Below are positions 1 to 42,186 of a stretch of 42,186 nucleotides of DNA, piece after piece. Source of the stretch: Gracilaria domingensis (lineage: Eukaryota; Rhodophyta; Florideophyceae; Gracilariales; Gracilariaceae); assembly GCA_022539475.1 (NCBI GenBank), contig VCMS01000394.1, forward strand, positions 1 through 42,186. Reading direction: 5' to 3'. Both the position numbers and the translations under genes were made by a program. The stretch's first letter is position 1. Each line of letters opens with the position of its first letter. Below the pieces are notes generated by a model. That model did no database searches. It saw only the letters and a list, made by a program, of their open reading frames with translations, and was not told where the DNA came from.

Positions 1-602
1 ATATCCGTACTGAGCAATGTGTTGCACGCGCTCATGATAAATCGTTCTGCTGCCGCTGCCTTTTGATGCGGGTCGTACTGTGATTGCTAACCAAGGCCGG
101 CAACATCGCGAATGTTTCGCTGCTGTTGAGAAGTCGCAAGGTTCGAAATGCGTGCAAGCGCTTGATTCTCGTCATCGCTCACTTCTATTCTTCGTACTCT
201 GAGGTTTGCTTCGCATTGACAAAGGATGGTGCAGTGCCAAGCATTTTCCGCTGCAGCTGAGACAACGCTGTCAGAACAACCTGGGAGTTTCACACCATTA
301 AGGTGGTTTCCCACTGTTCGTTTACATGCGGGAAAGGTCTTGGGTGTGTCTCGGGGATTACGTTGTGGCGAGAGATTACTCTGGAATATAGGAGTTTGTT
401 GGTATAATGTTGGCGGAGGTTGTCGCAAAATTAACCATGTCCCAAAACTAGCCGCCAGAAGGGTAATCTTCAGCATCGTCAGGGCAACCGAGACCGCAGC
501 ACTAACCCGTGGTTCCTGCGTTTCATTCGAAGACAGTTGCTGTGGTCGGAAACGGAAGTTCACTTGAGAGGTGTCGCTATTGTGCGTGATGAATCGTTGC
601 AA
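1..602 (-). pseudogene. possible J-domain-like remnant, cut by window edge
   Basis: A minus-strand frame runs from a non-ATG start near 602 to a TAG near 90 and continues in the same frame to the window edge. It has one hydrophobic segment (about residues 40-60, ending GTWLIL). After the TAG comes YDPHQKAAAAERF followed by a helix ending NTLLSTD, which resembles the HPD-to-helix-III part of a DnaJ domain, with the HPD tripeptide not intact. This is a weak resemblance. It may be a decayed membrane J-protein or chance. Confidence 0.15.
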
Positions 603-1479
603 GAATCTGCCGGAAGCTAGACTTTTAGTAGAGTATTTCAGTCCAATTGAACGTGGCTAACCTTGACATGTGACATCGCAAGGAGGAGTATAATTTCGAT
701 TGCGTGGCGGAAGCAATGTCTGTTTTTGTCGGCAAGAAGGCTTCTAATGCCAACGACTCTGATTAATGGTGAGGGACATTCTGCAATTGGGTTTTGATTC
801 TTTCGTGCGAAGTGTAGTCCTTCGTGAATTCCGAATTAAACTTCGAATCTGCCTTTTTCTCTTCTGGGTGCTTTGCTTGAAACTTCGTTCTTTTTATGAT
901 ACTACGGCGAAGAACATGGATATTCTCACGATGGGCCAGGTCGATTTTTGTGAGAAGTAAGCGTACTTGTACGACTCGCTCCCAGGTCGTACTCTCGTGC
1001 ATGACGAACACCGACGATGTAGAGCAGTTCGTAGAGCAGATTTGTTGCCTGGAGAGATAATGGCGTTAACGATCCCAAAATACGAACGGGCGATTAAGTG
1101 AAGTCTGACTCTATGAACTTTAACTGTTTGCCACTTTTGCATCACGTTTCATCAGCAGAATCGCAGAGAACATTTTACGTGTAGCGATTCGATGGGTCCT
1201 TTGAGATATCTATCTCATGATCACCATTTCGTTGTTGCGTTTATTCGCTCTATCTAGAGAGATATTCTTAGAACTCCTGAACGTATTGCTCGTTTGCGTT
1301 AGTCTATAAAGCGGGGAAGCCGTTGACCTCTCTTCAACGGTGACAGGATAGTACTTTATCACACAATGAAGCTGGAATAAGACTTTCCAAACATTTCTTC
1401 AGAGAGGAAGGAAGGCTGGACACTCACAAACCTATTTTCATCAGAAGTTTACTTGGCCTTGACGGACACTAATCCGTTC
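603..1479. other. no gene recognised
   Basis: Only short open stretches occur here (up to about 80 codons on either strand) and none has a recognisable motif. No tRNA-like or tandem structure was seen. Given decayed genes on the right, this may be old gene debris. Confidence 0.4.
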
Positions 1480-3160
1480 GCTGCTTATCCATGCGCCTTC
1501 CAGCTACCGCAGGCACCCGATTCCAGGAAACACACCATCACCTACGCAATGAAATCGCTCTGGGTAGTCTCCCGATCCAGGAAATGGAAGCCCTAAACCG
1601 GCATCCTTGCGTCAACCTTCGCCCGTATGAACTTTTCGTCGACGAAGAAATCGGCATGGGTTTTTGGGTACCAATAAGCTTTATGTATGCTTTGGACGAA
1701 TGTCAGTGTTGAAGATGCATTAACTGCTCTCCACAAAACTGAGAACGCTTATCTTTGAATTATCGTACTCCGGAGTGCAGGCTCCAGTGAGCTCCAGTTC
1801 TCAAATGGTTCAGTTTGCGTGTGTAAGCGTGTAACACAGCGACCAGCTGGACATACACCTTGTGCTATACACAGAAGGCACCTGATAAGAACGACATTAT
1901 CCGGCATGCCTAATCCGAGCGACCAGTCTTCAACGCTAACATAATTCGGCTCCAGAGTGCCATGAGGCAAACGAGACCGAATATCGTCTGTTAATTCTAA
2001 TGCAATGTGAAGGTGCATGAAAGATGGGCACATTTCGCCACTGCTTCCTTCCCTCCGAGGCTTGTCAACGTGGTTCTTCCATCCCGGCAGCAAACGTGAA
2101 CATCCAGCGCAGAGACATTCGAAATGACAGCTTTCTTGGCTCGGATTGTACGACCAGACTTTAGTTGTACTCCAGTTGCTCGGCCAGCTTCAATAAGAAC
2201 GCGATTCACATGTGATCTTGTCTGCACAACACCATTCCGCTTTCTATGGCTTCGATGAGCGACTTTGCTACAGCGGAAGCCCCACCGACAGGTCGCTGTA
2301 GGACAGGAGCACCAAGAACGCATCATCACCGAGCCACTCGCGAAACATGAATGCTACTTCAGCAACAGGGACTCTTTCTGCTGTTGTTCCGGCCAGTAGG
2401 AAGCATAAAAGGTTCATAAAGTTGCGGGCAAAATCATCAGACACGAAGCGATCTAGAACTGTGGGAAGGGGCGTGACAGTTGGGATATGCGTGGGATGTG
2501 GGACAAGGAGCTTGGGGATAGTATGTATCGGGAAGCAACTCGAAGAGAACCAGTAATGTCAGAGGCACGTAGAGCCGCCGGAGGTAATATAGATGCGGCT
2601 TCCCCTAACGGGCGCAAAGCATTCGTAAGATTGCTCATTTCAGTATGGGCAGTTGGTCCCCCGGTACGTTGAGTAATTGTTCAAAAAGGGCTCTCGAGCT
2701 CGAAGTGTTGTTCGCACGTAAGTGTCTGGCAGGAACACACCCCAGGCATCGTAGCAAGTGACGTCAAGTCGGGCATCTACGGCACGCACACATGATACAT
2801 AGGGTGTCAGAGGGATACTGAAGACCAGAGAAAAGATGCGGCCCTGACTCAAAGTTACGCTGCCGTGGGCAGTTCTTCTCGAAAAGCAGTGAGCAGCACC
2901 ACCTGGCTCGGTATGAGACTCGAGTGTAAGTGTGCGAAGACCATATGTGGAAAGCAACGCTGATGCGCAAAGCCCGCCGAGTCCTGAGCCGATTGTGATA
3001 ACGTCGTAACTTTCGTCTGATAACGAGTTTCTGATTGAAACTCTACCATGGCTCGCATGAGCCTGCGATGCTCGGTGGATGAATCCCTCTGACTGACTGA
3101 TTCGAGCACGTTTGTCACAAAGCGACACTCCAGCGAACGAACTGAAGGCGACAAACATGG
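1480..3160 (-). pseudogene. carotenoid isomerase (CRTISO/CrtH-like) pseudogene
   Basis: Read from 3158 downwards, pieces in different frames line up in order with the FAD-dependent carotenoid cis-trans isomerase family. The dinucleotide-binding start has GSGLGGLCASALL and then EPGGAAHCF near 2900-3010. FESGPHLFSGLQ follows in another frame, then a block ending LPDTYV. LRPLGEAASILPPAALR lies near 2560-2630, VLIEAGRATGVQLKSG near 2170-2220 and CPSFMHLHIAL near 2000-2040. The C-terminal VGDGVFPGIG lies near 1520-1560. At least five frame breaks and several stops separate them, so no full protein can be made. In photosynthetic eukaryotes this enzyme acts in the plastid, converting poly-cis-lycopene. 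It is divergent to the LpxC remnant, with about 300 unassigned bases between. An intron-split real gene is unlikely because breaks fall inside conserved blocks. Confidence 0.8.
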
Positions 3161-3464
3161 CTGTCCAATTACTTGCAGTGTCAATTGCCCCAACTGAATT
3201 CTCGAGACGAGCTACCTGCCCTACTATGAACGCTACGAACGAGTAGTACCGTGGAGGAGGTCTTGCGGCGAGATCATGATCGTCGACTCGGGGGATTGCG
3301 GTGGAGTAAAGTTATTCACGTGTGAGATAATCTGCACGAACCTAGATTCGGAGCGGAAATTATGGCCAATCGTGCCGAGAGTGCGGTCAGACAGGCTGTG
3401 CATACGCCTACACTTCCGAGATACTTGCTTCCGTTCTGAGTACGCGCGAAGGGAGATACCTCAG

Positions 3465-4333
3465 AATGGCGCGACAGACTACAATAAAGCGAGCGATGCG
3501 GTTTGTAAGCACTGCGCTTCATACAGGAACGCCGTCGGTGCTAACTCTGCGTCCAGCTCCTGCAACACTGGCATCACATTCCATCATCGCAACGATTGCA
3601 TCCCTGCAACGTTTGAGAACGTTGCAGATGCCACGCTCTGCACTACATTGCGGGCGCCATCATCTTCTGCTACAACCGTTTCAGCGTCGAACATTTGCTC
3701 GCCGCTCTGTCGCAGCTGGGTAGATAACGTGCAAGCACATATTTCAAGCAGGGAACTACCTATCATGGACGCTCCGCATGGCCATTCACGCTCGCGTTGA
3801 AGGGGCAGGTCGTTCCATTGAATGCCGCAAAGCGCCTAACAATCGTTCGGCGAGCAGTTCGTGTTAATTCAGAAGACGGGAAAGCACACGCCTCACTATG
3901 GCCGCTTCCAGGAGAAGATCGCTGGACGTGGAAGTGATGACGTTTGTAAATGGCATGTCGCGCTCTAACTTGGGCACTCAGAGGAGTGGCCTTCACACTG
4001 TCTGAAGGATCTTTCCGAAGAAATGTCGCTCGTGCGCGGACGTTCTGGTCCAGGAGTGAACTAGAGCGATGGCGCGCGAAAGGGCTCATACTGGGAGGTG
4101 GTATGGATAACTCTCTCTTGTATGAAGAAGGAGGGAAAGTGCTCAACTCAGAAGGACTTCGATATTCAGACGAGATATGTCGTCATCTTGCTGTTGATTG
4201 CATTGGGGACCTGAGATTGGGAGGGGTTGTACTGGGCAGATATACAGCAGTAAGACCAGCGCATTGGTTAAACGTTGAGTTGTTGAGAAAGCTTTACAGA
4301 GATCCGGACAATTACGACCTAGAGGGCGACTGA
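3465..4333 (+). pseudogene. lpxC: LpxC (UDP-3-O-acyl-GlcNAc deacetylase) pseudogene
   Basis: LpxC is the zinc deacetylase that commits UDP-acyl-GlcNAc to the lipid A pathway. Plants and some algae keep plastid or mitochondrial homologues. Family blocks appear in order but in shifting frames: RQTTIKRAMRF and HTGTPSVLTLRPAPA (3465-3555), GITFHHRND and a block ending ATLCTTL, the zinc-histidine block VEHLLAAL (3690-3716), RELPIMD (3750-3770), then RRNVARARTFW and GLILGGGMDNSLLYEEGG (4010-4140). Next come RHLAVDCIGD (second zinc-histidine region) and AHWLN near the end. I count about six frame breaks. Most act as single-base deletions, one or two as two-base losses. The last 127 codons (3950-4333) are one open frame. 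Conservation between breaks is good, so a recent pseudogene or residual sequence indels are both possible. Confidence 0.8.
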
Positions 4334-4464
4334 GAGACGAAGAACGCGACGGTCGAGCCAACAAAAACAAAAAGTCGCAATCTGCGAAACAGACGGCACA
4401 AGAGCAGCAATGAAGCGGTTGTATCATACAAGATGCAGATGCAAATGAATGAGAGGAACGACAA

Positions 4465-5616
4465 TTACTTGCCGTCAACCTCAAGCTCGGTGCGCGGATC
4501 CAGAAACTCAGTTCCTTGCTGTGAAAACAAGCGGCGAATGTTGTACACTACAAGATCTTCGTAATCTCTAACAGTTTGGTCGGCAGACCTAACTCATACG
4601 CTGCATGAACACCCAACAGCGCAACAACTTTTGCGCTAACGTCGTGTGCGGCAGTAACACCGGATGGTCTATCAGTGAAGACCACGCACTTACTAGGGGG
4701 TCGCTGTGCCTTGACTGCAGCTAGTAAGAAACTTGCTCCATCGACACGCACTCATCCTCCGCCGAAACGATATCGCTTGAAGTGAAAAAGACGCAAGGCC
4801 GATACTCTGAAGCACTTCCATAACGAATTGTCTCGGATGTGGTGAGCACAAAATGGTCTTCACGCCATACTGGTCAAGGCTGTTGAGCCAATCCGAGATG
4901 CCCTCTTGTGCGCGAAACTCAAAGGAGGCACATAACCGTTGGTATACCTCCGCCTTACGAAATACATAGCGCTTGACGTCGCCCCAATCGGCAAACCAGT
5001 AAAACACGCGTTTCACAGCTGCCTCAGGCGCCATTTCTTCTGCGCGCACGATATCTTGCAAATCCGGTGGTGGCAGAGTGTTCTCTTCCGCCACGACGGT
5101 CCAGGCGCGCTTCTCCAGCTCGCGCGCATTGAACACGACGGTATCCCACATAAACACAGCGGCAAATTGCTCATCCGGGGCCAGCACATGTCTGTGACGC
5201 TGCAGGTGTGAAGGCCTAAGCGACTCATTCAACTCATCAGCGCCCAGCAAAGGGCGGTCGTAACTGAAAGTAGAAAGAGACGACCGCGCTCTCTCCTGCT
5301 GCCAAGTGGTGTAGCGCGGCTCCGTATTCTCCAGCAATCGGTCCAAGTTGGACAGGGACCCATGTCGCGGAGGAGAGGCCGGCACAGAGCCTGGCGCAGC
5401 GTCCCCCTGCTCCACAAGCTCGAGCTCGTCGGCGTCGTCGGCGGCAGCATCTGGCTCGCTGTCAGGCGGCAAGAACACGGCGCGAGGCGCGCGGGGGTGG
5501 AGGCGGGCGGGCGGGCCTGGCGCACGCGGACGGCGACGCGTGAAGCGCGAGGCGGCGCGCGCTCGCGGAGGAAGCAGCGGCGGCTGCGCGACGAAGGTGG
5601 CGCGCGGCTGCGGCAT
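4465..5616 (-). pseudogene. HAD-superfamily phosphatase, PYRP2-like, frameshifted
   Basis: The frame is open to 5928, but the ATG at 5616 gives an R/A/P-rich, acid-poor start (MPQPRATFVAQPPLLPP) that looks like a plastid transit peptide. A low-complexity acidic linker follows, then a HAD fold: FMWDTVVFNA at the motif I position (no canonical DxDGT), a helical cap with VFYWFADWGDVKRY, and motif II in GVKTILCSPHPRQF. After two frame shifts near 4780 and 4757 comes SKCVVFTDRPSGVTAAHD (motif III/IV region). After a third near 4580 comes ADQTVRDYEDLVVYNIRRLF and a stop at 4465. The layout resembles plant HAD proteins of the PYRP2 group (riboflavin-pathway dephosphorylation). All three shifts fit single-base deletions, so this may be a live gene with sequence errors. 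It is divergent from nicastrin. Confidence 0.65.
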
Positions 5617-6008
5617 GGCGACGGCGAGGCGGACGAGATGTGGCGGCGATGCGCGCGCAATGACGGAGGTGGCGCGAGATGCACGCGTTTGCTGGCGTGG
5701 GCGCCGCCAATTGACAATTGAACGAGCCCCTGCCCACTTGGCCCCCGCGCAATTGCGCGCGCTAACTGTCAGATCGGTTGTCTGCGTAGCGGCGTGACCC
5801 GCTGACAACTGTCGCGCTACCGTCCGCCACATCTGAACGATGACGTTGGGCACCTCCTGTTGCGCGATGGAGGAATACCGTCCGCGAGCGATGCCGCGCG
5901 TTTCTGCGAGAGCCATGGCTTGAGTCACGTTCCGCCATCTCCTTCATCGCGCGAGCGCCGCCTTCCACCACCGCCCTTGTTCAGCCCCTTCATCTCCCCA
6001 ACCGCGAT
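5617..6008. promoter_or_regulatory. short divergent promoter region, HAD / nicastrin
   Basis: About 390 bases lie between the preferred HAD start (5616, minus) and the nicastrin ATG (6009, plus). The HAD-frame upstream extension to 5928 is open but of biased composition. No clear TATA box was seen. The two genes must share this stretch for initiation if the chosen starts are right. Confidence 0.35.
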
Positions 6009-8379
6009 ATGCACGCTGTCAAATGGAGTGCCGCGTTTTACGTCTTGGCCATCGTCATTTCGCTTCAACTGACGGCTACTGCCGGTTCCGTCACGCTCAG
6101 GAAGTTGAGTCGCTTTCGCCGAAGGTGCTACAAAGGGTTGCCCATGTGTATCATGCAGAGCAATAATGAGTCTTCTCGGGGCTGCGGCCAATGCGACGCA
6201 GATGTTCGAGAAGCACCAGTTCGTGAGCTTCGTTCCCTTGAAGAGATAACTCAGGTTGCCAGGCAGCAGAACGACCGAGCCATCGCCTTGGTTCCAGAGC
6301 GCGTTTTCTTTTCAAAGAGGGTCAGATCTGGTATCAACTTTTGGAATAGTATCGACGCCGTCCTTGTGTACGAGGGTCCCCCTCGACGCGCAGATGAGTT
6401 TCTCGATGAGAACGTCGATAATGAAACAACTCAAGACCTTCTTTTTAACTATTCACTCGAAGAGACCGAACCGAATCGTCTGTACAACTTTTACGGTGAA
6501 GAAGGATCCGGCGAAAAATGCCAAGGGAGGCCGCGTCGGAACCTTGGCGACTGCACTTTCCAGCAGTTCATTCCCTTCAATATCTTTCATATTAATTCAT
6601 CTCTGGCAGATGAGATTCTTTCTCAAGCGAGCCGATTTCGTGATCCCACTATCATCCCTAATGGAAACAACAAAGGTGCTTTTTCTCCTCAGTACAAGCT
6701 CCAATCCATTGGTAGAATGTGGGCTTGTGCTTCCACTGTCACTCCGACACCTTCGACCATTATCACCAACGAAAGCAACGCCAACGTAGATAATGCGGGC
6801 TCTTCTGTTACCTCCGAGCAGTGTTTGCGAGACAGGACCTGTTTACCAATAGGCGGTCATTCTGTTTGGTCTGCCCTGGGTCGAGTCAACTCCACTGTCA
6901 CCTCTGATGCTCCCCGCAAGTACTTGTTCATCACAGCGCCAATGGACTCTTATGCATTCTTCCCAGAATTTGGAATGGGTGCTGGAGCAGAAATATCCTC
7001 CTTGGCTGTATTGATGGCTGTCGCAGAAGCTGTGGCCAACTACTGGCGCCAAGCCACAGGGGAAGGCGATTTTGAACGGCAGCCTGTCTATTTCGCTTTC
7101 AACGCTGAGACTTGGGGCTATGCAGGTTCCGCCAGGTTTCTGAGAGACATGTTGGAATTTGAATGTGACGAAGAGCAAGATATTTCCGAAGGTCGGAAAG
7201 GTTGCAAAAAACCGTTCATCAACAACCTGAAGTTCAAGGAATTCGAAGGCGCTGATATTCAAGTACTAAACTTGGGTCAGTTGATAACTCCCTCCACCGG
7301 CAACAGCCCCCCCACGTCTCAGTTCTTCACTCATCACGACGATGCACTTGGCGAAAGTCTTGAAGAAATGTTGAATAACACCTTTATGAGTCAGGATCTG
7401 AGTCTTGAACGCGGTGGATTTGATTTTGATTCCGAAGAGCCAGTAACTCCAATTGACGCTTCTCAAAGCTTCAACTTCTTCTTCAACGATAGTAGGATCG
7501 ACGTTGTGAGCGTAACCAATTATCCTCTGAATTTCAGCACAGAAATCTACCACTCCATGCTTGACACTGAGTTACGAATCAGTCAACCTGCCCAGAAGGA
7601 ATCAATGTACAAGGCTGCGAACGCCATCGCAACAGCAATAGTTAACATTGCGTTTGAAGATCCCAGAGAAATCCTAGCGAATTCAAACACGATTGATAAC
7701 GTCATTACTTGCATGACTGGTAATTGGACAAACTGTTCCATGGTGCGAGAATACTTGGGGGAAGACTATGAGAACATGACTGTAACGCCGGGAACTATGT
7801 TGGTGCGTTCTTCCCTTCCGATGTTCTTCGCTTCAACAATCCTAGCGCCGCAGCTAAACTGGCTTTGGTTCAAGCCTTCTTTGCCCATCACAACCGTTTC
7901 AACGAAAGCTCAGAGAACTGCAATAATAAAAACGATTGCGAGGACTATGATCGAGATATCAATCGACAAGAATCGCCACAAACACAAGGTGACCTCGTGG
8001 ATGCACAGTGCACTCGTCGTCGGTGTGTTCTCTCAGATACATATACTCATAGGGCGTTTGGAGGCGGTATTAACATGGTCGACTCGATAGGAGGGTTTGA
8101 ACTCGAGAAAAGGTTCAAGAGAGAAGAGTTTGACGGCCATGCACCTCGCCAGGGAGACTGGACAGAGAGCTTTTGGGATCCCGAGATCGGATTTGTGGGC
8201 AAGTCCAAGATAGCGACTTTTACGAGGCTGTTATCTTCGGAGTGGGAGTATGTGTTCTTGTTCTGAGTTTCTTGTTCGGTATATGGTTTGACCGTGCCTT
8301 GTTTGACGACAAGAGAGTGTTGACAGTGGAGGAATCGAGCATGTCAAGCACAGGGGATTCTCTCGTGCCACCTGTCTAG
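6009..8379 (+). CDS. nicastrin-like gamma-secretase subunit, two frame breaks near the 3' end
   Basis: The ATG at 6009 opens a cleavable-type signal peptide (hydrophobic core about residues 8-22, ending TATAGS). A long cysteine- and N-glycosylation-rich lumenal domain follows. The nicastrin hallmark is visible near residues 355-380: VYFAFNAETWGYAGSARFL, equivalent to the family's GETxDYIGSSR segment in the aminopeptidase-like fold. FFPEFGMGAGAEISSLAVL lies just before it. The first frame runs to 8090, but homology moves to a second frame at about 7840 (entering AAAKLALVQAFFAHHNRF) and a third at about 8208 (entering FYEAVIFGVGVCVLVLSF). That last stretch is the single C-terminal membrane helix, followed by a short cytosolic tail ending at 8379. 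Each shift equals one missing base. Nicastrin scaffolds presenilin in the ER/Golgi and endosomal membrane. Sequence error or early decay are both possible. Confidence 0.8.
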
Positions 8380-8415
8380 AGGCTTGGTTCATAAGTTGTC
8401 ACCACGAAATGGTGA

Positions 8416-11400
8416 TCATATCCTACTTCGCAACCATTCTGTAAGGGGCTCCAAATTGTTCACGCAGTCCGCGTCAAGGAATTGGGATAGTTTGCGAAGC
8501 GTTGTTCTTCTAGACGCATGTGAAAGCGATTGAAACAAGTTCCCCAGAGTGCCAGTGCTCTCCGGGAACGACAGATACTCCGAAAGTCTGAACAGAACAA
8601 TTCTCCTAATGATTTCGGACAGCGACCGGGATCCAAATATGACTTGGAAATCGCAGATATGTATCTGTACATCATGTCTTCCCTCTCCAGGCATGTACAA
8701 GAGGATGTGGAATTCAGCCCAAGGCTGTGCAGAAACAATCCATTTTCGAAGAGTGCGGCCCCACCGCACTCGTCAACACATCGACTCCACATGTTTTGTC
8801 GCAGAGATGAATCTGCTTCCAAGCTGCACATAATGCTCAGTATGATGGACCCTAATGAGTCAACTGTCTTTGCGGAAGTCAAAGGCGTAGGTCCCCTTGC
8901 AACCAGATGGTCCGAAAGAGCTACAACTGAGTTGAAGAACTGAGAATCTGTGGAGGTGGATAGACTGCTTCTCCTCGTGTTCGTTTCTGCTCTTATGAGA
9001 CGCCCTTCGGTTTCGACGCAGATCTTTCCTACTTCAAGGGCAAAGTCGAACAAGGCATGAGGATCACGACATCGGCTGGGAGGCACTTCAACCAAATTTT
9101 CAAAGAGCAACCTATTATTGAGCAAATCAGACATGAATAGTAACCGGCAAAGCTTTAAACCTTCTGAGGTGAGACCATCATGCTTCAACCACGATCGTAC
9201 CAAGGAGTCCAAGGAAACCAGAACTGATTCGTTCATTGGATCTCCAGGGCTTTGTAGCATCTCGGATCGCAGTTCACCGTCATCATTGAGTAACCTCCAC
9301 GTTAGAGGAACGAACTTCCGCGCAATTTCCTCTGCCTCCGAAGTTTCCATATTATGAGCCAAAACCAACAGGATATCTTTCCTGAGGATGCATCTTGACG
9401 TCAAGTCAAGTATAACTTGTACATCGCTAAGGCATGACAGCAGGGCAGAGGCTGTCTGAGCAATGCTCACAGAACACTCTAGGCGAGAAAGTAAACCAAC
9501 CCATTCCGCACAGGCATTTGCTATTAGCCGCCATCCCCCTTGACGATCATACTTGTTGGACATAGCTTTCCTCTCCCGTTTAGCTGCGTGAACTAGTTCG
9601 TCTACCTCTCGAAGAGCAAATCCCTTCTCAAGTAGCTTGCCATTGAGAATACGAGCAGTCGCATGGCTTAAAGAGGCAAGCATTTGAGACTCCCTCAATT
9701 CTCGTGGAGTGTCCAGACATGATTTAGCTATCCCAAAGTTCACATCCGAAGCTACACACTTCAGTTGAGTGTAATATGTCTCATCAAATGGAACTGACAT
9801 CACAGCCAACGCCGTTGCCACGAAATGACCGGCTGCTGCTCTGCGTGACGTTGAATGACGATTCCCAGACGCGACAACAATCTTTGCTGCCGCCACAACC
9901 TGGGGAGCGAGTCCCAAAAGCTGATCCTTAGCAAACTGGGCCATTGATGGTTCCTTTCCACGCTGTGCTGAACGCAACCTCTTCTCAGGTGCAGCTGCGT
10001 CAGATTGCATGTCAGGAGCCTGCATCATTTTTGTACCTAAACAATGAATGTACGCTTCAAGCAAAAGGTAAGCTTCAATTCTGAGGTTGTCATCTGCTTC
10101 CTGCACCAGACGGCAAATGGCTTGAAGGAAAGCTGAGATGCATTGCAGACCAAAATTTTGAGAGAGATAAGCCCGAAACAAGCGAAGCACACCCTTCGCT
10201 GCCTCCTGCTCAGTCGAACTTAGCTCGAACGGACTGTCCCTTAAGGCCCAGTTCAGATGGGCTGCTGTTTCTAAGAGGAATTCCTCAGAAAGAAGGTACT
10301 TGAGAACCTCTGGGGGTTTCTCCTTACCGGTCCAAGAAGCTTTTACAATTATGTTTGCGATGATATCACAAGACAACATTGTTGTCGACGGAGCAAGTCT
10401 GTCTGGTCCAACAGCAAGCTGCATTATATTGCTTAAGAGGCGGGAGGAGTTGGTGGACTCCGCGAGATACCATTGTGACGAACTTGGTGAGTTTAAGATA
10501 ATAATCCGAATGGCGTTGAGGGCTCTTTGCGAAAATTCTACTGAGCTCGAACTCAAGGAGCGTGCTCTAGCAATTTCAACTAGAGTTCCGATGCAGTGCG
10601 TCTCACTCAGCAGAGCAAACAGTGGCGATTCATCTCCTCGCACAAAAGCCGGGGAATAGAACTCTGAAGCAAAATAATGGTCGCGATCAAGCTTGTGTTG
10701 GTCTAATGCACAAACTTGCCCCAGCAAACACTCTACAGCTTCGAGATACGCGACTTGGTTTGTGAGGGCTGAATGGAAAGTTTCTGCAGCCGGAAGGGGG
10801 GAAAACACCAGCCTAATGCCATCAGAGTTAAGCATGGGTTCGGATATGCGCTCGCCGTGGCTAGAAATCAAAGCGGCCAACACTTTGAGAGCCATAACCC
10901 TTTGAGATAAAATAGTGGAGCGGGTTAGGATTAGCAGATCAGCTAGAGTGTAACCAGCGCTCTCCGGGGAGGTGCCGTGATGATGTAATCCTTTGTGAGT
11001 GGGGAGTGCATCGATTTGCTCCGCGGTCAAAACGTTTCCGTCCAGATCAAAGCGCTCTCTCGCAATAGGCCCCATGTCTTCCACGGCTTTCTGCAAAACT
11101 TGATCCACATGCTCCTGTGTTTTCAGCGTTTCAGTGACATCGGTCATCCATAATCGCTTCGCTCTTTCAACTTCTTCGTCTCTCTTTGTCTCTGTGACTT
11201 TCTCGTCAGACTCTTCTTTCGTAGACGATGTAGATAATGCTTGGTTTCCCCCGCCCGCTGTTTCCGAAGGTGTTGACTGTGATCGGTTCGGTTGTGAGGC
11301 GCCCCGTCCTGAGGAACGTTGTCGCAGGAATGAGATGCTTTCCGGCTTCAGCGTGGCATATATTTCCTGCTGCGCCTGACGTATCTGCTCCAAAGACATG

Positions 11401-11918
11401 GAAGCTAGCATGGACGATGCCTCCTGTGCCGGTGTACGACTCGACGAAGATGATTCCACGGGCTTCGGCAGGGCGACATCTTCCTTTGACGCTATCTCCT
11501 GTGTATCGAAAGGAGGTGGCTCAGAAGATGACGGAACATCATCAGGTACAGCGTCCAGCGTGTCTCTCTCACGCTTAGCAAAAACCGAAGGGCGCGACAG
11601 GTCAGCCCGAAACGACTGCGGAAACGGCGTAGCGACAGGAGGTCGGGCGACTTTCACCTCCTTCCTTCTCGAACGACGACGTCGCGAAACAGCGCGCTCC
11701 TCAATTGTGGGCAGCAACGCGGAGGAGGGAGTCTGTTCATCGGTGGCGCGCGACCCGGCGGCTAGATACTGCTGTTCCAGCTGCTCCGGGTCGGCGCCTG
11801 GTGGACATTCCACGGCTTTGTTTTCCTGGAAGAACTGAAGCTGGTCGCGCAGAAGATCTTCCTCTGATTGAAGCGCGGATGCGCGGGCGCGCAGCTGGGT
11901 CGTGGACGGAGCCGGCAT
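8416..11918 (-). CDS. RNA polymerase II-associated protein 1 (RPAP1)
   Basis: One 1152-codon frame runs from the ATG at 11918 to 8460. It has an N-terminal coil (residues 15-55) and a basic stretch (RRRRSRRK, about 79-86). An RPAP1_N-like segment at about 166-201 contains MLASMSLEQIRQAQQEI and ends FLRQR. An RPAP1_C-like segment at about 288-352 contains ERFDLDGNV, HKGLHHHGTSPESAGYTL and QRVMALKVLAAL. The rest is helical-repeat sequence, as in the family. RPAP1 links Pol II assembly to Mediator and is needed for Pol II transport and transcription. The last 60 or so codons look less natural than the neighbouring frame entered near 8630, which contains IIRRIVLFRLSEYLSF and ends at 8416. This suggests one missing base there, so I extend the gene to 8416. 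Confidence 0.85.
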
Positions 11919-12504
11919 GCGCGCGTGCTCTGCGTGTCCGAACTCCGTACTACGAAGGGGTCGCGAGCGGAATCAGGGAGTGATCCCGCCGCTGTATGAA
12001 ACGCCGGTATCGTGACGCGCGGGCGGTCGGATCAAAACTTGGATTCCCGGTACCGCTAAGAAGCGGGTGCCGCTGTTTTCGTTCAGTGCGGAGATATGGA
12101 ACTGGCTGCAGAACTGCAGACAGTTTTGCCGAATCGGCGCGCCACAGCCAATCAGCACGCCGCGGCGCGCTGTGGAAGCGACTCATCACGCGCAAGCAAC
12201 GGCGCTGGCACCAATCAAACGCCCCTTTCGTCGCGGCGCTGACGGCCGCCCGCCGCTTCACACGCAAATCTAGCGCCGGCACCGCGCGCGACCACGCGCG
12301 CTTCTCCGCCACCAGCCGGAGACAGACGCCTGCCCGCGGGATCGCAATATCTCTGTCTTTGACACGCCTCCCGCATCGGCTGTCCGCGCGCGTGCATCGC
12401 CTCACCGACTGTGCGAGGGCGACGTCAACTACGTTGTGCCCTTTCGTGAAGCGCCGTCGGCCAGGTGCAGAGAGACGCCCGTCAGTGTGGCCTGAACAGC
12501 AAGC
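11919..12504. promoter_or_regulatory. bidirectional GC-rich promoter, RPAP1 / cyclin
   Basis: This 586-base gap separates two divergent start codons. It is rich in GC and CpG (many GCGCG/CGCGC words) with no obvious TATA box, as expected of a housekeeping bidirectional promoter. Open frames through it on both strands have arginine-rich composition typical of GC-rich noncoding DNA. Confidence 0.45.
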
Positions 12505-13581
12505 ATGGACGAGCAAGTCGTGCCGACCTTCAACGTAAAGGGCACCGCCGGCGCCCGCAATAACAAGGCCAATGCGTTGCGACGCTCGCATACCGTCAAG
12601 GGCGACTTGTCGTCGTTGGCGCGACACAAGTCGGCCATCACCGACGAGCCGAAGCCCGTTCTAGCTAAGGTCCCTACGGTCTCGTCAACCTCCCCGCAAG
12701 TCTCTTCCTCTGCGCTCTCCAGCTTTGTGTCGCCGGCCGCGGAGTATTCCGGAAAGCTTCGCTGGGAAACGCCCCTCAGGGCGGGAAAATGGCGCGAGAG
12801 CTGGGAGGGCGCTCGTGAACTCGGCTTGCCGGTTTGCGTGCGTTCCGCGCAGGCGCCTGCTGTCTCGAAGGTTATCCGTGCTTCTGTTGCGGATGCAGTC
12901 GTGGCCTATGTTGGCCCACACCTTCCGCGGCACACCGTGGAGAAGTGGCTCTGTTTACTCTTCGAGTACCTGGAGCTCAATGCCGACGAACAGGTGCTCG
13001 TCGTATGCTTGCTCCGCCGCTACGTGCGAATGGGTGGTCGCTTCGTTGGTCGTGGTGACTGGGCTCGTCCTCAGCGATGGGAGTGTGTCGTAGCTGTTGC
13101 CAGTTACTTTGCTGTTCTTCTCAGTGAAGAGTTCCCCGGTCGTACTGCAATGGATCTCCGTGAGCTGCTGGGTCCAAACTTCCGCTTTGGTTCAGAGCAG
13201 GTTTCGTTCCTCAAAGTTGTTGATTGGCGCATTTCCATCGAGGCTGAAGACTTTAAGGATGTCAAAGAAGTCTCTCAAAAGATATTCGAAGAAGACGCAG
13301 CTGCTAAGCAGAAAATGAATGACTGGTTCCAGATTGACAAGGCTTCCGCTGAGACTAAGCACCGAGCCGCTGCGGAAGCTGCTGCAGCTGCAGCCGCAAT
13401 GGTTCACACACCCGCCCCGACAGTTGGCAAGAAGCGAAGCTACGCTACCATTGTTCCGGCTGACGACTCCGTTGTTCCAAGAGTCGTTATCCCGCGCTTG
13501 GATGGAGCCCACGTTCACGCTGTTCCTGCTGCTCCGGCCGCATTTGTCCCAGCAATTTCACATTGGGTGCCGCACTGGTAA
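12505..13581 (+). CDS. cyclin-box protein
   Basis: An intact 358-residue protein starts at an ATG. Residues 1-95 are Ser/Ala/Thr-rich and likely disordered. Residues about 120-250 form a cyclin-type helical box: EKWLCLLFEYLELNADEQ and VLVVCLLRRYVRM, then a tryptophan-led helix RWECVVAVASYFAVLL, then the typical end of the box EQVSFLKVVDWRISI. The tail has an Ala-rich helix (about 285-300) and a low-complexity C-terminus. The helix order matches the first cyclin fold of PHO80/cyclin-like and general cyclins. No second fold is evident, so it is probably a CDK partner of the short type. The subfamily cannot be fixed by eye. It faces RPAP1 head to head and the TIR-kinase tail to tail. Confidence 0.7.
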   Translation: MDEQVVPTFNVKGTAGARNNKANALRRSHTVKGDLSSLARHKSAITDEPKPVLAKVPTVSSTSPQVSSSALSSFVSPAAEYSGKLRWETPLRAGKWRESWEGARELGLPVCVRSAQAPAVSKVIRASVADAVVAYVGPHLPRHTVEKWLCLLFEYLELNADEQVLVVCLLRRYVRMGGRFVGRGDWARPQRWECVVAVASYFAVLLSEEFPGRTAMDLRELLGPNFRFGSEQVSFLKVVDWRISIEAEDFKDVKEVSQKIFEEDAAAKQKMNDWFQIDKASAETKHRAAAEAAAAAAAMVHTPAPTVGKKRSYATIVPADDSVVPRVVIPRLDGAHVHAVPAAPAAFVPAISHWVPHW

Positions 13582-14749
13582 TGCATTGGTTTGTTATATA
13601 GTGTCTCTTTTCAAGCTTAAATGGGTACACAATCTATGATATCTACCGTTCAGTCCATTCCGAACGTAATCATGTTTTTATGTCTCGAACGTGCTCAATA
13701 TGTACTATTGGTCTGCAGAATTCGACAAGGTGTGCCGTTCGACAAGTGTCCGAAGTTGCCATTGATGCTCCCAAGAAGCCCCAATGGTTATTGCACCAAG
13801 CATCGGAAGGAGCGATCTCCGAAAACTTGCTACGATACTCGTAAAGCTCTATTTTTATCTTAAGTGTTCTAGCTACCCAGGGTATCCTAGATGGTTATAA
13901 CGTTATAACCACGCACCATCTTTCAGTGATTGTCGTGCACGGCTCTGTTCGTTACAAGCGTAAGCTCAGTAGATAGTGAGCTACAGATGTATCTTTACAA
14001 CACGTAATCACATGGTGCGCGTTGTTCCCCTCCGGCAACGTTGCGTTCAAAGTTTGTCAGCTTGCGACTTCGACGTACACAAGTACTAAACGTTTAACGC
14101 GAAACCCTTTAGCTTTTGCTGTCAAAGAGTACGAACTGCATCTCAGACAAGTCGTCGCCGCTAATCGAAAGGGTCATGGACCTGCTGCCAGTGACACCGC
14201 AAGGAACACAATTTCCGTTGTTTTACAATGACTTTGAATACCAGGTTCCTCGTCCCCACTGAGTTCTACCTCAAGAGAGTAAGTCCTCTAAAGTCTCAGA
14301 CAATCTTTTCGCCAAAGACGGAATCAAGCATGCTGTACAAAAAAAATTCCGTCCCATTCGTCTGGGGACAAGTTCATGGTTACAACAACTCTAGGAACCC
14401 CGGTTGAACTACATACCCGACGAACCTAAACATCTAAAAAGAATAATTGCTTCGCAGATGAAAGTCGTTTGCGAGACTGTGTTAAATGTTTCTCGTAGCA
14501 AGATGTTCCCATGATGAGAAATCCTTACTGTCGACACCCTGACAAGATAAATACACTTCGCAAAATCCCACCTCCAGTGCGAGTAAAGGAAAATTCATTC
14601 CCACATGTTCTCCGCTGGGACCACGGTCTGGACTTCCAGGATTCGATGATGCTTTTTTCTAGAGAAACAGAGAGTTCCAAGCAACCTGTCTGCTCTCCGC
14701 TTGCTTGTTTTTCCGCTAAACAGTTCGATATTTCCACAGTAGAAGAGTG
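13582..14749. other. convergent intergenic region with inverted repeats
   Basis: This lies between the 3' ends of the cyclin (plus) and the TIR-kinase (minus). No gene was recognised. It holds a 20-bp perfect palindrome (13892-13911). It also holds an 8-bp inverted repeat, GACGGAAT at 14317-14324 and ATTCCGTC at 14346-14353, separated by 21 bases with an A-run. Either could serve 3'-end formation. That is an inference. Confidence 0.45.
13892..13911. repeat. 20-bp perfect palindrome
   Basis: TGGTTATAACGTTATAACCA reads the same on both strands, with no spacer. It sits 310 bases past the cyclin stop in a convergent intergenic region. It could be a dimer binding site or a cruciform. No family assignment. 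Confidence 0.9.
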
Positions 14750-17362
14750 CTATGATTCCACACGATGGCATAGGACATTAAGCCTTTGTACAAGATTGTC
14801 AAAGGTAGGTCGGCGCCTTGGATCATCAGCAAAGCATTCAACAATCATCTCCCTTAATTCCGGCGCACATTGTTCTGGAGGAGGAGTAGGGAGCTTCTCA
14901 CCCCTACTGCCGACCTTGAATACGATCTGCATGGGGTGATCATCTCGCCATGGCTTCTCACACATAACAAGCTCCCAGAGAATTACACCGAAAGAGAAGA
15001 CATCAGACTTCTCATTAAATGGATCCTGTCGAAGCAGCTCTGGTGCCATCCATTCGGGGGTGCCCCCAGGTCCGGTGTTGACATAAGACCCAGTTCTCAA
15101 TCGACTAAGACCAAAGTCCGTAATCTTCACCTCACGGACGTTTTTGCCCAATAGGACATTTGGCGATTTAACGTCCCGATGGATCACGATGGGATATTGC
15201 GAATGCAAATGCGCCATTCCTTTGGCTACCCCAAACGCAATCCATACTGTCTTGATTAGTGGAAAAGGCCCGAGCTGATTACGACGTCGACGGTGAATTG
15301 CCCGATAGAGACTTCCGCCAGGCATAAATTCGAGGATGATGGCCAGATTTGGACTATGAATGCAAGCTCCGATAAACTCCACAATATTAGGATGTCGGAG
15401 CTTCGACATGAGTTTCATCTCGACCATGAATTCAGCTTTCAAAGCCTGAGGGTCGTCATCCTCAAGCTTCTGAAGCGTTTTGACAGCAACCATTCGCTGA
15501 TTCAGTCGACACTTATACACTTCACCAAATCCCCCAGCACCAATTCTCGGACCGAATACGATCTCCTTGAAATCAATTGCCCAACTGTCTCTCCATCGAT
15601 AATCGAAAAACATCTGTGATACAGTCTCTTCCCCTTCAGCCTGCTCTGCAAGTGGTTCAAAGAGCTCTCTGTTCTCATTTCCATCGCGTTTCATGAGCAG
15701 GTTTTCAGCAATTCGGAGCCGACACTCGGGGTCATTTTGGATTCCAGAACCGGCACCAGCACCTTCGAACAAATCATCAGCATGCGCAGCACCATCGCGC
15801 TCCTCCGGTCTGCTAACCCCGACCGCATCAAGAATTTCGTCTAGCAATACGGTAGCTCGGGAAAAGTTGTGCTCGCGACAATCAAGGCCCTCTGTCGCAA
15901 CAAGCCTTCGAGCAAGAGGTGTGAGATCGCATCCTTTCCAATATATGGGAACGACGAAATTGCCCAAACTCTCAAAGTCGCGACAGAACGCCATGGAAAA
16001 GGCCTCAGTACATTCCACTGAATGAAAGTAGTCATCAGACAGCAACGCAAGGAACGTATGACTCGACCTGACCGCATCCATGATCTTGTTATCAACAACG
16101 CCGCGTTTTCGGACAGATATATCGCGAGATTCCGCAACGTGAATCCGGATCTGGGGATTCTTTGACGTAAGGTACGCAATCATATCAGTTGCTGAGTCCT
16201 TGTCAGCTGGGGCAAACGAAAAGAAAACGTCATAATTGCGAGGTGGCATAAGCAGCGGGACCGCCGAACTGCCTGTGAGAGACTCTTTTGTCCTTCGGAA
16301 CATTTCAATGTCCTTGGTAATGTCCGTGTCCGGCAAAAGAATTTTGACGGTACGCAGCGGCAGTCCCATGTGCATCCAGGCGTAGGCTACCTCAACGGCG
16401 GCCTGGACAAAATGCTTTCGCAACGAGGGTGATAACAGTGCGCCACTAAGAGGGATGAGTACAGACTGAATTTGCACATCTCCACCGATTACTGTGGTGA
16501 GGCACTTGACAATATCAAGAATGATGCTATCGTCCCTGGTAAGTTCCTCACCAGGATCTTCGTAAACCAAAAGTCGTTTGTATTCAAAACCAAGCGGACG
16601 TGGGCGCGGCAGTGGACGAGATAGCCAGCAGTGATAATGACGTCGATATGAAGGTTCAATCTTGCTCTCCCGTTCAAGCGATGCTAGTGATATACCAGAA
16701 CGGTTAAGGGCAGCCAGAGATGAATCGCGATTCGCTTTATATTGCCCACGTTCGCGCAAGTACACAATCAGTAGATCGGTTTCATCCGCCTTTGATAAGC
16801 CTTCGACAGAACCCTGAAATAGTTCTATCCTACCAGTATAATCCTTCCGATGTACGTTGATGAAGTCCTTACGTTGCAGCCCCAAAGTATCTGGGCGGCC
16901 GTACTTGACAGGTGCATGGCTGGATGGCGCGGGGCGGTTATCTGAGACGTAAGGATGCTGAACAGGAGCGGCGGCAGCAGGATACCTTCGATTCGCATCG
17001 TGTGGAGATCGAGCATTGATATTTGATTGCGGCGAAGAGCGAAGTGGCACGGCTCCAACAGGAGAGTGCTGCTGTTGATGCGGCGAAAGAGGACGTGAAT
17101 GATAGCCATTAGCGGCTCGTCGAAATCTATGGGCGCCTTCGGGATGCATTCTTGGAGCATCTCTTTGCGGCAAGTTGCGCGGATCAAAGTCGATTCGGTC
17201 GGCATTTGGCACGGCTGCTCGGTGTGGAGCTTGATCTAGCGGGGCGCGTTGAGCAAGCGCTCGATCGCGTTTGCGACGAGAACGTTTTGCGCCGCGACGA
17301 GGTCGGGAAAATGGCGTGTCGGACGGAGTGGAGTTTCGGGCAGAACTGATACCATTGCCCAT
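14750..17362 (-). CDS. myristoylated macro-like/TIR/TKL kinase fusion protein
   Basis: An intact 870-residue protein opens at an ATG (17362). MGNGISS at the start matches the N-myristoylation pattern (Gly2, Ser6), followed by a polybasic patch (RPRRGAKRSRRKR, 20-32), so membrane attachment is likely. Residues 40-165 are low-complexity. Residues about 178-345 have macro-domain-like features: RIELFQGSVEGL, DLLIVYL, SVLIPLSGALL, then FVQAAVEVAYAW and VKILLPD. A TIR domain spans about 376-515 (YDVFFSFAPADKD, SHTFLALLSDDYF, FVVPIYWKG), with SVECTEAF in the helix that carries the catalytic Glu in NADase TIRs. A complete TKL-type kinase spans about 601-866: GAGGFGEV, VAVK (K628), HRDVKSPN (D730), DFG (749-751), GTPEWMAPE. 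All catalytic residues are present. A signalling or immune role is inferred from the parts. No such fusion is known to me as a characterised protein. Confidence 0.88.
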   Translation of the reverse strand: MGNGISSARNSTPSDTPFSRPRRGAKRSRRKRDRALAQRAPLDQAPHRAAVPNADRIDFDPRNLPQRDAPRMHPEGAHRFRRAANGYHSRPLSPHQQQHSPVGAVPLRSSPQSNINARSPHDANRRYPAAAAPVQHPYVSDNRPAPSSHAPVKYGRPDTLGLQRKDFINVHRKDYTGRIELFQGSVEGLSKADETDLLIVYLRERGQYKANRDSSLAALNRSGISLASLERESKIEPSYRRHYHCWLSRPLPRPRPLGFEYKRLLVYEDPGEELTRDDSIILDIVKCLTTVIGGDVQIQSVLIPLSGALLSPSLRKHFVQAAVEVAYAWMHMGLPLRTVKILLPDTDITKDIEMFRRTKESLTGSSAVPLLMPPRNYDVFFSFAPADKDSATDMIAYLTSKNPQIRIHVAESRDISVRKRGVVDNKIMDAVRSSHTFLALLSDDYFHSVECTEAFSMAFCRDFESLGNFVVPIYWKGCDLTPLARRLVATEGLDCREHNFSRATVLLDEILDAVGVSRPEERDGAAHADDLFEGAGAGSGIQNDPECRLRIAENLLMKRDGNENRELFEPLAEQAEGEETVSQMFFDYRWRDSWAIDFKEIVFGPRIGAGGFGEVYKCRLNQRMVAVKTLQKLEDDDPQALKAEFMVEMKLMSKLRHPNIVEFIGACIHSPNLAIILEFMPGGSLYRAIHRRRRNQLGPFPLIKTVWIAFGVAKGMAHLHSQYPIVIHRDVKSPNVLLGKNVREVKITDFGLSRLRTGSYVNTGPGGTPEWMAPELLRQDPFNEKSDVFSFGVILWELVMCEKPWRDDHPMQIVFKVGSRGEKLPTPPPEQCAPELREMIVECFADDPRRRPTFDNLVQRLNVLCHRVES

Positions 17363-18300
17363 GACGCGGAGCTAGCGAAGAGGTGAATAGGGCGAATGTG
17401 ACGGTTGCACGGTTACCGTTGAGCGCAGCAGTTGGTGTGACGAGAAAAGGGCACCGTGGTGGCACTGGATGGGTGACACGGAGGACTTGATTTTGAGGGA
17501 AAAGCGGCGTGTGAGATTGGCGCGTTGGAGACTGTGCCGAGCGGGAAGCAGAGCAGCACAGACGATGAACTCAGGGTGCGAGGCGCGCAGGCACACACAC
17601 TGCATGCAAGGGGGACAGGATGAGCAGAGGCGCACGGCGCGGGGTGCACGGAGACGTCGGAAGGTACGGTGACGTCGCAAAGGGGAGCGCAGCGATGGCT
17701 TGGGGCGGAGCGAGAAGAGAGGAGAAAGGCACCGACAGCAAGGGAGCGGCGGCACGAGAGCGGAGGGGAAAACGCGCAGTTAGTTTCGGGGGAGGGGGGT
17801 GGGGAGGGGAGGTGGGGGAAGGGAGGGGGAGGGGGAGGGGGAGGGGGAGGGGGAAGGGAAGAGGCCGTCGGCGGTCGTTGGGCGCAAGGTTGCGCTAGGG
17901 CGGTTGAGCGTGAACACGGCCCCTTTTTGGAAGAGCGAAGGTTTCGCTGGGTGCCGCGTTTGTCGCGCTACGGCGGCCTGTGGCGCGTTTGGCGCGGGCG
18001 CGCACGGCGTTCGCGCGGTGGCTCACTTTGGCAACGCCACTGGGTAGCCGCGCGGCTACCCACCGCTGTCCAGCTAATGGGTCGCGATATCATACAGTGG
18101 CGCGTGACTGGCGGTGCTGCACGCTTGGCGGCGCGTGTACGTCGGCGCGCGTCGCGCGGGGCGCGTTCGACTCGCCGCGCCGCGAGCCGCCGGCGGGGTG
18201 ACTGCGCCGTGTGCCACGGCGAGTGCACAGTGTAAGGCACGCCGCGCTGCTGCGCCAACAAACGTCAATCCCCCTTTCCGAACATTCCCCCCTTTTGTAC
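17363..18300. promoter_or_regulatory. GC- and G-rich upstream region of the TIR-kinase
   Basis: About 0.9 kb upstream of the kinase start is strongly GC/CpG-rich, changing abruptly to AT-richer DNA near 18240-18300. It includes a purine/G-run tract at 17788-17862. Arginine/glycine-rich open frames here reflect composition, not genes. It is a likely CpG-type promoter for the minus-strand gene. No TATA box was recognised. Confidence 0.45.
17788..17862 (+). repeat. G-run tract with GGGGGA tandem units
   Basis: Runs of three to six G separated by single A or T extend for about 75 bases, including five or so GGGGGA units in a row (17826-17852). At least ten G-runs give strong G-quadruplex potential on the plus strand. 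On the minus strand it is a CCCCCT pyrimidine tract about 430-500 bases upstream of the TIR-kinase ATG. Confidence 0.9.
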
Positions 18301-20490
18301 ACATGTTACAGACGCATGTCATCCCACGCTACCGCCTTCGCCGAAAAGGAGTGCGGTAGAAACCAAATTCCGTCTCCGCGCCTCTGTAGGCTACAGCTCT
18401 TGCTGTCTGTCGGCTGCCTTCACGCCCATAGCTACGTTAAGTTGCCCATCAAAATACCTCGCCCATGCCAGTCAACTTCGCGTAGTGGTGCGCTGCGGTG
18501 GTGTAATCGGGATCGCGCAATCAATAAGCAACTCCAGAATTATGTAATTGACGACCACGTGTGCGCAAGGATATGATACAATCCGCTCCAGTCGTATGAT
18601 ATCTAATGCTATGCCACTGACCAACTTTGTCGTTCGCACCCTCTTGGCAGATCGGCAGCGTTCGGTATCTAACGTGGCGCCAAATTCTCGCCGAAAATTC
18701 GGTTTCGGATCGACCCACATTTCTGCCTCCTTCGGATCCACGATGTTTTGTTTTATGCTACCATTGAAATGCAAAGTTTTTGCCAGCGATAGTCATGAAT
18801 GATGCAAATGCATTGCAACATGATTTTGCTACAAATGCATCCGCAGCCCAGCTGTAAAAATGAGTTCTCTTCTCTCTACCCAGGGATACTGCCCACAACA
18901 GCCTTCAATGCACGTACAAAGCCGTAGCAAAACTGCCAAACAGTTGTCCCACAACTTCTTTGTTTTGGATTCAAGTCAATCCCACTCTCAACCCTTGAAT
19001 ATGAATGGCTATGATATAGACCGTGCGAATTATTCAAAGAGCGAACTCATATAAAAAACAAGACAAACAAATTAGTCAGCAAGCACTGGGAAAAGTTACC
19101 CAGGGGTATCCTTAAGGATACATGGCATTTTGACCAATAGAAAAAATTTGTCCTTGCGCAACTTTGATATCTTAACCACGAACTTCTGAGTCTGTTTCCA
19201 AATCTGGAACAAGTACCGCAAGATGCGCAAGACCAAATTTAGACTAAAAACACTTCTTGATACCTTTTTCATATCCTTTTCTAATTGAAAGCGACAAGGC
19301 AACTGCATATACATAAAACATCGCCGTTCAAATGGTACTGTTACTGTACATTTCAACGACAATGTCCCTTTTCGTGAAGCTAAAAGTCCCCAAACATCTA
19401 AGAGCCGTCCCTCTGATACAAACAGAGACATATCTCAGTTCCCAGTGTTGTCAAAACATCCCTGTCTCTTCGTTGATTTGCGATTGACTCGAAGAGAGCT
19501 ACCCAGCTTCATTACCTGTTACGGATGTCGGATAAAATGACATTTTTGGTGATGGCGATGTACGAAATAAAGAAAAAGATGAAGGCGTAAATACGGACAT
19601 TTCATTCAATGTTTTCCGACTTGATGATCCTGGATCAGCTGACCCTGTCCTGCTGTGCAGATCCAGATTCAGCAGCACGGAATCACCAAACACCCCCAGT
19701 ATCATAGATGAAAGCCATCTGCTTTTCGAAGCTGCGAGAGAACTTGTTATCTGGCGCGTCAGCTTTCTACGACCGAAAGAGGCTGCAAATGACATACGAA
19801 GGTATGTATTCGCTGTATGCATTGTTTTGTTGAATAGTAGGGCAGGCGTATGTTCTGAAGGGATTCGGTTCTCCGGCATGGACCGCAAAAGGGTAAAAGC
19901 AAAACGCCGGACCAAGAGACTTCAGCTCTTTTTCGGAAACATTTCCTGTGTCAGGTCGATCCATGGTTGTGACTACAAATGCATTGCTGCACCGTTGTCA
20001 ACGATAATCTTGCTCGCGCGAAAATACAACCGCTCCCAATGAACATCGCTATCTTGGTGATACAGTATCGCAAGTGCTACATGGGACTGCGCTCGCTCCA
20101 ACTGACATTTGCGATAGATTCTAACTGTTAGATGAGAGCTAATCTTGATCGTGATTATCACGTCCACATCTCGTTAAGTTTGTTCTGCACCATCAAGTTC
20201 AAACCGATTTCCCCCTCGTCTGCAGCCCCCAGCAGTGCCAGGAACGACTGCGAAGGGCAATTCCGTGCCGTTTGACCAGGTAGTGTTAACCTCGAAGCTT
20301 GGCATCGGTAGCGAAACTCACAAGAATTACATCGTGAAGTTAGCTCCATTGCTTCAACTTCCAACACAGGCCGATTCTCTCAACCACCACCAGACAGCTC
20401 TCTTGGTTCAAAGAGATGAGACATAAATAGTACTTTCCTTTCGCAAACCCAGCTTCGTTTCAATACTGTTCCGCGCAGTCTCGATCTTTG
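18301..20490. other. unassigned region with coding-like scraps
   Basis: No recognisable gene. On the minus strand two stretches have protein-like composition, at about 19096-19431 (contains EGRLLDVWGLLASRKG, then a basic, hydrophobic tail) and 19499-19915, in different frames and unidentified. They may be parts of a decayed gene. No tRNA or tandem repeat was seen. Confidence 0.35.
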
Positions 20491-20494
20491 CTTG

Positions 20495-21730
20495 AAGTCA
20501 AATAGTGGCCGCTGTTGACACCCCAATTCTCGATCCTGTGCCATGATGTGACCATAACTGCATTTCATCACACGTCATCTCCAAGCTCGCGACGCAGCTG
20601 CCGACTTGCTCAAGCTCTCTCACGAAGCGCCCAGACTCTCCGTCCCACAGCCGCAAACCCCCTTCCTTATCCCCCGAAGCCACAAGATCTGCTCGATAAC
20701 TAACTGAGATACAACTAATCTTGCTCTCGTGACCTGCAAGTATTACGGTGTAGGCTGCAGACCCTCTTTCTCCGCTTTCTCCAATCCACACCCGCACAGC
20801 GCAGCCGTTGAATTCACCCGCGGCTACCAACGGAAGGATACCAGCTTCCCATTTGCACTGACAGATATACCGCGTACAGAACTCGTGTGACCAACACATG
20901 CTGCACACACTGCAAGACGCTCCGCTCTCTCCGTCCCATTGTCGCACAATCCGTTTGCATTCAGTGAGACACAGTGGACCTCCTCTTCGTGACCAACCAG
21001 AGCGGCGTAGACTGGACGTCCGGTCTCTGCGGCCCACAGTCCCACCGCGCCGTCAGGTCCTCCCAAGACGACCAGTTTGGGTTTTCCGTTGGCACTAACT
21101 GAAAGACCTTGCTTATGAACTTAAAACGCTCCAGAGCCTCCATTTTCGCTCTCTCCGTCCCTCAGCGCAAAGCGATGTATGGCCAGCCGAAGTCATTAGC
21201 TTCCCATTTGTACCGTCTGAAACACAATTCGCAAGGCTCTCGTCACCATCAAGTGCGTCGCAGACCAAACTTCCATTTTCTCTCTCCCATAGACGCACCG
21301 TCTTATCACCATCACTCGAGACCACAAGTTTCCTGTTTGCACTCACTGAAACACAGCTTACTACTTCGGTGACTCACAAGACCCTCACAGATTGCAGCTC
21401 CGCCCCCTCCACCCCACAATCGCACAGACCCATCGTCACTACCTGAGACCATCATTTTTCCGTCTGCGCTAACTTAAAGACAAGTTAATTCCTCGCCGTC
21501 AAGAGAAGGTGAATCAAAAGATCGAGATCACCGGAAGCCACCAGCTTTCCGTTCGCGCTTATCGCTATACAACTGAAACTCTGCCAGTGACTACAGAAAA
21601 AGATCGACTTCCAGTTCTCGCCTTCAATTCTAGAAACGATCAAGCCTCTCCCAGCACTGCAACATAATGCAACACAATTCCCGTTATCACTGAGGGCGAC
21701 GCCGCTAAGAACGACAAGGCAGCCATAATC
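20495..21730 (-). pseudogene. WD40-repeat protein pseudogene
   Basis: On the minus strand at least six WD40-type units are readable but scattered over all three frames with stops between. From the 5' side they are SGVALSDNGNCVAL (near 21690), AISANGKLVASGD (near 21550), SADGKMMVSGSDDGSVRLWG (near 21430), KLVVSSDGDKTVRLWE (near 21310), GGPDGAVGLWAAETGRPV with GHEEEVHCVSLNANG (near 21000), and LVASGDKEGGLRLWDGESG (near 20650). The units are close to each other in sequence, as in NACHT-WD or other many-bladed propellers. No start, partner domain or full blade set is visible. It is clearly decayed. Confidence 0.8.
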
Positions 21731-21970
21731 TTAACGCGACGGTCGTGAGGGTAAGGATACTTCTCAAACCCCAGTTTTTATCCTTCCTTCTTGCATAAGA
21801 CGCCGCATGCATTGTAACTCATTACTTCTCTTGTACTTGACAACCGAGATGTCTTCGTTCTCCCGAACGAGCAACATTTTCCATTACACAAATTTCAGCA
21901 ATGTGTCCTTCTGTTCTAAACTGACCTACCATTCTCCTACCAGCTTGAACTCATAGATCCGTAGGGCGTA

Positions 21971-22430
21971 TTCTTCTTCTTCTTTAATGGGGACAACATC
22001 CTCTAATTCCTAAGATGTGGTAAAACTATCCTTACAGAAAGTTTTCTCTCGTCAGAAAGGCCAACAATCTATGTGGGTGTTGTCTAATCAAGTCAGGAAG
22101 AGTGAGGTTTTGACGCTCAGCTACAGGTGGGAGTGTTTCTCGACGTGCAGCGCTTGTCAAGGGGCAGCGTAAGACTATGTGGTCTGCATCCCTTTTGACG
22201 TTTGTCCCGCATGTACACCGTTCAGTTCTACCATTAAGATATGATGCTACTGGGTGCAGGCTTGCAACATGTCCAGTGTAGAACTGTGTGAGTGTCACTT
22301 CTGCTTTTCGCATGCCTTGCTCATTCACAAACAAATCTGGAGTGTTTGCAAGGAGTGGTTTCGTCTTCACTTTGTTGACAATTTGTGCCTTTGCGTCCAG
22401 AAAATCGATCTTCACCTCTATCTGTTCCAT
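21971..22430 (-). mobile_element. LINE 3' end, copy 1
   Basis: The minus frame 22430-22032 (132 codons) ends a non-LTR retrotransposon polyprotein. It has TLTQFYTGHVASLHPVASYL, then the zinc-like CTCGTNVKRDADHIVLRCP (C-x-C...H-x4-C), which is the family's usual post-RNase H tail motif, and ends at a stop. About 45 bases on is a tail of AAAGAAGAAGAAGAA (plus-strand TTCTTCTTCTTCTTT at 21972-21986). The 5' part is not recognisable, so the copy is probably 5'-truncated, which is normal for LINEs. It shares its sequence with copy 2. Confidence 0.75.
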
Positions 22431-23366
22431 TGTAGGGAACGTAAGGCCCCGTTTTGCCTCAGAATCTACACGTTCGTTCCGTATTATTCCATAGTGGGCG
22501 TATTCTTATTTCCTCGATCTGTTTCAGAGAACAATTTGTTCTTTCACATACCACACAATATTCTCGCAGATGGCCGTGTAGCTGGAAAAGCACCTCCTTG
22601 TTGTTACGATGCACCATGATATAACTCAGTCGAGCTGCCCGAGCCACCACCTGCAAGAATTTTAGATAACTACCTACGTTCTTAGCATCAATCTCGCAAT
22701 CTTTGCTCCAATGTTAGTCCAGTCCTTGCTCTTCATCTTGTACAACACGATAGATTCCCTGGTTCACTAGACTCCTGGAAATCCACTGAGGCCTAGACAG
22801 TAACCATCTGTTCCAGGCCTGAGGTGCCCTTTCTGAGCAGATAGCACACATTGTCTATTATGTATCCATCATCCTCTGCGTCATGCCACCATTGCCGATC
22901 TTTATGGCCCTCTTTAGTTCTGTTTCTAGAACTGGACCTTGCTGACACATACGCACCGAGCAGGTTCTTGTGCCATTATTCGTTCCCCTTTTCTGCCTCG
23001 TATGAGGCAACGTCCAGAACCAGATCGAGAAGTCCCACATTTGTTGCTGCCACTCCTTCTACCTCTACAAAGTTCAGCTCTGCTAAAAACCTCATCACCT
23101 CCTCTTCCTTTTCCACATCTTCAAAACACTGGAAGCCGCTGTAACAATCTACTTGGTACAGTTTGTCTCTTGCATAACGTGCTCAAAGCCCGAAACATTT
23201 CGCGATACTTTGGCCCATCTCCTCTTTATTCTAACACTTTCAGTGATGCAACTACTTGAACCCTCAGAACTCCATACTTTGTATGCCTTCCCTTCTAGCA
23301 CATTCTTTCGATTCTGTACATCGTCATTGTAGTACCGAACAAATGCGTCTCCACAGCTCTGCATAC
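22431..23366. other. unassigned DNA between two LINE tails
   Basis: Minus-strand fragments of protein-like composition occur (for example around 23007-23130, with VMRFLAELNFVEVEGVAA), but no family is recognised. It may be the interior of copy 1's original insertion target or older debris. Confidence 0.3.
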
Positions 23367-23690
23367 GTCTTCTTCTTCTTCTTCTTCTTCTTTTTCTTTA
23401 TTGTGGACAGTAGTTTCCTCTTACTAAACTACAGTAGAGCTTCAAATGAAGTTCCCTATTTAAAAAGGCCAAGAAGTTCTGTGAAGTATGTCTTATCAGG
23501 TACTGAACTGATGATTTTGCTTCATGTGGCTGTCCAGCGAACAGGAATCGTCGAGAGGTATTCAGCAGCGGATATCGTAGCACCAAATGCTCGCAATCTT
23601 TCTTGACGTTTGTCCCACAAGTGCACCGCAACTTTCTATAGTTCAAATATGAAGCAACAGGTAGCGTACTTCCTTCCTTCATCACTTGAA
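23367..23690 (-). mobile_element. LINE 3' end, copy 2
   Basis: The minus frame 23685-23398 carries VASYLNYRKLRCTCGTNVKK, then DCEHLVLRYP, where copy 1 has CP, so the last cysteine is lost. It then has QYLIRHTSQNFLAFLNREL, parallel to copy 1. The stop is followed by AATAAAGAAAAAGAAG and then about seven GAA units (plus-strand 23367-23400). Same family, more decayed. The two tails show that this LINE uses a GAA microsatellite 3' end. Confidence 0.75.
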
Positions 23691-23699
23691 CGCCATCGC

Positions 23700-25400
23700 T
23701 ACTTTGACACTTCTGAAATAGTCTCTCGTACTCCAGAAATCAAGATTATGATTCCTAGCGTCATTGGTAGTCCCCGCACATGTCTAGCAACCCCTCGTAT
23801 GACTTTCGATTCTCCTTGTCCACGATCCATAAGACAGAACGTTCAAGTTTAGCATGCTTCAATAAACAAAGTTTGCGATTGTTCCCCCCTTGCTCTCCTC
23901 GCTTCGAACAAACAAAATCGGTATTACAAAAAGGCGAACAATTCGTTCATCACGTGTGGAGCAAACACTGCAACTTAGAAGGCTTGTCACTCGGTCAGAT
24001 AAAGTATGCAGCACGTCGGCCCTGATCCCATTATCATTCCATGAGTCATCAAGGTAGAATGCTCAAGTGCGCTCATTAAAATATTCAGCAGTTTCTTTCA
24101 CAGGACTTTCAAGCCCTTGATTGCTCGCACTCTATCCGCATGGAGTCTCCCTCCACTGCGACGCACCATCTCTGCAAGTAGTTTTGACCAGAGTTCGATC
24201 CCTTGCCTCTTCTCCGAGACACATGTACAACCGACCATCTGGAAATCGTTCCCGTACATATCGATCCTGTACCGCGTACATATGGACACAGTTGCAACCA
24301 AACTAAACAATCTCCACCCGCGTTGCTGTCTGCCGGCATCCCTTGCTTGAACTTTCCTTCGCACTTCGCCAGCTCGGCACTTCATTGTCTCGATGTAAAG
24401 TCTGCAGCAATTCTATTTCCATTCTTTGGAACAATGTTTAATGTAGAATTCTCAGTGAAGTTGGATTTGAACTAGTTTGGCCAACTTTACACCAGTGGCA
24501 TTATGATATGAGATAGTCTATATTTTTGTTCGCACCTCCAAAATCGGACTTCAGCTCTTTGAGCTCTGCTGGAAGGTCTTTGACGACATCTTTACAAAGG
24601 AAAAATACTCGTCACCCTTGTCTTCCGCGAACCTCACGATTCCAAGAACACCCGCCCCCCCCCTCCTCCGAAAACAACAACTTCTCCACTCATTTCTGCA
24701 AATGGGAAACCGGTGGTGTCAAACGAAAATTGTCCTTTGTGCCAGTAAACTTCCAAGTTGTCCTGGCTCCGGCGGTCTCACAGCTGGAATGAGAAGAGGT
24801 GAAGGTGAGAGAGCGAGCATGGAGATGTCAAGATTTCATCTGTGTACAGACTTGTACCCTGTAATGCAGTCTCTGTGTTGCGCAAACTTGTAGGTCAATG
24901 ACGATCGACACGTGAATGAATGAGGCGTTCATTTGTACATAAGAATATCGGATCGACACTGTCGCTCCCTTTACCGAAGGATAACATTAACGTTTGGCAC
25001 ATATTAGGCCTTTTTAATTAAGGCCATAAGGCCCTAATTTTGAAATAAGATAAGCCGAAGTGAGGATTTCGGTTTAATTAACAAAATAAAGCTCCTCAAG
25101 AATCTCGCTTATTTTGAAACAAGGGAAGAAACAAGAATTGGCCAGGAGCCCCCAAGCTTATCCCTTAGCTTATGCGGGTCATCATCTCGAGATACAACTT
25201 AGGAACTCGACAAGATGTCGGGAAATATAAACGCATCACAAGACGAATCAAATCCCACTCCCATACCCCCAACGAGCTCCGTATCAAACGCGCTACCGTC
25301 TGTTGGCACACTAACACCGGAAAATGGTTCTCTCGCCTAAACCAACCGTGGGCGCCCACGATCTTGATCTAGACCACAGTTTTTACCACAACGCCCTGTG
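23700..25400. other. unassigned region, coding-like scraps
   Basis: Nothing identifiable. Minus-strand pieces at about 24098-24385 (contains IDMYGNDFQMVGCTCVSEKR) and 24505-24605 (contains DVVKDLPAELKELKSDFGG) look like former coding sequence. AT-rich DNA with palindromic TTAATTAAGGCC words begins near 24990. Confidence 0.35.
25037..25123 (+). repeat. 13-bp direct repeat pair in AT-rich DNA
   Basis: ATTTTGAAATAAG (25037-25049) and ATTTTGAAACAAG (25111-25123) differ at one base and are 74 bases apart. Both lie in an AT-rich block with TTAATTAA twice, about 500 bases upstream of the gene at 25599. They could be subterminal repeats of a small transposon or promoter elements. Confidence 0.5.
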
Positions 25401-25422
25401 CAAAGGTTCGTTATGAACCGAG

Positions 25423-25430
25423 TATAAAAA
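25423..25430 (+). promoter_or_regulatory. TATA box of the 25599 gene
   Basis: TATAAAAA lies 169 bases upstream of the ATG at 25599 and is the clearest TATA box outside the retrotransposons. No upstream element was recognised. Confidence 0.5.
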
Positions 25431-25598
25431 TAGTGGATCTTACGTTCTCTTATTGCAAACGGTGCTCCAACGCAGAAACAAAAAACTCTTGACAACACAT
25501 GCAGCAAATTAGCCACGTCCGCGCGTCAAAGAAATGTCCCTGATTGTGTAATTGTCGAAGAAGTTCGGAAGTATGGAATACGTTGGAGGAGAGATCAT

Positions 25599-26639
25599 AT
25601 GGCGAACATAACAGCAGAAAACGTTCGAAATCTTATCAACTCTCTCAGCGATATGTCCAAAAAGGTTTTGCTTATGTCCGATATTCGAAGCGAAGATCAT
25701 GGTGATCCTGTTGCAGCGGCTCGTGACATAGAAAACGACGCAACTCATATTCTGGATCACGCAGTTCTTGACTATCGCCATCTGGCCTCTAAACGAAGCC
25801 TAACTACGGATGAAGAGGCCGAACGCATACTAGAACAAAACCGCGAAACAAGACTGGAAAAGCAAAAGCGCAATCGAGAGAGGCAAGAAACGTTCGAAAG
25901 CAACAAATGTAAGCGAGAAGCGGAGCGTGTTGCTAAGGAGCGTCGTCGAACTGCGGTAGAGCTTCAGAACCTTCGAGCACAAACGAGAATTGCAAATGCT
26001 GCTGTAGCTAGTGCTTCGCTGCAGCGCCGTCAGAGCGAACAGTTCGGGATTCTGGTTTCTTTGTTTGCCCGAAGCAATAATTTGCAGGTCAAACAACCCG
26101 CTACACAGTTGCCCCTAGAGCTTCCTTCTCAACCACTCTTGATGGACGCAGATCTTGTCCGTCTTTGTGAAAACGGTGGCGTCGAAAGTACTGAAGCACC
26201 CTCAGAAGGTCCTGCTTTGACGTCTTCCTCCAATCCGGAGAGCGATTTGCCGCTGTCGTTGAACGAGGCAGCACCAAATGCAGACGTCCTTCGCTCCGGG
26301 CGCCTCGCTCCCTCGCTGGCGCTCGGTCGCTCGGCTCCCTCCGCTGCGGACTTTGCGCTCGGCGCTCCGCGAGCCTTTGAATTGCTTTACGAAAGGTACG
26401 TATCTATCTCATCGCCATCACGCGGTGCATGCCTAGCTAACTTTTCTTCGTATCTACTGCGCAATTGTAAGGCGTACCCACGTTTGAGGAAGATCCAGTT
26501 GCATAGCATGGCTGCAGTTGTGTATGCTATGGGGAAAAGGCCTTTCTCAAACGGCCACTTCCCAAGGAATAAACGGTATCTGTGTAGAGCAAAACGCCCT
26601 TTGTGGGGATGCACCGAGGTGCTTTTCATAGTTTGTTGA
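25599..26639 (+). CDS. unrecognised coiled-coil protein next to LTR 1
   Basis: The 346-codon frame starts at an ATG downstream of a TATA box. Residues 1-60 are soluble with NVRNLINSLSDMSKK. Residues about 65-130 form a long charged, R/K/E-rich helix (EEAERILEQNRETRLEKQKR), very likely a coiled coil. Residues 140-250 are Leu/Pro/Ser-rich. From about residue 230 the DNA becomes a C/T-rich GC stretch (26290-26375), and the protein tail after that has no domain-like pattern. The end is suspect. GGTACGTATC at 26395 is a good 5' splice site, and the stop lies exactly where LTR 1 appears to begin, so the original C-terminus may be spliced away or lost by insertion. No function can be named. Confidence 0.5.
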   Translation: MANITAENVRNLINSLSDMSKKVLLMSDIRSEDHGDPVAAARDIENDATHILDHAVLDYRHLASKRSLTTDEEAERILEQNRETRLEKQKRNRERQETFESNKCKREAERVAKERRRTAVELQNLRAQTRIANAAVASASLQRRQSEQFGILVSLFARSNNLQVKQPATQLPLELPSQPLLMDADLVRLCENGGVESTEAPSEGPALTSSSNPESDLPLSLNEAAPNADVLRSGRLAPSLALGRSAPSAADFALGAPRAFELLYERYVSISSPSRGACLANFSSYLLRNCKAYPRLRKIQLHSMAAVVYAMGKRPFSNGHFPRNKRYLCRAKRPLWGCTEVLFIVC

Positions 26640-27438
26640 TCCGTTACCGGCTGCGACACCTCAGGTTATGAGAGGCTACTGGGGTAGTGCCCCTATTTTG
26701 GGGTATGCCTAGGAAGGGTAGTATTTCTGCACACGTGTGCCAAGTTGGCCCGATCGCGCGGGCCTCGTGGCAAGCATGCCACGGGGGCACACCTGTAGTG
26801 TATTGGCCGGCAGCGCCGGATAGTTAGATATTTTAATTGCTATTTTCAAGTGCCGTATATAAGTGGCGGCACTTGCCGCCACTGTACGGGAAGTAAACCT
26901 CAACGAGGCCTTTGGCTCTGATCTTCTTGCCGCTTGCGCACGGTCACCAGCCCCATCCTGGGGAATACCGCCGCAATTCCGGGCTGATCAACCAACCTCC
27001 GTCCCTGAGGAGTACTAATCCGTCGTCACGGCACTTTTCTTATCTATTTTATTGTTTTCATTTCCGTCTTACGGCTTTCGCTACTCTGCCCTACATTGTA
27101 GGTTTGTTTTATTTGTCTCGGGAGTTTTCCCGCTTATCGCGAGTCAGTGCTCCGCAGTGCGGCTCGTTTGTCGATCTTTTGTCGTCCCATACCGTTGGGC
27201 TGGATACCCCCACTCGCTGTGGCTCGCCGGAACCATCCGGATACCTACGCCGATTCTACCCCTTTTACCTCCGACTGCACGCCCAGATCGGGGCCACCCG
27301 GATTTACACCCGGCTCGTGTTGGCCCTATCGGAGGGTTCTGCCGCTCGACTGCCCTTCACAGGGAGCAGGGCCTGAACACCCTGAGGTGCTCGTCCGCGA
27401 CGCGGTTTGTTGTTTCCCGTCGAGGGTTTTGCACCACA
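26636..27438 (+). repeat. 5' LTR of element 1
   Basis: It ends at CA (27437-27438), three bases before the primer site. The left end is placed at TGTTG (26636) from the TG rule and the end of the preceding gene's frame. The second LTR is not available for confirmation. The U3 part has several palindromic words: GCACACGTGTGC (26729-26740), GTGGCA/TGCCAC and CCGGC/GCCGG. A TATA box lies at 26856. Confidence 0.6.
26856..26862 (+). promoter_or_regulatory. TATA box in LTR 1
   Basis: TATATAA lies about 220 bases into the LTR in a GTATATAAGTGG context. It sets the U3/R boundary at roughly 26885-26895 (inferred). Confidence 0.6.
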
Positions 27439-27441
27439 AAC

Positions 27442-27462
27442 TGGTCTCCCGACCTAGAATCG
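27442..27462 (+). other. primer binding site 1, tRNA-Tyr type
   Basis: TGGTCTCCCGACCTAGAA continues into TCG. Its complement reads as a normal tRNA 3' end: T-loop CGATT, T-stem CTAGG, acceptor strand TCGGGAG, discriminator A, CCA. A G72 implies a C1-G72 pair with A73, the identity set of eukaryotic tRNA-Tyr. Element 2 has the same site. Confidence 0.8.
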
Positions 27463-27602
27463 GCTTTATTGGCCAACAATCGTTGGAGCTGGTTCGTTTG
27501 TTTGGAGCCCAGATAGTTGGGAATATCCGTTCTTACGGTTCTCTCATTGTCCGTTTTCGGAAGTTGTTTTGGTTGCCCATTGGCCGACTGTGTCGGTGAA
27601 CG

Positions 27603-29612
27603 ATGTCGTCCCGTCGCAGGAGTAGCGCGCCACGTGCCGCTTCTGTGCCCGGTTCGTCCGGCTTGCCGGCAAGTTTGCCTCCGTTGCCGAAGGACGCACT
27701 GAAGGTCCCAGGCAATGGCGACCCGAAACCGGCTTCCCGGGGCCGCCGTTCTGACAACGGGACCCCACCAACTCGTGGGCCAACTGAGACCGCACCTGCG
27801 GCTGATGCCGCCGCAGCGGTTGACGTTACGTCGTCGCGGTCCGACGAGTATACCCTCCGTGAATTAGAGGCTCAGGTTCGCATCCTGCAGAACTCCCAAG
27901 TGGGCCTCATCCGGGATATTACGAAACTCCGGCAACGGCTCGATGAAGCCGGTGTCCGGGATGTTTCGAGCGACGTCCGTGTTTTACGGTCTGATGTCAA
28001 CCAGATTATGGAACACCGACAGGTGTCGGCTGGTCTGCACGAGCAGGCTGCCGCACGCCTGGACCGCCTGGCTACCCGTCTGGAGACGGTCGAGCAAATC
28101 ATCGTATCTGATGCTGTTGCGCCGGGAGCCCCGGTTTCTGAGGGTTCTCAGCACTCGCGCCGTTCCCGGGATCGTCCGGCAAAGAAGAAGGTCAAGGTTG
28201 AGTCTGACTCGTCTTCTTCATCCTCTTCTGATGAGGAGGGCCCCAAGAAGGGGTCGTCTACCGACTCTTCGGACAGCGCGGAAGAGCGCTCTCGCTATCG
28301 TGCATCCCGTTCGCGGGCTACTGAAGCCACTTCTGGTGTTGCACGAGGCCGTACGAAAGGACGGAGACACCTCGGATTGAAGGAGTTGAAGCCGACAAAC
28401 TTACTGTATCGGAAGCTACTATCTTACCGATATTATCGGCTTGATGACACGACGCCACAGAGGACCCCACGTGGGACTGGCAAAGTGCGAAATCATCTCC
28501 GACAAATGGAGCTCACGCTAAAGCCCCACAAGTTCTCTGGGGAAGATCCAATTCTTGTCTTGGATTTTCTTAGCCGCTTCGTAGCGGAAGCCGATGTACT
28601 TCGGATGAGTGAGGCACAGGCCTACATCGCGCTGCCGTACTTTTTGACGGGGGTAGCCGAAGATCAATTCAATTCGGTTCGTGGGTCGTCTCGCGCCTCC
28701 GAAGGAGGAGTTACGTGCTGGCCGGAAGCGGTACAATATCTCCTGCGCTCTTACGCGACAGGCAATGCGATACAAGGTGCCATACTCGCGCTACGAGACA
28801 CGAAGCAAGGAGCCGAAGAATCGGAAACCGTTTATTCGACCCGCCTCAATAAGGCTTTCCACAGATGTGGCAACGTGTTCTCCGCAGCCGAGCGGTGTAC
28901 GATGTTTGTTGATGGACTGGACCGATCAATTCGGACGTTGGTAGCCCATTATCGGGAGAACAAACGCCGGATTACCTATCTGGAACTCGTTCAATTTGCC
29001 CAAGCGGAGGGAGATGCAGCTCGAGCACGCACTGGTATCAAGACGCGCCCGCGCCGACTCCTTCATGTAGAAGGCCGAGACTCCTCACTGCCTCACTCGC
29101 GAGGTTCTGTTCAAGGGGGTTATGATAACCTGCACCTGTTACAGGACGATGGTTCAATCCCGAGTTCGGAATTGCCGTCGACGACGGAGCAGTCTACAGT
29201 GGACGGAGACCCCGCTCTGTACGCCGGACGTCAAGTCCCGGCATTGCCCGTGCCGCACTTTGGCGGATATCGAAGCCAACGCCCTGGATGGAGGGACCCG
29301 TATCCTCCTCGACAGGAGCGCCGGCCGCCCAACGCGGATCTTCTTCGTCACCTTATTTGTCATACCTGTTACAGGCCAGGGCACATCGCTCCGAATTGCT
29401 TAATGCCCATACGGGATATGGCGAAGATAGTGCCTCAGTATGAGTCGTTGACGCCCGCCGAGCGGGAACGTGTTCCCGACAAATCGTACCTTCGTGCGAA
29501 GGCGGAGACTCAGCCTCGAAACCAGAAAACGGTGCCATCGAATGGTGGAACTGTAGCCGCCCCTGCGGAATCACAACCTCCGCAGATTGGCGGCGACGCT
29601 CAGAAAAACTGA
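27603..29612 (+). CDS. gag: gag polyprotein of element 1
   Basis: The 669-codon protein starts at an ATG, 141 bases after the primer site. Residues 1-80 are Pro/Ser/Ala-rich. A leucine-heptad coil spans about 80-175 (ELEAQVRILQNSQVGLIRD). An acidic Ser stretch and an RS-rich stretch span about 190-250 (DSSSSSSSDEEG). A retrotransposon capsid-like domain spans about 300-480 (MELTLKPHKFSGEDPILVL, ending near the DGLDRSIRTLVAHY region). A zinc knuckle CHTCYRPGHIAPNC (CX2CX4HX4C) lies near residues 585-598. This is the nucleocapsid-type gag of Ty3/gypsy elements, which packages RNA in virus-like particles. It is fully open. Gag 2 has the same order. Confidence 0.88.
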   Translation: MSSRRRSSAPRAASVPGSSGLPASLPPLPKDALKVPGNGDPKPASRGRRSDNGTPPTRGPTETAPAADAAAAVDVTSSRSDEYTLRELEAQVRILQNSQVGLIRDITKLRQRLDEAGVRDVSSDVRVLRSDVNQIMEHRQVSAGLHEQAAARLDRLATRLETVEQIIVSDAVAPGAPVSEGSQHSRRSRDRPAKKKVKVESDSSSSSSSDEEGPKKGSSTDSSDSAEERSRYRASRSRATEATSGVARGRTKGRRHLGLKELKPTNLLYRKLLSYRYYRLDDTTPQRTPRGTGKVRNHLRQMELTLKPHKFSGEDPILVLDFLSRFVAEADVLRMSEAQAYIALPYFLTGVAEDQFNSVRGSSRASEGGVTCWPEAVQYLLRSYATGNAIQGAILALRDTKQGAEESETVYSTRLNKAFHRCGNVFSAAERCTMFVDGLDRSIRTLVAHYRENKRRITYLELVQFAQAEGDAARARTGIKTRPRRLLHVEGRDSSLPHSRGSVQGGYDNLHLLQDDGSIPSSELPSTTEQSTVDGDPALYAGRQVPALPVPHFGGYRSQRPGWRDPYPPRQERRPPNADLLRHLICHTCYRPGHIAPNCLMPIRDMAKIVPQYESLTPAERERVPDKSYLRAKAETQPRNQKTVPSNGGTVAAPAESQPPQIGGDAQKN

Positions 29613-29641
29613 GCAAGGGAGCCTCCAGCAATGGAGAGGCG
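29603..29641 (+). promoter_or_regulatory. predicted -1 ribosomal frameshift site, element 1
   Basis: GAAAAAC (29603-29609) sits directly before the gag stop TGA. The pol frame is -1 to gag and is open across the junction. A short stem-loop follows (GCCTCC paired with GGAGAGGC, one bulge, about 29621-29640). A pol made by re-initiation at the ATG at 29651 is the alternative. Confidence 0.55.
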
Positions 29642-29650
29642 CCCCCAGCG

Positions 29651-31795
29651 ATGGGGTTTAGTGCGCCTGAGGCTGAGAAGCCTCGCTCCCCGGTCACAAT
29701 CCTTTCGAGGAAACTGGCCACTACAGACGTGGACTCTGAGCACCTTGGTGTCTTGCGTCGCCCGTGGATACGGTCTAAGAACAGCCGGTTCCCGGATAGA
29801 GTCCTGGTCATGGCGAAACGTAACTACAAAGTTTACGCCGACCTGGGTGTTTCCGACCAGTACATGGTTCGGCAGTTGTCCGTGCTCGATACAGGAGCTG
29901 GGCCAAATTTCTTGGTTGAATCGATGATTCCGCCGCACTTGCGGTCTCGCGTTCGTGCGGCGCCGCAGATTGACATAGCGGATGCGAACAATCGGCCACT
30001 TTCGACTGTGGGAGTAATAGACCTGCTCGTCAGGCTTGGCCGCTACGTGGCGAAGCTCGATTTCTTGGTTTGCAAGCAACTCGCTGCGCCGGTTATCCTC
30101 GGCTGCGACTTCTGTGACCGCTTCGTCGATGCAATTCGACCGCGGAAGCGAACCATCGAAATGGAAGATGGGACTACTGTACCGATCGTTTGGCGTCCCC
30201 TGCGCCGGGCTCTGAAGAAGCAAGTCCCTTTGCCTGCGGCACAGAAGCCTACAGCCGATGAACGGAAGTCTACAAAGCTCCGAGTAGCTCGGCCCATTTC
30301 CATCCCGCCTGAATCACAGGTCTGGGTTACTGTGACCTCCCCACAATGTGGCTTACAAACGGTACAACCGTTGCCTGCGTTACAGGAGAAGCATCAGCTT
30401 GCCCTCGCTAATGGGATTGTTTTCGTCGAACCCGAGAAGCCTTTTCAGGTGCTGGTTGCGAACTTCAGCCGTTTTCCTCAACGGTTGGTTAGGAGCCAAG
30501 TTATTGGTTCGTTGCTTCCGCACCCTGCGGCTATAGTGCCTACTCAGGTTTCTATTGCCGAGGTTCTCGGAATCCTCGAAGCTGAGGAGGGGGAGGCGGA
30601 ACGGAACAATTCCGAAACGACTGGACCGAACAGTTCGTCGGAAGATGCTACGCCGACTTCGTCGGATGCGAATAACCGCAGCCTGTCGAAGGAAGCGTTG
30701 CCGACCTCGTCGGGCAGTAATGATACAGACCTGAGTGCTGCTGACACGAAGGATAAGGCAGTACAGGAACTGGAGTCTCTGGATCTTGAACATGTCCCAG
30801 AGACTCACCGCGATAAATTGCGGCACATGCTTGAGGAGTTCACGCCCATGTGGGATGGCACTCTGGGTAAGATTGGTATTACCGAACATCGGATTGATTT
30901 GCTACCGAATACTCGGCCCATTTCACAGCACCCTTACAGGGCAGGACCGACAGCTCGGCAGGAGGAGAAAGCTCAAGTTGAGAAGATGCTCCGCGCTGGA
31001 GTTATCGAGCCGGCTCAGTCACCTTGGGCATCGCCGGTGGTGCTCGCGCCCAAAGCTGATGGGTCTTGGCGATTTTGCATCGATTACCGCAAGCTAAACG
31101 CGGCTACGGTCAAGGATGTGTATCCTATCCCACGAATGGATGAATGCATCGATTCATTGGGCGACGCGAAAGTGTTCACAACCCTAGACGCGAATTGGGG
31201 CTATTGGCAAGTTCCCGTGAGGGCTGAGGATCGTGACAAGACAGCCTTCGTTTGGCATGAAGGATTGTACCGATTCAATCGGATGCTCTTTGGGTTAACG
31301 AACGCGCCAGCCACCTTTCAACGAGCTGTGGATATTTTGCTAGCCCGCTTTAAGTGGAAGACTTGCCTGGTATACCTGGATGACATCATTTTCTATTCCA
31401 GCAACCTGGATGAGCACTTGACCCACGTACGGGATGTGATGCGAGTCCTACGCGATGCAGGCATTACGCTCAAGCTCAAGAAGTGTGAGTTCTTTACCGA
31501 AACCGTCAGGTATCTCGGCCATGTTATCCGTCCGGGACGGCTTTCGATTGACGAAGTACGCGTGAAATCCCTCAAAGAGGCTAAGCATCCGAGGACGCAG
31601 ACGGAACTCCGATCTTTTCTCGGCTTGTGCAATGTGTATCGCCGCTTCATTCCGAACTTCGCCGATATCGCTGCACCTCTGAACGAGCTTCTTCGCAAAG
31701 GACAGCCAGTCGATCTGGAAGAATTCGATGACCGCAAGGTCGCGGCTTTCTCGTCGCTCGTGGACGCGGTGACATCGCCACCTGTTTTATTGTAG
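29651..31795 (+). pseudogene. pol: pol of element 1, truncated before RNase H
   Basis: Aspartic protease has VLDTGAGPNF (DTG at 29888-29896) with the second strand ILGCDFCDRF. An acidic Ser/Asn linker follows. Reverse transcriptase is about 30890-31760 with HRIDLLPNTRPI, WRFCIDYRKLNA, FTTLDANWGYWQ, the active-site YLDD (31373-31384) and RSFLGLCNVYRRFIPNF. The frame ends SPPVLL, exactly where element 2's pol goes on into RNase H. The last codon is completed by, and the TAG supplied by, the LTR of element 2. All RT motifs are intact, so disruption is by the insertion alone in the visible part. Confidence 0.88.
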
Positions 31796-32361
31796 TATAG
31801 CTCGGCCAGATCAACGGGGGCTCTACAAGACCAAGTGGTGACGTCACGAGCTCCCGGGCACGTGTGTCTACTGTACCACGTGGGACGCGCAAGCGCAGGC
31901 TTGGACAGGACTAATTAGTCTATTCTCGATAATTAGAATTAATAATTACTAGGTAGGGTAGATATGTGGCCGGGGTGGTGCACCACAAATGCACCTCCCG
32001 GTGGCCCACGTGGCACTAGGCCCGTGAGAGCCGGAGGGGCGCTCGGGTGTACTAAACCCCCGAGACGCCAACTTCCCACACCAAATGGTAAAGTCAAGCA
32101 CCAACTAGGCTAATTTGACACCAGTTCGGTTCTACAGTCACCAATTGGTAAGTCTAGTAGTCCTCTAATAGTTTTGCTGACCTCGAAGGTTATACGTGCC
32201 TGCCGCACACCAGTGCAGGCGTATTTACCACTTGGTCACCGTGCACTATAGGCAACGGTGGGTGCTGCCGACCTATTAGGTGTCACGTGTTTCACTCCTC
32301 CGCCGGGTCGAGCCCACGCAGGGCTCCCCACTAGCAGCTCGCACCGATCGGCTATACCACA
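31791..32361 (+). repeat. 5' LTR of element 2
   Basis: It starts TGTAG inside element 1's pol and ends CCACA (32361), five bases before the primer site, giving 571 bases. It holds six CCANNTGG words, a CRE, three G-boxes and a hairpin (GGCG then CTCGGG, 32038-32047, with CCCGAG then CGCC, 32059-32069, one bulged base). TTTAT just outside is the likely target-site copy. Its partner is outside the window. No clear TATA box. Confidence 0.7.
31838..32013 (+). promoter_or_regulatory. CRE and G-box cluster in LTR 2 U3
   Basis: GTGACGTCAC (31838-31847) is a perfect CRE-type palindrome. CACGTG G-boxes lie at 31859-31864, 31877-31882 and 32007-32012, the last two inside CCACGTGG. These are classic bZIP and bHLH sites, so host regulation through such factors is likely (inference). 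Confidence 0.55.
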
Positions 32362-32366
32362 TATTT

Positions 32367-32384
32367 TGGTCTCCCGACTTAGAA
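32367..32384 (+). other. primer binding site 2, tRNA-Tyr type
   Basis: TGGTCTCCCGACTTAGAA matches primer site 1 at 17 of 18 bases, although the surrounding leaders are unrelated. This conservation across diverged elements supports both primer sites and both LTR right ends. Confidence 0.8.
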
Positions 32385-32494
32385 ATCTGTGGATTACCAA
32401 GTGGTTTTGGGGAGGGAGGATTTGGAAGTCACGAGATACCCGAGTGGTTTGGTTCCCGTTGCCGAAGCAATTGGCTCCGACGCCAGTTACCTAA

Positions 32495-34762
32495 ATGGAG
32501 AAACGGGGCGCGCGCTACCCAAATAGGGCGCCGAGCGCTCCACCAAGTGGTCACCCCATACGGGGTTCAGTGTCCTATCCGGTGTTGGATAACCCGGAGG
32601 ACCTGATTCGGAAGGAACGCCCACCGAGGGGGAAGAAGGTAGACCGAGAGGCTGGGGGCCCCTCGACCCTTCCCCGGGCTGACCAAGTGGACGGAGGAGC
32701 AGGCTCCGCAAGGGCGGAGCCCGCTCCTGTAACAACCCCAGTGGTAGACCAAATGGAGGTGCCAGTCGGACCGCGACTGGACTTGGACGAGGTCACCCGA
32801 GTGGTAGTTGATCGAGCCTCCCAGGAGGTCCTCGACAAGGTACCTGTGGTGGTGTTACAGTACCTCGAAAACGAGGTGCGAGGACACATCGACCGATTGG
32901 TTATGCTGGCTCTGCAGCAGCAGGGGGCTAAGCTTCAACCTGAGATGGTGGCCCAGGCCGCGCTCATGAAGCAAGCTCCCCCGCCTGCAGTAGACGCCAC
33001 CAAACCACTTGGTATTCTCCACCCTAACCTTCCTACACAACCGACTGGTGAAGGATTTATCGACCGTATGGGGAAAGGGGCAGAGCCTCCAGGGATGGAG
33101 GGCCCGAGGTACGTTTACCTCCCCCAACCTACTGGTGTAGCTCCGTCAGGACCCAGTGGTGGAGACCCTGATGGAGATTCGTCGAGCTCAGGAGACGAGC
33201 GTCGACGTAAACCAAATGGTAAGAAGAAGAAAACCAAAAGGGGAAAGAGAAAGAGTCGCCGGTCGGACTCGGACTCTTCGTCCTCAGACACCGATTCGGA
33301 TTCGTCAGGAGACGACGACCGTACAGGTTCACGACGCAAGAGGAAGGACTCTCGCAAGAAGAAAGGAAAGAATCCCCGCAAGGGTAAGACCAAAAGGTAT
33401 AACGATTCGGACTCAACTTCCGACGAGGAGACTGACCTAGAGGTGCTTACGCCTCTCAATGATTTATTCACCAAAGCGGTTGACCATCGTACCTATAGGT
33501 TAGAGAACAGACAGGCTGAGTATACCAAAGAGGTAGCTCAGAAGATAACGAAGCATCATAGGAAGCTTCGTTTCCAACTGGGTGAAACTCGCTTTAGCGG
33601 GGATGACCCTATTGCGATCATTGATTTCCTTCAAAGGTTCAAGATCGCTTGTGATCAGAATGGGTTTTCAGAGGCAGCAGCCATGTGGCTGTTTCAATTC
33701 TACCTAACTGGTCAGGCTGGAGCGTTGCTCCGCAGCCGCCTCCAAGGAAACACCATGGCGGTGGACGAAGACCAAACGGAAATGTTGACAACATACCCAC
33801 AGGTGGTTAACTTCCTACTGGAAACCTACGCGACCGATGAGGTAATCCAGGAGGCGTACGCAGAGGTGCTTGCGTACCGCCAGCGCGCGGGACAAACCGA
33901 ATTGGAATTCGCTCGCTCCTTATGGGCATTAGCCTCCCGCTGTGGAAGCGTCTTTACTACCAAAAGGTTGAAATCGATGTACGCCGACAACGTGGCGAAG
34001 TCTATCCGATCACAGGTTCGTAACTACCTAGCTACCAACCGCACGGTCGACTACAACGCACTAGCCCGCCATGCACAGGGACTAGGCGACACCGTTCGGT
34101 CAGGGGCCAGGAAAGACTCCGCACCACTCGGCAAACCATCGAAGGAGAAAGGAAAGACCAGGCGGTCAGTGTTTGACGTAGAGGAAGAGGAGACCACTAC
34201 GGGGGAGGCGTCCACACAATACGCCTCCCAGGGTCACCCAGTCCACTTGGTGCATGCACAACCGACAACTCGATCGCACGGTAATACCTCTTGGTCCAGC
34301 TCGCTATCCAGCGAGCCACCCTCGAGACAAACCTCAGCTCCACCATCACAGGTATCCGTACCGGTCAGCCCGGTCCTAGCGGTACCATTCAAGCAATATG
34401 GTGAACAAGGACCATACCCGCAGCAACGGAGTGCAGTACCTACTGGAGGCCGTCCTCCATCGCGCGCGTCGTCGCTCGCGATGAAGGACCCCACAACCGG
34501 CAATCTCCTCTGTTGGTTCTGTTTGTCGCCCCACCACTTGGCGACAGCGTGCCCAAGTGTGGCTCCGCAGAACAGGAACGCTCTCCTGACTGCTCGCCAG
34601 CAGAACCACCAGGATATATTTGGGCCCCCGGCACGGAGCGCAGGCACGGGACACGCAAATGCGCGACCCAATGCAGCCACACCTCATCAGGTACACCTCG
34701 TCACGGAGCAGGACCAAACGGATCCCGCCCCGCAGGCGGAAAACGCCGAACAGTTGGGATAG
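32495..34762 (+). CDS. gag: gag polyprotein of element 2
   Basis: The 755-codon protein starts at the ATG in CTAAATGG. The N-terminal 150 residues are Pro/Gly/Arg-rich. A short coil (about 85-150, containing VVDRASQEVLDKVPVVVLQ) follows. A long Ser/Asp and Lys/Arg tract spans about 225-310 (DSDSSSSDTDSDSSGDDD, then RKKKGKNPRKGK). A capsid-like domain spans about 340-540 (LRFQLGETRFSGDDPIAII and a segment ending VRNYLATNRTV). A zinc knuckle CWFCLSPHHLATAC (CX2CX4HX4C) lies near residues 670-684. It is fully open and has the same plan as gag 1 with low identity. The nucleotide sequence contains about a dozen CCANNTGG words placed in all three codon phases. Confidence 0.88.
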   Translation: MEKRGARYPNRAPSAPPSGHPIRGSVSYPVLDNPEDLIRKERPPRGKKVDREAGGPSTLPRADQVDGGAGSARAEPAPVTTPVVDQMEVPVGPRLDLDEVTRVVVDRASQEVLDKVPVVVLQYLENEVRGHIDRLVMLALQQQGAKLQPEMVAQAALMKQAPPPAVDATKPLGILHPNLPTQPTGEGFIDRMGKGAEPPGMEGPRYVYLPQPTGVAPSGPSGGDPDGDSSSSGDERRRKPNGKKKKTKRGKRKSRRSDSDSSSSDTDSDSSGDDDRTGSRRKRKDSRKKKGKNPRKGKTKRYNDSDSTSDEETDLEVLTPLNDLFTKAVDHRTYRLENRQAEYTKEVAQKITKHHRKLRFQLGETRFSGDDPIAIIDFLQRFKIACDQNGFSEAAAMWLFQFYLTGQAGALLRSRLQGNTMAVDEDQTEMLTTYPQVVNFLLETYATDEVIQEAYAEVLAYRQRAGQTELEFARSLWALASRCGSVFTTKRLKSMYADNVAKSIRSQVRNYLATNRTVDYNALARHAQGLGDTVRSGARKDSAPLGKPSKEKGKTRRSVFDVEEEETTTGEASTQYASQGHPVHLVHAQPTTRSHGNTSWSSSLSSEPPSRQTSAPPSQVSVPVSPVLAVPFKQYGEQGPYPQQRSAVPTGGRPPSRASSLAMKDPTTGNLLCWFCLSPHHLATACPSVAPQNRNALLTARQQNHQDIFGPPARSAGTGHANARPNAATPHQVHLVTEQDQTDPAPQAENAEQLG

Positions 34763-34796
34763 AGGCCTTCCCCAACTGTCCGAAGACGGAAGGCCT
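34738..34796 (+). promoter_or_regulatory. predicted -1 frameshift signal, element 2
   Basis: GGAAAAC (34738-34744, gag codons GAA AAC) lies 15 bases before the gag stop codon. The pol frame is -1. A 9-bp perfect stem AGGCCTTCC (34763-34771) / GGAAGGCCT (34788-34796) with a 16-base loop begins 18 bases downstream. The slip site is not canonical. The pairing is exact. Confidence 0.5.
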
Positions 34797-37700
34797 TCCA
34801 GAACCAAGTGGTGCAAGTATGGACAATTACCCATTGGTTACAGGGGAGGAGAGCCTCATGGACGGCACCGAACCGATATGCTTTCTCAAGCATAGTAACT
34901 ATAAGGTAAACGTCACCCTCGGGTTTACTTCTAACCACTTGGTACCATGCGTCACTGTCCTGGACACCGGGGCAGGACCTAATCTGGTGAATGCCAAACT
35001 ATTAACTAACAGACAACTTAATAAGCTTCAGCCATGTACATTAACTAACCCACTGGTTGACGCCAACAACAGACCACTAACCGTCATGGGAGCGCTTACC
35101 ATAATGGTATTGATTGACACCATGAGGGTCCGAGTTCGCTTCATAGTCGTTAACCAACTGGCAACAGACTGTATCCTTGGAACAACTTTTATAGACCAGC
35201 ATTTCAGGGCAATTTTTCCACGTTCTAAGACAGTTCTGTTCCATAATGGCCCCCGGATCGCCATTATTGGTAACCACAAGGGTGCCTCTACGAAAGAGAA
35301 CCGCACTCAACACCAACCGGTCCCGGAAAACACACTCTCCAACAAGGTGCGATTGGCAAAGGCGGTAACAATACCGCCTATGAACCACTTGGTAGTGAAG
35401 GTCACATGCCAACAACCTGGCCTGTTATCCATTCAGAACCATTCACGGTTGGCCGAACGACACATGACCTTAATGGCGAATGGTATAGTCGACAACATAC
35501 CGATAAAACCGTTTCAGGTCTACCTGAGTAACTTCAGCAACCGCCCGGTCAAGTTGCCAAAACACACCGTAATTGGTCTTGCCTTACCGGCTCCCCGTAC
35601 GATCTTTACAATTATACCACAATGGTCCCACGAGGTCGTGGATGCTAAGGAGGGGGGGGGCAGTGTCAATTCGTTGAATTCGTCGCGAACAGACCATATG
35701 GTGCAGCGACTAGCTGAGCGAGAAGACCAGAAACTGGAGCTCGACCCAGTGACCAATTGGAAGACGGAGGTGAATATAGGACTTGAAGGGGAAGAGCTCA
35801 GAGCCCGGATCCTTGGACTCCTGGAGCCATTCAGTACCATGTGGTCGGGTAAGCTGGGAGCCATTAAGGCCACCCAGCACAGGATTGACCTCAAACCGGA
35901 CTCCCGTCCCATCCACCAACAGCCATACCGCGCGGGACATAAGGCCCGTGAGGTAGAGCTGGAGGAGGTAGAGCGGATGCTCCGCGAGGGGGTTATAGAA
36001 CCGGCAAACTCGGAATGGGCTAGCCCTGTAGTGCTAGTCCAAAAACGAGGAGAGACCCGTATGAGGTTCTGAATTGACTACAGAAAACTTAATGCCGTAA
36101 CGGTAAGGGACTCGTACCCCATCCCGAGGATGGATGAATGCATCGACTCCCTAGGAGATGCGAACATCTTTACCACACTGGACGCCAACTGCGGGTATTG
36201 GCAGATCGAAATACCAGAGGGTGACCGTGATAAGACTGCGGTTACATGCCACGCAGGCCTGTATCGCTTCTTACGCATGCCGCTTGGTTTAAGAAACGCC
36301 CCCGCTACCTTCCAAAGGGCGTTAGACATCATACTGTCTAAAGTGAAGTGGACAACCGCATTGGTATACATAGATGACGTAGTCATCTACTCGAGGTCCA
36401 TAGAGGAGCACTTCTCGCACGTCCAAGTGGTACTGCAGTTGCTACAAGAGGCAGGCGTGACCCTCAAACTACGAAAGTGTATGTTCTTCAACCAAGAGGT
36501 AGAGTACCTAGGGCATACAATAAGCCCCGGGAAACTCGAAGTGACCAAACGGAATATCCGACCGGTACAGGAAGCGAAGCTCCCTACGTCGCAGACGGAC
36601 ATACGATCCTTTATAGGTCTATGCAACGTCTACCGGCGGTTCATCAAGGGTTTTGCAAAGATAGCCGCACCCTTGAACCGGAGGTTGCAGAAGGGGCAGC
36701 CCACACACTTTGACCACCTGGAAGAGGACGAGGTAGAGGCGTTCTATACATTGAAAGCAGCGCTTCTCTCCCCACCGGTACTGGCATTGCCCAAAACGGG
36801 ACTCCCGTATACACTGGACACGGATGCGTCGGACGCCCAAATAGGTTGCTGCCTAATGCAGGAACAGGAGGACGGCAAGCTCGCACCAATTGGGTATTGG
36901 AGTAGAGCTCTTAACCAAGCGGAGCAGAACTACACCGTAACGGAGAAGGAATGCCTAGCGGTTGTTTGGAGCATGCTCATGCTACGTCCTTACCTATATG
37001 GTGTGCGCTTCACGCTCCGAACGGATCACGACTCCTTGAGGTGGATATTAGGCTTGGCGGACGCATCGGGTCGTCTGGCCCGATGGCGTCTGAGACTCTC
37101 GGAGTTTGAGTACGATGTGCAGTACCGCCCCGGGGTCAAGTACCGAGTGGCGGATGCATTGTCCCGGTTGAATACCGAAGGATTGGACACTGACCCAGTG
37201 GACGACGACATCCCATGCTTTACTATAGAACTAGCTAACCACGAGGTCAATGAAGTTCTGAAGGGATACTGGCATGATGACAGTACGTACCAAGTGGTAG
37301 TGGAGACCCTCCTTCCTGTGGAGGAAGGGGAACACGCTCCAATCACCCGTGAGGAATTCTTACGCGAACAATCGACCGATAGGTTGTGCAAAACGCTCGC
37401 TGACGTACTTGGAAGGAAGGATTCTCATTTCGACGTCGACCACAATGGGTACCTCATCAGACGCTCACCTTTAGACGGAGCTCTCCAGAAGGTCGTACCT
37501 GAGTCATTAAGACAAAGGGTGTTATATCTGTCACACAATCCACGGCTTTCGGGGCACCCTGGAGCCACGCGGTTGTACTATACCCTTCGGAGGCAATTCT
37601 ACTGGCCGCATATGGCTAACGATGTATATACCTATGTGGCGCAATGCAATTCGTGCATTAAGACCGGAGGTGGTGTGGCGAAGCACAGGAAGTACCTAAA

Positions 37701-39063
37701 GCTATTCCCGGCGGCGGGGCCCCTGGAATTCGTAGCAATCGACATACTGGGGCCCCTGCCCAAGACCTCAGAGGGTTATCGCTTTGTAGTAGTCATAACC
37801 GACAGGTTCACAAAGCTCACCAGAGCCATACCTCTGAAGAACCAAACGGCAACGACACTAGCGACAGCCTTCCTGGAGAATTGGGTCTACCCGTACGGTG
37901 CTCCCATGTACCTACTGACCGATAACGGTTCGAACCTAGCTTCTAAGTTCTCCGAGGCGGTTTGTACAATGCTAGGGGTCAAGCACTACTTTACCACGGC
38001 CTATCATCCTCAAACAAACGGCCAAGTGGAACGCTTCAATAAGACCCTAGTGGCACGCCTACGGCACTATGTCGAAGAGCACCAAACCACATGGTCGGAG
38101 TATGTCCAACCATTGACATATGCGTACAACCTCCAGGTCCACAGGGTCACTCAAACAACCCCATTCGACCTGGTACTTTCGCGAACACCACATGGTATTA
38201 TCGTCCAGCCCGGACCTGACCGCTCGGAAGCGGCCGGGACACTCACACCGGCGAAGGTCAAGAGAGACATACTCCAGAAGTTACGCGCCGCTTTGGCTGC
38301 TGCCAAAGTTAAGATGACAGCAGCCCAAGAACGGTATGAAGCGGACTATGACCGAACGGTGAGCAAAGTGACCAAAGTGGTAGCAGGAGACATGGTCTTC
38401 CTTGACGTGCCACCAAAAGGTAAGCGACCAACCCCAGCGGAGATGGAAGAGGACATCCGCCTTGAGGAGGATATCAATTCTAAACTACTACCCAAGTCCA
38501 CGGGACCATACAAGGTGATTTGCTCCGACGAGCATACCGCTACGGTCATAATGGAAGGTTTGGAGAACACGGTCTCCATCGACAGGATTGTCAAGGCCGC
38601 ACAACCGACGACAGCGAATGCACAACCAATAGGTGAGCCAACGCAGCAGGAAGCAGAGAGGGAGCAAACGTCTCCCATACCCCCTCCTATGATGAGTCAG
38701 CCGAGCGGTCAACCTTCCACCAGAGCCGTAACGGCTGACCCCACGACCCAAGCGGCACAGGAGATCGAGCCTCGGCAAGACCAACGAGTCACACCACCCA
38801 CGGGGAGCCACGCACCCCATGACCAAATGGAAGAGTCACACCCTCAAGTAGACACTCAGGAGTGCGCTATTGACACCATTGTAGGTCACGAACACACCAC
38901 AAAGGGTATGCGCTACCGGGTAAGATGGTATGGATGGTCGCCCGAGCACGACTCTATGGAACCACCTGGTCATATCCCTAACAACTTCATCATCCGATAC
39001 TGGCGCAAACAAGGGCGAACGCCCCCACCAACTGGTATTGCTTCGCGTGGTACGCGTCGCTAA
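34741..39063 (+). pseudogene. pol: pol of element 2 (PR-RT-RNaseH-IN-chromodomain), one in-frame TGA
   Basis: The same frame is open from at least 34513 to 39063 except for TGA at 36070-36072. Protease has VLDTGAGPNLV (DTG 34963-34971). RT has HRIDLKPDSRPI, MRF-stop-IDYRKLN, FTTLDANCGYWQ and YIDD (36367-36378). RNase H (about 36780-37180) has YTLDTDASDAQIG, TVTEKECLAVVW and RTDHDSLRW. Integrase has the HHCC zinc region (HPGATRLYY ... CNSCIKTG) and the D-D-E core at about 37741, 37920 and 38030 (FVAIDILGPLP, LTDNGSN, NGQVERFNKTL). The C-terminus has a chromodomain (38868-39020: IDTIVGHEHT, YRVRWYGWSPEHDSMEPP), which classes it as a chromovirus. The TGA replaces the Cys codon that element 1 has as TGC, a single base change. 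Otherwise it is intact. Confidence 0.85.
35647..35660 (+). other. internal polypurine run, possible central PPT
   Basis: AAGGAGGGGGGGGG lies in the linker between protease and RT. It resembles the longer run after pol (39062-39078). Central polypurine tracts prime a second plus strand in lentiviruses and Ty1. A role here is speculative. Confidence 0.25.
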
Positions 39064-39078
39064 GGAAGGGGGGGGGGG
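39062..39078 (+). other. polypurine tract just after pol
   Basis: AAGGAAGGGGGGGGGGG overlaps the pol stop. In simple elements the 3' LTR would begin right after the plus-strand primer tract, but TTATCG follows and the LTR start is absent. It is therefore either a non-terminal tract or the ancestral primer before the antisense gene was acquired. Confidence 0.4.
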
Positions 39079-39216
39079 TTATCGAAGCCGTTGAACGCCA
39101 CGCTACACGAAAAGCTAACTAACTAACCTAACAGGAAAACAAAAGAAGATCAGAGAACACAGTGCAAGACACTTTATTAGTCGAGAAGAATCCACGAGAG
39201 GGAACCACGAGGTGAC

Positions 39217-41397
39217 TTAGGAGGCCTTGGAGGACCCACGGCCACGTCCGCGTCCACGACTGGTTCCACGACCGCGACCACGTCCACGGGAGGTCCCGCG
39301 AGATGAAGCGGAACCTCCACGACCAGAGGACACCGACATAGGTCCGGCGGAGCTTCCGCCCCCGCCGCTAGCCGCGCTCGGTGGCGCACCACCACTTGGT
39401 AAGGGAGCAGAAGTACCAGCAGGTCCCGCAGGGGTACCGCTGCTGACTACCGGCATGGTATTCGCAGGACCAGTGGGTGGATGGAAGGAAGGCGGTAAGC
39501 TAGACGGAGGGATGCCACCAGAGGTCGGAGGAGCAAGACCACTAGACCGGCCCTGCACCGGGGGTCAGACCAGTAGGCGGCCTAGGAGCACCGGACGTCG
39601 GCGGAAGCGGAGCCGAACGGAAACCAGTTGAGAAACCACTTGGTGCTCCTGTCCCAGTACTTGCTGGAGGAAGAGGAACGTTGTGAGGACCAAGCGGAGT
39701 ATGGAAAGGTGCCGCAGGATCACCACCAGGAGGTCCACCAGGGAGTTGATACGTACCAAGGCCACCAAAGCCTACCATTGGGGTCGCAGGTTGCTGTGAC
39801 GCAGGAGCGTACGGGTTGAAACTTTCCACAGGGGGTCGATGTAACGGCGCGTGGCCTTCCACAAGGTTGCTCAACTGACCAACATAGGCTGTCACCTCAC
39901 GGTAGAGATTGCGCTGGAAGTAGTCGCGGAACTGTCGCAGCTCAGAAGTGCGCCGCTCGTGGTGAGCAACCACGGGGAGCAAGTTGGTAAGAGTATCCAC
40001 AGCGGTGAGGATGTCATTGAGACCAGGACGGTTGAAGTGCACCATCGAGGCGTGGTTGAGACGAGCCAGAGCGCTCCGTATCGCGCCACTATCACCACCA
40101 GGGGGCACCGGATTCACCGGAAGCGACTGGAAACCAACCCGAAGAGGCCCCTGGGCAGCCCGTCCGGGAGGGTGAGCACCGCCTGAGGGTTCGCCGGACC
40201 ACTTGGAACAGGCGCAGCCACGCTGGTCGGAGGAGTAGCCTGTACAGGTGCCGACGGAGGCAATGCGGGGGACTCATAGTTCTCGGCAGCCACCATCACG
40301 GTATCGTCATTACCAAATGGGTCTTCGCCAGCCATGTGCTGCTGTTGGAGAGGCACGATGCTATGAACCTCCGGGTCGTAGACATCCCAACCCTGTTCAG
40401 GCCCCCAATTGTGGTTACTTACCGCAGTGAGGTAGCCATCCAACTGCTGCGCAGTATATTTGGTGCCCTCCACGATGTTGGAGAGCCCCATGGCACGAAT
40501 GTCGCCGACCACATCGTTGGGAATATTGAAGATACGACCAACTGGTTGAGTTCCGCTGATCCCGACAGACTTGTCAGGGCAGCGCGTGTCCCAAGTCACA
40601 CCTTCCACGGAAGCCTGAAGGGCGAGGATAGCCACCATGACGGCCCACTCGCTGCGCGCGACCGACCAAACGGCATATGCGTTGTTCCTCTCTAGGGAGA
40701 TGCTACTACCAAAGTACGCAAGGACCGGCGGGGTCGGCACTTCCAGCCACTGACATACTTCATAGTGGTCCCACCAAGAGGGTCGATTGACATACCATGT
40801 CCGGCGGTTGTGGTCGCTCTGCGACCAATACTCAACGTTGTGGAACAGGAACATGGTCCGCGTACGGTTGTTACGGTGACGAACACGGCTCTCAGCCATC
40901 GCATCGGTCGCCCACCTCCCACGGTCAGTCCAATAATTGGTGTCTAAAGGGCGCTCAAACGCGACGTACTCCAGATCGACCTCGATGTGCGTAGCAGGTT
41001 CGTCCAAGCGGTGAAGGATATCTACCAAACGGCGGAAGTAGTGGACCTCCCATCGCAGCGGATGAAGGGGAGATCCGACGGTACGGCCACGGGGATGTAG
41101 TATAGAAACTTCGTGTGTCGCTGCCGCTCATGGAAACACTGTTGTCGACCGAACCGGCTCTGCTTCTCGCCCTTGCGTGGTGGAGGAGGTGCCATAGGCA
41201 CGCCTCCACCGGCGACAATCCCAACGGGCAATTGCGGTATACTGCGTGAGACCCATGTGGCGGAACCGCAAGGGACAGAGTGAGGTAACTGATGTGGAAA
41301 GGCCAGTTCCCCCAGAGCGACGCAATTCGCGGAGATTATCGGCAAAGCGTGCACATAGTGGGCTATGCGGCTGCCCGTGCGTCCCTATTAAGGTCAT
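39217..41397 (-). CDS. antisense gene of element 2, RG-tailed protein of unknown function, frame-broken
   Basis: Four minus-strand frames follow one another with touching or overlapping ends. The first is near 41397-41022, with LYYIPVAVPSDLPFI before a shift near 41065. The second is 41080-40114, rich in Trp/Tyr/His (HYFRRLVDILHRLDEPATHI, FLFHNVEYWSQSDHNRRTW, ARSEWAVMVAILALQA). The third is 40117-39542, helical with LNDILTAVDTLTNLLPVVAH and then a Pro/Gly/Ala-rich tail. The fourth is 39558-39217, Pro/Ser/Gly-rich, ending in RG repeats (SRGTSRGRGRGRGTSRGRG) and TAA. Together this is roughly 700 residues. Shifts near 41065 and 40115 equal one missing base each. No family is recognised. The RG tail suggests nucleic-acid binding. 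Some plant Ty3/gypsy Tat-lineage elements also carry antisense genes between pol and the 3' LTR. Confidence 0.6.
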
Positions 41398-42186
41398 GAG
41401 GATTCAGCTGTTGAGTCCTCCACGCGTACCAGGCCACCGCAAGAGGGTTAACGTTGCTCGGGCCCAAAGCGGCGGCTGCGTAGGGAATCATAAACCCACC
41501 GCGACCGTAAGGGTCTTGACGGAGAACGCGTACTCGAAACCGCGTGTTTAAGGCTTGAAAGATTGCACCTCCGCGGCCGCTGCGCTAACCCCATGGGGTC
41601 TTGCCAGACATCGCTCGACCGGAGGCAACAGTTTTCCGAACCGAACGGTTGACCTCCGCCGAGGGGAGAACTTCAGAAGCCGAATATCCTTTATATAGAG
41701 GTCGAAGTGCGGCTCCTCCAGTACCATAGTGGTTGGCCTCAGCACGAGAGCCTCGGCGCCCGATGGAATAGGACACTGGTGTACGGGGTCTGGGACGGCA
41801 ACAGGGCTGCGAAGGTCAACACACGTGGATTCGATTGAAACGTCGCGCCCGTCTCACCCCCGGGGTCCAATCCACAACGGGAAGGGCGCGCGCGATGCCC
41901 CCTCGGCACCGCTTCACGGCGTTCGAACGTCATTGACCACCCGTTGGGGGAAGCGGTTGATCACCCTGAGGTATAAAAGGCGCGAGTTGGAGCGAGAGCG
42001 TGGCCACGAAGGATACAAGCCGAGAGGGGGAACACCACCAATTGGATGACTAGTTGAAACCTGGGGGTCACAGAGACGGGCGCGCCACTTTCGAGCGAGC
42101 TGACACACCGTGAAATGACCAGGGTGGAGCGCCGGCCTGGACAGGTTCCGTGAACCAGGGAGGGTACCAACCACCCAGAGGGACTA
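41398..42186. other. region upstream of the antisense gene with an opposing TATA box
   Basis: No convincing gene. TATAAAAG at 41972-41979 (plus) faces right, away from the minus-strand TATA box at 41690, so two divergent promoters sit about 280 bases apart. The rightward one may belong to a further element 2 gene or to the 3' LTR region. One CCANNTGG word (42038) lies 60 bases downstream of it, so element 2 probably continues. Confidence 0.4.
41690..41697 (-). promoter_or_regulatory. TATA box for the antisense gene
   Basis: TATATAAA on the minus strand, in CTCTATATAAAGG context, lies about 290 bases upstream of the first antisense frame. It supports independent minus-strand transcription rather than read-through. 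Confidence 0.5.

Follow-up and report, generated by a model that had tools for sequence, protein, structure and literature searches.

How LTR retrotransposons pick out their own RNA or DNA from that of the cell and of sister families is, to our knowledge, poorly known, and the better-studied self-recognition signals of retrotransposons lie near the 5′ end. The window analyzed here, the whole 42,186-nt contig VCMS01000394.1 of the red alga Gracilaria domingensis, carries a candidate for such a signal that can be followed along an entire element. In a sequence-only reading of this DNA, the second of two adjacent retrotransposons (E1 and E2) was reported to carry 39 exact copies of a palindromic word, CCANNTGG, which was taken for a selected self-label. 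The enrichment is real: our recount yielded 40 copies within 31831-42045, for which base composition predicts 2.9, out of 50 in the whole window, and 100 dinucleotide shuffles of the window contained 11.6 copies on average and 20 at most.

E2 is a Ty3/gypsy element (Table 1). Its start is set by the LTR at 31791, and the contig stops at 42186, before the 3′ LTR of the element is reached. Comparison of 31791-32361 with locus L067, the 3′ LTR of another copy on C4, revealed the TG start and CA finish of chromovirus LTRs, and the Pol domains, all scoring above the Pfam cut-offs (RVT_1, RT_RNaseH, Integrase_H2C2, rve, and Chromo), follow the chromovirus order of RT, RNase H, integrase, and chromodomain. 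Putative zinc knuckles can be read in the Gag sequences, with zf-CCHC of E1 Gag falling below the Pfam cut-off. In copy L007, the antisense gene of E2 has an uninterrupted frame of 925 aa. Its product matches no Pfam family above the cut-off, none of 7992 scored candidates in a protein search matches residues 180-620 at E ≤ 0.001, and the predicted structure of the antisense ORF is an unusable model (pLDDT 34). Gag is present in every sampled family, whereas the antisense gene turned up in E2-type elements alone. According to PMC7264820, the plant LTR retrotransposons Grande (gene23), RIRE2, and Retand carry antisense additional ORFs which, like that of E2, lie between pol and the 3′ LTR and have no assigned function; the E2 gene is likened to these by position rather than by sequence, and differs in the absence of a Pfam match above the cut-off and in the dispersed inverted words of its element.

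Table 1 Features of the two adjacent retrotransposons in the window
Feature	Coordinates	Strand	Basis and remarks
E1 as analyzed	26601..31790	+	Own word CCNN-loop(3-6)-N′N′GG; provisional 5′ end, with word density rising within 26001-27000
E1 gag ORF, 36 CCNN hairpins	27603..29612	+	ORF, word count
E1 pol ORF, 27 CCNN hairpins, cut by E2 insertion	29651..31790	+	ORF, Pfam, word count
E2, Ty3/gypsy with chromodomain	31791..42186	+	LTR match to another copy, ORFs, Pfam
E2 5′ LTR, TG...CA, words inside	31791..32361	+	98.8% identical to L067
Span of 110 ACC-N4-6-GGT words	31830..42165		58 N4, 32 N5, 20 N6; no strand
E2 gag ORF, 755 aa, 28 words	32495..34762	+	ORF list, synonymous shuffles
E2 PR-RT ORF, open stretch of this copy	34513..36072	+	18 words in 34765-36072
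E2 pol ORF (RT, RNase H, integrase, chromodomain), 28 words	36130..39063	+	ORF, Pfam
C-terminal portion of the E2 antisense gene, open stretch of this copy, 5 words	39542..40117	-	ORF, aligned copies
Central portion of the E2 antisense gene, open stretch of this copy, 7 words	40114..41028	-	ORF, aligned copies

The reported word is part of a fuller one, ACC-N4-6-GGT, found 110 times in 10.4 kb. In 31801-42186, the product of trinucleotide counts predicts 7.5 copies for each of its three spacings, whereas spacers of 3 (6 copies) or 7 (9 copies) nucleotides and the reverse arrangement GGT-N-ACC (4-11 copies for N0-N15) are at background; counted as 3-bp hairpins with loops of 4-6, ACC stems number 110 vs 22.4. 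The extended E-box (CANNTG) proposed earlier as the core, with a bHLH-type factor as its possible reader, describes but a sub-class, given that spacers of 5 or 6 bases occur in 52 of the 110 words and the inner pair of the N4 class is A..T in 21 of 58 cases; because the core is ACC/GGT with a spacing of 4-6, such a site is unsupported. Spread of the words by tandem repeats was rejected as well, the only repeat family of at least 25 nt in 24000-42186 being a shared RT stretch. As had been claimed, the words occupy the LTR, all three codon phases of gag and pol, and the antisense gene. Their counts exceed every one of 1000 synonymous shuffles in gag (shuffle mean 6.8, maximum 16), PR-RT (4.6 and 9), and pol (7.1 and 16). 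The antisense ORF with 7 words also exceeds its shuffles (1.9 and 6), and the one with 5 words is above the mean of 2.0 but not the maximum of 6.

E1 had been presented as a nearly word-free contrast, with about one CCANNTGG in 5.1 kb. We found three in its coding part (27896, 28467, and 30846), and the element proved to be filled with a different inverted word of its own, CCNN-loop(3-6)-N′N′GG, which occurs 63 times in gag-pol vs 10.2 in synonymous shuffles. The inner letters of this word are variable yet paired: Watson-Crick pairing holds at the two inner positions in 0.44-0.62 and 0.36-0.60 of CC-N7..10-GG occurrences vs 0.25 expected, and each of the four pair types exceeds its marginal expectation, whereas the outer pairs are at or below chance for gaps 8-10 (0.12-0.22; 0.33 at gap 7). 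Each element is rich in its own word only. Synonymous shuffles give 18.3 for the 74 ACC words of E2 but 2.5 for the three of E1, and 10.1 for the 14 CCNN hairpins of E2; own-word counts thus reach about four times the shuffles in E2 and about six times in E1, above all 200. Along the contig, CCNN hairpins stay at 0-2 per kb through the first 26 kb (10 in total) and reach 15-22 per kb over 27001-31000, and ACC words number 4-16 per kb from 32001 onward. In host genes, the ACC word does not rise above background, and by synonymous shuffles and per-kb counts the three host genes examined in the window lack both words.

Two relatives of E1 carry further variants: L070 has [T/A]CCN and CCGN arms that favor a loop of 4 nt, and L071 many different 4-bp stems with loops of 3-7. 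Each Ty3/gypsy lineage sampled in this genome is filled throughout with its own short inverted-arm word, centered on CC...GG in all families except for many of the words of L071. A general property of Ty3/gypsy elements was rejected, as no dominant inverted word exists in L074-L078, which are 5 of 11 loci from genome contigs and represent retroelement stretches in bacterial or archaeal bins (L079-L084 and the viral-contig loci L072 and L073, with short or weak matches, were left out). Their 4-bp inverted repeats with spacers of 3-6, totaled from rounded columns, number 51 vs 51 in L074 (2701-5500), 60 vs 67 in L077, and 41 vs 44 in L078 (first 2700), with a mild excess in L075 (76 vs 53; 3001-6500) and L076 (72 vs 49). 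A gypsy element of another organism, 55% identical in pol, contains neither the E1 nor the E2 word. In viral contigs, two single-protein queries found no relative, and an alignment query found two weak ones.

Whether words decay like their flanks, which the sequence-only reading named as a refuting condition, depends on the age of the copies compared, and in young copies they do. Among young E2 copies (59 loci at 95.6-100% identity, including the window itself and some sharing a copy), half-sites are not protected, with 34 of 360 positions variable (0.094) vs 481 of 6052 others (0.080). The per-letter mismatch is 0.6% in words vs 1.0% elsewhere, which is not below that of the controls (0.7% for ACC/GGT outside words, 0.3% for permuted words). 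This is the pattern expected of neutral decay after insertion. In older comparisons, words are retained above expectation. A conservation test on L065 gave an ambiguous signal: 38 of 48 words are fully conserved vs 68 of 93 permuted control words, and single half-sites are conserved in 84 of 96 cases inside words vs 144 of 200 outside. Between families, where synonymous sites are near saturation, positions have changed at a maintained density, and the ACC word is still the top word in a lineage at synonymous saturation. The excess over shuffles, the presence in all phases, the host background, and this persistence together indicate that the word behaves as a selected label, in support of the earlier proposal.

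The pairing tests bear on the form in which such a label could be read. In E1, L070, and L071, complementarity between arms is highest when 4-5 nt separate them and has nearly fallen to background at a spacer of 9, which points to hairpin geometry in E1-type families, although E1 also has a mild excess at spacers 1-2 (33 vs 20 and 30 vs 22). E2 displays little pairing beyond letter preference. In its N4 class, but in neither N5 nor N6, covariation spans a 2-nt spacer (30 vs 20.9, p = 0.0045), which cannot be a normal loop and counts against hairpins. Watson-Crick stems exceed shuffles 2.0-2.6-fold in E1, L070, and L071, whereas stems with one G-U pair, which RNA should favor, are not enriched (1.07, 1.03, and 1.05, respectively), and this argues against RNA stems. 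Stems with one A-C pair give 1.04, 1.39, and 1.24 in the same elements; in E2, the values are 1.08 for A-C and 1.19 for G-U. Folding gain over codon-matched shuffles is 8-16% for gag and pol of E1 and E2, 9% for L071, and 5% for L070, the last being no higher than in host genes (3-5%), and -1% for the antisense ORF. The gain is about equal on the plus and minus strands, and loop letters are mostly mirror-symmetric, as for duplex DNA. Neither the loop letters nor the comparison of G-U with A-C stems singled out one strand.

Our tentative main reading, to which we assign a probability of roughly 0.4, is that these family-specific, dispersed mini-hairpins work like the dispersed packaging signals of RNA viruses. 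The words would form many weak stem-loops along the genomic RNA; the element's own Gag/nucleocapsid would bind them cooperatively, and assembly would proceed around, and selectively package, the family's own RNA, keeping co-resident families apart. This reading draws on the restriction of each word to its own element, the excess over synonymous shuffles, the pairing and loop lengths of E1-type families, the turnover of positions, and the occurrence of Gag in all families sampled. Because G-U pairs are not favored, the strands behave alike, and pairing in E2 is weak, a VANC-like label in duplex DNA has to be weighed against it, in which a dimeric element protein (in E2, the antisense product) would bind the dyad words and block silencing or mark the copy. 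The E2 word fits such a label in being letter-specific and dyad-symmetric with no wobble signal, in the 2-nt covariation of its N4 class, in the rarity of close words (0 of 109 gaps under 9 bp vs 11.1 expected), as for bound dimers, and in the joint occurrence of the ACC word and the antisense gene in E2 and the distant L066/L069 lineage. We nevertheless consider it unlikely overall: the inner positions of E1-type words covary whatever the letter, which a single duplex-binding dimer would not require, loop lengths in these words are limited, the range of spacings (4, 5, or 6) is wide for a dimer, neither a Pfam match above the cut-off nor a usable model was obtained for the antisense protein, and close-word exclusion is weaker in L065 (2 vs 4.9 expected), L066 (0 vs 2.3), and L069 (1 vs 1.6).

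Hairpins in single-stranded minus-strand cDNA, acting during reverse transcription in nucleocapsid binding or ssDNA shielding, for example, would account for the Watson-Crick-only stems, the hairpin-like loop lengths, and, in L070 and L071, the excess of A-C stems (G-T when read on the minus strand) over G-U stems; that difference is absent in E1 and reversed in E2, and family-specific letters would have no apparent reason, so that we regard this as improbable. Slightly less probable still are sites of a host factor (for RNA export, splicing suppression, silencing, or DNA binding) exploited by the elements. One tolerant host protein could read several words through their common CC...GG center, but each word is restricted to its family, host genes of the window lack the words, and the five elements of other organisms, which do not test the present host, have no dominant one. 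Template switching during replication or reverse transcription can leave perfect short hairpins with no selection (the mechanism is that of PMC8794818), and perfect, wobble-free stems, equivalent strands, and the many arms of L071 are in line with it; fixed family letters (ACC in E2, CC in E1), E1 outer pairs at or below chance, open reading frames, and retention above neutral expectation make it a poor candidate. Least plausible of all is that base composition, codon choice, or protein sequence produced the words as an artefact. E2 shuffles are indeed richer in words than host-gene shuffles, as ACC and GGT codons are frequent, but the observed counts lie severalfold higher, words also occur in the LTR and every codon phase, and the synonymous shuffles rule out protein or codon constraint.

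Known systems resemble the words in part. As in genome-scale ordered RNA structure (GORS) of RNA viruses, coding sequence along the elements folds more stably than codon-matched shuffles, albeit weakly for L070; unlike GORS, the excess resides in 3-4-bp stems with family-specific letters, and the gain extends equally to the minus strand. In the Twarock/Stockley model of RNA-virus packaging signals (PMC6281560), many small stem-loops with a shared motif and loose positions lie genome-wide, including in coding sequence, and are proposed to act jointly with the coat protein. E1-type families have such dispersed stem-loops, whereas E2 shares the motif with weak pairing beyond its letters; the differences are that the present words belong to LTR retrotransposons, occur about once per 95 bases in E2, differ between co-resident families, and lack tolerance of G-U. 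The analogy with Arabidopsis VANDAL elements drawn in the sequence-only reading holds for the short, dense, family-specific word and for a candidate reader gene within the element, but not in detail. VANC motifs of these DNA transposons are, according to PMC5735166, "mainly" non-coding, unidirectional, and multiplied as tandem repeats, whereas the words here are inverted and dispersed over gag, pol, and the antisense gene of retrotransposons, with covarying pairs and hairpin-like loops in E1-type families. In the open-licence PMC literature searched, we found no description of family-specific inverted words throughout LTR retrotransposons.

These results suggest that the family words are a built-in address read by a nucleic-acid-binding protein, perhaps the element's own coat protein. 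A broader proposal, which we hold somewhat less probable than the packaging reading, is that each LTR-retrotransposon family in a genome carries its own inverted word throughout, coding sequence included, as an "address code" read by a family-own protein (Gag, or the antisense product in E2) that tells self from other families and from the host; word and reader would coevolve, so that the code could be read straight from DNA. With a candidate signal legible along the whole element and differing between co-resident families, and with natural controls at hand in host genes, sister families, and word-free gypsy elements, self-recognition becomes directly testable. A signal of this kind would further imply that strong, family-specific selection can act on the synonymous sites of transposons, with consequences for the dating of copies by synonymous divergence.

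Element 2 (E2), a Ty3/gypsy retrotransposon with a chromodomain, is marked by a gapped palindrome which a scan over all gapped 3+3 pairs defines as ACC-N4-6-GGT (the ACC word). Spacers of 4, 5 and 6 nt occur 58, 32 and 20 times (7.5 expected for each), and ACC-N3-GGT (6), ACC-N7-GGT (9) and the reverse arrangement remain at background level. CC and GG are strict, with preferred outer and inner A/T. The form CCANNTGG has 40 copies within E2, in agreement with the 39 counted by the sequence-only reading, and the words fall in all three codon phases, as that reading held. They also withstand the codon shuffling it had proposed: in 1000 permutations of synonymous codons per ORF, the counts in gag (28; shuffle mean 6.8, maximum 16), PR-RT (18; 4.6, 9) and pol (28; 7.1, 16) lie beyond the maximum, as does that in antisense ORF 1 (7; 1.9, 6), and antisense ORF 2 stays within it (5; 2.0, 6). 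ACC words in gag and pol of the neighboring element 1 (E1) and in three host genes number 0-3 each, the shuffle level. Words in E2 avoid close proximity, with 0 of 109 edge gaps below 9 bp (11.1 expected), a shortage weaker in the E2-type loci L065 (2 vs 4.9), L066 (0 vs 2.3) and L069 (1 vs 1.6).

E1, which had served as the word-free contrast, turned out to carry a word of its own. The same blind scan ranked CCG-N7-CGG highest (14 vs 2.7), followed by CCC-N6-GGG (7 vs 0.9), and CC-N7..10-GG occurs 64, 58, 60 and 50 times against 28.6 expected. Within these, the Watson-Crick fraction is 0.44-0.62 for the first and 0.36-0.60 for the second inner pair, compared with 0.25, and 0.33, 0.19, 0.12 and 0.22 for the outer pair. 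Because the inner bases pair beyond chance, with each of the four pair types above marginal expectation, the word of E1 reads CCNN...N'N'GG, a stem of four pairs closing a 3-6-nt loop (the CCNN hairpin).

The window is one entire contig (C394, 42,186 bases) of a 77.9-Mb assembly of 680 contigs. E2 encodes gag, PR-RT, pol with the chromodomain and, between pol and the 3' end, an antisense gene; its 3' side extends past the contig end. The antisense gene is split into two ORFs in the window and uninterrupted in copy L007. Its product has a C-terminus rich in RGRGRG and no Pfam family over the cut-off, and residues 180-620 retrieved no homologue at E <= 0.001. Antisense ORFs at this position are known from plant elements, their function being unknown (PMC7264820). 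The E2 family is large, with at least 143 antisense-protein matches at 38-100% identity (130 of 997 candidates scored) and at least 40 pol DNA matches at 99-100% (40 of 242 scored). One copy, L068 (C354:50500-53000), is ~95% identical in DNA and only 52% identical in the antisense frame, which has three TGA codons, and looks to have decayed through small changes. Contig C144 has three equally scoring reverse-transcriptase matches (60656, 72246 and 83836) spaced exactly 11,590 bases apart, suggesting either a tandem element array or an assembly duplication.

Features of the locus and of the E2 antisense gene
Feature	Location	Description	Remarks
Host gene	6009-8087	nicastrin	100% identity to Gracilaria domingensis nicastrin, 86% of query covered
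Host ORF	14750-17362 (-)	870 aa	putative TIR-like domain, then protein kinase domain, by eye
E1	pol cut at 31790	Ty3/gypsy	pol interrupted by E2 insertion
E2 5' LTR	31791-32361	571 bp, TG...CA	98.8% identity to LTR of another copy on C4
E2 antisense gene	L007:535-3312 (+); window 39542-41028 (-)	codes for ~925 aa protein	

The words are specific to their families. In comparisons with 200 synonymous shuffles each, E1 gag-pol contains 63 CCNN hairpins (10.2 in shuffles; reached by 0/200) and ACC words at chance (3 vs 2.5), and that of E2 contains 74 ACC words (18.3; 0/200) and 14 CCNN hairpins (10.1; 24/200). The first 26 kb of the window hold 10 CCNN hairpins and 11 ACC words in total; CCNN hairpins reach 15-22 per kb at 27001 to 31000 and are replaced from 32001 on by ACC words at 4-16 per kb. 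Four-pair hairpins are likewise in excess in pol of the E1 relatives L070 (DNA 64% identical; 85 vs 43.6) and L071 (RT 82% identical; 102 vs 42.7), neither count being reached in 200 shuffles. L070 prefers TCCN, ACCN and CCGN arms with a 4-nt loop, and L071 uses many different arms, most often starting with AC. The ACC word is kept in L066 and L069, whose antisense proteins are 38% and 43% identical to that of E2, with N5 now the commonest spacer (16 vs 3.0 and 8 vs 1.4); being 90% identical over the compared part, these two represent one lineage. The three host genes display a mild hairpin excess (148 vs 130.5; 9/200) and no family word. Among gypsy-like control elements on contigs of other organisms, L074 (pol 55% identical) has neither excess (95 vs 94.9) nor word, L077 and L078 have no hairpin excess, and L075 and L076 have a mild one without any word. 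The bins containing L074 (WTKN01000225.1) and L075-L078 are those of a cyanobacterium, Amoebophilaceae, Bdellovibrionaceae, Thiotrichales and Verrucomicrobiaceae, where these stretches are probably eukaryotic contamination. Non-element positions 18001-20000 of the window are rich in 4-bp inverted repeats (36 vs 17 and 30 vs 18 per kb), adjoining a G-rich low-complexity stretch and lacking both family words. The sample covers one genome and few stretches per family and, since L070 and L071 are E1 relatives, few independent inventions of words.

Four-pair complementarity peaks at spacers of 4-5 nt in E1 (observed/expected 56/21 and 58/22), L070 (48/15 at 4) and L071 (38/11 and 37/12). Complementarity is weak at spacers 0-2 (E1, 14/22, 33/20, 30/22; L070, 18/13, 20/14, 19/15; L071, 12/11, 11/12, 18/11) and at 9 or more. 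Relative to synonymous shuffles in 60-nt windows, ORFs gain 8-16% in folding in E1 and E2 and 9% in L071, only 5% in L070, set against 3-5% for host genes; for the antisense ORF the value is -1%. Stem-loops along the element would be read by Gag, its coat protein, a reading we prefer tentatively (probability about 0.42) because the evidence for hairpins is mixed with evidence against RNA: stems with one G-U pair are not enriched, the minus strand gains equally (6-15% in gag/pol, about 0 in host genes), and loop letters are for the most part mirror-symmetric. On the same mixed evidence, hairpins formed in the cDNA are improbable. A label on duplex DNA is a less likely candidate than Gag-read stem-loops and a better one than cDNA hairpins; it draws on E2, the least hairpin-like family, in which the outer A..T mostly reflects which letters are preferred (110 observed, 92 expected from margins) and covariation in the N4 class (30 vs 20.9, p 0.0045) spans a 2-nt spacer and is absent from the N5 and N6 classes.

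The proposed analogy with VANC proteins of Arabidopsis VANDAL transposons holds for the family-label pattern and falls short in layout, which is closer to the packaging signals that have been proposed to lie dispersed along RNA virus genomes (PMC6281560) than to VANC motifs (PMC5735166). However, the words fail the RNA wobble test and their binding by a reader is putative; we therefore assign them to neither system. The literature searched yielded no description of such words in LTR retrotransposons.

Between families, four-fold synonymous sites are near chance identity (E1/L070, 83/252, 0.329 vs 0.264; E1/L071, 77/244, 0.316 vs 0.260; L070/L071, 92/253, 0.364 vs 0.259; E2/L066, 26/82, 0.317 vs 0.279), and word density stays high despite shifting positions. 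E2 and L066 share 3 pol words, of 25 and 12, and E1 and L070 share 15 hairpins, of 150 and 129 (1.3 by chance), a retention of 0.10-0.12 against 0.024 under neutrality, and 6 of 60 stem pairs carry two changes. L065, an 87% identical copy, kept 16/26 words in the antisense region and 20/25 in pol, where base identity predicts 0.20 and 0.62, respectively. In an initial comparison, permuted words used as controls left the conservation result ambiguous. Two observations speak against selection in recent time: L068 kept 8/20 (0.40 vs 0.56 predicted), and in 59 young loci the words are under no extra constraint and mutate as fast as their flanks, one of the outcomes that the sequence-only reading had listed as refuting it. 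Collectively, this pattern would fit selection on transposing lineages combined with neutral decay of inserted copies.
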